NCBI RefSeq assembly: GCF_009389715.1
Contig: NC_052396.1
Span: 16,802,170 to 16,866,169 of the forward strand
Source of the DNA: Phoenix dactylifera
Taxonomy: Eukaryota > Streptophyta > Magnoliopsida > Arecales > Arecaceae
DNA length: 64,000 nucleotides
Direction of reading: 5' to 3'
Both the position numbers and the translations under genes were made by a program. Below the pieces are notes generated by a model. It was given only the letters and a program-made list of their open reading frames with translations. It did not search any database and was not told where the DNA came from. Positions within the stretch are counted from its first letter, which is position 1. The number at the start of each line of letters is the position of its first letter. Below are positions 1 to 64,000 of the stretch, one piece after another.

Positions 1-3000
1 TTTCAGGATTGGCTTCGATTCCTCGCTGTGTAATGATGAAGCCAAGAAATTTGCCCGAGGTAACTCCGAATGCACATTTGGCTGGGTTGAGCTTCATTCG
101 GTACCTTCAGAGTGTGGAGAATGCTTCATCAAGGTCGGTCACATGGTCTTGCGCCACCTTGCTTTTCACCAGCATGTCATCAACATAGACCTCCATGTTT
201 CGGCCTATTTGGTCTTTGAAGATCCGGCTAACCAGCCTCTGATAAGTTGCTCCGGCATTCTTTAAGCCGAATGGCATTACTTTGTAGCAATAGGTACCCC
301 CGTCGGTGATGAAGGCCGTCTTTTCTTCATCTTCTGGCGCCATACGGATCTAGTTGTATTCGGAGAAGGCGTCCATGAATGCCAACAGCTCATGTCCAGA
401 GGTGGAGTCCACGAGCTGGTCGATGCTGGGGAGTGGGAAGCTGTCCTTTGGGCAGGCTTTATTCAAGTCGGTGTAGTCCACGCACATACGCCATTTTCGA
501 CTAGCCATTTTGATGAGGACCACATTGGCAAGCCACTCTGGGTAGGATATCACCCGAATGAAGCCAGCCTTGAGAAGTTTATCAACCTCCTCGGCTGCTG
601 CTCGTTGTCGTTCAGGAGCGGCACCTCGCTTCTTTTGTCGCACGGGCTTGCAGGTTGGCTTTACTTGGAGCCGGTGGATCATGATCTCTGGATCTATTTC
701 CGGCATATCCGCGGGCGACCATGCGAAGACATCCATGTTGTTCCGCAAGAAGTTGACGAGGCGATCCCTTTCGCAATTATTGAGGCCGGAGCCGACCTGC
801 ATGATTAGCTCGGAAAAATTTTCGCGCAAAGGAACTTGGATTAGTAGCTCACCGGGCTCTACCCGATTCTTCTGAGGGCCGATCCGTGCCTCAAGGGTTT
901 TAGCTGAAGGCTGGTCGGTTGCTGGGGCCGGGACCTCGGCCGGTCGCTTCGCCTCATGGGTCGCCATGTAGCATCGTCTCGCTACCGCCTGGTCCCCATG
1001 AACTTCGCCAACTCCTTGGCTGGTGGGGAATCGCATGAGCAGGTGGCGAGTTGAGATCACTGCTCGAAGGGCATTGAGACCTGGTCTTCCAAAGATGGCA
1101 TTATAAGCTGAGGGCAGGCGTATCACAAGAAAGGTCATTCTCACGGTGCTTTTCCGGGGGGCGAGCCCGACCGTGACCAGGAGGTCGACCTCGCCCTCTA
1201 CTGGGACCGAATCCCCAATAAATCCGACCAACGGAGCATTCATCCTCCGTAGTTGCTTTTCTGGCATCCCCATTTTACAATAGGCATCAAAATACAAAAC
1301 GTTCGCCGAGCTTCCATTATCAATTAAGATGCGTTTTACATCGAATCTATTCATAACCATAGAGATGACCACAGCATCATCGTGGGGGGTTTCGAGTCCC
1401 TCTAAGTCATCATCGAAGAACGAAATGGCTTCCGAGGCACGCAGGCGCTTTGAGGAGGTTCCTTCCCCTGAAGTTTCTCCAACCGAGGCCCCGCCTCGGA
1501 TGGTATTGATGGTGCCGGCGATGGGCCTGTTGGCGTTCGAATCTTCAGGCTGTGCGGCTCTCTCCGCCGGCCTCTTTTCTTCACGCTGGCCTAGCACAAA
1601 TCGATCGAGCACCCCTCTTTCGATCTTGTTCCGGAGCTGGAAGCAGTCCTCCGTATCATGGCCATGATCCCGATGGAAACGGCAGTACTTTCGGGGATCA
1701 CGCCAGGCTCCGGGATCTCGTCTTGGAGGCGGGGGCCGGAAATAATCCCGACCCTCAATCTCCATGAGAATTTCGGCCCGAGGAGTAGTAAGGGGAGTGT
1801 AGTTTTCATACCTCCGTTCGGGTGCACGAGCCCATGGTGGAAACCTCGGGCGGAGTGGTGACCTCTGCTGAGGCGGTCCCTATAATCGGGGTGGACTCTT
1901 CAGACGGGGTGGATTCTTGGCTCGGCGCGGGGACGGGCTTCTGGGCTGGCCACGCTCCTCGCGGCGTCTTTTCTATTTCTTGGAAGTCTGCTCGGCCCCG
2001 CTCCGCCTAACGGCCACGGCTTCCTCGGCCTTCGCGTACTTTCGCGCCCAAACAAGCATTTCAGTAAGGTCAGTAGGGAAATTCTTCTCGATGGAGAAGA
2101 CGAACCTATAAGATCGGGCTCCAGTCTTTAGTGCCGACATGGCAATTGACTGGTCAAGCTCTCGGACTTCCCATGTCGCGACGGTGAATCGGTCCAGGTA
2201 CTCTCTGAGGGACTCTTCCTCCTTTTGTTTTATATCAAGGAGGGAGTCCGATGTTCGCCGCTGGGGCTGGCTGGCAACAAAGTTGCTGGCAAACTGCCTG
2301 CCGAGCTGCTCGAAGGAGGAAACAGTACTCGGCTTCAGCCCGGTAAACCAAAGCCGGGCTGGTCCTCGGAGCGTTGCTGGAAAAGCTTTGCACAACATGG
2401 CCTCCGAGGCTCCCTGTAGGGCCATTAAGGCCCGATAACTTTTCAGGTGGTCAAGGGGGTCGGTCCTGCCGTTGTAAGGCTCCACTTGGGGCATCTTGAA
2501 CCGTAGCGGGACTGGCTCGTCTTCAATCTGCTGGGAGAAGGGGGACTTCGTGGTGAACTCGAAGTCACTGTCACGTCCCGATTTTCTTCCGCGGAGTGCC
2601 TGAATCTGGCGCTCCAGCTTCTCGACCTTCTTGTCGAGCTCATCATTCTGGGGAATCGCTGCAGCGGTCCACTCCGGTGCAGGTTGCCCCGGAACTGACT
2701 CAGCCTCCGAGGATTGTGGCCAACCACCAGGGCCTCTAACTGGATGTTCTCTCCAAGGGGAGGCCTGGACTTAAGAGTCTTGACCTCGAAGGGGGAGTCC
2801 GTTTGTAGGAGGCACCAGCTGAACTGGGGCCGGAGGGAGCGGTGCCGTCGGGATGCCCCTGGGTTGCAAGCCTTGGACAGCGATGGCCAAGGCCTGCACC
2901 TGTTGCACCAGGGCATCGAACTGCTCCGGCCGAACTTGAGGAGCTGACTCGGCCGGAGGCGGCGAGTTCTGGACAGAGTGTCCAGGACTGGGTGGAGGAC

Positions 3001-3990
3001 GTCGAGAGGCATTGGAAGCCCCCTTACTTCTCAGTTTCATGGCCGCAACTCGGGCCCTTCCTCTAGCGCTAACTGTTGCTGGAAATTGGACCCGGGTGCG
3101 ACCGCGAGCCGAGAGGGGAGGGGAGCTCCGCTGCTGGAACAGTAGGTGGCGGCGCGTCGGCTGGTGGCGTCCTCCTGGAGGATCCTGCAAAAGAGCCGGT
3201 GGCCGGGATCTCCGGCGCCGGCCCTCCGATGCTTAAGTCAGAGGAGGGCTTAGTGTATGAGTGGAGTAAAAGAGGAGCATGTTTATGTGTGTGTTCGTCC
3301 CCTTTTCTTTCCCCCCAGGTTTCCTTTTATAGAAGGATATTATGTTACCTGAGAGGTGACGGGGTAGATTGTCTCTTTGTGATAATTGGGTACGATCATG
3401 CTCATTAATGGCGTTGTGGAGAATAAGACCGGATCAGACCGGAGTCAGCGAACTGTCATGGTTGACCGGACCTATTGGAGTGGTTGAACCGCCGGCCGTG
3501 GTGGGCCTGGGGTTCGTGGATGGCAAGTGCATTGATTGCTGAGTGAACCGGTGATCAGGGGGAGCCATACGCTTTGAAGGTCCAGTGATCCGGAGATCGT
3601 CTTGAGCCGTGTTCATTTAATGGTTGAGTGCATTGGAGGTCCGCAGGGGTCACACGCATTAATGGTAGGACGTGCCGAAGGCCTGCGGAGATCACGTGCC
3701 TTAATGGCTTGATGACAAAAACAGAGTACGATGGGGTCAGGTATTTAGTTGTTAGATTCTCTAAGGGATTAGGCTGAGGTTGGATATTTGGACAAGGCAT
3801 GGGCTCGGCACCTGGTCGGGCGCCGAGCCGAGCTAGTTGCTCGGCGGGGTGCCTCCAGTTTGAGTGTTGAGGTCGGGAGCCCTTCTGGTCGAGCGCCTCT
3901 GGTCGGCGCTCCCTGGCCGAGCGCCTTTCTGGTCGGCGCTCCCTGGCCGAGCACCTTTGAACTGGCATGACTTGGGTTTTCCCCCCAACA
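1..3990 (-). mobile_element. Ty3/gypsy LTR retrotransposon fossil, 5' half
   Basis: This is a fossil element on the minus strand, cut by the left window edge. From right to left it holds a long terminal repeat, a gag region (about 1970-2500 looks like a retrotransposon gag core), a zinc-knuckle-like C/H cluster near 1680, an aspartic-protease segment around the residues IDNGSSANVLYFDA (about 1270-1340), and the start of reverse transcriptase with VDYTDLNKACPKDSFPLP and VYVDDM motifs. That part order identifies Ty3/gypsy. It looks broken, with at least a couple of breaks. Integrase, RNase H and the second repeat would lie beyond position 1, so neither completeness nor age can be judged here. 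Confidence 0.85.
3190..3990 (-). repeat. 5' LTR of the gypsy fossil (inner edge approximate)
   Basis: The outer edge is placed at 3990 because the minus strand begins TGTTGGGGGG there, a typical LTR start. The stretch 3240-3990 has no coding frame. It contains a roughly 32-bp direct repeat with the core ggtcggcgctccctggccga at about 3898-3955. The inner edge is an estimate, set by where the gag leader begins. The partner repeat lies outside the window. Confidence 0.5.
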
Positions 3991-4306
3991 GATCATTTAC
4001 GGTTGATTCTTACTACAAATTCATCAGCAATGGAGAATTGCTTTGCTCGTTCTATCAGGTCATTTGGACAGCGGCTGTCGAAAAGATCCAGGTTTAATTT
4101 CATGTGGCTTGCCTTGAAGAATTGGCTTCACACGGAGGAGGAAGTGCTTGCTAAGAAAGGTTGGGCAGCGAGAAGGAGCTTGCCCGCTATGCGGTATAGC
4201 AACCTTGAGACCGTTTCTCACCTTTTCCGCAGGATCTGAACCACCATCAAAACTTGCCTCTACATAAGAGGATGGGGCCAACCAACATGCATACCTTATG
4301 GACTAT
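3991..4306. other. Unassigned spacer
   Basis: I see no supported gene or repeat here. Short open frames exist on both strands without recognisable motifs. It separates the gypsy LTR edge from the start of the duplicated unit. Confidence 0.4.
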
Positions 4307-7300
4307 CTTTAATAACTGATTTGGTTTACTTAAACCCGGACCTAAGTAGGCTAAAAGTTCTGTTTGTTGGACCTAATTCCATGGGTGCTGGGGGTTTGTT
4401 ATTTGCAACCAAATCGAGCATCGATCGATTCCTATCTTCACTAACTTTGTTTCTATAGCTGAATTAATAGTTACTTGGAATGGGCTGATAATTTGTTTTA
4501 GAATGATAAAATCTTCCTTCCCAGGAGCTGGCTGTGAGAAACATCAAGCTGCTCTATTCTACTTTATCCAAGATCTCTTGAATTTCTTCAAAAACTAATC
4601 GGTTTGGCCGATATTGCAAGCGCCCACCCCCCGTCTCCCTTTCCTACCTCTCACCCTTCGTTAGTTTGACGGTCTCTTCTCAAAAGCAGGTTCCCAGCAG
4701 TAGGCCAACCTGCAGTTTCAAATTAAATTTTCAATTTTAGAATTTGAATAATGCTTGATGATTGTATAGGGGCATTTTAAATTTCAGATTTTTATTGGAT
4801 ATGTTTGTACGGAGTTTCAGGATATTTTCTAACTTCTTTGTTTTTCATGTTGTACTCCTCGTCTTTCTCGATCGTAATCTTCCTTCTTATCTTTAATAAA
4901 GTTCAGGTGGGGCTCTCCCTTCCTTTCTCTCTAAAATTAAAAGAAATAGTTATATAAGTGGCCTGCATAAAGTTATCATTGTATTCTAAAGAATATGCAG
5001 TAAAATATATTCTACGTTTGGAGTTTCCATCTTTCCTTTCAAAAAAGCAAAAGAGACGACATATACCATTTGTAATTTTTAGTGACGGCATAATACGAAA
5101 AGAATAAATAAGAAGAACAAAGGTGCCTCACATTGATGAGATGCCAATCGAGAGCATGGAGGCTCTTTTATTCTATATATGTTATAAAAAATACATTAGA
5201 GCGACATCCTCAAAAGAAGGTACAATTGACAGTAGAGTAGCCCATCTGCAATTTCTTAAAACCAATGATATGTTCTACCGTTATTTCTAATATCCAGCAA
5301 CGATGACTTGGTGAGTCATCGCTTTGGTGTCAAAACATACATCTTGCAAGCATGAGCGTCCACTGCAGCCATAATGTTCCTTCGGATGGACGATATAATT
5401 GAATGCTGCAAAAAAAAAAAAAAAAGGAATCATTCACGCACTATAAGAGCATAAACATTATGATGGAACGCTAAAATATATCTTAAATCTACCAAGCAAT
5501 TAATTTCAAACATCGATATCAAGTCGGGTCGGTTGCCATTTTTATTACTAATTTTTGTCACCAAATTTATAGTGCCAAATACTTCCACTTCCGCCTTTTG
5601 GTGGTAATTTTATTAACAATAATTTATAATATTTTTATAACAAAAAATTACTATCATGAATACCATAATTTTTAATGACAATATATTTTCTTATTATGGA
5701 TTAATTAGTATTTTTGATGATGATATTAGAATCATTCCCAAATATATATTTGTGGATACAAGAAAATAAAATAATACTAGCAATTTTGTGATAAATTAAT
5801 TTTGTCACCAATATTTTTTATATTTGGCAACAAAATTATATTTTGTCATAGACGGATCACTATTTTTTTGTTGAGGATAATATTTCATCGCCAAAGATTT
5901 ATTTATTGGTGATGTGTATAATTTTGTTGCATAGTGTAGGCTATCTAGTGACGAAATAGTACTTCATCATGCATTCTTCAGTATATAAATTTACAATAAA
6001 AATTATTTTTGTTGCTAATTATCTATTAACAACGATAATATTTCATAGTTAAACATACCTTTACCAATAACATATATATATTTATCACAGAATACTAACT
6101 ATTAAATAACAAATTAGATTTTATCATCTATACATTATTGTATAACTTTTATGATGAAATAATTTATATTACAAATTATTTATATAATTTAGTAATGATA
6201 GTTCTTCATCGTTAAATATATATTTATTAGCAACATATAAAGTTTTGTTGCAGAATGTTGGCCATATAGCGATGAAATGAAAGTCATCATTTGTATATCG
6301 TTGTATAACTATAGTTTGCAACAAAAAGAATAATAAAATATCTATTTTAATGAACTTTAGAAAAAAAATACAATTATCTAACTATATTAAAATTATTTTA
6401 AAATTTTAAAAATATTTTAAGAATATTATAAAGAATAAAATAAAGTTATTTAACTTCTATTTTTTGTTAAAAAGAAAAGGATTGAATTTTATAAAAATAA
6501 TTAATTATTAAAGTATGAAATACCATAATGCATTTGAAATAATTATATTTTATACTGCGAGTAAGTTTTCAATACGTACAATAAATCGTAATTTTTTATC
6601 ATGATAATATTCCATCCCTAATATTTGATTTTGAGTAACGAGATAGTATCATCACTAATAGCCATTTGTTTGTGACGAAGAAATTTTCATTACCAAAATA
6701 TTTTATGATGAAAATGATTTCATTATAAAAATATTACTTCTATAGCAAAAAATAATACACGTGGTTCTTAGATCCTACTTTTCGCGACAAAATAGGTGTT
6801 TAGGGAAACATCATTTGCTTATTTTTAGTGATGAATTATTTTGTCACGAATTATATATGTGTTAATAACAACGTTTATTTCGTCACAAAATATTCAAATA
6901 TTTTGTGACAAATTAGTATTTTTCATGGTAGATAAATTTTAGCAACGGAGCATTGGCCATGAATATGGTGACAAAAGTTTTCCTGTCACCGAAGAAATTT
7001 ATTTTTTAGGTATAAATAATTCTTTTATAGCTAAACATATAAATTTTTATAATGAAATAAGCTTATTATAGCTTAGTTTAGCAATAGTAGCATTGCCGGC
7101 TAACAGGTTGATGATTATTAGCATAAATTATTTTTCATAATATAACATACTATTAAATTATTTAATGTAACATATTAATGTATTATGATATAATGTAATA
7201 TAATATTATATTTATACTATAATACAATAATAAAAATATAAAATAATAATGGAAAATAATAATATCTTTTCTTGCATGGAAGTGAGTCTGATCTATGGCT

Positions 7301-7905
7301 AGGGTTCTTTGTTAGGGCTCTAACAGATTTTTAGGTTTATAAAAGGATAAAATATATAATTGTTATATTTTATTATCAGTATTTTGGTTAAAAAAAAAGC
7401 TTTCCGATAAAGCTTAAAATAGTTTTTTCGAAAAGCTTTATTAGAAATTTTTTCAAAAAGTTATTTTTAGTTTTTCATAAAAAAATTTAAATAACTTTTC
7501 AAAATTTTTATTAAATATTTCTTTATTTAAAAATATTTTAAAAAAATCAGAAGGTGCTTTTTGGCCGATAAAAGGGCTAGGCGAAGTAAGGATGAGCATG
7601 CAAATGTTGCGGGCATGCATGTAGGCACTTTAACTGCAGCGCCGCGCCACGTATCACGTATGGCTACCAACCCGCCATGGGTCCCACCCACGTGCCCTCG
7701 TTACTAATGAGCTTTAATTTTTTTTTTTTTTTTTTCAAATAGATGCTATCGGTAGCACGTGGCTTCTTGGACCCAAGAGACGATAGCAGCGTGCAGCATG
7801 GGAATCCGAGACCAGGGGAGTCGTGCAGGAACGAGCAAGTCTTCGTCGTTGTGCAATACTTAAAGGCCGTCTACATTTCGCCACCAACCACAAGATGTCA
7901 AGGAG
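4307..7905. repeat. Segmental duplication, left copy, non-coding part
   Basis: No gene is seen. Blocks of this stretch recur further right: 4307-4620 matches 20625-20934 plus 27071-27105; 4680-5510 matches 27107-27912; 6800-7170 matches 28880-29195; and 7590-7890 matches 29695-29990. By eye identity is about 97% in the first 800 bp and falls to roughly 80% near 7.7 kb. At about 4580 this copy holds the uninterrupted target site of the LINE at 20935-27070. The unmatched middle (5511-6800) is AT-rich. Confidence 0.8.
5520..7170. repeat. AT-rich tract with degenerate GTGACGAAAT / ATTTCGTCAC motifs
   Basis: Imperfect copies of short motifs such as gtgacgaaat, cgtcaccaaa and ttcatcgcta occur on both strands, many times and irregularly spaced, in otherwise featureless AT-rich DNA. 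There is no coding frame above background. Such arrays resemble decayed terminal repeats of plant DNA transposons, but I found no defined ends or target duplication, so the origin is open. Confidence 0.45.
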
Positions 7906-7910
7906 CAGAC

Positions 7911-7911
<1 letters not shown>

Positions 7912-7942
<31 letters not shown>

Positions 7943-7943
7943 T
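7912..7943 (+). repeat. (CTT)n microsatellite
   Basis: This is an uninterrupted run of ctt units directly left of the 3' end of the minus-strand LINE. Read on the minus strand it is (GAA)n, so it may be the simple-repeat tail of that LINE rather than an unrelated microsatellite. Confidence 0.85.
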
Positions 7944-8014
7944 TCTTCACTAATACGGATGGATCATACCTGATAGGACCGAATACACCCAATAAAATTA
8001 AAAAATATGATATC

Positions 8015-11000
8015 TCAGAGTGCCAAGGGTAACTCCCAATCGCCAATCCACAAGGTGCCTCCGGAGTGACAAGCTACATACGCAGCTACCCAATCCGCAG
8101 CACCATTACCTTCACGATAAATATGCTTGACCTGAAAGGCCCATTCATCCCTCGCCATAGCCCAAATATCACGGAGCAAGGGATGGTCACAACCGCCATG
8201 CCTTGGACCCTCTGGATCCAACTGACAACGGTGTCTGAGTCACCCTCCAGGATAATGGACCTAGCCCGTAAGACGCACCGAGCATGGCAAAGGCCCGCCC
8301 AGGCTGCTGTCAGCTCCGCACTCGGAATCGAAGTGTCAAATAACTGACTGCCACCGGCAGCCACAACCCTGGCACACAGGTCCCGAATAACAAAACCTGC
8401 GCCTCCCCGCATACCACCATCCAAAACAGACCCATCAAAGTTGACCTTGAGGAAACTCTCGACAACAAATCGCGGCGACATACGTCGTTCGCCGAAGGTG
8501 CGAGCATTCCTGGCCAACCAGATCTGGTAGAAAATGCAGGTAGCTCGGACAACCTCCTGACGAAGCACCAGGGACTCCGATCCCTGACGCATGGCTTGTA
8601 AGAACAGGTCCCTACATCGCTATACCACCTGTGGGACCCCTGCCAGCCGCAAAGTGCTCCTAGCCCATGTGCACCGAAACAAGGCATGGTCCACCGTCTC
8701 GGCCACACCACAAGCCCCACACACCAATGGGATCCTCACACCTCGACCTGCGAGTACAGCTCTCGTAGGGAGACGGTCCCATGCCACCTTCCAGAGGAAC
8801 AATGCAACCCTCGGGTGGAGCCCCAATCGCCAGATCCAGGCAAAATTCGAGCCAGGCTCGTACTCCCGCCGAAGGATATGGGAGAGATCACCCATCCTGA
8901 CCCTGGATCTGGTCGAGGAACCCCACACACGTACATCTAGTCCGCCACTCTGTGGTAACGGTAGTGAGCGGACCCGCTCCGCCAAATGCTGCCGGAACAA
9001 ACGGGCCAACTGAATCTCATCCCAGCCAGCCACCCCGAGGGTCATGAGATCACAGACCTGTAGACCCTCCCCAGCCTCGACACTAACCATAGTCGGCCAA
9101 AGCCGCAGAGGGAGGCCGTCGACCCATGGGTCTCCAGCTACATCGATGCTACGTCCGTCGCCTATCAGCCATCGGGTGTGACTCGACACCAAAAGTGAAG
9201 AAATTCTCTTCATCACGAGATCCAGTCTTCAAGCCAGCAACCAGAGCAGGAGTCATCTTCTTATCAGAGCGCAAACTAGCCACGGAGCTAGTCAAAAAAA
9301 AAGGGATCAGAGTCAATTGCGGTGATTTGATCATAGGTGAAATCCAATCCCTTCGCCTCTCGGAAGCGAGAAAGGGAGCAGCAAGCGTAGGCTTCGACAG
9401 TGCGTTTTGGGGCGCTAGTACTTAGTTGCTTTGGCGCGCCCCCTTTTTTTTTCAGATGTCCACCCCAAACCGAAGGGGCGGAGGGCGCACAACCCCTTCT
9501 CCGCTCCTTTCCTGAGCGTTTCACACTAAGCTCTTCGATTCTGCCCTGCGCCTCTCTGGGCTTCGCTATCTCACGCCATAAAAAGGAGCATCTCCGCCCT
9601 CCTCGGGCGCAGCCCTCCGGGCCTGCCCCCCCATAGCGGATAGCCATAATCCGGCTCCAGAGCCCCTGCGGCTCCAAGATGAAACAGGAAGCATGCTGGG
9701 CAAGAAGCAGCTCTCGTCTCTCTAGGAGAGACACCACCCCTAGACCACCCTCCCTGAGGGGGAGGCAGATACGCTCCCATGCCACCATGTGCACCCCACG
9801 ACTCCCTCCATGTGAGCCCCATAAGAAGCCCCGAAGAAGTCGCTCAATCTTCAATAAAACAGACCTTGGCACCACCGTATTTGTCATAAGATAGATGGGC
9901 ATGGAGCCCAGTACAGATCGAATCAGCGTGACTCTGCCCATCATAGACAGGGACGCTGCCCGCCAGCCCTCTAGTCTGCTCTGAACCCGCTGCACCAGCC
10001 CGATGCACTCGGAAACTCGCAATCTCCTACCCTAGATCGGAACACCCAGATAGGTCCAGGTTCCGTCCTGCTCGGGCATCTCTAGAATCCTCCGAATCCC
10101 CCGTCGAACCTCGAGTGACGTGCTAGGGCTGAAGGCGATGCAGGATTTCTAGTCATTCACTCTCTGACTGGATACAGTGCAATAGGCAGCCAAAACCCTC
10201 CTGATAGCCTGAGCGTCCGCTACGCGAGCCCGAGTCAGGAGGAGGCAGTCATCGGCAAAAAGTAAATGTGATATTGGCTGGGCCCCTGGAGCTGGGACAT
10301 AGGCCCCTAGCTCTCCGGCGGCGCACGCAGCCCACAATGCCCGAGACAAGACATCAGAGCAAATGATAAACAAATACGGAGATAACGGGCATCCCTGCCG
10401 AAGCCCCATAGTAGAACTGAAGAAAGGAGATGGAGAGCCGTTGACCAAGATAGAGAACCTCGGTCCCCGAACACACCCAATCCTGTCTCATGGAACCCCA
10501 GACTCACCAAAGCTAGCCTAAGAAAACTCCACCTAATTCTATCGTAAGCTCGTTCCATATCTAGCTTGACGGCCATCAAGCTCCGCCGTTGCGAGGCCTG
10601 TCGAAGATCCCACATCATCTCCTGGGCCACCATAACATTATCGGAAATACTCCGACCTCTCACAAAAGCACCCTGCTCCTGACAGATAATGCCAGAGAGG
10701 AGGGGCTTCATACGATCCATCAGTATTCTTACCACAACTTTGTATAAAGTATTGCACAAGCTGATCGGCCTAAAATGACTTGGCTCGGCCGCGTCCTGAC
10801 GCTTTGGTATAAGCGTGACAAATGTGGCCTTCCAGTCGTCAGGCATACCTGCCCGACTGAAAAAACACAAGACCGCTTCCACCACTGCAGTCCGAACGAT
10901 CTCCCAGTATCTCCGAAAAAAGAAAGGTGGGAAGCCATCTAGACCAGGGGCCCTATCCTCACCCAGTGCCCAGATAGCCTCACGCACCTCCCCCTCCGTC

Positions 11001-12316
11001 ACTGGACGAACCAACATAGCGTTCTCGGTCATATCAATTTGGGAAGCAGCCCTCGGGAGCTGGCCGGCAGGATCGGACTCACTATCCTCCATCCAACGAG
11101 AGCGAAAGAAATTAAGCAGGATATGGGTGATGGCCGAATCGCCCTCAACCCGGTGGCCCTGCTCATCCTGCAAGAATCGAACCACATTCCTCTGCCTCCT
11201 GATAACCGTAGAGCGGTGAAAGAAACTAGTGTTTCGGTCACCCTCTCTGACCCACTGAATTCTAGATTTTTGTCTCCAGAAGATCTCATGTTGCCGCAGG
11301 ATCGAGTGGTGAGTGGCGAGGAGTCCCCGAAGGCTGACCATATCGGCCTCGAGGAGCGCGCCCATCTGGTCTTCTCTTCTTTGGTGGTCGGCAATCGCGG
11401 CCTCCATATCCTCCAACTTCTTAAAGATATCGCCCACTACCTCACGGTTCTAACGTCGTAGCCGACGCTTAGTCAATTCTAATTTACGTGAAACCCTCTA
11501 CATGGGGTCACCACGAACCGGCAGACTCCAAGCTCCTCGGACAATGTCCCAGGATTGAGGGAGAGACAACCAAACCTTCTCGAAGCAGAAGGGGCGCTGG
11601 TGAGAAGAACCAGATACAGTCGAAATCAACAAAGGACAGTGGTCCGAAGCAATTCGGGGTAGTTGACTAACCCTGTAGGAAGGAAATCTGGTAAGCCAGT
11701 CAGTGGAAGCAATAGCCCTATCGAGCCGCTCCCATACCCTGGCTCGACCGGACTGGTTATTACACCAAGTAAATTGCGGGCCAGAGAAACATAGATCTAC
11801 TAGGCCGTTTCGCGAGAGGAAATCACGAAACTCCTTCCTATCCACAGTGTCAGTGAAAGCCCTACCTCCACGTTTCTCACTCCCCTCCAAGATGTAATTA
11901 AAATCACCCACTATCGCCGTTGGAAAACCCTGAGCGATTAAGTGGGTGAGCTCATCCCACAAGACCCTTCTGGTCCGATGGTCAGTGCTAGCATACACAC
12001 CGCTCAGAACCCATTGTGCGGCATTAGGTACCGAGATAATCATCAGGACCTGTTGGGAGCAGTTATGGAATACATCTATTGTAGCCCCACCCCGCTTGCA
12101 CAGAGCCACAATACCCCCGGACAACCCCTGGGACTCAACTACATATGACTCCCAGTCAACCTCAAACCGCCGTAATACACGACCCAGTCCTCTACTAGAT
12201 AGTCGTGTTTTATAGAGAAGGTAGATCTCTGGACTATGGATCTGAAACAACCGCCTAAAGGAAGATATGAAGGCCGGCTTAGCCGCCCCTCTACAATTCC
12301 ACGCAAGAATCCTCAT
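8015..12316 (-). pseudogene. LINE ORF2 (endonuclease-RT-RNase H), decayed
   Basis: It starts at ATG 12316 with MRILAWNCRGAAKP, the usual L1 endonuclease opening. The endonuclease part (12316-11498) shows GDFN and SDHCP motifs, but at the position where L1 enzymes carry the catalytic Glu (ETR/ETK) it reads YKTR. Reverse transcriptase follows (11437-10149) with RQGCPLSP and FADD motifs. Then come the zf-RVT region (about 9990-8620, HPRVALFLWKVAWDRLPTRAV) and an RNase H domain (8592-8015, NFDGS, AELTAAW, EGDSDT). The reading frame changes several times and an unrelated block of about 380 bp interrupts the zf-RVT region, so no full product can be made. Confidence 0.85.
9187..9568. other. Unidentified insertion inside LINE ORF2
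   Basis: Compared with the LINE at 20935-27070, coding similarity stops after SFLWREI near 9570 and resumes at RWLIGDGRS near 9180. The roughly 380 bp between have no LINE counterpart. The block is moderately GC-rich and holds a nine-T run flanked by gcgcgcccc. No terminal repeats or target duplication are apparent. Its texture reminded me of plant mitochondrial intergenic DNA (a NUMT), but that is only an impression. The edges are approximate. Confidence 0.45.
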
Positions 12317-13220
12317 GGGGAAAAATCCGAGAGGTCGGCCACAGGCGCATCCACCCTCTGGGCTGCAGGGTCCATCATCACCTCATGATAAGGGTCGTCC
12401 TGCTGACCCTCATCCATGCTAACCCCGGACATGACTCATAACACTGCCGCCTTCACCCGTTGAACAACCGTCGAATGATCAGCGGATCTGCTAACCGCCC
12501 CCTCAAGACTACTCGAGTCACCTACCCCAGGCTCCACGAATGCAGGCGTGTCCCGCCCTGCCAGAGGGTCCCTCGCAGGGCAGTCTCCGCAAACAGGGAG
12601 TACACTGGCCATAGTCGCGTCGCCCAAATCGGGCCCGCTCGCGACACCATCCCCCTGTCCCACATCCACCTCCAGAGGGCCCATAGTAATAGGAATCTCA
12701 GACGGCAGAACCACCCCCAAGGCCTGGGCCCTAAACTGGAACCCAGGCGCACTGGGCCCCACCTGCATAGCCAGCGGCTCAGGCCCTAAGGCAGGCCCAA
12801 CGGCAGGCCCCAAGTGGGCCATGAACAGTGGAAGGCCTTCCCTGAAGCCTCTGCGAGTGGCCCAGCCAAGTTGGGCCACGCGCTATCCATTGCGCGACGG
12901 GCCTGGGAACCCGTCGCGCGGTTCACCGTGTGAACCACGCGGGGCTCGCGTGCCCCGCGGTCTCCCTTGGGCCCCGCGCATCCCCTGCCGGGTAGACGGC
13001 CCACATCTAGTAGCGGCCCAGCATTTCTGGGCCGCTTCTTGGACTGGTCCTTGTGCTGGCCAACCAACCCAGCACTCGGCCCGGCCTGATCTAACTGGCC
13101 AGCCCGAATCCCACACGGCCCACTCCTACTCCCCTCTGTTGCCAAGTCAACACGTCCCACGATCGTGTCAACTCGGAAACCCCCTTCCTGCCCATCGGAA
13201 GCCAGAGCCCCTACCACCAT
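12313..13220 (-). pseudogene. LINE ORF1 C-terminal remnant
   Basis: This is a Pro/Gly-rich frame upstream of ORF2 that corresponds in position to the variable C-terminal half of LINE ORF1. The DUF4283 and CCHC portion is missing because the element is truncated. The frame has an in-frame stop at 12438-12436, then continues to a TGA at 12315-12313 that overlaps the ORF2 start codon as ATGA. The same stop/start overlap occurs in the second large LINE of this window. Confidence 0.6.
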
Positions 13221-13244
13221 CAGCGGGGAGTGGCGACGGACCTT

Positions 13245-13706
13245 TTCTCGGTATCCTCAGAGTTTTTTTTGAAAAAAATATATATGCAAATTTTAGTACA
13301 AGTTTCGCATAAGCAATGTCCTTCCATGTTCAGGTTCTTTGACGATCCACGTCACCGCGGAGAGTTTATTCTCATGGATAAATTACCGATAGTACAGCAT
13401 CGTCGGACGAACCATTCCATTGCGCAGCATTGAGAGGGTGGTCGCATAAGGAAAAATACGAAAAATATTATCCGCTGCTGCGGAGAGAAGCGTATTGTAG
13501 CGCTGTAAATGCATGGAGATGCGAACCCGAAGGCCCTCTCGGGGCCCGAATCGGAGACTACCAACTACCAAGCATTGAAAATTAGACGGCTTGGAGCCCA
13601 CGTTTTTTTTTATTTTTTATTTTATTTTATTTTATTTTTTGATAAAAACGGCATTACATATAGCTGTTGTCACATGAGTACAGCCAAACAAATCAAAAGT
13701 AGAACT
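13245..13706. repeat. Duplicated unit, left copy, 5' flank of the P450 gene
   Basis: 13245-13505 matches 40220-40475 and 13565-13706 matches 42575-42690, both at about 87-88% by eye. The intervening 13506-13564 has no partner; in the right copy that position holds a 2.1-kb inverted-repeat element. From 13603 the sequence looks like the 3' tail of a minus-strand LINE: a T-rich run, then gtcacatgagtacagccaaa, similar to the LINE 3' end at 42700-42780. The P450 promoter region therefore appears to consist largely of transposon sequence. Confidence 0.65.
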
Positions 13707-13750
13707 CCACACCTTTGGCGGACGTCGTCCGGATGAGTTTGAGGCCTAAA

Positions 13751-15268
13751 ATGGAGGTGTCCTTCTACTTCCTCTCCTCCTCCTGCCTCTTCCTCTTCTG
13801 CATCCTCGCCTCCGCTCTTCTCCTCCTCTTCAAAAAACCCTCGTCGCCCACAATCCTCCAGAGCTACCCTCTCATCGGCACCCTCCCTCACTTCATCAAG
13901 AACTGCAACCGCGTGCTCGAGTGGTCGACGGAGCTCCTCGCCGCCTCCCCCACCGCCACCGTCACCGTCGCGCCCATGGTCTTCACGGCCAACCCGTCTA
14001 ACGTGGAGCACGTGCTCAAGACCAACTTCGACAACTACCCCAAGGGCGGCAGCATCGTGTCCGCCCTCCACGACTTCCTCGGTCGCGGCATCTTCATCTC
14101 CAACGGCGAGCAGTGGAAGGTCCAGCGCAAGACCGCCAGTTTCGAGTTCAACACCAAGTCCCTCCGCGCCTTCGTCCTCCACGCCGTCCGCCGCGAGGCC
14201 GTCGGCCGGCTCGTACCCTTGTTAAGACGCGCCAGCCGCAGCGGCGAGGTCGTCGACCTCCAGGACGTCTTCGAGCGCTTCGCCTTCGATAACATCTGCA
14301 GCCTGGTGTTCGACCAGGACCCCAGCTGCCTTCTTGGGGGTAACGAAGAAGGCGAGAGGTTCTTCCACGCCTTCGACGAGGCCGCCCACCTGTGCATCGA
14401 CAGGGCGAAGCAGGCCCTGCCGTTGGTCTGGAAGCTCAAGAAATGGCTCGACGTCGGATCGGAGAGGCGGCTACGGGAGTCGATGTCGACCGTCCATGAG
14501 TTCGTCGACATGTTCATCTATCTGAAACGAAGGCGCGGCGCCGGCGATGGCGGAGATGACGATCTCCTCTCTCGCTTCGTCAAGAACGGCGAACAGTCCG
14601 ACGAGTTCCTCCGCGACTTCCTGATAAGCGTCGTGCTCGCCGGGCGAGACACGACGCCGGCAGCCATCACCTGGTTCTTCTGGGAACTGTCGTCGAGACC
14701 GGACGTCGTGGAGGCGATCCGGGAGGAGCTCCGGTCAATCCGGTCGAAGCAGGGAGAAAAGCGCACGGACGAGGTGTTCGCGCTGGAGGAGCTGAGGGGC
14801 ATGCACTATCTCCATGCGGCAATTTCAGAGTCGCTGCGGCTGCATCCGGCGGTACCGCTGCTGCCGAGGGTGTGCGAGAGGGATGACAAGCTACCGGACG
14901 GGACGAAGGTGTGCAAGGGGTGGACGGTGATGTACAACTCGTACGCGATGGGGAGAGATGAAGGGATATGGGGGGAGGACTGCAAGGAGTTCAGGCCGGA
15001 GAGGTGGCTGGAGGAAGGGGAGTTCCAGGCGGTGAGCGCTTTCCGGTACCCGGTGTTCCATGCTGGCCCGAGGATGTGCCTGGGGAAGGACATGGCGGTG
15101 ATACAGATGAAGGCACTCACGGCGATCATTCTGGAGGGGTTCGAGATGGAGCTGGTGGAGGAGCGGGGGAAGCACCAGCTCTCGGTGTCGATGAGGATGG
15201 AAGGAGGGCTGCCCATGAGGTTTAGAGAACGGCAAGCGGGAACCAAGGCGTTTAATTTGATCAAATAA
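13751..15268 (+). CDS. Cytochrome P450, CYP94D-like, copy 1
   Basis: This is a single-exon 505-aa microsomal P450. Known CYP94 enzymes hydroxylate fatty acids or jasmonoyl-isoleucine at or near the omega end; which substrate this one uses cannot be read from sequence. Seen: an N-terminal hydrophobic anchor (about 1-28, MEVSFYFLSSSCLFLF), the SYPLIGTLPHF hinge, ANPSNVEHVLKTNFDNYPKG typical of CYP94, the I-helix AGRDTTPAAITWFFWE, the K-helix ESLR, the FRPERW motif, and the heme loop FHAGPRMCLG with the ligand Cys. QRKTASFEFNTKSLR and FAFDNICSLVF point to the CYP94D subfamily. I chose ATG 13751 (context aaaATGG) over the in-frame ATG 13733, which has a weaker context. The absence of introns is normal for CYP94. 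It is intact and apparently identical in protein to the copy at 43696-45213. Confidence 0.93.
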   Translation: MEVSFYFLSSSCLFLFCILASALLLLFKKPSSPTILQSYPLIGTLPHFIKNCNRVLEWSTELLAASPTATVTVAPMVFTANPSNVEHVLKTNFDNYPKGGSIVSALHDFLGRGIFISNGEQWKVQRKTASFEFNTKSLRAFVLHAVRREAVGRLVPLLRRASRSGEVVDLQDVFERFAFDNICSLVFDQDPSCLLGGNEEGERFFHAFDEAAHLCIDRAKQALPLVWKLKKWLDVGSERRLRESMSTVHEFVDMFIYLKRRRGAGDGGDDDLLSRFVKNGEQSDEFLRDFLISVVLAGRDTTPAAITWFFWELSSRPDVVEAIREELRSIRSKQGEKRTDEVFALEELRGMHYLHAAISESLRLHPAVPLLPRVCERDDKLPDGTKVCKGWTVMYNSYAMGRDEGIWGEDCKEFRPERWLEEGEFQAVSAFRYPVFHAGPRMCLGKDMAVIQMKALTAIILEGFEMELVEERGKHQLSVSMRMEGGLPMRFRERQAGTKAFNLIK

Positions 15269-15616
15269 AATGGACCAAGGCGTATCTCGTCCATTTCATT
15301 TCATTTCATCTCTGTCTCCAAGCGATCGAACCAGTATGGAATCTGATTGTCCTTCACTTTGTTGATTAATTTGAGTTATGTTGCCGACGTTTCCCTGCAT
15401 TTAATAAGGTCCAATATGCTGCTTAGTTCGAATATCAAGCAAAATAGGGTAAGGGGCACCCGCCATCTTCCTCGAATGTCATTTCATTTCCTCGTGAGTG
15501 CATCGACGACCGATGTGGTATAAAACCACAACCTACAACAACGTCCTAATCGAGGTGGGCTCTTTCTTATAAACACCAATAAGGATTTTATCTAGTCATA
15601 TGCCAAAAAGTCATTC
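15269..15616. other. 3' flank of CYP94D copy 1
   Basis: This is non-coding DNA between the P450 stop codon and the copia fossil. An AATAAA hexamer overlaps the stop codon, which is earlier than usual for a poly(A) signal. No other feature is seen. The last five bases, CATTC (15612-15616), are the target-site duplication of the copia element. Confidence 0.6.
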
Positions 15617-15818
15617 TAAAGAAATGAAATTGGAAAAAAGGAATGGGCTCTTCTTATTCATTGCAGTTTTCAAGGATTCTATATATAGATGCCGATGATC
15701 CTTCTAGTGACTATCTTTCCTAACTGTTAACAACAAACTAGCAACAAAAAAAACAAATTTCTGGTGTAACTAATTCTGCCAGCTGCATGCGTAATGTGGA
15801 GTTTGTAATTTTCCAATA
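15617..15818 (-). repeat. copia 3' LTR, copy 1
   Basis: This is a 202-bp terminal repeat. Read on the minus strand it starts TATTGG and ends CTTTA, so the termini are TA..TA rather than the usual TG..CA. Confidence 0.85.
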
Positions 15819-18800
15819 TCCCCCCTCAAGATGGAGCATGAATATTGAGAATGCCCATCTTGCTAAGGAGTGGATCAAGCTGTGCAGCTCCAAGGGGTTT
15901 GGTGAGCACGTCTGCCAATTGGTCATTGGTTGAGACATGAAGAGTCTTGATGAGGCCAGCAGTGAGTCGTTCTCGGATGAAGTGGCAATCAACCTCGATA
16001 TGTTTGGTTCGTTCATGATATACAGGATTAGAAGCTATATGTATCGCAGCCAAACTATCACAAAATAACAATGCAGGCTGCTGATGGGGAATGGCAAGCT
16101 CCTTGAGTAATTGAAGGAGCCAGACAATTTCTGCAGAAGTAGTGGCCATTGCACGATACTCGGCCTCTGCTGAAGACCGAGAGATAGTGTGTTGCTTCTT
16201 GGATTTCCAAGAAATGAGAGATTCACCAAGGAATATGCATTGCCGGTAACTGAGCGATGGGTATCTGGACATCCAGCCCAGTCAGAATCTGAAAAAGCTT
16301 TCAGATGCAGAGGAGACTTGCTGGGAAAAAATAAGCCCTGTGTCGGGGCCTTCTTGATGTAGCGTAGCACCCGAGTGACTGCATCTAAGTGGGGCTTACG
16401 AGGTTTGTCCATAAACTGGCTAAGAGTTTGAGCTGCATAAGATAAATCTGGCCAAGTGTAGTTGTGAGATATAGCAAACGCCCAATAAGCCTTCTATAAT
16501 GAGTGACATCCTGAATTTCTTCTCCAACATCTTTAGAAAGTTTCAGCTTTGGATCAAGAGGGCATGCAGCAGGTTTGGCAGCAAGTAAACCTGTCTCTTC
16601 AAGAAGCTCTAAGGCATATTTCCGCTGGCAGATGGTGATTCCTTGTGCGGATCGAGCTACTTCAAGGCCTAAAAAATATTTTAGAGGCCCCAAGTCTTTG
16701 AGCTTGAACTGCCTATGGAGGAATGCAACAAATTCATCTACTTGTGCTGCATTGTTGGTGAAAAGAATTATATCATCGACATAAATCAAAAGCCCGACAA
16801 AGAAAGTGCCACTATTGCGAATGAACATAGAACTGTCAGCTGCGGATTGTAAAAAACCATGAGACAGCAATGTTGAGGAAAACTTGGAGAACCATTGCCT
16901 TGATGCCTGTTTTAATCCATACAGTGATTTATGTAGCTTTAAAACCTGTGAAGGATTTGTGGATTGAAAACCTGGTGGCAAGCTCATGTAAACTTCTTCA
17001 TCCAACTCCCCGTGAAGAAAAGCATTGTTCATGTCAAGTTGGTGTAAATGCCAGTTCAAAGATGATGCCAAAGCCAATACAGTTCTGATCGTCACCATTT
17101 TGACAACCGGAGAGAATGTTTCCAAATAGTCCAGCCCTTCCGTTTGAGTGTAGCCTTTAGCTACAAGGCGGGCCTTAAATCTCTCTATGCTCCCATCTGC
17201 ATGATGCTTCACTTTATATACCCATTTACAGCCAACTGTTGATTTTCCAGCTGGTAATTCACTTAATGACCAAGTCTTGTTCTCTTCAAGAGCTTGAATC
17301 TCAAGCCTCATTGCCTCCTGCCACTCGGGTAACTGAGAAGCCTGCTCAAAAGTTTTTGGTTCGAGATGTGTAGAGATAGCAAAGGCATGTGCTTTGTGAG
17401 ATGCAGAGAGCCTATGATATGAGAGAACTGAATGAAGAGGAAATTTTATACCTGTAGCCGCAGAAAGATCCTTGGAGGAGGTAGCTAAGTGGCAGTAGTA
17501 ATCAGCAAGATAGCTGGGTTGTCTTCTGACTCTCTCGGATCGCCTAAGGATTGTGGGAGATGCTGGAGAGTCAGGTAACAAAGAAGATTCAGATGAAAGA
17601 GAATCTGCATCTGGGTTTTCAGTGGAAGTGTGAGTCTGTGTTGAAGTATTTTCTGGAGGAATTGTAGCTGGGGAAGAAGGTACTGATGTATCAACAGTTA
17701 CAGGGGAAGGCATGATATGTGTAGGAGTATGAGAGGTATCGGACATGAAGAACAAGTGAGAGTTATCCGGAGCATATGGAAAGATATGCTCATGGAAGAC
17801 CACATCTCTAGATACAAACACCGAATGATTATGCAGATCATAAAGACGATAACCTTTTGTTCCATATGGATATCCAATGAATATGCAGGTCCGAGCCCTA
17901 GCGTCAAATTTTTTCCTGTCATGAGCTAAGGTGGATGCATAGCAAAGACATCCAAAAACCCGCATGTGATCATAGGTTGGTGGAGATGAAAATAATAGTT
18001 CATGCGGTGTTTTGCCGTTTAAAACTTTGGAAGGAGTTCTGTTGATGATGTATGCTGCGGTTAAAACACAGTCCCCCCAGAATTTTATAGGCAGAGAGGC
18101 TTGAAACTTAAGAGCTCTAGCCACCGTAAGAAGATGTCTATGTTTCCGTTCTACGACTGAGTTTTGTTGTGGAGTGGCTACACATGTTAACTGGTGGATT
18201 ATCCCATGGCTTTGAAAAAAGTCTTTCATGATGAATTCAGTTCCATTGTCTGTCCTAATGGCCTTTATTTTGCGATTGAATTGTGTCTGCACCAGCATGC
18301 TAAAATTGTGAAAGATTTGTTCTGTTTGGGACTTATGGTTCATTAAATATAACCATGTGCTTCGTGTGAAGTCATCAACAATGGTAAGAAAATAGCATGA
18401 ACCATCTCTTGCAGGAATGGGATATGGTCCTCAAACATCACTGTGAATTAATTCAAATGGGGATTTAGTACATATCATGCTGGAGGAAAAAGGTAACCGA
18501 GTGTGTTTAGCCAAAGGACATATTGGGCAGACATGTGTAGAACTAAAATTCATAGCAGAATCAATGTTGTGTAACATATGAAGTTTTGGAAAGGATAAAT
18601 GACCGAGGCGATAATGCCAAAGGTCTACAGTAGAAAATTTTGTTAGGTAGCTAAAAGAGGGAGGTAAAGCAGAACAATTCTTAGTTAAACTTTGAGAGCC
18701 AGGCGCCTGTAGCTGATAAAGTCCGCCGACTACGCTACCCCGACCAATTATTCTCCTGCTGCATAGGTCCTGAATATGACATGAAGAAGATTCAAATGTA

Positions 18801-19155
18801 AGTTGGCAATTAAGGTCAGAGGCAAGTGTTTGAACGGAGAGTAGATTAAAATGAAAAGTTGGGACACATAAGACATTTTTTAATAAGAGGTGACTTGTTA
18901 ATCTAACACTGCCTATGTGTGTCACTTGCACAGTTTGTCCAGTTGGAAGTTGAACTCTGGAATTCAGTTGTGCATTGACATGAGTTAAGAAAGAGATATC
19001 TGATACGATATGATCGGAAGCACCCGTATCAATGATCCAGGCACCATTCGAGAAACCATTTTGTGAAGATAAAACCAAAGGTATGATATGAGAACTCTCA
19101 GAAGAGAAAGAAGGAAGAACAGCCACAGAACGTCCTCAACCTTGCTCTGATACCA

Positions 19156-19357
19156 TAAAGAAATGAAATTGGGAAAAAGGAATGGGCTCTTCTTATTCAT
19201 TGCAGTATACAAGGATTCTATATATAGATGCCGATGATCCTTCTAGTGACTATCTTTCCTAACTGTTAACAACAAACTAGCAACAAAAAAAACAAATTTC
19301 TGGTGTAACTAATTCTGCCAGCTGCATGCGTAATGTGGAGTTTGTAATTTTCCAATA
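19156..19357 (-). repeat. copia 5' LTR, copy 1
   Basis: This is the partner of the repeat at 15617-15818, with the same length and termini, lying next to the tRNA primer-binding site at 19144-19155. Confidence 0.85.
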
Positions 19358-20235
19358 CATTCTCATGTAACTCATATAATTTTATTCTGATCAATGGTGC
19401 ACAATCGTTTTAACTTGAATACAACATATTTTTTTCTTTTTTTGGGAAGCGAGGAGGCAAAATAACTTCAGTACAATTATTGGGGCAGTGAAGTTATGAT
19501 TGCCCTGCATATCCAACCCCACTGCATGTTTGAACCTTTCCAATGTATTCCAGTTTTCCAACCAAACAAAAATTTCAAACTTTACTCTTTTTTTTTTGGT
19601 TGTTGTTGAAAAAGACATGATAAAGTAGAATGCATAGGAGTATAAGAAAAGGGGCAACACGTCCGTTAACTTTAGGATCGAGGTGAAAAAGCTAAGCAGG
19701 TATTTAATAGCGTAGCCTGTCAGGGCTTAGGTGCTCGGCATAGGCAGCCATTTGGCACGAGAGAAACTCAAGGACCTTCTTTGGAAAGAAAAAAAAAAAA
19801 AGAATCGTCGGCCTACTCGGTCTTTCATAAAACCTTGAACTTCTTCTCTTGTGGGCAGTTTTTGTAATGCCCAAACATCCGATAGTCACAACTATCTTCC
19901 AAGTAAACTGTCTTAAGATTGGAGAAGTTCCTCACTTTCTCTATTTTCCATCAAAAGATTAGCTGATCCTAAATAATTGGGACCTCTGTGCATTATTTCT
20001 GTGAAATGATTAGTTGATAGCAAAAAAATTGGGGCGTTTGATTGCTATACGACTTGCTAAAGAGGATGGCAATTACACGCTGTCTGCTTGCAAACGAAGA
20101 CCCTACTCCAGCTTTCGCACTCCCCGATCTTCTCAATTCAATCTTAAGATGGTCCCAATAATTTGGACAGAACTTGGTTGCTAGCCTCATAGTGGTCGTA
20201 GTGGTGCACACACAAATCAGCTGCCAGCTGTGTTG
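19358..20235. other. Non-coding right end of duplicated block, copy 1
   Basis: No gene is seen. There are poly-A/T runs near 19430, 19585 and 19790 and short open frames without motifs. The same sequence follows copia copy 2 at 49301-50178. Confidence 0.6.
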
Positions 20236-20339
20236 ATACCGCCAGACTTTTTTATAATGGGTGAGCCTAACATATGAAAATTTTAATAATAAGATTAAAG
20301 AGTAGGGAAACAGGATTCTAACTCAAGTAAATCACCAAT

Positions 20340-20600
20340 TACATCCTAAATCAGAAGTATTTGTAGTATTATGTGGTCGATAATCTAAGATATATTAGAG
20401 GTATTTGTAGTATTATGTGGTCGGTAATCTTAGATCTCTGTACCATACCAAACAAGTTATTTATGGATATCCACAAATTTTTAATCACTGGACCATGGCC
20501 TACCAAACGCATTGATCTTAGATCACTGGAGATCAAATTATCCTAGTATTCGAATCACCAGGGATCTTAGATCACCGTGGTGATCCTGTTGGGGTTACCA
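20340..20600. mobile_element. MITE-like element (PIF/Tourist type suspected)
   Basis: This is a non-coding stretch with repeated gatcttagatcac and ggtgatcctg motifs. Its right end reads, on the minus strand, GGGGGTATTTGGTAACCCC, a terminus style common in plant Tourist-like MITEs. A short module with ggtatttgtagtattatgtg is tandemly repeated at about 20344 and 20397. Related sequence occurs at 28000-28220 and 28840-28865. The left terminus and the target duplication were not resolved. Confidence 0.45.
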
Positions 20601-20624
20601 AATACCCCCAGTGGGTACATGAAA

Positions 20625-20934
20625 CTCTTTAATAAATGATTTGGTTTACTTAAACTCGGACCTAAGTAGGCCAAATGGAACCCCTAACCGTCCCTAGTTT
20701 AAAAGTTCTGTTAGTTTGACCTAATTCCATGGGTGCTGGGTTTGTTATTTGCAACCAAATCGAGCATCGATCGATTCCTATCTTCACTAACTTTGTTTCT
20801 ATAGCTGAATTACTAGTTACCTGGCATGGGCTGATAATTAATTTTAGAATGATAAAATCTTCCTTCCCAGGAGCTGGCTGTGAGAAACATCAAGCTGCTC
20901 TATTCTACTTTATCCAAGATCTCTTGCCTTTCTT
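20625..20934. repeat. Segmental duplication, right copy, first block
   Basis: This matches 4307-4590 of the left copy with scattered substitutions and a short extra segment at about 20670-20700. It is interrupted at 20935 by a LINE and continues at 27071. The last nine bases, gcctttctt (20926-20934), are the left target-site duplication of that LINE. The left copy keeps the uninterrupted site. Confidence 0.85.
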
Positions 20935-20956
20935 TTTTTTTTGGTAAATCGGCCGC

Positions 20957-23900
20957 TCACACATGACGGGCGTGAAGCTGGCCTACAAAATCAGAAAACA
21001 AAATGCTACGCAAGGACGCAGGCACAGCATCGTGGCCCGTCCAAAGAAAATCTCCCGAATGATGAGCCGCGAAAGAAGCAACCCAGTCAGCCGCACCGTT
21101 TGCCTCCCGATATACGTGCGAGGCTTGGTAGGAGACAGTCTCCCCCAGCGCTCTACGGATATCATGAAGCAGCGGCCGGTCCTCGACTGAGTACCCCCCT
21201 TCCCGGATCCACCCAACCACCGTGGTCGAGTCTCCCTCGAGAAGGAAGTGACCCTCACCAAGTACCCGCCTCGCATAGGAGACACCCTCCCAGGCCGCCT
21301 GAAGCTCTGCGGTCGCCACTGATGAGTCAAAAATCCTGCGTCCACCTGCCGCCACAAGTCTGGCATCATGATCCCTAATGATAAATTCCACACCTCCGCA
21401 GCTCCCATCCGCTGATACATTGCCATCGAAGTTCACCTTGAGAAAGCCAGGGGGTGGGGGCACCCAGGATACAAGTATCGTTCTAGACGCTGCAAGAGCA
21501 GAATGGGGGCCCCAGATGTCCCTAGCCAACCCAGTAGGTATAGCCTCAACAGCGCCGATGATCTCCGCCGCAAGCCGTAGAGCTCGATCCGCCACCACCC
21601 TCGGATGGTGGCTCTCACCATCGAAAACCCATGTATTCCTCCCCAGCCAACAATGATAGGCCAGGTAGGCATCACGAGTCCCCCTCTCCTCGCGTCCAGA
21701 CCCCCGGACCGAGGCCTCCAAGTGACAAAGGAACTCCTCAACGGACGCCCACAACTGCCTCTGGTCGGGCTGAGCTGAAGCATGTCTCCATATCTGACTA
21801 GCTCTAGGGCACTCAAAAAGAACATGATAGATGGTCTCCTCTGTCGCCTGACAAGCTCCACATCCGGCTTGGACTCTCACTCCCCGTCTCACCAAAACCC
21901 CACTAGTAGGTAAACACCCCCAAGCCACCTTCCACAGGAACAAGGCCACTCGGGGGTGAATGTGCATCCTCCAAATCCAGCCGCAGTCCATCTGTCTCGC
22001 AGAGGGCCCTCTACCAATCGCTAAAAGGTCTCGAACTCTCACAGTCGTCCTGCCTGTCCTGCTCCATACCCTCCTGTCCACTGCCTCCCCCTCCGGGATC
22101 GGCAGAGCTAGGACGCGCTCAGCAAGGTGCTCCCCGAATACCTGTCGAACAAGGCTCGTGTCCCACCTCCGCTCCCCCTGGGCAAATAAGGCACACACTC
22201 TACGTCCCTCCATCCAATCATGGTCAATCTCGGTGGGCCACCCCTGCAATGCTACCTCAGCCAGCCATCTATCCTCCAAAATGCTGATCGACCGCCCATC
22301 CCCAATCTCCCACCTGATCTCTGGCAACACTCCTGGGGCGCGAACGCAGATCTCTCTCCAAATAAAGGAAGCCCCTCGGCCAGTACGTAGGACGTAGTGG
22401 GGGGCAGGGTCCCCGTACTTCGCCCTCAACAGAGAGCCCCAAAGGCCCTCAGGCTCTAGAAGAAACCTGGCTGCCAACCTGGTCGCCAGTAACTCCCTCC
22501 GCTCGACCAGTGAGTGAATACCAAGTCCACCCCTGTCGGTCGGCTGGCAAATAGACTCCCAAGCCACCAGGTGAACACTCCCATCATCGACAGTGCCCCC
22601 GCCTGCCAACCCTCCAAACGGTGGGTGATGCTCCGCTCCATGGATGTACACTCCCTCTGACGTAGACGGCGTCCCGTAATAGGCACCCCGAGGTATGTAA
22701 GGGTCCCCACCTGCTCTCCAATCCCTAGTAGACTCATAATCGACTGCCTCGCCCCATGGTCAGTCTTCGGGCTGAAGAAAATGGCAGACTTGGTCAGATT
22801 GACCTGCTGCCCCGACATGCCACAATATGCCCCCAAGATCCTACTAATGGCCCGAGCTGATCTGCTCGTCGCGCGGGCTAACAGTATACAGTCATCAGCG
22901 AATAGCAGATGCGAAACCCTAGCCGTCCCGGCCCCCGGGCCATAGACCTCCAACTCCTGCTCATGGACGGCCTGTCTGAGTGCACGGGACAAAGAATCTG
23001 CACATAGAATGAACAAAAGTGGTGATAAAGGGCAGCCCTGTCTCAATCCTACCGACGACTCGAAGAAACCTGATGGTGAGCCATTAAACAATAAGGCAAA
23101 GGACGGGGACAATATGCAACCGAGCACCCATCTGACCCACTGTGGGTGAAATCCAAATCCCTCCAGGCATCGCCGCACAAACTCCCATCTCATCCTGTCG
23201 TATGCCCGCTCCATATCAAGTTTGACTCCCATTAAGCACCTACACTTAGGCGCTTTCTGGAGGTCAGCCATGAACTCATGAGCAATGAGGACGTTATCCG
23301 AAATGGAACGCCCCCCAATGAAAGCCCCCTGCTCAGGGCAAATGAGTCTGGGTAGGATATCCCTCATCCTCTGGACTAGTACCCTCGCCACCACCTTATA
23401 CAGGGTGGTGCACAAGCTGATCGGTCTGTAGTGGCTCGGCTCAACAGGATCCTGTCTCTTCGGAATCAGTGTAATGAAAGTCCTCCTCCACTCCACAGGC
23501 ATCGCTGTCGACACAAAAAACTGCTGGACTGCCGCAGTCACCTCCTGTCTGACTATGTGCCAATACCTCCTGAAAAAGATAGGGGGGAAGCCATCTGGGC
23601 CCGGGGCTCTGTCCTCGCCCAAAGACCAAAGGGCCGCCTGTACCTCATCCCCGGACACTGGACTGACCAAAGCTGCGTTCTCCTCCACTGACACCTGCCT
23701 CCCTGGTACCGGTCCGCATGCACCTCCATCTGTACCTCCAGACTCGGTCCATCTATCACAAAAAAACTGCACCAAGATCCTCCTGACTGTCTCCTGATCC
23801 TCAGACACCCGCCCACTGCTATCCCTAATCCGGCCAATTCGGTTCCGATGTCTCCTGATGATGGTCGACTGGTGAAAGAACCTGGTATTCCGATCCCCCT

Positions 23901-24973
23901 CCCTAATCCACTGGATCCTGGACTTTTGCCTCCAAAACACCTCCTGCTGCCTCAAAAGGGAAGTGTGTCCAGCCAGTAGTCCCCTGAGCTCCCCCTGATC
24001 CACCTCTGAAAGACTACCCCCTCTGTCCTCAAGAGCCTGTAACCTGGTAATGGATGCCTCCGTCTCCTCCACCCTCCTGAAGATATTTCCAACCTCCTCC
24101 TTATTCCACCGTTGCAATCGGCGTCTGGTTAGCTCAAGTTTCCGGGTAACCCTATACATCACATCCCCCCTAACCGGCATCTGCCACGCCTCTCTCACCA
24201 CCTCCCACGACCGTGGGTAAGACAACCATATCTTCTCAAAGCGAAAAGGACAATGAACTGGAAAGGTATAAGAGGTACTCACCAATACTGGGCAATGGTC
24301 AGAAGCAATCCTGGGCAGGTGGCGCACCAAGAAGTCCGAAAATCTCTGAAGCCATCCGGGCGTCGCGTACACTCGATCAATCCGCTCCCAAACACGTGCC
24401 ATCCCCAGCCTGTTGTTGCACCAAGTGAAGCGCGGACCAGTGAAACCAAGATCAGCCAGCCCATTGGACTGGATAAAGTCCTGGAACTCTCTGACCTCAA
24501 TATTGTTGGAGAAGACCTTACCCCCTCTCTTGTCCTCCGGGCTGTCAATGCAATTGAAGTCCCCTGCCATCATCACAGGGTGGCCAAGCTGAATAAGGCT
24601 GGTGGCCTCCTCCCACAAGACTCTCCTCTCCCGATGGTTTGTACTGGCATATGTGGCTAAAATGACCCACGGAGGCCCAGCCCCCTCAGAAATAACCAGG
24701 ATCACCTGTTGGTTGCACTTGTGGAAGACATCAATGCCAACACCCCCCAACCTCCATAACACAATGATGCCCCCTGAGAGGCCCCGAGAGTCCACCGCAT
24801 ATGTCCCCCATGATCGCGGGATGGCACGCCTAGCTCGTTCCAAACTAGATCCCGACAGTCGGGTTTCAAATCAAAACACAAACATCTGGGTCATGCAAAC
24901 TCACTAACCTACGGAAGGCTGGCCGAAAGGAAGGCTTCCCCGCTCCCCGACAGTTCCAAAGAAGAACCTTCAT
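20957..24973 (-). pseudogene. LINE ORF2 (endonuclease-RT-RNase H), two disruptions
   Basis: The start ATG at 24973 opens MKVLLWNCRGAGKPSFRPAF. About 21 codons after the C of DPDVC a one-base shift throws the frame (near 24865). The frame then runs openly from 24843 to 22456 with endonuclease motifs (GDFNCI, RIASDHCP) and reverse transcriptase (PDGFPPIFFRRYW, RQGCPLSP, LLFADDCILLA). After GALSMMG about 45 codons are missing relative to the LINE at 7944-13255, and the frame changes (near 22600). The last part (22600-20957) has zf-RVT (HPRVALFLWKVAWGCLPT) and RNase H (NFDGN, AELQAAW, LEGDSTT, ADWVASF). Known L1 ORF2 proteins nick the target DNA and copy the RNA there. Confidence 0.9.
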
Positions 24974-26996
24974 AACAACACTTGGGTGTTTTGATGCATG
25001 GCCACCCCTTCGGGGTCTTGCAGCCCTCCCTCCTTACTACACGCCGCACCCTCTTCCGGCCCAGCCATCTCAAGCACCACCTTCAATTGGTGTACCAAGG
25101 CTTCATGTGCCGTTCCCCGTGGGTGCCCGGTGCTCACAGTCTCAACTATCACAGGCTTACTCTGAACTTCCATCTCCCTGGGCTCCTCTGCCGTTCCCCC
25201 CTTAGACATCTCACCTAGGGTCTTCTTCCCAAGTGAACAATCCGTGGAAGAGAGCAAGATTTCATCCCGCACAGTCTCGGCCCCATCACCGTTCCTGGTT
25301 CCTCCGCAGACCGACTTGGGAGACGACCCAAGCTCCACTGGCGGGAGGCCACCTCGCCCGAGTTCATCCACCGCCCGAGCATCCACCCCGCCTGGCGCCA
25401 CCGGAGGCAGACCCCCATCTCCACCGCCCGCCGCCATACCCCGTCGAGGAACGGGATCCGCAGAAGATCGCTCCCGGTTAAAACCACCCTTGCCGCCCCC
25501 GCCGACAGACCTCCCAACTCGCAGGCCTTCCGCGGTCGCCGGAGACGCGCTCCGACTCCTGAACCGCCGCCGGTCGCCATTCTTGTTCGCCGCCCCGGCC
25601 ACCGGCACGCGGAACCCCGGCACGAGGGACCCGGGCACAGGGGGGCCGAGTGGTCTCGGGCCAGACCTCGCTCCGACCCGAGGGCCCCCCGCCGCTTTGA
25701 AGGGCTTCTGGCCCTTTTCATTGGGCTTGGTCCACTGTTCAGACTGGGAGGGCCCAGCCCAGGCCCCTGATCACAGGCCCCGGTCTGGACCGGGCCCGCT
25801 TGGGCTTGGACGACTCCCTGCCGAGTTAGACTCGGAGTCGACTCGGTCCGCTGCACCGGTGCCGCCGCCACGCCCAAGAATGGCGAAATGCGCCGAGCGA
25901 CCTTCTTAGGCTTCCGCCAGCCGTCAGAGTCCGGCGATGACTGAGGCTCGCTCGCCCCTCCCTTGGCCAGACACGGGCCCGAGACGGTATGAACCGGTTC
26001 CCGAGTCGGCTCGGTGCGGGAAGTCGTCGTCCCCTTCGGCCTCGCCGGAAACCTAGCCCCACCACCTCCTCGCTGTGCCGGAAACCTAGAAGAGGTCATC
26101 CATGGGCCGAAGACCCTCGGCCTACTCCCCCCGGGTACGTTTTCCTCCGTAGACGACGAAGAGCCGCCAGGGACTTCATTGACCATCGGGATCGATCTCC
26201 CTTCCGCCTCGCAGAACCGGCACTCCCCCGCCTGATGACCGGTGCGGGCACAGAGGTAGCAGAGGCTCGGCAGATCTTCGTAAACGAAGGCCTGCCAGAA
26301 CCTATTCTTCCCCCATTGGACTAGCGTACCAGGAACCAGAGGGAGGCTGGCGTCGATCTCGACCTTGGCTCGGGCGTAGCCGACCCTCCGCCTCTCACTT
26401 GACACCGCATCGAGCGCCAGTGGCCTCCCCGCCGCCGCCACCATCTCCAGGATGGATGCATTGTCCCAATACTCCAACGGCAGCCCCGGTAGCCTAACCC
26501 AGACGACTGTCCGGCTAACCGAGTGGAAGCCCGGGGTGAAGTCCGGCCGCCAGTCCTCCATCGACATCAGCTGGCCCCCCACCAGCCAAGGGGCCACAGC
26601 CATCGCCTTCGCCCGCTCCTCCCCTGACCCGAACCGGATAGTCAGAACACCCTCCGCCATTGGGAGAACCTCCACCGGTTGCAGGAGCTTAGCCCGTCCT
26701 CTGAGTTCACGAGCCACAATCTCTGCCGGAATGCGCTGCCCCAAACTCTTGGCGTGCACAGCTCTCCCCTCCCAATCACTCCTCGCCTGCATCACCCTCA
26801 CCGTCGGCAGCGTTACCACCCGGGGAAAACGACGCTCGAGCTCAGCCAGTTCCTCCTCGGTAAACCGGTGGCAACCCATCTCCGGTTGGGACGGAAGCCC
26901 TCGCACCACCCCAACCCACCGTGGAGTGATCTCAGCCCGGCCTGGCAAGGGAACATTCCGTTTTCCCCGGTCAGAAACCCCCCCGGCGGCTGCCAT
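24970..26996 (-). pseudogene. LINE ORF1 (DUF4283 + CCHC), one frameshift
   Basis: The chosen start is ATG 26996 (MAAAGGVSDRGKR), inside the element about 75 bp from its 5' end; the open frame extends past the element edge only by chance. Residues about 80-200 look like DUF4283 (LQPVEVLPMAEGVLTIRFGS, WVRLPGLPLEYWD), followed by a CCHC knuckle, CYLCARTGHQAGEC. The C-terminal half is Pro/Ser/Arg-rich. The frame shifts near 25640, and the second half (25638-24970) ends in a TGA that overlaps the ORF2 ATG as ATGA. Related ORF1 proteins bind the LINE RNA. Confidence 0.85.
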
Positions 26997-27070
26997 CCGG
27001 CGAGCCCACCAGTTACTCGGTGAAAAGCCAAGTTTCCCTCTCTCTCCTCCCTCTCTCGGACTCCAGGACC

Positions 27071-30010
27071 GCCTTTCTTCAAAAACTAATCGGTTTGGCC
27101 AATATTGCAAAAGCAGGTTCCCAGCAGTAGGCCAACCTGCAGTTTCAAATTAAATTTTCAATTTTAGAATTTGAATAATGCTTGATGATTGTATAGGGGC
27201 ATTTTAAATTTCAGATTTTTATTGGATATGTTTGTACGGAGTTTCAGGATATTTTCTAACTTCTTTGTTTTCTCATGTTGTACTCCTCGTCTTTCTCGTA
27301 ATCTTCCTTCTTATCTTTAATAAAGTTCAGGTGGGGCTCTCCCTTCCTTTCGCTCTAAAATTAAAAGAAAGAGTGATATAAGTGGCCTGCATAAAGTTTT
27401 CATTGTATTCTAAAGAATATACAGTAAAATATATTCTAGGTTTGGAGTTTCCATCTTTCCTTCCAAAAAAACAAAAGAGACAACATACACCATTTGTAAT
27501 TTTTAGTGACGGCATAGTACGAAAAGAATAAATAAGAAGAACAAAGGTGCCTCACATTGATGAGATGCCAACCAAGAGCATGGAGGCTCTTTTATTCTAT
27601 ATAAGTTATAAAAAATATATTAGACTGACATCCTCAAAGTTAGGTACAATTGGCAGTAGAGTAGCCCATCTGCAATTTCTTAAAACCAATGATATGTTCT
27701 ACCGTTATTTCTAATATCCAGCAATGATGACTTGGTGAGTCATCGCTTTGGTGTCAAAACATACATCTTGCAAGCATGAGCATCCCCTGCAGCCATAATG
27801 TTCCCTCGAACGGACGATATAGTTGAATGCTGGGAAAAAAAAAAAAAAAGGAATCATTCAAGCACTATGAGAGCATAAACATTATAATGGAACGCTAAAA
27901 TATATCTTAAAACCAGATTTTCCAATTGACCTTATGAGTTATGGCATTATAATCTTAGTATCTGCTTGTCAGCCTTCTTTTTATTCAGGTGAAGTGGCAG
28001 AAATGTAAATCTTGTGGGGGTGTTTGGGATGGGATGATTGTCCCAAGATCAAGGGTGAAGTGGGTAGAGGTGATGAGATCACCGCGTTTGGTTGCACCAC
28101 GGTGATTCTACGTGGCGGTGATCCTAAATCATCTCCACTCCTCAAATCACCCTCAACTCGATGATGGGATACTCGTCCTTGAGGTCGGAAATCCAAGATC
28201 ACCCTAGGGCAGTGATCCTGGGTTGAAAGTTAAAGACAAAAATACCCCTCAATTTAGCAGAAAAATTGATATATCAATATACCATCAATATATTGTGTCA
28301 ATGTTATATATATATAATATTATGTTGATATTATATATTATATTAATGATATATATATATATATTATAAATATTACCAATCATATTATTATCCTATTATT
28401 ATTGAAAGATAATTTTAAATTATAGTAGAATTATATTATTATATTTTATATTTATATAATAAAAATATTTAATATATTATTCCTATTTATCTTATTTTCC
28501 TAATCAAAATAATTATTAGTATTAAAAAATCTATTATAAGTATAAATAAAAATATTAATTCTATAATGAAAAATAACATATTTTTTAAAAGATTAATAAT
28601 TTATAGGAGCAATAAATATATTTTTATTGAATATATTAATAATTAATATATTGATAAATATATTAATATTTTATTATAATATATTTTATATGATTAATAA
28701 ATATATGATAAAGGCTACTAAAAGTAGAATATGTGACAAAATTATGGAACTATTATAGGAATTAGCATATTAACTTACATTTTTTATTGATGAGAATTAA
28801 AAACACATAAAAAAATTATTTAAGATATATCAGGAGTATTTGTGGTATTATATGGTCGGTGATCTAAGAATTTTCTTACTTTTATTGATGAATTATTTTG
28901 TCACGAATTATATATAAGTTAATAACAACGTTTATTTCATCACAAAATATTCAAATAAATATTTTGTGGCGAATTACAATTTTCATCGTAGATAAGTTTC
29001 AGCAACGGGGCATTGGCTATGAATACGGTGACAAAAGTTTTTCTGTCACCAAATATTTTAAGCGATGAAATTTATTTTTTAGGTATCAATACTTTTTTTT
29101 ATTATAGCTAAACATATAATTTTTTATAATAAAATAAGCTGATTATAGCTTAGTTTAGCAACAGTAGCATTGCCAACTAAGAGGCCGATGATTAAGCCAA
29201 TGGCTTCTCATTTGTATAGTAAGAATAAGTATACAAATGCAAGGCCGACCCAATTATTAGGCAAATTCTCCTAATATAAGGATTGTTCTAATGGTGTTAA
29301 GAAAAATTATATTTATATTAATTAAAAATAAAATAAAATTTTAAAATTCTACTATTGTTCCTGTCTTTTTTTTTACCATCGGGACCACGATTTATTTGCA
29401 TGTCTGCTCATTAAGGATATTATAGTTATTTTAATTTAAAACCGTTAATTTTTTAGCGTCGTTAGATAGTATGGATACATATGAAAAATAAAAATAAAAA
29501 TAGAATAGAATAGCAAAATAAATATATATATGTAAATATTAATTTTAAAAAAAAATATTCATATAAAATTTGATATTTAGAAGGATATTTATATAAAATA
29601 ATTTTAAATTTTTTTATGAGTTTAACTTAGATCGCCCACTGCAGAAGGTCCTGACAAAATGGCCTCGGGCCCAACGTCAAATACAAACGGGCTGCTCCCG
29701 TACAAATGCTACGGGCATTCATGTGGGCACGTTTATTGCAGCGCCACACGACGCGCCATCACGTACGGTACCAATCCGCCATGCACCCCACCCACGTGCC
29801 CTCGTTATTAAAGACCTTTAATTTTCTGGGTTTTTTTCCAAATAGATGCTTCCGTAGCACGTCCTTCGTGGACCCAAGAGATCCGGTCGGTGACCTCCCA
29901 GATGGCAGCGTGCAGGATGGGAATCCGAGGCAAGTTATTTGTATCTTTGTGCGCCATTTAAAGGTCGAAGTCATTTATATCTCAAAATTGACTTCCTTTT
30001 TAATTGGTAC
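27071..30010. repeat. Segmental duplication, right copy, continued
   Basis: No gene is seen. Matches to the left copy are 27107-27912 (4680-5510), 28880-29195 (6800-7170) and 29695-29990 (7590-7890). Between them are a MITE-like patch (28000-28220), a very AT-rich stretch with (TA) runs (28230-28840) and unmatched AT-rich DNA (29200-29690). Confidence 0.75.
28000..28865. mobile_element. MITE-like patch plus AT-rich DNA
   Basis: It opens with gggggtgtttgggatggg, a Tourist/PIF-like terminus, and has several ggtgatcc/gatcaccc repeats related to 20340-20600. The rest is AT-rich without coding potential, ending in the module ggagtatttgtggtattata, which also recurs near 20397. In the left duplication copy the corresponding position (about 5510) lacks it. 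The ends are not resolved. Confidence 0.4.
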
Positions 30011-30449
30011 GGTGAGATGTGCCGCTAGCGAGCTATCATGCAAGTTACGCGAGTGAAGTTTCAAGAGTGTTTTTTTTTTTTTTTTTTTTTGAGTTGCCCC
30101 CGGATTGCTCTAGCATTATTTATAAAAGGTGGAAGGCTTACATCATGGAAGTTGGGTTTTGGAATTATCTACTGTTTACGTGTAAAAGGCTTTTATTTGC
30201 AAGCATTTGTAGGATTATCCAAGATTAGATATAAGCCGAGCTAGATGGTTACATCATGAATGCTTGATCGTTCTGGCTATCTACTTTAATTATATCATGG
30301 TTTTTTTTTTAATACAACATCTGTTCATACCATTCTAATATGATTACCGCCAACAAAATCAAGAAAGAAAAGCTGACATAGTGGTAGAGGAGCGGCTCCC
30401 TAATTTGACCAGAGAATCTCTCTAAAATGCTGGGTGGCAAAGAAGGCAA
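30011..30449. other. Spacer left of the interrupted LINE
   Basis: No gene is seen. It has a 22-base T-run near 30070. The last nine bases, agaaggcaa (30441-30449), are the target-site duplication of the LINE that starts at 30450. Confidence 0.5.
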
Positions 30450-30612
30450 TCCAGTACATCAGGGAGAAGGAAGATGCATCTCATGGCTTGGAAGGTGGTC
30501 TGTCAGCCAGTACATCATAGGAGTCTAGGGATCCAGTCTTTGGTGATGAGACGGGAGGTTCTAGCGGTGCAACATGCAGCCAGATTTATACTAGAGCCCG
30601 ATTGCTTATGGA

Positions 30613-30925
30613 CACTACAAAAGAAGCAGTTTTTCCCGGCGCTTTGCAGAGCTTTTACCGACGCTTATACGCGTCGAAAATTTTCCTCCCCACGCGACCA
30701 AAAGCGTGACGAAATCGTCGGGCAGGTGGGCGTGGAAGTTTTTCGTTCCGACGCGTGTCGTCAGCGTCGGCAGATAACCCGACGCTTTTAAACGCGTCGG
30801 CAAAGGTAATGTTTCCGACGCTTTTAAGCGTCGGTAGTTCTTGCATTACCGATGCTTTTGTCCTTCGGTGTACCTGTGCCGGGAGAGTTATTTCCGACGC
30901 TTTTAAGCGTCGGCAATAGCATTTT
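30613..30925. repeat. CACTA 3' terminal and subterminal repeat region
   Basis: It contains the terminal CACTACAA and about four palindromic units built on gacgctt..aagcgtc (near 30658, 30779, 30809 and 30894). In En/Spm such clustered subterminal motifs bind the element's TNPA-type protein; that these units do so here is inferred from position and repetition. Confidence 0.8.
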
Positions 30926-31419
30926 TTTTTTTTACAAATTCGTAGAAACAAATGTTAAACCTGTATACAAAATTCTTTGAGCCCTTCTTTGGCTTCTTTT
31001 TCGGAACCTGTATACATTAGTTCATAAATGCCCATTTTTTAAGTTCCATATAGCTGCATTGGAGATCAAAGACTGCAAGGAAAGAAAAGAAAAGCTGTTC
31101 ATCCATTCCAGCTGAATTGATTTTGGAATCGTTCATGTAAAAATTTGATTCAATTATAAGAGAGATAACGTCAGTGAGAAGGAATTTTGATACGAATATT
31201 ACCACAATCAACATAATGCCTTCCCTCTACAAATTCAACAACAACACAACATTGATTTCATTTCCTTGGTATTGGTTACAGACAGACAATGTTAGAAGCC
31301 TAATAGTCATTAAATATGCCATAACGGCTGCAGCAACGGGTAATCATATGGAGCAAGAGGATGCACAGTAGTTGCCAGGTTGCTTAACCATAGCTCAAGC
31401 GCGAGTCTGAAGGACGCAT
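30926..31419. other. CACTA interior, probable captured kinesin 3' UTR
   Basis: There is no coding frame with motifs. On the minus strand this follows directly after the captured kinesin stop codon. It may be that gene's 3' untranslated sequence up to some unknown point, then CACTA sequence. I cannot place the capture boundary. Confidence 0.35.
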
Positions 31420-31527
31420 CTAGGTCTGGCGACGGGGAATCCCAATCTCACATGAATTAACCCTTGCAGCAAAACGAAGAGAGCAAATTGACTCCCCGAC
31501 AGACGATGATTCCGGGGAGATGTTGAC
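31420..31527 (-). pseudogene. Captured last exon of a kinesin-14 (ATK1/KATA-like)
   Basis: The minus strand encodes [35 protein letters not shown] and then a TAG stop (31422-31420). This is the C-terminal end of the motor domain of plant minus-end-directed kinesin-14s of the ATK1/KATA group, including the family's own C-terminus. Only 35 codons are present; the rest of the motor and the stalk are missing. It abuts CDKB1 exon sequence at about 31528-31545 and is not in its frame. Donor and fragment share the orientation of the transposase. Confidence 0.88.
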
Positions 31528-31540
31528 CACATATTCATCC

Positions 31541-32044
31541 AAATATTCATCCAACTGACCACATATCAACTCCAGTTGAGTAGTGTGTGGTTCCCAGCAG
31601 AACCTCAGGAGCTCTATACCAAAGTGTGACAATCTACAAACAAAAAAGAATCTAATTCAGCAGAGACCAACTAACAAGCATAAGTAAACAAATGTATCAT
31701 AGTCAGCCAACGCAGCTAAGAAAAATATCAAAACTAGGTTGAAGTTGATTTCTTGATAAGAAAAAGTTATAAAGGCTGATAATGCAAGACCTCGTGGGTG
31801 TAGCTCTTAAGAGGGATGGTAAAGGTTCTTCCTAGCCCAAGATCAGCAATCTTCAAGATGCCTTTCTCTTTGTCAACCAAAAGATTTTGAGGTTTCAAAT
31901 CCCTGTTTTCATGGTATAACATCATATAGCAGATAATTCCTGCTTGACATATTTGGAAACCGAATCGAGATGAGAATACAACCTGTGAAGCACACCATGG
32001 CTATGACAATGGGCAACTCCTTTGGACAAATGATATAGAAAGCT
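31541..32044 (-). pseudogene. Captured three-exon fragment of a B1-type cyclin-dependent kinase
   Basis: Three consecutive exons are present on the minus strand. Exon a (32044-31983) reads SFLYHLSKGVAHCHSHGVLH. Exon b (31902-31791) reads DLKPQNLLVDK, ending in KSYTHE. Exon c (31633 to about 31545) reads [20 protein letters not shown] and then GVDMWSVG. Together they cover kinase subdomains VIb-IX, with HRDLKPQN, the ADLGLGR that CDKB kinases carry in place of ADFGLAR, and WYRAPE. Introns of 80 bp (31903-31982) and 157 bp (31634-31790) keep gt..ag ends, and exon a is preceded by an acceptor ag. After WSVG, where the family has Cys, the frame reads TGA. The genomic, intron-containing form argues for DNA-level capture rather than retrocopying. 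Confidence 0.9.
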
Positions 32045-32756
32045 CTGCTTTGGAAAAAAAAAAATGAATCAGTCTGACATGCACAGATCCCAGAAGGGAG
32101 GAAAAAGAATAAAAAAATATTCATTGAAATTGCTGCAATGGCCGAAAATTAACTGAAACTCCAAAGAGGAAAACATAACCTTTAAAAGCTAGAATTTGTA
32201 AGAATTTCACCGCACATTGTTAAAAGTCATACCATGTTATGGCAGAGAACCAAAAATCTGGAGAAAAAGTATGCATTCACAAAACCCGGAATAGGGACGG
32301 CACCTCAAAGTTATTCCCATAAGAAACACTCATCTTTGTTTTTTTTTCTTTTTTTTTTAAAGAAAAAAAAATGATTGAATGGATCCCTCGTTTTCTCCTT
32401 CACTTGCCAAACTGAACTCATTCAACCACACTAGGAACTGGTGAAGTAAGATTTTGGAAACCATGTTCCTGTCAAGTCAACATAGAACATACTAATTAAA
32501 GTCCTTTTCAAGATCTATACTTATCAAAGTTCTGGCATAATCGTATTTTGGAAATTGAGGTAAGTATCAAAAAAAAAAATTTAAAACAATCTAAAAACAT
32601 TCATCTACGATGTATCAAGAGTCGACGGCATCATCATCTCTACGAGTAGATGAAGTATCAGCAACCTACAAGAAAAAAATACTTTAGAAACTAAAAATAT
32701 GAAAGTCATCACGCTCATACAAGAATACATTATAATTATATAAAATATTCAAATAC
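32045..32756. other. CACTA interior, unassigned
   Basis: No recognised coding sequence is present. Part of the right side of the CDKB1 fragment may be captured intron. A-rich and T-rich runs occur near 32055, 32345 and 32570. Confidence 0.35.
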
Positions 32757-33350
32757 TTATTTATGTACCGGAGGAGCAAGTCTCTGCAAAAAAGATGAAA
32801 TATGGTCAAGCTGATCATGCAAAGATTGTATCTTCAACTCTTGGCTCTGCTTCAACTCCGCCATATCAGTCATATGACTCTGCCTCATCTCCTCTATCCT
32901 TGTCTCATATGACTGCTTTAACTGTGCCATCTCTGTCTTCAAACTACAAACCTCTGCAGTGCTAGTACCTTGTCTGGCATCTTGGGTATATCGGCTCACT
33001 GCAGACAGCTGAGTGGGGGTAACTCCGATACCGTAACCCCTCACGCGTCCATAACGTTCTGGGCCCATCAATTCTGCATAGACCTGAGCCTCGACGCGAC
33101 TGGCTGCGTCGGATGATGATGACTCCCCGACGCGCTCTGAAATGAGATTTGTAGCTCTTTCCTATATCTCTCTCAAAAAAATAAACAGTCACATTAATAA
33201 TTTAAAGAAAGTAAAATTAATAAAATAATTATGATCAAATAAAAAATGAATACATACAACTATATCTCTCGACTCGTCCCGGACAAAGCTGCCATCTCGG
33301 TGAGTGTGGGTCATCTTATAAAACTCTACCTCACCAGGCTCCCTTCCATG
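32757..33350 (-). pseudogene. CACTA second transposase gene, PF03004-like, 5' part lost
   Basis: Two exons can be read on the minus strand. The first (about 33350-33261) reads EHGREPGEVEFYKMTHTHRD followed by GSFVRDESRDI. The second (33161-32757) starts ERATNLISERVGESSSSDAA, goes on to ELMGPERYGRVRGYGIGVTP, and ends in a coiled-coil-like Gln/Glu/Lys-rich tail with the stop at 32757. The intron 33162-33260 has gt..ag ends and keeps the frame. This matches the C-terminal part of the plant Ptta/En/Spm transposase family (PF03004). The N-terminal half is missing: the fragment abuts the truncated TNP2 frame at about 33355, so one internal deletion probably removed the ends of both genes. Confidence 0.8.
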
Positions 33351-33359
33351 CTCTACTAT

Positions 33360-35366
33360 CTACACATACGGAAAGTATATTGCCAAACTATATATCATGA
33401 TACGTGCTATAAGCTCTTGTCGTATGCTCATATCTTTCAAATCAAGACGCGCTTTCAAGTTGTCTTTAGTCTTTCCATCAAGATTTAACAATGTTCCAAT
33501 CAAGTTATCACAAACATTCTTTTCTATGTGCATGACATCAAGATTATGTCGAAGAAGATTATACTCCCAATAAGGTAAATCAAAAAAAATACTCCTTTTT
33601 TTCCATAACTGTTTATGTGTAGAAGCAACCAATGTGTCATCATCATTTTCCTGTCCATATGCATTGTCATCATTCTCAAAAAAGTTAGCATCCTCTAAAA
33701 TCTCTGATATTAACCCTTCATTTAATGAGCTACCAACATCCTCCCTTCCCCTCTTCTTTAAACATTTGGAGACCTTACCAGGTATGTAATTTGTGCCATG
33801 CATTTGTCTAAGAACTTCGGTACCAGTTGGTGGAATAGGGGCAGAACGCAACTCTGTGGTACTATCAAACAGATCATTCTGAAATCGAAATGGATGGTTT
33901 GGTTCTAACCATCGACAATGGCCCATATAACAGAACTTTCCTCCATTTTTTAACCAATATGAATGGGTTGAATCTCCACAAGAAGGACATGCAATACGCC
34001 CCTTAGTGCTCCAACCGGATAAATTAGCATATGCAGGAAAATCATTAATAGTCCATATAAGAGCTGCACGCAATTTGAATGTTTGACCAGTAAAAGCATC
34101 AAATGCATCAATACCCTCCCATAACTGTTTCAATTCCTCTATTAAAGGCTGCAAAAAAACATCAATATCATTACCTGGGCCCTTATCACCTGGAATAACC
34201 ATTGACAAAATGAGTGAAGACTTTTTCATACACATCCATGGAGGTAAATTATATGAAACCAAAACAACCGGCCAAGTGCTGTATGTAGAACTCATAGTTC
34301 GAAAGGGATTAAACCCATCAGTAGCCAAACCCAGTCTGACACTGCGAGCATCAGAAGCAAATTCGGGATGCCTATCATCAAATGCTTTCCATGCGGGACT
34401 ATCCGCTGGGTGTCGTAACATTCCATCCTTTGTACGGCCTTCGTCATGCCATCTCATCGAGGAAGCCGTCTTCGGTGATGCAAACATCCTTTTCAATCTT
34501 GGTATAAGAGGAAAATACCTCAAAATTTTAGCCGGTTTTTTCTTAGTCGGTGCAGCATCCACTTCAGTCAACGAATCATTCTCGTCATCTTTATGTTTTC
34601 CCCAACGTGGGGTTCCACATATTCGGCACGACTCTTGGTTCCTATTTTCACCACGATATAAAATGCAGTCATTCGGACAACTGTGTATCTTCTCATATCC
34701 AAGGTCCAACTCTTTTATCAGTTTTTTGGCTTCGTATGAAGATGATGGCAGAGTAACACCTTCCGGAAATGCATCTTTTAATAATTGAAGAAGCATGGTA
34801 AAAGACTTGCTGGACCACCCATTCAAATATTTCAAATGTAATAAATGCAGAAGAAAAGAAATCTTCGTAAAATTCTTACAACCCGGATACAGTTCTTGAT
34901 CACAATCTTTCACCAAGTTATCATAATGAGCTGTGTCATTAGCATGTATAGATTCCTCAACATGCATGGACTGATCAATAACTGCACGCTCATCTTCTCC
35001 TACAGTTCTGATATTATGTCCAAGAGCATCTCTAAGTAGGCCCCTTATATCATCTTCTTCTACAGAATTTTGTTCCGTGTCACTACATCCAAAATTGAAG
35101 GTGTCTTCTAGATCGGAGGGTTGGTTACATGAAGGTATGAACTCTCCATGGATTACCCATTCAGTATAACCCTTTAGAAAACCATTCCATACCAAATGTT
35201 CTTCAACAATTTTTGGATCAAGAGCAGAACCGTTTACACATTTTTGACATGGACATAAAATCTTCCCGTTCATATTAGATTTCTCAAAAGCAAACTTAAT
35301 GAAATTCTGAACTCCATCCAAATATTCAGTACTAGATCTTAACTTATTTATCCAACTTTTGTCCAT
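33360..35366 (-). pseudogene. CACTA TNP2-type transposase, C-terminally truncated
   Basis: The 668-codon open frame starts at ATG 35366. The N-terminus (1-75, MDKSWINKLRSSTEYLDGV, CPCQKCVN) is the transposase-associated domain. A zinc-like CPNDCILYRG..CRICGTPRW block and the Transposase_21 core follow (MRWHDEGRTKDGMLRHPAD, WPVVLVSYNLPPWMCMK, DAFTGQTFKLRAALIWTIND, SGWSTKGRIACPSCG), up to HNLDVMHIEKNVCDNLIGTL. Complete TNP2 proteins are much longer and continue into DUF4218/DUF4216; here the frame ends just after RLDLKDM. Known TNP2/TNPD proteins cut at the CACTA ends. This copy is presumably inactive, although its remaining frame is open throughout. Confidence 0.92.
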
Positions 35367-36718
35367 TCTATTAGAATACCGATTGAACTGCAGTTTTTAA
35401 AAAAAAGATAAACAAAATTAAGTAAAATGCAACAGAAGAAGTATATTATGCAGCTGAATGGAATGAGAATGAGAAAGAGAAAGGTTACCACTCAGCAAGA
35501 AAATCTTAAGCATTTGTTGAAGGTCTTGCAGAGGTCTCATGATTTTCAACAAGAAAATAAACACATTTGCAGCATGGATGTGAGGCAAGACGTGGTGCAA
35601 CATGGCATGGTGTCATGTGAGATCTGGCACATCTAAAGGCCTCAAGCATGATTTTTGTTTCTTTTTTCTTTCTTGTTTGTTCATATTGTGCTTTCTCTCA
35701 CTCAAAAAAGAGTGTTAAGTTTTCATATATAAACTAGCTTTGCATCAATAAGTAAATACATGCAGCATCAAGATTTAATCATAGTAAATTATAAATGGGT
35801 GTTAAACCTTAAATTTCTTCTTCAACAAGTTCTTGCTCCAAAAATCTCCTTTTGCAAGCTTGTGCTCCAAAGCTGCTGGTGCTTTCTATGCAATTTCTTG
35901 ACTCTCAGGTGCCCAAAAAGCTGCTGGCAGTTTTTTCACTAATACCAGTAACCTGTATGTGCAGTATCAACTTTTCAGCAGCCTAAGATTTTACATGTAA
36001 TGTGACAGCAAATTGAATTAAAAAAGCTGTTACTGATGATCATGCAATCTATTATTTTCCTACACATTACCAAAAGATTTGTACATTAGAACTAAAACAA
36101 GCAGGCTGAAAAAGACTGCAAACACATTGATGTCATCGGCATTTCAAGGTCAACATAAAGCAAAATCAGGTGGTTTCGGATTGCATCTCATACAGAGATA
36201 TTTAGATCTTTTGCATAACTAACAAAAAAAATCAGGTTATATCCATCTGAACAATCAAGTTTAGGGAAACTTATTTAACTCAATGATATATGATAAAAAA
36301 ATAGTAAATTTTAGGTTTAACTTTATCTTAATGAATGAGAATAAAGGAGGAAGAACCACTTATGCATTTTATTAATTGTAATTCCAGCATCCGTTGCTTT
36401 CTCTATAGATCAGGAATTGGATACTTTCTGATATAGATGGGCATTTTACATTTCCAAAATCACATTGGGCACACATATGCATCTGATAAATTCAAGAAAA
36501 GACCAAGCTTCAAAAATGATAAACTATAATTTCATCCATATATAATTATGTATACTTTGCAACACCTTCAATTGAATATGCCAAGTATTGCAATCTTGAA
36601 TACAAACCCAGGCAGCATGCTCTTAAGAGAGCAGATTTGCTATAATGACAACTCTAGACATTACGCTTTACCAATGCTATGAATTATTTAAAAAACAAAA
36701 AAAAAAAAGTCGAAGCCT
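35367..36718. other. CACTA 5' region, unassigned
   Basis: This is AT-rich DNA upstream of the TNP2 start codon with no supported coding frame. It could be a leader intron of the transposase transcript. Nothing else is recognised. Confidence 0.35.
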
Positions 36719-37060
36719 TTAGAAGGTCAAAACCAAGTAATATAATTTTACAATATCTACTGATCTTAATGAGAGCCAGAACAAGCAAAATTTAGACCAC
36801 ATTATAAGCTGATATATAACAGTCCAAGACCAGTGGCAAATAAGAGAGAGATGGGTCATAGATTTCATTTTCATGCTTCCATAAAAGAAATCCCACTTAG
36901 GATCCCATTTTCCATGCGAGCGTCGAGCGACGACAATAGGTCTTCGGATCATAGGCACCATGTCTCCTTCTTTGAACGATCTGGACCTGCTTATCGAAAG
37001 CCTGAGCCATGTATGAATGGTAGAACGATTCCATGAGAAATTTACAGGTCTTTTACACAA
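36719..37060 (-). mobile_element. Possible Ty3/gypsy fossil scrap inside the CACTA element
   Basis: A short minus-strand stretch contains FKEGDMVPMIRRPIVVARRS and GKWDPKW, reminiscent of the region after integrase in plant gypsy polyproteins. It is a broken fragment without terminal repeats. The assignment rests on this motif alone. Confidence 0.3.
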
Positions 37061-37739
37061 GCAAAAAAAAATCCAATCTTATCATGCAAGTATATGTTCT
37101 ATAAATTCAACCCTGGATAGTTGGAAAAAAGTTGAAAGATCATGGTTGCAGCTCTCAGGCAACTAGGTGATCCATTAACCAATTACATGAAACTTAACTC
37201 TCCAAATATTTCTCGTTTTTTACGAAAACAAAGCATAACACAAGCAACAAACTGTAAACACATGAAATAAATATTTCTCGTTTTTTTTCAAAATGCAGAA
37301 ACGAAGCCAAGATAAAAATTAATCCATCATCAATCAATAGAAAAGTTCGCAAAGACATATTCTCCAAATAACAACTACTGTAACTCCAAAGGGTTAAAAA
37401 CAGAAACAAAAAAAACCGGAGAGAGGGAGAGAGAAGGAAACAGATAGAATTACTGATTGGTGCAAAACGGGGGGAGAAGCCCCTGAGATTAGAACTATCA
37501 ACGCACATAGAGATCCCAATGCTCCAATAGCAGGGCCTCAAAAGATCAATTACAGAAGATCCCCCAACCCATTCTCTGTGCTGAGAAGAGGAGTGAGAAG
37601 CTCTGATTAACAGAGCATTCCTCAGGAAGAGAGAAAGTGACAGAGAACAGGAAGAGAATGCAAGCGAAGAGAGCAAACAAAAATATGAGATTGAAAGCAT
37701 CAAGAATTCACCCCGAACGAGATAGAAAGATAGAACTAG
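37061..37739. other. CACTA 5' region, unassigned
   Basis: No gene is recognised. The composition becomes purine-rich toward 37700, which on the minus strand looks like an intron or leader rather than coding sequence. Confidence 0.3.
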
Positions 37740-38345
37740 AAGACGAAGTCAATTTACCAGGAAGTAGAGGAGCGCGACCTCGATCGCCCGCCGACGAGCT
37801 TTTCTCCGACGGCAAGCTAGCGATCAAGCCGGCGATTAAGACAGCAAGCCGATATCCGATCGGTAGAAGGAACGGGGACCCGACTAGGGAGACGCCGGCG
37901 GAGATCGAGACGGAGATCTCCGGATCGCCGGAGCCCTAGCCGAGGAGGAGAGCGGTGCGTTAAAGCGAAAGGGTTCCGATAGCAGGGCACCAGATCGGAA
38001 AAGAGCTCTCGAGAGAAAATAACACTTAAATAAGCTCGATCAAGGCTTATACAAAAGAAGAGGAGAAGGAGCGTGTTGAGGAAGGAGGAGAAGGAGGAGA
38101 ACAAGCGAGACGGAGGGAGAGAATGGAGTAGGAGAAACTACCTCGGGCGGAGCGCGCGTTGGGGTCGGTCGGTCGACGCCGGAGAGGAGGTAGGCCTTCT
38201 GGAACGTGGCCGTTGGCGTCAAGGAAGTCCGATTCGTGGCTTTCAGCCGCCGGAGAGGAGGGAGATGGGGGCAGCGCCGGAGACGAAGGCAAGGGCAGCG
38301 CCGGAGACGAAGGCAAGGGGTATCGGGAGTAGCTAGGGCAAGAAT
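37740..38345 (-). promoter_or_regulatory. GC-rich leader/promoter-like segment of the CACTA element
   Basis: This roughly 600-bp GC- and CpG-rich segment lies inside the element's 5' end and stands out from the AT-rich interior. Near 37930 the minus strand reads ggctagggctccggcgatcc, like a plant 5' UTR, followed by a possible splice donor near 37760 (CCTG|GTAAAT). It may be the transposase promoter and first leader exon, or another captured host segment. Neither reading can be proven here. Confidence 0.35.
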
Positions 38346-38378
38346 GCGGGCTTGGGGTCGGGCGCTGCGTATTAAGGG

Positions 38379-38569
38379 GGCCTTGGCGACGCTTATAAGC
38401 GTCGTTTTAGCCTCAAGTCTACGACGACGCGTTTAAGCGTCGTCCAATTCTTCAAATTTCCCACGCTCCCCAAAAGCGTCGGGAAAGGTTGGCGCGGGAG
38501 CAGGAAATGCCGACGCTTTCCCTTAGCGTCGGCATTTAAGCGTCGGCTTTTCACACTTTTACTGTAGTG
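38379..38569. repeat. CACTA 5' terminal and subterminal repeat region
   Basis: Palindromic gacgctt..aagcgtc units occur at about 38387, 38424, 38470 and 38510-38548, followed by the terminal TACTGTAGTG. This is the counterpart of the cluster at 30613-30925. Confidence 0.8.
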
Positions 38570-40080
38570 GGAGTGCCCTGTTGAGGGCTAAGTATGATGC
38601 TTATACGATGATGGGGGAGCTCCAAGCTGGTCGGCGATCGTCCTTCGTATGGAGGGAGGTCTGCACCCACATACCGCTGGTGCAGGCAGCGGTCCGGTGG
38701 GCAGTGGGGGATGGGCGTTCTATAGATGTCTTGGAGGACAGTTGGGTGCATGAGCAGGCTCTTAGCCGCGCGTCGACTTTTTTTGATCCTTTGAGGCTAG
38801 AGGGCCATCGGGTTAGCGATCTGATCGTTCCGAGCCAGGGCAGGTGGGATGAGGCATTGATTCGGATGGTCTTTGGGAGGCAGTTGGCTGAGATGATCAT
38901 GGCCATTCCACTTCCCGCGATGGACGTGGTAGATAGGTTGGTATGGGCAGCTACAGGCAGGCCGAGCGTACGTTTCACAGGCATCCGAGAGGCTATGGGA
39001 GGGAAGGCAGTGAGGCAGATGGATGGGAGGTGGATCTGGAGATTGCACATTCATCCCCGGGTGGCCATGTTTCTTTGGAAAGTGGCCTGGGGCTGCTTAC
39101 CCATGAGGGGCGTGTTGGCCGGGAGGGGCATGGGGATCAGTCCGAGTTGTGCCTGGTGCTCGGAATGGGAGGAGTTCATCACTCATGTGCTGCTTAGTTA
39201 TGATCAGGTAGTACAGATTTGGAGTTGTGCAGGATTGTTTTAGGGGCAGGTCAGCCGATCTGTGGACGACTTTTTACTTCGGTTGAGGGGAGCGGTGCGG
39301 CGACCACAGACGTTGGAGTGGGGGATTTGACTGGCCTATGTAGTATATCATATATGGTTAGACAGAAATGCCAGAATTTTCGATGATAGACGGAAACCCC
39401 TGTGGCGTATTGTTGAGAGGGCCCACATCCAGACGGCTGAGATCATCAGAGCTACCTCACCGAGTTCATTTAGGATGGCTAGAGACATCTGGGACCCCCG
39501 CTCAGTAGCTTTAGCGTCAGCTTCAGTGCTCAGGTTTCTTCTTATCTCTTGAGAGTCCCCACTCTTCGGCTACCTAAAGGTGAATTTCAATGGTAGCAGC
39601 CCATGAGTTGGTGGTGGGGCGGTGTAGATTTTATGATCAGAGGCCACGACTCACAGCTGATTGCTGATGGTGGGCGACGGATCGATGGGTTCTTAGCTAT
39701 AGGGATGGAGCTCAGGGCAGCATGGGAGGGGGTCTCCTATGCGAGACGGAGGTTAGGGGCCGAGCACATTATCTTGGAGGGTGGCTCGGCCACAGTGATC
39801 GATTGGATACAGGAGGAGGGATGGAGGGGGGATGGCAGTCCCTTGTTGTGCGACATCAGGTTGATGCTGAGAGATTGCAGTGCTTTTCAAATAGTGCACG
39901 TGTACCGGAAAGCGAATAGGGCCGCAGATTGGGTTGCATCTTACGTTGCGCAGCACTCTGGAGAGATACTTTGGCCGCACCGGGAGGCCCTCCCTCGCTT
40001 CTAAGCCAGGTTCTAGTCTCTGGTTCTATTGGCATGTCCTACACTAGAGCAGGATGAGGTGCTGTTGTACTCAAAAAAAA

Positions 40081-40473
40081 AGAAGGCAACTCAGTCTGCG
40101 GCCCTGTTCATCTCTAAATATACATGTACTGTCTGGAAGGTGTTATAGTTCGCCATCAACCATAAGTTGTGCGGGGCAAAGAGTTCTCATCCCCCTTCGC
40201 CCTTTCTTCTGTATCCTCTCGATCATTATGATAGAGTTTTTTTTGAAAAAAATATGCGCAATTTTAGTACATGTTTTGCATAAGCGATGCCCTCCCATGC
40301 TCTGATTCTTTGACGATCCACGTTACCGCGGAGAGTTTATTCTCATGGATAAATTATCGATGGTGCAGCGTCGTCGGATGAACCATTTGATTGCGTAGCA
40401 TTGAGAGGGTGGTCGTATATGAAAAAACACGGAAAATATTATCCAATGCCGGAGAGAGAAGAGTACTGTAGCG
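40081..40473. repeat. Duplicated unit, right copy, between LINE and inverted-repeat element
   Basis: 40220-40473 matches 13245-13505 at about 87% by eye, including gagttttttttgaaaaaaat and cgcggagagtttattctcat. It begins with the right target duplication of the interrupted LINE (40081-40089). No gene is seen. Confidence 0.75.
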
Positions 40474-42573
40474 GAACAAAAATCTTATGGGGCACGTACC
40501 ATACTAGATCGTATGGTACGCGCTCCTACTTCGGCCACGTTAATATTTTATATGAATCTCAAAAAAGCAGTTTGCGATCTATTTAAGTCGGCAAACCTAT
40601 CTTATGAGAGTTTGAGTGGGACGCAGCTTGGAGTTTGAGCTATAAGTAATAGCCTGGGAATTTTAACGTCAGCAAACCTATTTAGATACCCGACATGTTT
40701 GACATTACCACCATGTTCATCTCGTTGGCCTTCCGATGACCACAGCTTTTCTTTTGTTTTTGGTACAAGATAGCTACAGTTGGTGCCTCGCAAGCTAAAT
40801 TTTGAGAAAAAGTATGGGTATTTAACTAGAAGTCTTTACTTAACATAATTATTCATATTTCATTTTTAAGTTTTAAAAGATATAGTGAACATATCTACTG
40901 GAGCTCACTAAGTTTTTATTTGCATTGCAGGTAATTGATTGGAAAGAGGTTGCCGCTTGGATTATGCGTACCCTTTTTTGTTCATTAGAAACTTTTAGTT
41001 GTAAACATCTCTCCATTTTTGGCATTTGTGTATGCATTAATGTGAGATGAATATACCATTTTTTCTGCTAGGTGTGTATCATTTGGCCATACAGTGTGTA
41101 CTGCTGAACACGCATATATTGATATACCTGAAAATATGTATTGAATCGATGCTTAGTATGTATTAGTAAAGCTTAAAGTGTGCATCAAGAAGTCGATGAG
41201 TGTGCATCACTTAGTCATGTGGTGTGTACTGGTAAACACCAAGTTGTCGAAATTGTGTATCGATATAATTAAAGGTATGTATTGAAACTTGGATGACCAT
41301 TCTGCTATGTATGTATCATTTTGCCATGCAGTGTGCACTGCTGAACACCATGATCTAAAAAGTATGTATTGATATACCTAAAGGTATGTATTGGATCGAT
41401 GCTTAGTATGTATTAGTAAAGTTTAAAGTGTGTATCAAGAAGCTGATGAGTGTGTATCACTTAGCAATGTGGTGTGCACTGGTGAACACTAAGTTGTTGA
41501 AACTGTGTAACGATATAATTAAAGGTATGTATTAAAACTTAGATGGCCATTTTTCTAATGTGTATCATTTGGCCATGCAGTGTACACTGCTAAACACCAT
41601 GATCTCGAAAGTATGTATCGATATGCTTAAAGATATGTATTAGATCGATGCTTAGTATGTATTAGTAAAGCTTAAAGTGTGTATCAAGAAGCCGGTGAGT
41701 ATATATCACTTAGTCATGTATTATGTATCAATTTACTAAAAGATAGATATTGGGATGTTGGATGAATATATTACCAAATGTGTATCAACTAGCCGTATAG
41801 TGAATACCATATTTTTCAAACTGGTCATATAATGTATTACTTCAAAAGAGATGCAAAAGTTTTACATTCCTTGAAATAGATAACAAATTCAGTAAAAACC
41901 TAAGAAGAGTATTAACCAAATACTAACATTCTATTGTATATTGAAATTTATCCAACTTTATAAAAAATTGAGAACCCTCTAATAAAAGGAAAGAAATATA
42001 TAATAGAATATATGAAAGAAATAGACAGCAACGCAAGATATTTAAACAATGTATCCAAGTCTGTATCTGTTGTATGAGTTAAACTGCCGGACAATAAGAG
42101 ATGTTTAGATGTTTGTATAATAATAAAATATAGATAAAATATAAATAACATCCCCCTCCCCCAACCGTGGAATGTCTCCTCACCCATCCTTGGAACGTCT
42201 TCTAAACTTGGTCGTTGCTTCTTTTCCACGTACCAAAAAAAATGTAGCTATCTTGTACCAAAAAAATAAAAGAAAAGCTATGGTCATCAGAAGCCCATTA
42301 CTTCTTTTTCTCGTACAAAAAAAAAAGAACTCAAAGTTTAGCTGTGGTCATCGGAAGGCCAACAGGATGAACATGGTGGTAATGTCAAACGTGCCAGGTA
42401 TCTAAATAGATTTGCCGACATTAAAATTCCCAGGCTGTTACTTATATCTTACTCAAACTCCAAGCCGGGTCCCACTCAAACTCCCATAAAACAGGTTTGC
42501 CGACTTAAATACGTCGCAATCTATTTTTTTGACATTCGTGTAAAATATTAACGTGGCTGAAACTCATATGATT
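40474..42573. mobile_element. Element with long terminal inverted repeats (foldback/MULE-like)
   Basis: The left arm (about 40474-40795) and the right arm (about 42240-42573) are reverse complements with roughly 80-85% identity. They share blocks such as cacgttaatatttta, aagtcggcaaacct, gtttgagtgggac and tttgacattaccaccatgtt. The interior is non-coding and holds a tandem repeat. The corresponding place in the other duplication copy (13506-13564) lacks it, which supports an insertion. The left arm alone has a 9-bp hairpin stem, gtaccatac/gtatggtac (40496-40519). No target duplication or transposase was found, so the class (Mutator-like or foldback) is open. Confidence 0.7.
41075..41735. repeat. 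Tandem repeat, unit about 240 bp, nearly three copies
   Basis: Units begin at about 41075, 41312 and 41561 (tgtatcatttggccat-like) and share gatgcttagtatgtattagt and gtgtatcaagaag. Each unit is itself a diverged dimer of roughly 118 bp, since tgtgtatcatttggccat and gtgtgcatcacttagtcatg are related. Neighbouring units are about 90% alike by eye. There is no coding frame. Confidence 0.85.
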
Positions 42574-42699
42574 TTTGTTTTTGAAAATTAGACAGCTTGG
42601 AGCCCACATTGTGCTTTTTTTTTTTTTGTTAAAAACATCATTACATATGGTTGTCACATGGGTACAGCCAGACAAATCAAAAGTAGATCTGCACACCTT
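42574..42699. repeat. Duplicated unit, right copy, LINE-tail-like flank
   Basis: This matches 13565-13716 (tttgaaaattagacagcttg; gtcacatgggtacagccaga). It looks like the 3' tail of an older minus-strand LINE. It ends in gcacaccttt (42690-42699), the left target duplication of the LINE at 42700-43651. Confidence 0.7.
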
Positions 42700-43651
42700 T
42701 TTTTTTTATGAAGACAGTAATTCATATAGTTCTAACGTGAGCACAACCTGCCAAATCAGAAGAAAGCAAAAAGTACAAATGGGGCGGAAGCTCTACTGTG
42801 GATGTTTAGCGGAACTCTCCGGAATGCTATGCAACATAGGAAGCGACCCAGTCTACTACCCTGTTTGCCTTTCGGAAAACGTGTACAGCCTGAAACTCAT
42901 CCATCTCTATAGCCAACCGGCAAGTCTCCCAAATAAGTGGGTGACCATCTCTGTATCTATCCGCACCCCGGATCCAAGCGATAACAATAGAAGAGTCCCC
43001 CTCAAGGTACACCCGTCCGACCCCGAGCACCCGTCTCGCATAAGATATGCCGACCCAGGCTGCCCACAGCTCTGCTCCAGCAATAGTGAGCCTGGTGGGA
43101 AGGCAGCCCCAGGCCATCTTCCAAATAAAGAGCGCCACCCGCGGGTGAATCCGCATCCGCCAAATCTATCCTCCCTCAATCCATCTAGCTAGCTCCCCAC
43201 TGAAAAGAGCCTGTAGATCCCTAGCTCGCACCTGTGATCGGCCCGACGGCGCCTAGACCAACCTGTCAAACTCCCCCTGCAATGGCACCGGGAGACCCAA
43301 AATCATCTCTGCCAACAGTACCCTAAACACCTCTCGAACCAACCCCCTCCCTCCACCTGCTCTCCTCTGGGTTCAACAGGTCATTGACCCTCTGGCCCAC
43401 TAAGCGCACCGAGTCCACCATGGTCGGCATACGGCTGATCGGCACTGCGGTCACCCAACAGTCCTCCAAGACATCAATGGAGCGGCCATCACCAATAGCC
43501 CATCTAATCTCCGATAGGACCACCCCTGCTCTGGCACACATGTCCCTCCACACCGGAGAGTAGTGGCGGGCAGCTCTCACTGGCACCAAATCCCCATACT
43601 TGGCCCTCATCAGTGAGGACCACATACTATCCGGCTCCATGACATATCCAG
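42700..43651 (-). mobile_element. Short 5'-truncated LINE upstream of P450 copy 2
   Basis: This is a 952-bp minus-strand LINE fragment with the 10-bp target duplication gcacaccttt (42690-42699 and 43652-43661) and a T-run at the left junction marking its poly(A) tail. It encodes the zf-RVT region (RWAIGDGRSIDVLEDCW) and the end of RNase H (AELWAAWVGISYARR, LEGDSSIVIAWIRG, ADWVASYVA-like). An internal deletion fuses GCLPT of zf-RVT directly to RNase H. P450 copy 1 keeps the uninterrupted target site at 13707-13716. Confidence 0.92.
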
Positions 43652-43695
43652 GCACACCTTTGGCGGACGTCGTCCGGATGAGTTTGAGGCCTAAA

Positions 43696-45213
43696 ATGGA
43701 GGTGTCCTTCTACTTCCTCTCCTCCTCCTGCCTCTTCCTCTTCTGCATCCTCGCCTCCGCTCTTCTCCTCCTCTTCAAAAAACCCTCGTCGCCCACAATC
43801 CTCCAGAGCTACCCTCTCATCGGCACCCTCCCTCACTTCATCAAGAACTGCAACCGCGTGCTCGAGTGGTCGACGGAGCTCCTCGCCGCCTCCCCCACCG
43901 CCACCGTCACCGTCGCGCCCATGGTCTTCACGGCCAACCCGTCTAACGTGGAGCACGTGCTCAAGACCAACTTCGACAACTACCCCAAGGGCGGCAGCAT
44001 CGTGTCCGCCCTCCACGACTTCCTCGGTCGCGGCATCTTCATCTCCAACGGCGAGCAGTGGAAGGTCCAGCGCAAGACCGCCAGTTTCGAGTTCAACACC
44101 AAGTCCCTCCGCGCCTTCGTCCTCCACGCCGTCCGCCGCGAGGCCGTCGGCCGGCTCGTACCCTTGTTAAGACGCGCCAGCCGCAGCGGCGAGGTCGTCG
44201 ACCTCCAGGACGTCTTCGAGCGCTTCGCCTTCGATAACATCTGCAGCCTGGTGTTCGACCAGGACCCCAGCTGCCTTCTTGGGGGTAACGAAGAAGGCGA
44301 GAGGTTCTTCCACGCCTTCGACGAGGCCGCCCACCTGTGCATCGACAGGGCGAAGCAGGCCCTGCCGTTGGTCTGGAAGCTCAAGAAATGGCTCGACGTC
44401 GGATCGGAGAGGCGGCTACGGGAGTCGATGTCGACCGTCCATGAGTTCGTCGACATGTTCATCTATCTGAAACGAAGGCGCGGCGCCGGCGATGGCGGAG
44501 ATGACGATCTCCTCTCTCGCTTCGTCAAGAACGGCGAACAGTCCGACGAGTTCCTCCGCGACTTCCTGATAAGCGTCGTGCTCGCCGGGCGAGACACGAC
44601 GCCGGCAGCCATCACCTGGTTCTTCTGGGAACTGTCGTCGAGACCGGACGTCGTGGAGGCGATCCGGGAGGAGCTCCGGTCAATCCGGTCGAAGCAGGGA
44701 GAAAAGCGCACGGACGAGGTGTTCGCGCTGGAGGAGCTGAGGGGCATGCACTATCTCCATGCGGCAATTTCAGAGTCGCTGCGGCTGCATCCGGCGGTAC
44801 CGCTGCTGCCGAGGGTGTGCGAGAGGGATGACAAGCTACCGGACGGGACGAAGGTGTGCAAGGGGTGGACGGTGATGTACAACTCGTACGCGATGGGGAG
44901 AGATGAAGGGATATGGGGGGAGGACTGCAAGGAGTTCAGGCCGGAGAGGTGGCTGGAGGAAGGGGAGTTCCAGGCGGTGAGCGCTTTCCGGTACCCGGTG
45001 TTCCATGCTGGCCCGAGGATGTGCCTGGGGAAGGACATGGCGGTGATACAGATGAAGGCACTCACGGCGATCATTCTGGAGGGGTTCGAGATGGAGCTGG
45101 TGGAGGAGCGGGGGAAGCACCAGCTCTCGGTGTCGATGAGGATGGAAGGAGGGCTGCCCATGAGGTTTAGAGAACGGCAAGCGGGAACCAAGGCGTTTAA
45201 TTTGATCAAATAA
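43696..45213 (+). CDS. Cytochrome P450, CYP94D-like, copy 2
   Basis: This single-exon 505-aa P450 appears to have the same protein sequence as the gene at 13751-15268 (same anchor, AGRDTT I-helix, ESLR, FRPERW and FHAGPRMCLG heme loop). The start is ATG 43696 with aaaATGG context. The open frame reaches further upstream into LINE sequence, but only by chance. The difference lies in the 5' side: a 952-bp LINE sits 45 bp before the ATG, so any promoter beyond that point has been pushed away. The reading frame is intact; whether the gene is still expressed is unknown. Its role as a fatty-acid or jasmonate omega-hydroxylase follows from the family only. Confidence 0.92.
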   Translation: MEVSFYFLSSSCLFLFCILASALLLLFKKPSSPTILQSYPLIGTLPHFIKNCNRVLEWSTELLAASPTATVTVAPMVFTANPSNVEHVLKTNFDNYPKGGSIVSALHDFLGRGIFISNGEQWKVQRKTASFEFNTKSLRAFVLHAVRREAVGRLVPLLRRASRSGEVVDLQDVFERFAFDNICSLVFDQDPSCLLGGNEEGERFFHAFDEAAHLCIDRAKQALPLVWKLKKWLDVGSERRLRESMSTVHEFVDMFIYLKRRRGAGDGGDDDLLSRFVKNGEQSDEFLRDFLISVVLAGRDTTPAAITWFFWELSSRPDVVEAIREELRSIRSKQGEKRTDEVFALEELRGMHYLHAAISESLRLHPAVPLLPRVCERDDKLPDGTKVCKGWTVMYNSYAMGRDEGIWGEDCKEFRPERWLEEGEFQAVSAFRYPVFHAGPRMCLGKDMAVIQMKALTAIILEGFEMELVEERGKHQLSVSMRMEGGLPMRFRERQAGTKAFNLIK

Positions 45214-45561
45214 AATGGACCAAGGCGTATCTCGTCCATTTCATTTCATTTCATCTCTGTCTCCAAGCGATCGAACCAGTATGGAATCTGATTGTCCTTC
45301 ACTTTGTTGATTAATTTGAGTTATGTTGCCGACGTTTCCCTGCATTTAATAAGGTCCAATATGCTGCTTAGTTCGAATATCAAGCAAAATAGGGTAAGGG
45401 GCACCCGCCATCTTCCTCGAATGTCATTTCATTTCCTCGTGAGTGCATCGACGACCGATGTGGTATAAAACCACAACCTACAACAACGTCCTAAACGAGG
45501 TGGGCTCTTTCTTATAAACACCAATAAGGATTTTATCTAGTCATATGCCAAAAAGTCATTC
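45214..45561. other. 3' flank of CYP94D copy 2
   Basis: This has the same non-coding sequence as 15269-15616, with one visible substitution near 45496. It ends in CATTC, the target duplication of copia copy 2. Confidence 0.6.
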
Positions 45562-45763
45562 TAAAGAAATGAAATTGGAAAAAAGGAATGGGCTCTTCTT
45601 ATTCATTGCAGTTTTCAAGGATTCTATATATAGATGCCGATGATCCTTCTAGTGACTATCTTTCCTAACTGTTAACAACAAACTAGCAACAAAAAAAACA
45701 AATTTCTGGTGTAACTAATTCTGCCAGCTGCATGCGTAATGTGGAGTTTGTAATTTTCCAATA
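45562..45763 (-). repeat. copia 3' LTR, copy 2
   Basis: This is a 202-bp terminal repeat with TA..TA termini on the minus strand, the same as 15617-15818. Confidence 0.85.
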
Positions 45764-48700
45764 TCCCCCCTCAAGATGGAGCATGAATATTGAGAATGCC
45801 CATCTTGCTAAGGAGTGGATCAAGCTGTGCAGCTCCAAGGGGTTTGGTGAGCACGTCTGCCAATTGGTCATTGGTTGAGACATGAAGAGTCTTGATGAGG
45901 CCAGCAGTGAGTCGTTCTCGGATGAAGTGGCAATCAACCTCGATATGTTTGGTTCGTTCATGATATACAGGATTAGAAGCTATATGTATCGCAGCCAAAC
46001 TATCACAAAATAACAATGCAGGCTGCTGATGGGGAATGGCAAGCTCCTTGAGTAATTGAAGGAGCCAGACAATTTCTGCAGAAGTAGTGGCCATTGCACG
46101 ATACTCGGCCTCTGCTGAAGACCGAGAGACAGTGTGTTGCTTCTTGGATTTCCAAGAAATGAGAGATTCACCAAGGAATATGCATTGCCAGTAACTGAGC
46201 GACGGGTATCTGGACATCCAGCCCAGTCAGAATCTGAAAAAGCTTTCAGATGCAGAGGAGACTTGCTGGGAAAAAATAAGCCCTGTGTCGGGGCCTTCTT
46301 GATGTAGCGTAGCACCCGAGTGACTGCATCTAAGTGGGGCTTACGAGGTTTGTCCATAAACTGGCTAAGAGTTTGAGCTGCATAAGATAAATCTGGCCGT
46401 GTAGTTGTGAGATATAGCAAACGCCCAATAAGCCTTCTATAATGAGTGACATCCTGAATTTCTTCTCCGACATCTTTAGAAAGTTTCAGCTTTGGATCAA
46501 GAGGGCATGCAGCAGGTTTGGCAGCAAGTAAACCTGTCTCTTCAAGAAGCTCTAAGGCATATTTCCGCTGGCAGATGGTGATTCCTTGTGCGGATCGAGC
46601 TACTTCAAGGCCTAAAAAATATTTTAGAGGCCCCAAGTCTTTGAGCTTGAACTGCCTATGGAGGAATGCAACAAATTCATCTACTTGTGCTGCATTGTTG
46701 GTGAAAAGAATTATATCATCGACATAAATCAAAAGCCCGACAAAGAAAGTGCCACTATTGCGAATGAACATAGAACTGTCAGCTGCGGATTGTAAAAAAC
46801 CATGAGACAGCAATGTTGAGGAAAACTTGGAGAACCATTGCCTTGATGCCTGTTTTAATCCATACAGTGATTTATGTAGCTTTAAAACCTGTGAAGGATT
46901 TGTGGATTGAAAACCTGGTGGCAAGCTCACGTAAACTTCTTCATCCAACTCCCCGTGAAGAAAAGCATTGTTCATGTCAAGTTGGTGTAAATGCCAGTTC
47001 AAAGATGATGCCAAAGCCAATACAGTTCTGATCGTCACCATTTTGACAACCGGAGAGAATGTTTCCAAATAGTCCAGCCCTTCCGTTTGAGTGTAGCCTT
47101 TAGCTACAAGGCGGGCCTTAAATCTCTCTATGCTCCCATCTGCATGATGCTTCACTTTATATACCCATTTACAGCCAACTGTTGATTTTCCAGCTGGTAA
47201 TTCACTTAATGACCAAGTCTTGTTCTCTTCAAGAGCTTGAATCTCAAGCCTCATTGCCTCTTGCCACTCGGGTAACTGAGAAGCCTGCGCAAAAGTTTTT
47301 GGTTCGAGATGTGTAGAGATAGCAAAGGCATGTGCTTTGTGAGATGCAGAGAGCCTATGATATGAGAGAACTGAATGAAGAGGAAATTTTATACCTGTAG
47401 CCGCAGAAAGATCCTTGGAGGAGGTAGCTAAGTGGCAGTGGTAATCAGCAAGATAGCTGGGTTGTCTTCTGACTCTCTCGGATCGCCTAAGGATTGTGGG
47501 AGATGCTGGAGAGTCAGGTAACAAAGAAGATTCAGATGAAAGAGAATCTGCATCTGGGTTTTCAGTGGAAGTGTGAGTCTGTGTTGAAGTATTTTCTGGA
47601 GGAATTGTAGCTGGGGAAGAAGGTACTGATGTATCAACAGTTACAGGGGAAGGCATGATATGTGTAGGAGTATGAGAGGTATCGGACATGAAGAACAAGT
47701 GAGAGTTATCCGGAGCATATGGAAAGATATGCTCATGGAAGACCACATCTCTAGATACAAACACCGAATGATTATGCAGATCATAAAGACGATAACCTTT
47801 TGTTCCATATGGATATCCAATGAATATGCAGGTCCGAGCCCTAGCGTCAAATTTTTTCCTGTCATGAGCTAAGGTGGATGCATAGCAAAGACATCCAAAA
47901 ACCCGCATGTGATCATAGGTTGGTGGAGATGAAAATAATAGTTCATGCGGTGTTTTGCCGTTTAAAACTTTGGAAGGAGTTCTGTTGATGATGTATGCTG
48001 CGGTTAAAACACAGTCCCCCCAGAATTTTATAGGCAGAGAGGCTTGAAACTTAAGAGCTCTAGCCACCGTAAGAAGATGTCTATGTTTCCATTCTACGAC
48101 TGAGTTTTGTTGTGGAGTGGCTACACATGTTAACTGGTGGATTATCCCATGGCTTTGAAAAAAGTCTTTCATGATGAATTCAGTTCCATTGTCTGTCCTA
48201 ATGGCCTTTATTTTGCGATTGAATTGTGTCTGCACCAGCATGCTAAAATTGTGAAAGATTTGTTCTGTTTGGGACTTATGGTTCATTAAATATAACCATG
48301 TGCTTCGTGTGAAGTCATCAACAATGGTAAGAAAATAGCATGAACCATCTCTTGCAGGAATGGGATATGGTCCCCAAACATCACTGTGAATTAATTCAAA
48401 TGGGGATTTAGTACATATCATGCTGGAGGAAAAAGGTAACCGAGTGTGTTTAGCCAAAGGACATATTGGGCAGACATGTGTAGAACTAAAATTCATAGCA
48501 GAATCAATGTTGTGTAACATATGAAGTTTTGGAAAGGATAAATGACCGAGGCGATAATGCCAAAGGTCTACAGTAGAAAATTTTGTTAGGTAGCTAAAAG
48601 AGGGAGGTAAAGCAGAACAATTCTTAGTTAAACTTTGAGAGCCAGGCGCCTGTAGCTGATAAAGTCCGCCGACTACGCTACCCCGACCAATTATCCTCCT

Positions 48701-49098
48701 GCTGCATAGGTCCTGAATATGACATGAAGAAGATTCAAATGTAAGTTGGCAATTAAGGTCAGAGGCAAGTGTTTGAACGGAGAGTAGATTAAAATGAAAA
48801 GTTGGGACACATAAGACATTTTTTAATAAGAGGTGACTTGTTAATCTAACACTGCCTATGTGTGTCACTTGCACAGTTTGTCCAGTTGGAAGTTGAACTC
48901 TGGAATTCAGTTGTGCATTGACATGAGTTAAGAAAGAGACATCTGATACGATATGATCGGAAGCACCCGTATCAATGATCCAGGCACCATTCGAGAAACC
49001 ATTTTGTGAAGATAAAACCAAAGGTATGATATGAGAACTCTCAGAAGAGAAAGAAGGAAGAACAGCCACAGAACGTCCTCAACCTTGCTCTGATACCA

Positions 49099-49300
49099 TA
49101 AAGAAATGAAATTGGGAAAAAGGAATGGGCTCTTCTTATTCATTGCAGTATACAAGGATTCTATATATAGATGCCGATGATCCTTCTAGTGACTATCTTT
49201 CCTAACTGTTAACAACAAACTAGCAACAAAAAAAACAAATTTCTGGTGTAACTAATTCTGCCAGCTGCATGCGTAATGTGGAGTTTGTAATTTTCCAATA
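49099..49300 (-). repeat. copia 5' LTR, copy 2
   Basis: This is the 202-bp partner of 45562-45763, next to the tRNA primer-binding site. Confidence 0.85.
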
Positions 49301-50178
49301 CATTCTCATGTAACTCATATAATTTTATTCTGATCAATGGTGCACAATCGTTTTAACTTGAATACAACATATTTTTTTCTTTTTTTGGGAAGCGAGGAGG
49401 CAAAATAACTTCAGTACAATTATTGGGGCAGTGAAGTTATGATTGCCCTGCATATCCAACCCCACTGCATGTTTGAACCTTTCCAATGTATTCCAGTTTT
49501 CCAACCAAACAAAAATTTCAAACTTTACTCTTTTTTTTTTGGTTGTTGTTGAAAAAGACATGATAAAGTAGAATGCATAGGAGTATAAGAAAAGGGGCAA
49601 CACGTCCGTTAACTTTAGGATCGAGGTGAAAAAGCTAAGCAGGTATTTAATAGCGTAGCCTGTCAGGGCTTAGGTGCTCGGCATAGGCAGCCATTTGGCA
49701 CGAGAGAAACTCAAGGACCTTCTTTGGAAAGAAAAAAAAAAAAAGAATCGTCGGCCTACTCGGTCTTTCATAAAACCTTGAACTTCTTCTCTTGTGGGCA
49801 GTTTTTGTAATGCCCAAACATCCGATAGTCACAACTATCTTCCAAGTAAACTGTCTTAAGATTGGAGAAGTTCCTCACTTTCTCTATTTTCCATCAAAAG
49901 ATTAGCTGATCCTAAATAATTGGGACCTCTGTGCATTATTTCTGTGAAATGATTAGTTGATAGCAAAAAAATTGGGGCGTTTGATTGCTATACGACTTGC
50001 TAAAGAGGATGGCAATTACACGCTGTCTGCTTGCAAACGAAGACCCTACTCCAGCTTTCGCACTCCCCGATCTTCTCAATTCAATCTTAAGATGGTCCCA
50101 ATAATTTGGACAGAACTTGGTTGCTAGCCTCATAGTGGTCGTAGTGGTGCACACACAAATCAGCTGCCAGCTGTGTTG
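49301..50178. other. Non-coding right end of duplicated block, copy 2
   Basis: This is the same sequence as 19358-20235. No gene is seen. Confidence 0.6.
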
Positions 50179-50677
50179 GTTTGGGCACATGACTTGGCTC
50201 TTTGGCTCATGTAGTCCGAGATTTGAATCTTGGCTTACAAGCACTTCTCTTAGCGGAAGATTAAGAGCTCGATCGCAAGTCTGTTTTTGACTTTACCTAC
50301 AAACGAGCATCATAAGACACAAGGGAAAAAAAGGCTTAAAATATTGTGCAATCCATGCGTATATATTTTCTTACACTTCCTTCCATATGTGGGTAAACTC
50401 GATATGTAAAATTTTTAATAATGAGATTAAAGAGTGTGGAAACAGAGTTCAAACTCAAGATCTTTGATCTGATACCATGTTACAATTACTAATTATCCCA
50501 AAAACTTAGACTTATAAGATGAGATTAGATATATTTATATATTTTATATTTTCTTAATTTCGGACCCAAGCCAGGATACAAACCGTTCTACAAACAACTC
50601 CACTCAACGCGACCAAACAACTAAAGAAGAAACAAATCAAAGGATCAGGACAACTAGCTCGCTTAGGATCAGATTGC
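50179..50677. other. Spacer before the aquaporin gene
   Basis: No gene is seen. A patch at 50400-50490 (tttttaataatgagattaaa, gatctgataccatgttacaa) is related to 20265-20330 and looks like a scrap of a common dispersed repeat. The part nearest 50677 is the 3' side of the aquaporin gene. Confidence 0.5.
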
Positions 50678-51671
50678 CTAGTAATCTTCTGGAGCTAAGG
50701 GCTGGTGAGCATGGGGATGGGGTGTCTCCGTGGGGATAACAAGGTACTCATACATAACCCCTGCAATTCCAGCACCCACAAAAGGCCCAAGCCAGTACAC
50801 CCAGTGGCGCCTCCACCGCCAGCCGACGAGCGCCGGACCAAAAGCCCGTGCCGGGTTCATGGAGGCACCGTCGAACGGACCGCCGGCGAGGATGTTAGCT
50901 CCGACGACAAAGCCAATGGCAAGTGGTGCGATGGTGCCGAGATGGCCTCTCTTGGGGTCGATCGCCGTGGCATAGACGGTGTAGACAAGCCCGAACGTCA
51001 TCACGATCTCGAGCAGTACTGCATGCCACTCGCCGATGCCCGATCCCAGCGAGAACCCTAACGGCCTCTGCATGGTCCCAAAATACACCACAGGACGTCA
51101 TTTTAGCTCCGGCACCAACCCGTACAGGATGATACGTAGATAGATGACATTCGCATGCAATTAAGTTTGAAGCTGGAAGTCCATTACCATGCCTCCTGTT
51201 GCGACCCTTAGTAAGAGTGAAGCTACGATTGCACCGAGGAGCTGGGCCACCCAGTAGCAGACGGCATGGATGACGGAGATCCGGCCGCCAACGAGGGCAC
51301 CGAAGGTGACTGCCGGATTGATGTGGCCGCCGGAGATGTTGAAGGCGATGGAGACCGCAACGAAGAGGGCCAACGCATGGGCTATGGCAACCATCACAAG
51401 GCCGCTAGCGGTGGAGGTGTCCTTGTACAGCTTCTCTGCAACCAAGTACCTAAAGTTGGCGACCATGCATGCGAGTGCAACCATATCTACGTGCAAATGG
51501 ACATGGATGCAGTTTAGTTAAAAAATTTGGTGTACCGAGAGAGAGGACGGAGCCTTCGCCGGCGAATACGAAGATGGCGGTGCCGATGAACTCGGAGAGA
51601 GCGGCGCGCATGGTGTCAGGTTGGACGGCATCTTCGGTCCGGCCGAAGGCGAATCGAGGGCGAGGGGGCAT
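50678..51671 (-). CDS. TIP3: Tonoplast intrinsic aquaporin, TIP3 (alpha-TIP) type
   Basis: There are three exons on the minus strand: 51671-51536, 51435-51188 and 51067-50678. The gt..ag introns of 100 and 120 bp join in frame to give 257 aa. It is a vacuolar-membrane water channel; the TIP3 group belongs to protein-storage vacuoles of seeds. Seen: the [20 protein letters not shown] leader, both NPA boxes ([11 protein letters not shown] and [14 protein letters not shown]), the helix-2 His in AHALALF, and Arg after the second NPA, as in the His-Ile-Ala-Arg selectivity filter known for TIP3. The C-terminus HQPLAPEDY is characteristic of TIP3. Exon 1 joins exon 2 as SVLSL-E-KLYKD, where most relatives have Asp. 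The gene is intact and the start ATG is unambiguous. Confidence 0.95.
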
Positions 51672-51819
51672 GGCTGGACGGACTATTCCTCTCTTCTTCT
51701 ACCTGTTCCTCAACTGCTTCTTCTTCCTCTTCTTGCTCTTTCTCCTTGGTAGTGTTCTATCTACTGCTCGGTACGAGGGCTTTGGACGCAAGGATGAGGA
51801 GAAAGGAGAGGCGAACGGG

Positions 51820-51847
51820 GGCGGTGGCGGTGGCGGTGGCGGTGCCC
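51820..51847. repeat. (GGCGGT)n microsatellite upstream of TIP3
   Basis: This is a GC-rich run, gggggcggtggcggtggcgg, 150-180 bp upstream of the TIP3 start codon, probably in its 5' UTR or core promoter. Confidence 0.75.
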
Positions 51848-51871
51848 CAGGAAAGGTGATAGAGAAGTGCG

Positions 51872-51880
51872 GACACGTGG
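51872..51880 (-). promoter_or_regulatory. ABRE / G-box upstream of TIP3
   Basis: The minus strand reads CCACGTGTC, a full ABRE/G-box core (CACGTG at 51874-51879) about 200 bp before the TIP3 ATG. TIP3 genes are known to be driven in maturing seeds by ABA signalling through bZIP and ABI3-type factors, so the motif fits the gene. Binding itself is inferred. Confidence 0.6.
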
Positions 51881-51914
51881 GAGGGGTGGGGTTGGGAGGA
51901 GCGGCACGTAGGGA

Positions 51915-52080
51915 GAGGTTTTTATTTGTTTATTTATTTTTACATCGGGCGGCTCAAACACAATGGTCTGGGTGCAGCCCACAATGTCAAAAAGAAGAAA
52001 AAAAAGACATGGAAGATGACACCGAGACATGAGAGATGTTGAGCGATGCACGGCGCCGCTTGCCAGGCGGTTGCTCAATC
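51915..52080 (-). repeat. LINE 3'-tail-like scrap in the TIP3 upstream region
   Basis: A T-rich run (tttttatttgtttatttatt) is followed by ggtgcagcccacaatgtcaa and AG-rich sequence. This order resembles the 3' ends of the minus-strand LINEs at 42700 and 13603. There is no coding part. It places transposon-derived DNA within about 300 bp of the TIP3 start codon. Confidence 0.4.
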
Positions 52081-52699
52081 TTCTCTTCACTGTTCTCATA
52101 AGTGATTCGTGGGGGCCATACGGCAAAGTCTATTTCATCCTCTTTTTTTTCTTCTGATGGTGCTTGTTCTTTTTCATTTCAAAGCGATCTGTTCAAATAA
52201 AGAGGAATATTTACAAGCTAGATGAAGTCATATATGAGCACATGTGATGCAAATGATGCCGGCTGGTTATGAATTTAATCAGGGAATTTAATTGGTTTCG
52301 GACCTTGGATGCCAGCGTGAACCAGACCTATTCGGTTGGAGGGTTCAGGTTAGGGTCTATTTGCGTTTGAATCGCATGCCTTGCTGGGGACTTGGTGCTA
52401 TCGGGGCGTGTAAGGGATGGAAGGGTCTGGTCCACGAGCAAATCTTTAGAACCATGTCGGGTCCAAAAGCGTCCAGCTTGGGAAACCACTTACCATTTCT
52501 GATCGAGACTAGACGGGTTGGATTGATTTATTGCCATGAACGTACCATTGGACTTGCTACATTTGTCCACATCTTAGAGGCAACATAATGCGTTGTACCT
52601 CAGAATGCAGCTATGGCCAAAAACTGCTGAAAGCTACGGCATCCCCAAACAAACCATAAATTACACTTTCATATTAACCAACTTGCCTATGCCAAATTA
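52081..52699. other. Spacer, nothing recognised
   Basis: Open frames of up to 98 codons occur without motifs on either strand. No repeat structure is evident. Confidence 0.4.
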
Positions 52700-54560
52700 G
52701 ATCTCCTGAAATCTGAGGTAATTCTCCAATTCATTTCCCGTCGGTGCTTTGTGTGAGTACAACCCATACGGTCAAAAAGAATAAAGAGAATACAAAGAAG
52801 ATGCTCTAGAATGCTAAGCCGCAAAGGATGCCACCCAGTGCGCCGCATATGTTTATCTTCCTGTAGGCATAAGTAGCCCGATGGAAGGCGCACTAACCCA
52901 AAAATCTACAAATGTAGTGAATCAACTGCATCCCATCAGCCGCACGATCCGGATCCTAGATCACTCGATCACCATAGTCGAGTCTTCCTCAAGAATGATG
53001 TGGTCTGCGTCCAGCACTCGCCTCGCGTAGGAGATTCCCTCTTATGCGGCTCTGCCCTCGGCACCTATGACATTCGCTCAAAGATCCGTCCGTCACAAAT
53101 CTGGCCTCCTAATCTCTAATGACAAACCCGGCACTACCGCTGCCACCTCCCTCAGTGACGCCGCCATGGAAGTTCATCTTGAAAACATCAGGGGGTGGGG
53201 TCTCCCATGAGACAGGCATAGTCCTGGACGCTATAAAAGCGGAATAAGAGCCCCAAATTTTCCTAGCCAGCCCAAGAGACGGCGATGCAGTGATATGCTA
53301 AGAACCTCCACCGTATGAAGAAGGGCCCTGTCCACCACCAGCCTCGGGTGCACATCTCTATCCTCAAAAACTCGGGCATTCCTATCTAGCCAACAGTGAT
53401 AGGCCAGATAAGCCGCCCTGATCCCTTGCACCACCATGGAGCAGGCCTTCGAGAGGATTTCCGCAGGAAGCTCAGGAACTCCTCCATCGACGTCCACCTC
53501 TGAGTCAGATCGGAGGGAGTCGAGGCGTACTACCAAATCTGAATAGCCCGCTGACAACCAAATAGAACATGAAAGATAGACTCCTCCACCTTCTGGCATG
53601 CCCAACATCCTGAGGAAATACCAATCCTTCACCTGGCCAGCACACCTCTGGTAGGAGGATACCCCCAGACCACCTTCCAAACAAACAGCGCCATCCGAGG
53701 ATGGATACGTACCCTCCAGATCCAACCCCCTCAATCTACCATGCTAACGCCCTCCTGACCAACCCCAATAGATCCTTTGTTCTCACTTTCGTCCTACCAG
53801 TCCGACCCCACACCCTCCTGTCCTCAGCATCACCCACTGGTAGCAGCACCGCCAACACTCGCTCAGCCAGCTGTTCGCCAAAAGCCCGTCTGACAAAACC
53901 CTCATCCCAGATCCGCTCTCCTGGTATGATCAGGTCGCCTACCCTACTCTCCTCTAGCCAATCAAGGTCGAGTGCAGTAGGCAATCTACAAAGCGGCAAG
54001 TCGGCCAACCAGCTATCCCCCAAGGCATCCATCGCTCGCCCGTCTTCAATCTCCCACCGATCTTCGGGATCACCAGATGAGCACGAGAGCAGATCTCTCT
54101 CCAAACAAAAGAACTGCACCGTCCCATGCGGAAGGCTAACGGATCTGCCAGGTCTCCATACTTGGCTCTCATCATGGAACCTAGAGACTCACCGTCTCCA
54201 GTATAAATCTGGCTGCCAACCTGGTGGCGAAGAGCTCTCGTCGCTCGAGCAGAGAGTGGATTCCCAGCCCCCCTACTGGTCGGCTGGCATATCGTGCCCC
54301 ACGCCAACAGGTGGACACCACGAATAGGTGGACACGACGACTATCCCCTTATCTTCGCCAGATGAAATCTTTAAACAGGCGCTCGATACACTGTAGCGCT
54401 CCGGTGGGCATCAGGGTATTAGATATAAGATAGATGGGAATAGAGGTGAGCACTGACCGCCTAGTCGCACATCATGGACAAGGTGCAAATCTGCCAATGC
54501 TCCGAGGGGTAGACAATCCTCCCTACGAAAATGACGGCCTGTGATTGGAACCCCAGTAAC
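52700..54560 (-). mobile_element. Decayed 5'-truncated LINE
   Basis: This is a minus-strand LINE fragment. From right to left it encodes the end of the RT region (GVPITGRHFR near 54550, ICQPTSRG, MMRAKYGDLADP), zf-RVT (WEIEDGRAMDALGDSWLADL, EQLAERVLAVLLPVGDAEDR) and a degraded RNase H region. The frame changes several times. The ends are approximate, and no poly(A) run or target duplication was found, so it is older than the other LINEs here. Confidence 0.8.
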
Positions 54561-55010
54561 AAAAGGCTGAATAGTATTTCAATTGGGTACAATATAAAAA
54601 ATGTATAGATTAAACTTCTAAATGAAATAAATCAGTCAGCTTCGCCGTGATTCCAGCATCTAATTTTTTTGCTAAAAAACAGAACATCGGAGCTTTCCCA
54701 TATGCTCAGAAACCAAGGAGTTTTCCGTGTACTAGTTGAAAAGAATTTAAAACTCTAAAAGGAAATACTGACAATATGACCATTCTATTGTACTCAGCAA
54801 TCCAATGGAAATACAAAACCAACTTCTTTACGGCAATCATTTTCTGTCAAAGATTGAGTACGGAAGAAAAGCACTCCTTTATTAGGTGGAATCTTGTGGC
54901 TGCAACACAGTTTTAAGTCTAATTCTACATTGTATACATGCAGTGAAAAAGAACACCCGTAAGAACTAAAGAGAAAAACACCAATGTAATCTGTTTCAAA
55001 GTTTTCAAAA
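54561..55010. other. 3' flank of the receptor-kinase gene
   Basis: This is AT-rich DNA without a supported frame. The right part is presumably the 3' UTR of the LRR receptor-like gene. Confidence 0.5.
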
Positions 55011-57306
55011 TCAAATTCTTCCTTCGCTGTTTGGTTCTTTAATCTCTTCAATCCTCTTGACCACCTCACTCATTTTGGGGCGTCTCTCTGGCTCCAAGGC
55101 TGCACATTCGAGAGCAATCTCCGTAAGCCGCAGCATATCTCCATGGCTCTCTCTCTCTGCCGATATTTCCAAATCCAATATATCCGTCGACCAATCATTT
55201 CTAATAACCAAACTCACCCACTCCGGCAGATCAACCTCATCGTCACCAGGGACTTGCCCAGTGATCGCTTCAAGGAGCATCAGACCAAAGCAATAGACAT
55301 CGGTCTTATTGGTCAGTTTCCTTCCTTGAGTGAACTCCGGCGACTTTCCAATGGCCAACTTGTGAGACTGGTTTGGCGAGAGGAGCAGGGCTTGAAATCC
55401 AAAATCTGTGAGCTTGGGCTGGTACTCTGGACGGTGCTTGTTATGGAGGATGAGAACATTGGAGGATTTCAAGTTACCGTGAGGAACCTTCAGAGAAGGC
55501 AGACATTGGTGGAGATAGGCCAAACCTCTCGCTATTCCCTTGACAATATTTAGGCGCGCTGCCCAGTTCAAAGGCACCCTTCCCTCTCCTCTGTTATCTA
55601 ACACCAAAAAAACATGCAACGAGAGTGTAAAAATATAGGAAGAAGGCATTACCATACATCAGCCATTATCTCTTGAATGACATGGAGGAGTTTTTACCAT
55701 GGAGCAGCTGAAACAAGCTTTCTCCGGGGACATGCTCATATACAATGAGCTTCTCATTCTTGGAATAGTAGAAGGAGATGATCTCCACAAGGTTCTCATG
55801 CCTCAGGCTGCCAAGCAATTGCATCTGCTGGACAAACTCCTTCTTGCTCACCCCATTTATGTTCTTGGGCCTCTTCACAACGACAACCACGCCCGGTTCC
55901 AGAGTCACTCTATATGTGGTCCCTAACTTCCCCTTCCCCAGCACCTCTGCCGAGGATCTCAGTAAATCATCGAGGCTGAAGAGCTGCCTTTCTTTGTTGA
56001 AGAATTCCAACTGTCCAGCTCTCTCTGGCTCTGTGGTACTCTCTGATCCTTTGGAAGCCTTCTCTACGAATTCAATAGAAGCTGCTCCTGTAATAGAATC
56101 AAGTTCTGTATGTTACTTGAGGTCTACTTATGAGATTATAATCTCAGCTTGTTGAATAGTTTAGTAAGCCACTACTTTTTGGAAAAAAAAAAAATTATTA
56201 CTTTTTTTTCTTCTTGCAAATCTTTTATAAAAAAATTCTGCAAACTCTTTTTTTTTTTAATAGAGTCCGGGTGGCTTTGCCTCCCTCTTTATATATATAT
56301 ATATATATATAAATCAAATCACCAAAGGCAAGAATTCGGTTCCGATTGGAATATTTAAACAGGCATATACATAAAAAAGAGGTCTGGCACCTGAATGATC
56401 TCCTTTCCCTTCTGCCTTCTTATAATACCTCTTGTAGTAGCACAAGACAGAGAAGATTGCCATGAAAGAAACCATGGATGCACCTACTGCAATCAAAGCA
56501 ACACCTCTTGGCCCCAGTCCCTTGGCGCGCGATTGGCTCAAATGGCTAGTGGAATGAGGTGGCGCACTTCCTTCAGGCTTGGAAGGAGGAACGCCGGCGC
56601 CGGGCAAAGCGACTGCGCATGATTTGGCCATCGGTGTTCCACACAATTCCAAGTTATGATCGAATGAGCTACTTGGAAACCTCTGCAACGCCGAAGTCCC
56701 GGGAACTTGGCCTTCAATGAAGTTGTAGGAGACATTGAATGCAGTCAGTGTCCGTTGATCGAACGGTGGAATCGATCCATTCAGAAGATTATCTTGGAGC
56801 TCCAAACGGGATAGATTGGGCAGTGCCACAAAATCTGATGGAATTGATCCAGAAAAGCGATTTCTTGAGAATGATACGACTTGGAGATTATCAAGACCTT
56901 TGAGGCTGGGAAGATAGCCATGAAGAGCATTGTTGCTCAGACTGAGGGTGGTGAGATATGCCATGTTCTGGAAAGCCGTGGTCAGAAGCGAGCCTGTGAG
57001 CTGAATTCCTTCAAGATCGATGCCAACAACATGAGAGTCGGAGCATGCGATCCCGAGCCATCGGCTCTGGTCATTGTGGCAAGGAGGACCCGTCCAATTC
57101 GAGTGGAGGTTCACTGTCGAGCTCAGCGAATCGCGAAGCTGAATTAGATCATTCCGTTCGTTGTGATAGAGCTCTTCAATGGCAAGCTTCGATGCTGCGA
57201 TCGCAAAAATCTGCGCAAAAACTATAACAAAGACGGATATGCTCATGCCCAACCTCATGTCGCACAATCTCCGAGTCAGCCTGCAGGAAACTTGGGGTCT
57301 CTTCAT
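55011..57306 (-). CDS. LRR receptor-like pseudokinase (LRR-III type)
   Basis: There are three minus-strand exons, 57306-56391, 56087-55698 and 55597-55011. The introns are gt..ag and the frame continues, giving 630 aa. Parts: a signal peptide (MRLGMSISVFVIVFAQIFAI), an LRR N-terminal cap with NWTGPPC, about five LRRs (SLSNNALHGYLPSLKGLDNL and onward), a transmembrane helix (GVALIAVGASMVSFMAIFSV) and a kinase domain. The glycine loop LGKGKLGTTY and the Lys in VVVVKRP remain. The catalytic HRD is HGN (KVPHGNLKSSNVL), while DFG is kept (LTDFGFQALL), so catalysis is unlikely, as in many LRR-III members. A role in ligand perception at the plasma membrane is inferred from the family. ATG 57306 is the first in frame; 57258 would place the signal peptide at the N-terminus and is an equally good start. 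Confidence 0.92.
56290..56311. repeat. (TA)n microsatellite in intron 1 of the LRR gene
   Basis: This is a run of eleven ta units inside the 303-bp first intron (56088-56390) of the receptor-like gene. Confidence 0.9.
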
Positions 57307-59949
57307 CGAAATCAAGATCTTATGTGGTGGATTTGGAAAAGATTGAGGCCTCCATTATTTTCTACTTGGAAGGTTGGAGGTTGGATAGAAATGGTTGCAA
57401 CTTTGGTGGAAGGCGTAGACCATGGAGTTTTTAAATGACTTGCCGAAGTGTGCAAGGCAAGGGATCAAAGATTCAAGGGGTTGGAGACGTGGTGGTCGCG
57501 GGGGGAGTCAAGGAATGATAAATTTATAGGCCAAGGAACGGCAGATAGAGGCCAGATTGGCGGAGTTGATTTGTTTTGATGGCCAACAAAGGCAAGAATT
57601 GAGCTTTATTGCTTGGGCTTTATGGGAAGCCTTGGCCTTAGGGATGGTGGTTTGGACTGGGAGGGCGAGAGCCGTTGAGACAACTGAATAAAGTTTCTTC
57701 TTTTTCTTTCTTTTTCTTTTCTTTTTTTTTTAATAGAGAAAACAACTGAATAAAGTTGAGGGGTCATCTCTGCCGTCTGTAGCCAAAACATGGACGGTTG
57801 GATTCTGGATAAGAGATAGTGAGGTACTTTAGCTCTTCCTCGAAGCTATTCCTTGATCCACATGTCAGCTGGTGAATAGCTGTAAAGTAGTCAACGAGTC
57901 AATAGTCTGTAGCCTTTTGTTTTGGGTTTGGCTTCAGGAATGGGGTTTCGCTGCTTATTAGCGGTCCAGGTTGTTTGCTACGTTCTATTCTGCTATTTGG
58001 ATTTGGAGCGTGGGTTGTTCCGGTTTTCTCGCAGAACGGAAGATGTTGCCATCTCATCCCGGTATTTGGAATATGAAATATCCTAAAACATGCCGATCAA
58101 GGTTAGAGGTATAAATGAGTTGATCTGTCCATGAACTACTCGAGCTTCACTCGACTCGGCTACTATCAAGCTCAAGTAGCGAGATGCTTAGCTCAAAGAA
58201 TCACGAGTCTATTCAAACTTATATATAGTACATGAGTAGGTTAAGGTTTAAATTCGAGTTCGAATATGGCTCGGTTGACATTCGAGTTGGATCGAATCGA
58301 TCTCAATTATTGTTTTTTTTCATTAAGACGGGTTCGAGCTTGAGATAGCAAGACTCGATCAATTTTGAATTAAATTTTAAGCTCAAATATTTTGAATTGA
58401 GTCAAGCTTGGATTTCTAGCTACTTGGTTCGGCTCGGTTCGATTGCATTTTTTATTGGAATGTTGGAATAATAATGGGATGGTTCTGTTCTAATACTTAG
58501 GATGGAATCTTGGTCCAACTCGGGCCCTTGCTTGTAGTTGTATTCATTGTTTTTACTTACCATGGAAACTTGGGAGTAGGTTGTGCTCTTAGCAGTCCCT
58601 TCAAGCAAACACCACTCAGGTAGATGAGAGAAAATGGCCTATGATTAGTTGGTCAGACGGAGCAATACGCCATGATTAGTGTAGAGCCTGGACGGTACAT
58701 GAATGACCAATAAACTAACTGTCTTTTCATTACCAGGTATTGCCAACACCTACCTGATTTTATGTTTGAGGAGCCATCATATCCATCTGGATTATTTAAT
58801 TTAGGAAAAACATGCAAGGTCCAAAGCAGTTTTCCAATCTGATGGAGCTCTGACATGGCAATCGAAAAAGATTGCCACGTTCCCTAAATATGTAAATGAA
58901 AGGAGTGGCACTCTTGACCCGACCCATTTACCTGACCTGACCCAATGGATTCGTGGGTCGAGTCTGGGTCAGCCACCCCCAACCATCAACAGGCCGACTC
59001 AGATTCAAGTCAATGCTTCAACCTGTCTCATCATAGGATATATATATATATATATATATCCACACACATACACACTCATAAACGTATGCACGATACTTTT
59101 TGAATATATGTATTATAACTTATGTACGTGAGCTATTAGATATTGATCTAATGTATATGTTGTTAATGCAACTAGTTGCTAATCGAGATTCCTTTGTTTT
59201 TAAATGCATCTAGACCCAACTAAAAATAAAGACATATTTTGCACTTGAGAAATATTTACACCATAGTATACTGTGCTCGCATAGTTATACCCTTTTCATT
59301 TTTCCTTTTTTTAATTTTTTAATATATCTATAAAAAGAAAAAAAAAAGTAGATGACTATCGCTCATCTTTTTTTGCATGACATGCATATCTTTCGCAGCC
59401 AGATACATCTATTAAGGAGCGAATGGAGCGGCGAATTGAGTAGCTGAAGAGTGCTTGTGGACCATAATATCAGCTATTCTGATGGATTATAGACGCTATA
59501 TTTTATTTTCTGTTTTTGATGGATGCGCTTATATCAGAAATATATTTTATTAAATTGCACCAAAAAGTTATAATTGTATATATTTACAGCTTTATAATAA
59601 ACAAAAATATATTTTTTGTAATTGAAAATTTTCACTGCAGTTTGTATTTGAAGCAGAGGCAGTCGAGGCAGTCGAATCGAAGGCAAACAAATGGTTGAGG
59701 GTTCGGTGGCGGGACCATGGGGGCCGTACACTATGGAGGGTCGTCATGGTGGATTCAGCACGCACACCTACTCCCCCCACCAACCTCCCGTTGCAGCAGA
59801 CTTTCGATCTGTCTCGTCTGGAGATCCGCATCCTACAATATTCTATCAAACAAATTGTCCGGTCGGAAACGAAGGGGGATTGAGACCGGGAACGAGCGGA
59901 GGACCACGCCGGAGACATAATTCCTCCTTGTTTTGCTGCCGCTGTTCCG
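57307..59949. other. Divergent intergenic region between LRR gene and ADH-like gene
   Basis: There is no supported gene. The two flanking genes point away from each other, so both promoters should lie here. 58130-58440 is rich in gagctcgagttcgagctcgg-like words, a degenerate repeat common in plant spacers. 58900-59060 ends in a (TA)n run. A TATA-like ttataataaac occurs near 59592, upstream of a GC-richer stretch (59640-59949) that may be the ADH-like 5' UTR. Confidence 0.5.
59039..59061. repeat. (TA)n microsatellite
   Basis: This is an uninterrupted ta run followed by a cacaca-rich stretch. Confidence 0.9.
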
Positions 59950-62924
59950 ATGTCCTCGCCGATCAAACCTCCCGGCGTCATCACCTGCAAAGGTTTTCTT
60001 AATTGTTAAGCTCATGATCTTGTATGCTTCTTTTTGTTGTCTTTTATCGATTTTATAGATCTGCTCTTTTTTTTTCTTTTTTGGGTAGCTGCGGTGGCAT
60101 GGGGACCAGGGGAGCCTCTGGTGCTGGAGGAGGTAGAGGTGGATCCGCCCAAGCCAATGGAGATTCGTGTCAAGGTCGTCTGCACTTCTCTCTGTCGGAG
60201 CGATGTCACCCAGTGGGAATCGAAGGTTATATACTGCTCTTCTTTCTTCCGTTTCGTTTAATTGTTCGCTCGTAAGCCACAAACACTGCCGATAGAAAAC
60301 CGCCTCCGAAAACCTAGATGAAAAATATGGAGGGCCGACGCTAGATTGATGGCTTCAGCAATAACTTAAGAAGAAGAACAGGTACTGTTAATTCGAATTA
60401 TGGGATAATTAGTCTCCATGTGTTTCTATATTTCATTTCTTCAATCCAATGTCGAAACATAGGATGGTAATAGCCACCTTCTTGCTCCAAAAGGAAACGA
60501 GGAAGTTGGGTGCACAAACCAGACACCAAATAAATGGGATAAGGCTTGATTGTTATGGTTAGGGTTTCATTGGTCGCCAAATGAGGATTCCATTCTGCAT
60601 TTAGATCGTCTTCCATAATCTATGAAGTCTGGTGAAATTGCCACACTTTGGAAACAGTGGCATCCACTAGCTGACGTTGCTTGCATGTTTAGCATCGAGC
60701 TGATTGCATTGGTGAACATGGGTTTATTGTTTATTTCCGATTAGTCGTATGATGATGACTTGCAACATAACCAAATGGCTTTACCAATTTCAAAATGATG
60801 AAGGATTGCTCAATGCCCTCACCATTGTCCTTGTAACGCTTCTTTCATTCAAAATGTGTTCATGGGTCGGATTTTTATTTCAAATAAGCAAACTGGTGAT
60901 GGTTGTTAGTTAGGTTATAAGTTGTTGTTGGATTCTTCTTTTCTAAATGTTGGTGATCCTAATTACTCTCCTCTGGTGGTTCTGATCAAGTTTAAATTCA
61001 AATTACATAGCAAAGTACAAATTGTATTGCTTTTCTTCATTTTATATAGCTTGGTATATGCTGTCTGAGACTGCAATGCTTCTTTTGTGCTTTAGAAAGT
61101 TTCCATTTATTAAACGAGCCTGTTGATGGTTTTGCTTATCTTGGTACCTATATCACAGGCACAACCTGCTCTGTTTCCTCGGATCTTTGGCCATGAAGCA
61201 TCCGGGTTCGTTCTCCTTCTTGATCTAATCTGGACATGTTATGCTATAATGAATTATAAGATATGAACATGCAAACTATATATTTGAAGGTTACCTCAAA
61301 AACTCTGCATTCAACAGGATTGTTGAAAGCGTAGGTGAAGGTGTTAGTGAATTTGAAGTGGGAGATCATGTACTCACAGTGTTCATTGGAGAATGCAAGA
61401 GCTGCAAGCATTGCCTTTCTGGAAAGAGTAACATGTGCCAGACTCTGGGTTTGGAGAGGAGGGGCCTCATGCACAGTGACAACAAGACTCGGTTCTCGAT
61501 AAAAGGGAGACCTGTTTACCATTATTGTGCAGTGTCAAGCTTCAGTGAATATACGGTGGTCCACTCTGGTTGTGCTGTTAAAATCAGCCAAACTGCACCT
61601 ATGGATAGGATATGCCTTTTAAGTTGTGGAGTAGCTGCAGGTAAAGCTTGAGGATTGTCATGCTGTTCATTTTCCCCCTTCAGCCAGTAGTAACTTTGGT
61701 TCTCATGCATTATTGGATTTGCTTTGGAAAAACTTTGACATTTTAATGATGCACAAAATAATCTCAAGACCTGCTTACATCTGATCCATGTTTCTTTACC
61801 ATATGCATGCTATTTATTTAGCTCTATACTTAGTTGTGCTTCGAGATTTTCTTGTATCTAGAATGGCTAGTTATGAGGATGGGTAGGCCTATGATAACAT
61901 GTAAAGGATTTGCAAGAGTTGGCAGTGACAACATATGTATGAATGGCAAAAAAGGATTTATAAAGAAAACAACTTGGTTGGTATACATTTTGTTGGTTAC
62001 AGTTTAATCTACCTGTGTACGAATATATCTGTGCCACCCTATAATCCATAATGAATGAAACATATCTGAGGTTTGTGTTAGCATGATTATTAAAGTTCAT
62101 TGCACTTCTCACTGGGCCAGTGCTAGTTGTTTAAGAAGATTTATTACAATTCCTTGCTGAAGGAAGTTTCGTAGCTCAGAACTGCTGTTGTAGATACAAT
62201 GAATAATTGCTGGATGATTCTCTCTGATATTCATCTTATCTAGTTACCATTATATGCTTCCTGACTTCATTTTCAAAATCATGTACTTCTATTGTTGTGA
62301 TCCAACCTGAGGTTCATATACTTTCTGTCACATTTTGTCTTGTTATTCTCAAGTGTCTTGCTTGCATATACAACATCTATACAATTGATTGGATGGTCAA
62401 TGTAAGTGTAACTATGCTCATGCTTGTAGGGCTTGGTGCAGCTTGGAAAGTTGCAGACATATCTAAAGGGTCAACTGTAGTTATTTTTGGTCTTGGAACT
62501 GTAGGCCTTTCAGTAAGTGTTGCAGCCAACTCTATGATTCTAAGGGTCAACTTTAGTTACTTTTTTGTCTTGGAATTTGAGGCCTTTCAGTAAGCTTTGC
62601 ATCCAAGTCTGTCATTCTCATCTGCCAGAACACTTAATGCCACTGGGGACCTGTTTCTGTAAATACATGTCTTTGACTTCTCATGTTGTACAATCAGGTA
62701 GCACAAGGTGCTAAATTAAGGGGGGCTTCTCGAATTATCGGAGTGGATACTAATCCTCAAAAATACGAAATTGGTATGATATAGCTGCAAGCTGATTAGT
62801 TGCATTATTTGATACTAATAGGTTGATCTTTAGTTGTTGAATGCCTTTTCTTCATGGCACAGGGAAGGCTTTTGGTGTGACAGAATATATCAATCCAGAT
62901 GAGTGCAATGAACCTGTCCAGCAG
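59950..62924 (+). CDS. Zinc alcohol-dehydrogenase-like protein, exons 1-7 (incomplete)
   Basis: The plus-strand exons are 59950-59992, 60089-60225, 61159-61205, 61318-61640, 62430-62512, 62698-62773 and 62863-62924, all with gt..ag introns and matching phases. The start is ATG 59950, [14 protein letters not shown]. The assembled part (about 257 aa) has GroES-like ADH features: catalytic-zinc Cys in TSLCRSD (residue 50) and His in GHEASG (residue 72), the structural-zinc cysteines [16 protein letters not shown], and the NAD fold [14 protein letters not shown] with the acidic GVDTNPQK that prefers NAD. It belongs to the plant ADH-like medium-chain dehydrogenases related to class III. Substrate is unknown. 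The remaining third of the protein lies beyond 62924, probably past the window edge. Confidence 0.92.
62468..62619 (+). repeat. 76-bp tandem duplication over the exon 5 splice donor
   Basis: Two head-to-tail units start at 62468 and 62544 (gggtcaactgtagttatttt and gggtcaactttagttacttt), about 84% alike by eye. The first contains the last 45 bp of exon 5 and its donor (TCA|gtaagt). The second repeats that exon end and a weaker donor-like TCA|gtaagc inside the intron. Confidence 0.85.
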
Positions 62925-64000
62925 GTAGTTCGTATTCCATGAACTTATACAGAAAACAATAAACTTTACCAAGATGTATCATTTCATGCATGCTAAAAAA
63001 TGCACACAATACATGTCAATGTGTTTCCTTAAGAGTAAAAAAAAAACGCATGGTCCACATATTCTCCACCCCCAGAAAAATAGTAAAATGACAATTGTCA
63101 ACTAAATTCACCCCTGACCACATTCCAAAAGAATAGCATTCAAGATCAATCTCCAGAACTACCTCTGGCCTGACCTTTTGAATCCTATTATATGCGGATC
63201 TTGCACCAAGCTGCATGAGAAATGATATGCCTTTCCCCCTTTTTTGCAAACCTTTATTCTTTTTTGGTGATAGCAAACCTTATTCTTCATTGGATGATTT
63301 TTGGCTGTCAGTTAACCTTCAATACTATGAGTTAATGGAAGAACAGGAGTGGCCTTGAAGAGACTTTTGCACTGAATGTTTCAAGCACACTATGACAGTG
63401 GTGTGGTAACCTCGAACACACAAGAGTGCATCTTGGATCCACATTATCTTTGTTATGAATCTGATGCAGAGAATTGCTTGAATTTTATAATAAACAATTG
63501 CCATTTGGTTGACAAAAAATTATTATTCTGTTTCGAATGTGTTCCTCTATCCAGCATTGGAATTCAGTATGATGATCTAAAGATAAAATCACCCTCAGAC
63601 CTCACATCCAGGCTTTCTTGTAATTAGGTTTTCTCGAAGTCACCACCATTTAATCCAAATGAGAGGAGGCAAACCTTCTTCCAATCCAACATTGAACATG
63701 GTTTGTCCATTTTGGATCCCCATGACTCTTCTCCCCTGTAACTGTTTAGACCCTGATAATACAATTTTACAGGACACCAAACAAATTATAAGAAAAAGTA
63801 AACTCACTCTCCAAGCTGTGCATCCTTTTCAAGATCTAACACCAACTTGAAAGATTGCCTTTTAACATTGCTTCTTTGGTACTTATATTCTACAAGTAAT
63901 GGATATGGTGGTGTGATCACAAAAAATTTGCCTTTGTCAGGTCATGAAACATGCAGACATGCATAATGATGCTCTCATTGTGAGAATGCAGTAACTTTTT
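62925..64000. other. Intron 7 of the ADH-like gene, to window edge
   Basis: No exon with ADH features (next expected: the GGADYSFEC-like segment) could be recognised. Several pyrimidine-rich ag sites occur near 63940, but the sequence after them does not read as ADH. Short open frames lack motifs. Confidence 0.55.

Follow-up and report, generated by a model that had tools for sequence, protein, structure and literature searches.

A CACTA transposon that has lost internal sequence while keeping part of its TNP2 transposase has very probably captured genomic DNA of two host genes, one of the CDKB1 type and one of the kinesin-14 type, and carries the pieces as decaying passengers inside the LINE into which the element inserted. 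The element lies in a stretch of 64,000 nucleotides of Phoenix dactylifera DNA, all of which was analyzed and is called the window below. The features on which our argument depends are the following, with positions counted from the first letter of the window.

30610-30612: target-site duplication GGA, left
30613-38569, minus strand (transposase orientation): whole CACTA element, 7,957 bp, with CACTACA ends and GGA flanks
30613-30930: left subterminal repeat region, 10 CGACGC/GCGTCG hexamers in 318 bp
31384-31530, minus strand: putative final coding exon of a kinesin-14 of the ATK type, with similarity starting at 31527
31527-31554, minus strand: junction between the captured pieces, a 12-bp tandem near-repeat of 2.3 copies
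31536-31549, minus strand: 14 bp that recur unchanged and in the same orientation at 35315-35328 within the TNP2 ORF, perhaps templated filler
31541-31633, minus strand: CDKB1-like partial exon, 28 residues (31633-31550), TGA (31549-31547), then IF
31634-31790, minus strand: captured intron, gt..ag, 157 bp
31791-31902, minus strand: CDKB1-like exon, (R)DLKPQNLLVDKEKGILKIADLGLGRTFTIPLKSYTHE
31903-31982, minus strand: captured intron, gt..ag, 80 bp
31983-32047, minus strand: CDKB1-like exon, QSFLYHLSKGVAHCHSHGVLH(R)
32760-33161, minus strand: TNPA-like C-terminal remnant, Transposase_24 profile positions 87-137 (Pfam 4.7e-5, below the curated cut-off)
33192-33359, minus strand: TNPA-like remnant, Transposase_24 profile positions 53-85 (Pfam 6.7e-6, below the curated cut-off)
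33363-35366, minus strand: truncated TNP2 transposase ORF (Transpos_assoc and Transposase_21), 668 codons, then an in-frame stop
38370-38569: right subterminal repeat region, 8 hexamers in 200 bp
38570-38572: target-site duplication GGA, right

The element shows the marks of a CACTA transposon, namely CACTA-type TIRs, a 3-bp target-site duplication, subterminal repeats clustered at the ends and a transposase of the TNP2 type. CACTACA opens both of its termini, 11 of the 14 first terminal bases being equal, and the hexamers that crowd the two subterminal regions occur 5 times in the 7,439-bp interior of the element and 15 times in the whole window outside it. When the flanks are joined with a single GGA, an open LINE frame runs across the insertion point; this frame can be aligned free of gaps with a different LINE ORF, located within 20960-22759 of the window, with 89 of 179 amino acids identical, and the right flank is a zf-RVT match (Pfam, 4.2e-12). 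Taken together, the CACTA ends, the GGA, the repeat clusters and the LINE frame across the joined flanks indicate that the boundaries are right and that the exons lie inside the transposon. The element would have inserted into the LINE and made the GGA duplication in doing so. The preliminary description had placed the captured exons between CACTA ends with a gga duplication and in transposase orientation, and both statements hold: the termini, the duplication and the restored LINE frame enclose the exons, all of which lie on the minus strand like TNP2.

The transposase region is incomplete. The TNP2 ORF matches the Pfam profiles Transpos_assoc (6.4e-25) and Transposase_21 (1.8e-96), and neither DUF4218 nor DUF4216, which would be expected at the C-terminal end of a complete TNP2, was found in the transposase region of the element (Pfam, E up to 1). 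No NCBIfam model matched TNP2, and a search of viral contigs for its relatives gave one stretch that fitted a pattern and no confirmed relative. The element probably derives from a longer one by internal deletion, retains transposase sequence and lacks autonomy. This composition bears on its name, for which Pack-CACTA had been proposed. The part of that proposal that stands is the presence of two host gene fragments in a bounded CACTA element, and host coding DNA does lie between the TIRs as packFinder demands; the strict name fails on the truncated TNP2 ORF and the TNPA-like remnants, as packFinder assigns an element for which BLAST finds a transposase match longer than 250 bp to the autonomous class, not to the Pack-TYPE elements, which it describes as non-autonomous and devoid of such a match (PMC8903248). 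The transposase was judged by Pfam in our analysis, as against BLAST in the packFinder definition (PMC8903248). The label is right in spirit, not by strict definition.

Searching the exons as proteins (Pfam, PDB) found both a CDKB1 and a kinesin-14 similarity. The CDKB1-like block sits downstream of the TNPA-like pieces and in the same orientation. Spliced, it encodes an 87-aa fragment that matches Pfam Pkinase at 5.2e-29 and, in the PDB, where the best 60 of 2022 matching sequences were considered, matches a Cdc2-like kinase best (9e-37), CDK2 from 1.7e-35 and CDK1 from 6.6e-35. Both introns begin with gt and end with ag, so that the original reading of three consecutive CDKB1 exons with intact introns is borne out. 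The class was assigned by comparison with reference sequences. Against these the whole fragment is identical to rice CDKB1 at 77 of 87 positions, to Arabidopsis CDKB1 at 73 of 87 and to CDKA;1 at 56 of 87, and to the partial references at 55 of 70 (CDKB2) and, with gaps, 55 of 86 (human CDK1). Over the 70-aa stretch common to the plant references, aligned without gaps, the identities number 65 for rice CDKB1, 61 for Arabidopsis CDKB1, 55 for the available part of rice CDKB2 and 48 for Arabidopsis CDKA;1. By these identities the kinase fragment appears to be nearer to CDKB1 than to any of CDKA, CDKB2 and animal CDK1, a class label that depends on the reference sequences used. Its nearness to the rice sequence points, tentatively, to a monocot host. 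Two full-length CDKB1 proteins, searched against the element, gave further matches that were all weak (E of 0.88 and above), and no other CDKB1 exon was therefore recognized in it. Relatives of the CDK fragment were also present among viral contigs (7 loci, 33-38% identity) and genome contigs (at least 555, the best 80 of which do not exceed 59% identity, in partial alignments, and carry prokaryote titles), and these 87 viral and prokaryote-titled loci were dropped as uninformative on the donor. The CDK piece touched 16 prokaryotic kinase-type NCBIfam models, all below their own cut-offs.

The kinesin piece is short and its assignment correspondingly more guarded. For the 36 aa before an in-frame TAG (31422-31420), all 19 PDB sequences matched at E up to 10 bear names of the kinesin-14 type (Kar3, ncd/claret, KIFC1, KIFC3 and AGR253Wp), and the six below E 0.001 are all Kar3, the best at 4.2e-4. 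The piece also matches the end of the Pfam Kinesin profile weakly (0.0013, below the curated cut-off), and no NCBIfam model matched it. The fragment seems to resemble the C-terminal motor end of a kinesin-14 of the ATK type, in agreement with the proposal that the final coding exon of an ATK1-like kinesin-14 adjoins the CDKB1 exons, for which the six Kar3 matches speak. A second part of that proposal, that the exon includes its own stop codon at the TAG, is probably wrong. Past the TAG the same frame continues with MRPSDSRLSYG to a TAA at 31386-31384; ATK1 ends in the same DSRLSYG, and the alignment to ATK1 passes through the TAG (47 positions, 78.7% identity). On the strength of this one reference sequence the TAG is probably premature and the TAA the likely native stop, and since the similarity resumes past the TAG, the captured kinesin coding sequence would end at 31384. 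A literature search on the C-terminal motif RLSYG gave nothing related, as judged by title.

The two pieces meet at the 12-bp near-repeat. The CDKB1 frame reaches the TGA at 31549-31547, at a site where CDKB1 has Cys, and the kinesin similarity, which starts at 31527, is shifted by one base relative to the CDKB1 frame; the pieces are thus joined out of frame at a short repeat, as had been described. The open frame over the junction that would mark a functional chimeric gene is absent, and the TGA at the joint, the one-base offset and the kinesin TAG together rule out a fusion protein as the product of these exons. The 14 bp at the joint occur exactly twice in the window, at 31549-31536 (TGA included) and in TNP2, and six of the 665 13-mers of the captured block recur elsewhere in the window, two of the six being this same TNP2 match. 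In 100 shuffles the 14-mer had no occurrences (in the window, one occurrence is present by construction). As a control, 34-bp segments of the element interior were compared with the rest of the element, and 10 of 436 had at least 14 bp in common with it; two of the ten are the two sides of the joint-TNP2 match itself and eight lie in local repeats (37187-37305 and 38173-38325). That the 14 bp are templated filler from gap repair is no more than suggested by this match, because it was found post hoc and because its TG.ATATTTG part is expected from CDKB1 itself. A brief switch into TNP2 during repair would mean that the TGA may have originated at the joint and not by later mutation. If confirmed in sister copies, the 14 bp of apparent TNP2 origin would suggest that the pieces were joined by repair within the element.

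The course of events that we favor is the following. A probably non-autonomous, transposase-bearing CACTA element would have captured genomic DNA of a CDKB1 gene and of the 3' end of a kinesin-14 gene, and would hold the pieces in sense between the TNPA-like remnant and the subterminal repeats at 30613-30930. As the introns are retained, DNA and not mRNA would have been copied; the capture of processed mRNA was rejected because introns are present. An illegitimate event would have fused the two pieces, and this joining might conceivably have occurred while a gap was being repaired, the template switching briefly to the TNP2 gene of the element itself. The passengers would have been mobilized by a transposase acting in trans. 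A transcript of the captured block, if there is one, would presumably be a truncated or non-coding RNA. The capture boundaries, the order of events and the decay of the pieces after capture, as opposed to the capture of a pseudogene, are what we infer from the present state of the element. Both donor genes act in mitosis, and this common role may be a coincidence. A 2026 review relates a proposal, drawn from work on Arabidopsis Pack-CACTA, in which neighboring elements excise aberrantly and yield a hybrid element (PMC13317346).

A different vehicle is improbable. Helitrons and MULEs also capture plant exons, according to the same review (PMC13317346), and one of these could have caught the exons and then become nested in the CACTA element; however, no nested element was recognized among the inverted pairs of 30613-33200 (25 longest of 44), and those of these 25 pairs that span the block have arms of 13-33 nt, mostly A/T-rich. 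Decidedly improbable, too, is a regulatory role of the passenger, by which its RNAs or small RNAs would act on CDKB1 and kinesin-14, or its similarity to them would give the element a silencing 'camouflage'. Effects of captured fragments are discussed in plants (PMC13317346, PMC8978399), the captured exons of soybean Tgm-Express1 are described as spliced into transcripts (PMC1947982), and the splice sites of our captured block are intact. Against this, the captured fragment is sense to the transposase gene, self-BLAST found no second copy of the block in the window, direct or inverted, and the block, made up of partial exons and introns, measures about 0.7 kb. The stronger form of this idea, that likeness to two essential cell-cycle genes shields the element from small-RNA silencing or influences both genes in dividing cells, is highly improbable in our judgment. 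An ordinary host gene or pseudogene beside the transposon and not within it, for which the gene-like exons and introns might be taken, has practically no chance of being right, as the block has TNPA-like remnants on one side and subterminal repeats on the other, all inside GGA-flanked ends, and excising the whole span restores the LINE frame, an empty site that contradicts this reading.

On the capture reading, this is a case of CACTA exon capture in which the limits of the element are fully defined, the joint between the two donor pieces can be resolved and the empty site can be read. For annotation it means that the captured CDKB1 and kinesin exons should not be called a gene.

Several other features of the window were recorded. 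Within the element, the minus strand of 36722-37078 encodes a peptide, FKEGDMVPMIRRPIVVARRSHGKWDPKWDFFYGS, that is without a Pfam match and seems to resemble the end of a gypsy-type polyprotein; one more captured or nested piece may be present here. Near the transposase-side end, 37700-38330 is a GC-rich stretch with a 24-bp tandem repeat (38269-38319) and could be the element promoter, a 5' leader or a further captured piece. The element lies between two 6.5-kb copies (13708-20235 and 43653-50178) that are 99.77% identical. They contain a cytochrome P450 ORF, seen by Pfam in the first copy, to which that search was applied, and a Ty1/copia element whose 202-bp LTRs agree at 98.5%; the copia ORF is interrupted in the 13708-20235 copy, whereas in the 43653-50178 copy it stays open for 1,032 codons. 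This pair is either a recent duplication or an assembly artefact. At 40530-42561, an inverted repeat (about 220 bp, 87%) surrounds direct repeats with a spacing of 249-250 bp (41107-41806); this is possibly another non-autonomous DNA transposon. Related blocks at 4306-7810 and 20626-29929, which are 76-95% identical (4306-4588 with 20626-20934, 4681-5487 with 27108-27911, 6813-7117 with 28870-29194 and 7601-7810 with 29703-29929), probably belong to a single repeat family present twice. Likely host gene exons, recognized by Pfam, were found at 50681-51097 (aquaporin-type MIP), 55014-57354 (minus strand, a leucine-rich-repeat region adjoining a protein kinase region) and 61253-61648 (plus strand, alcohol dehydrogenase N-terminal domain).

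Our literature searches found no paper tying gene-fragment capture by CACTA elements to kinesin, and those on CDKB1, kinesin and transposon together gave nothing related, as judged by title. The closest precedent for the captured block is, as far as its published description goes, soybean Tgm-Express1, a CACTA element in an F3H intron (the wp allele of F3H) that carries exonic and intronic pieces of five genes, CDC2 plus four others, and has chimeric ORFs (PMC1947982). Its CDC2 piece likewise consists of three exonic regions and two introns with canonical gt..ag borders, a likeness at the CDC2-type level only, and the finding of a CDC2-type fragment with two introns in both elements may be chance, there being two cases. 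The two differ in that Tgm-Express1 has five donors, sits in the F3H intron and gives transcripts, which were demonstrated by RT-PCR and are spliced with the host gene (PMC1947982), whereas the element described here has two donors, sits in a LINE and is known from its sequence. On wheat chromosome 3B, 140 CACTA capture events are reported, with 17 captured genes potentially representing exon shuffling (PMC4290129); that study examined parental genes, expression and dN/dS, while ours concerns the captured sequence alone. In Chenopodium, fragments of Neprosin and AP2 have been found in CACTA elements that, like ours, bear transposase and hold the gene fragments outside its coding sequence; there, the fragments are described in the 5' region (PMC8978399), and in our element they are on the 3' side of what remains of the transposase. 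Set beside these systems, the capture event is ordinary for plant CACTA elements and is a further example of a well-documented habit.
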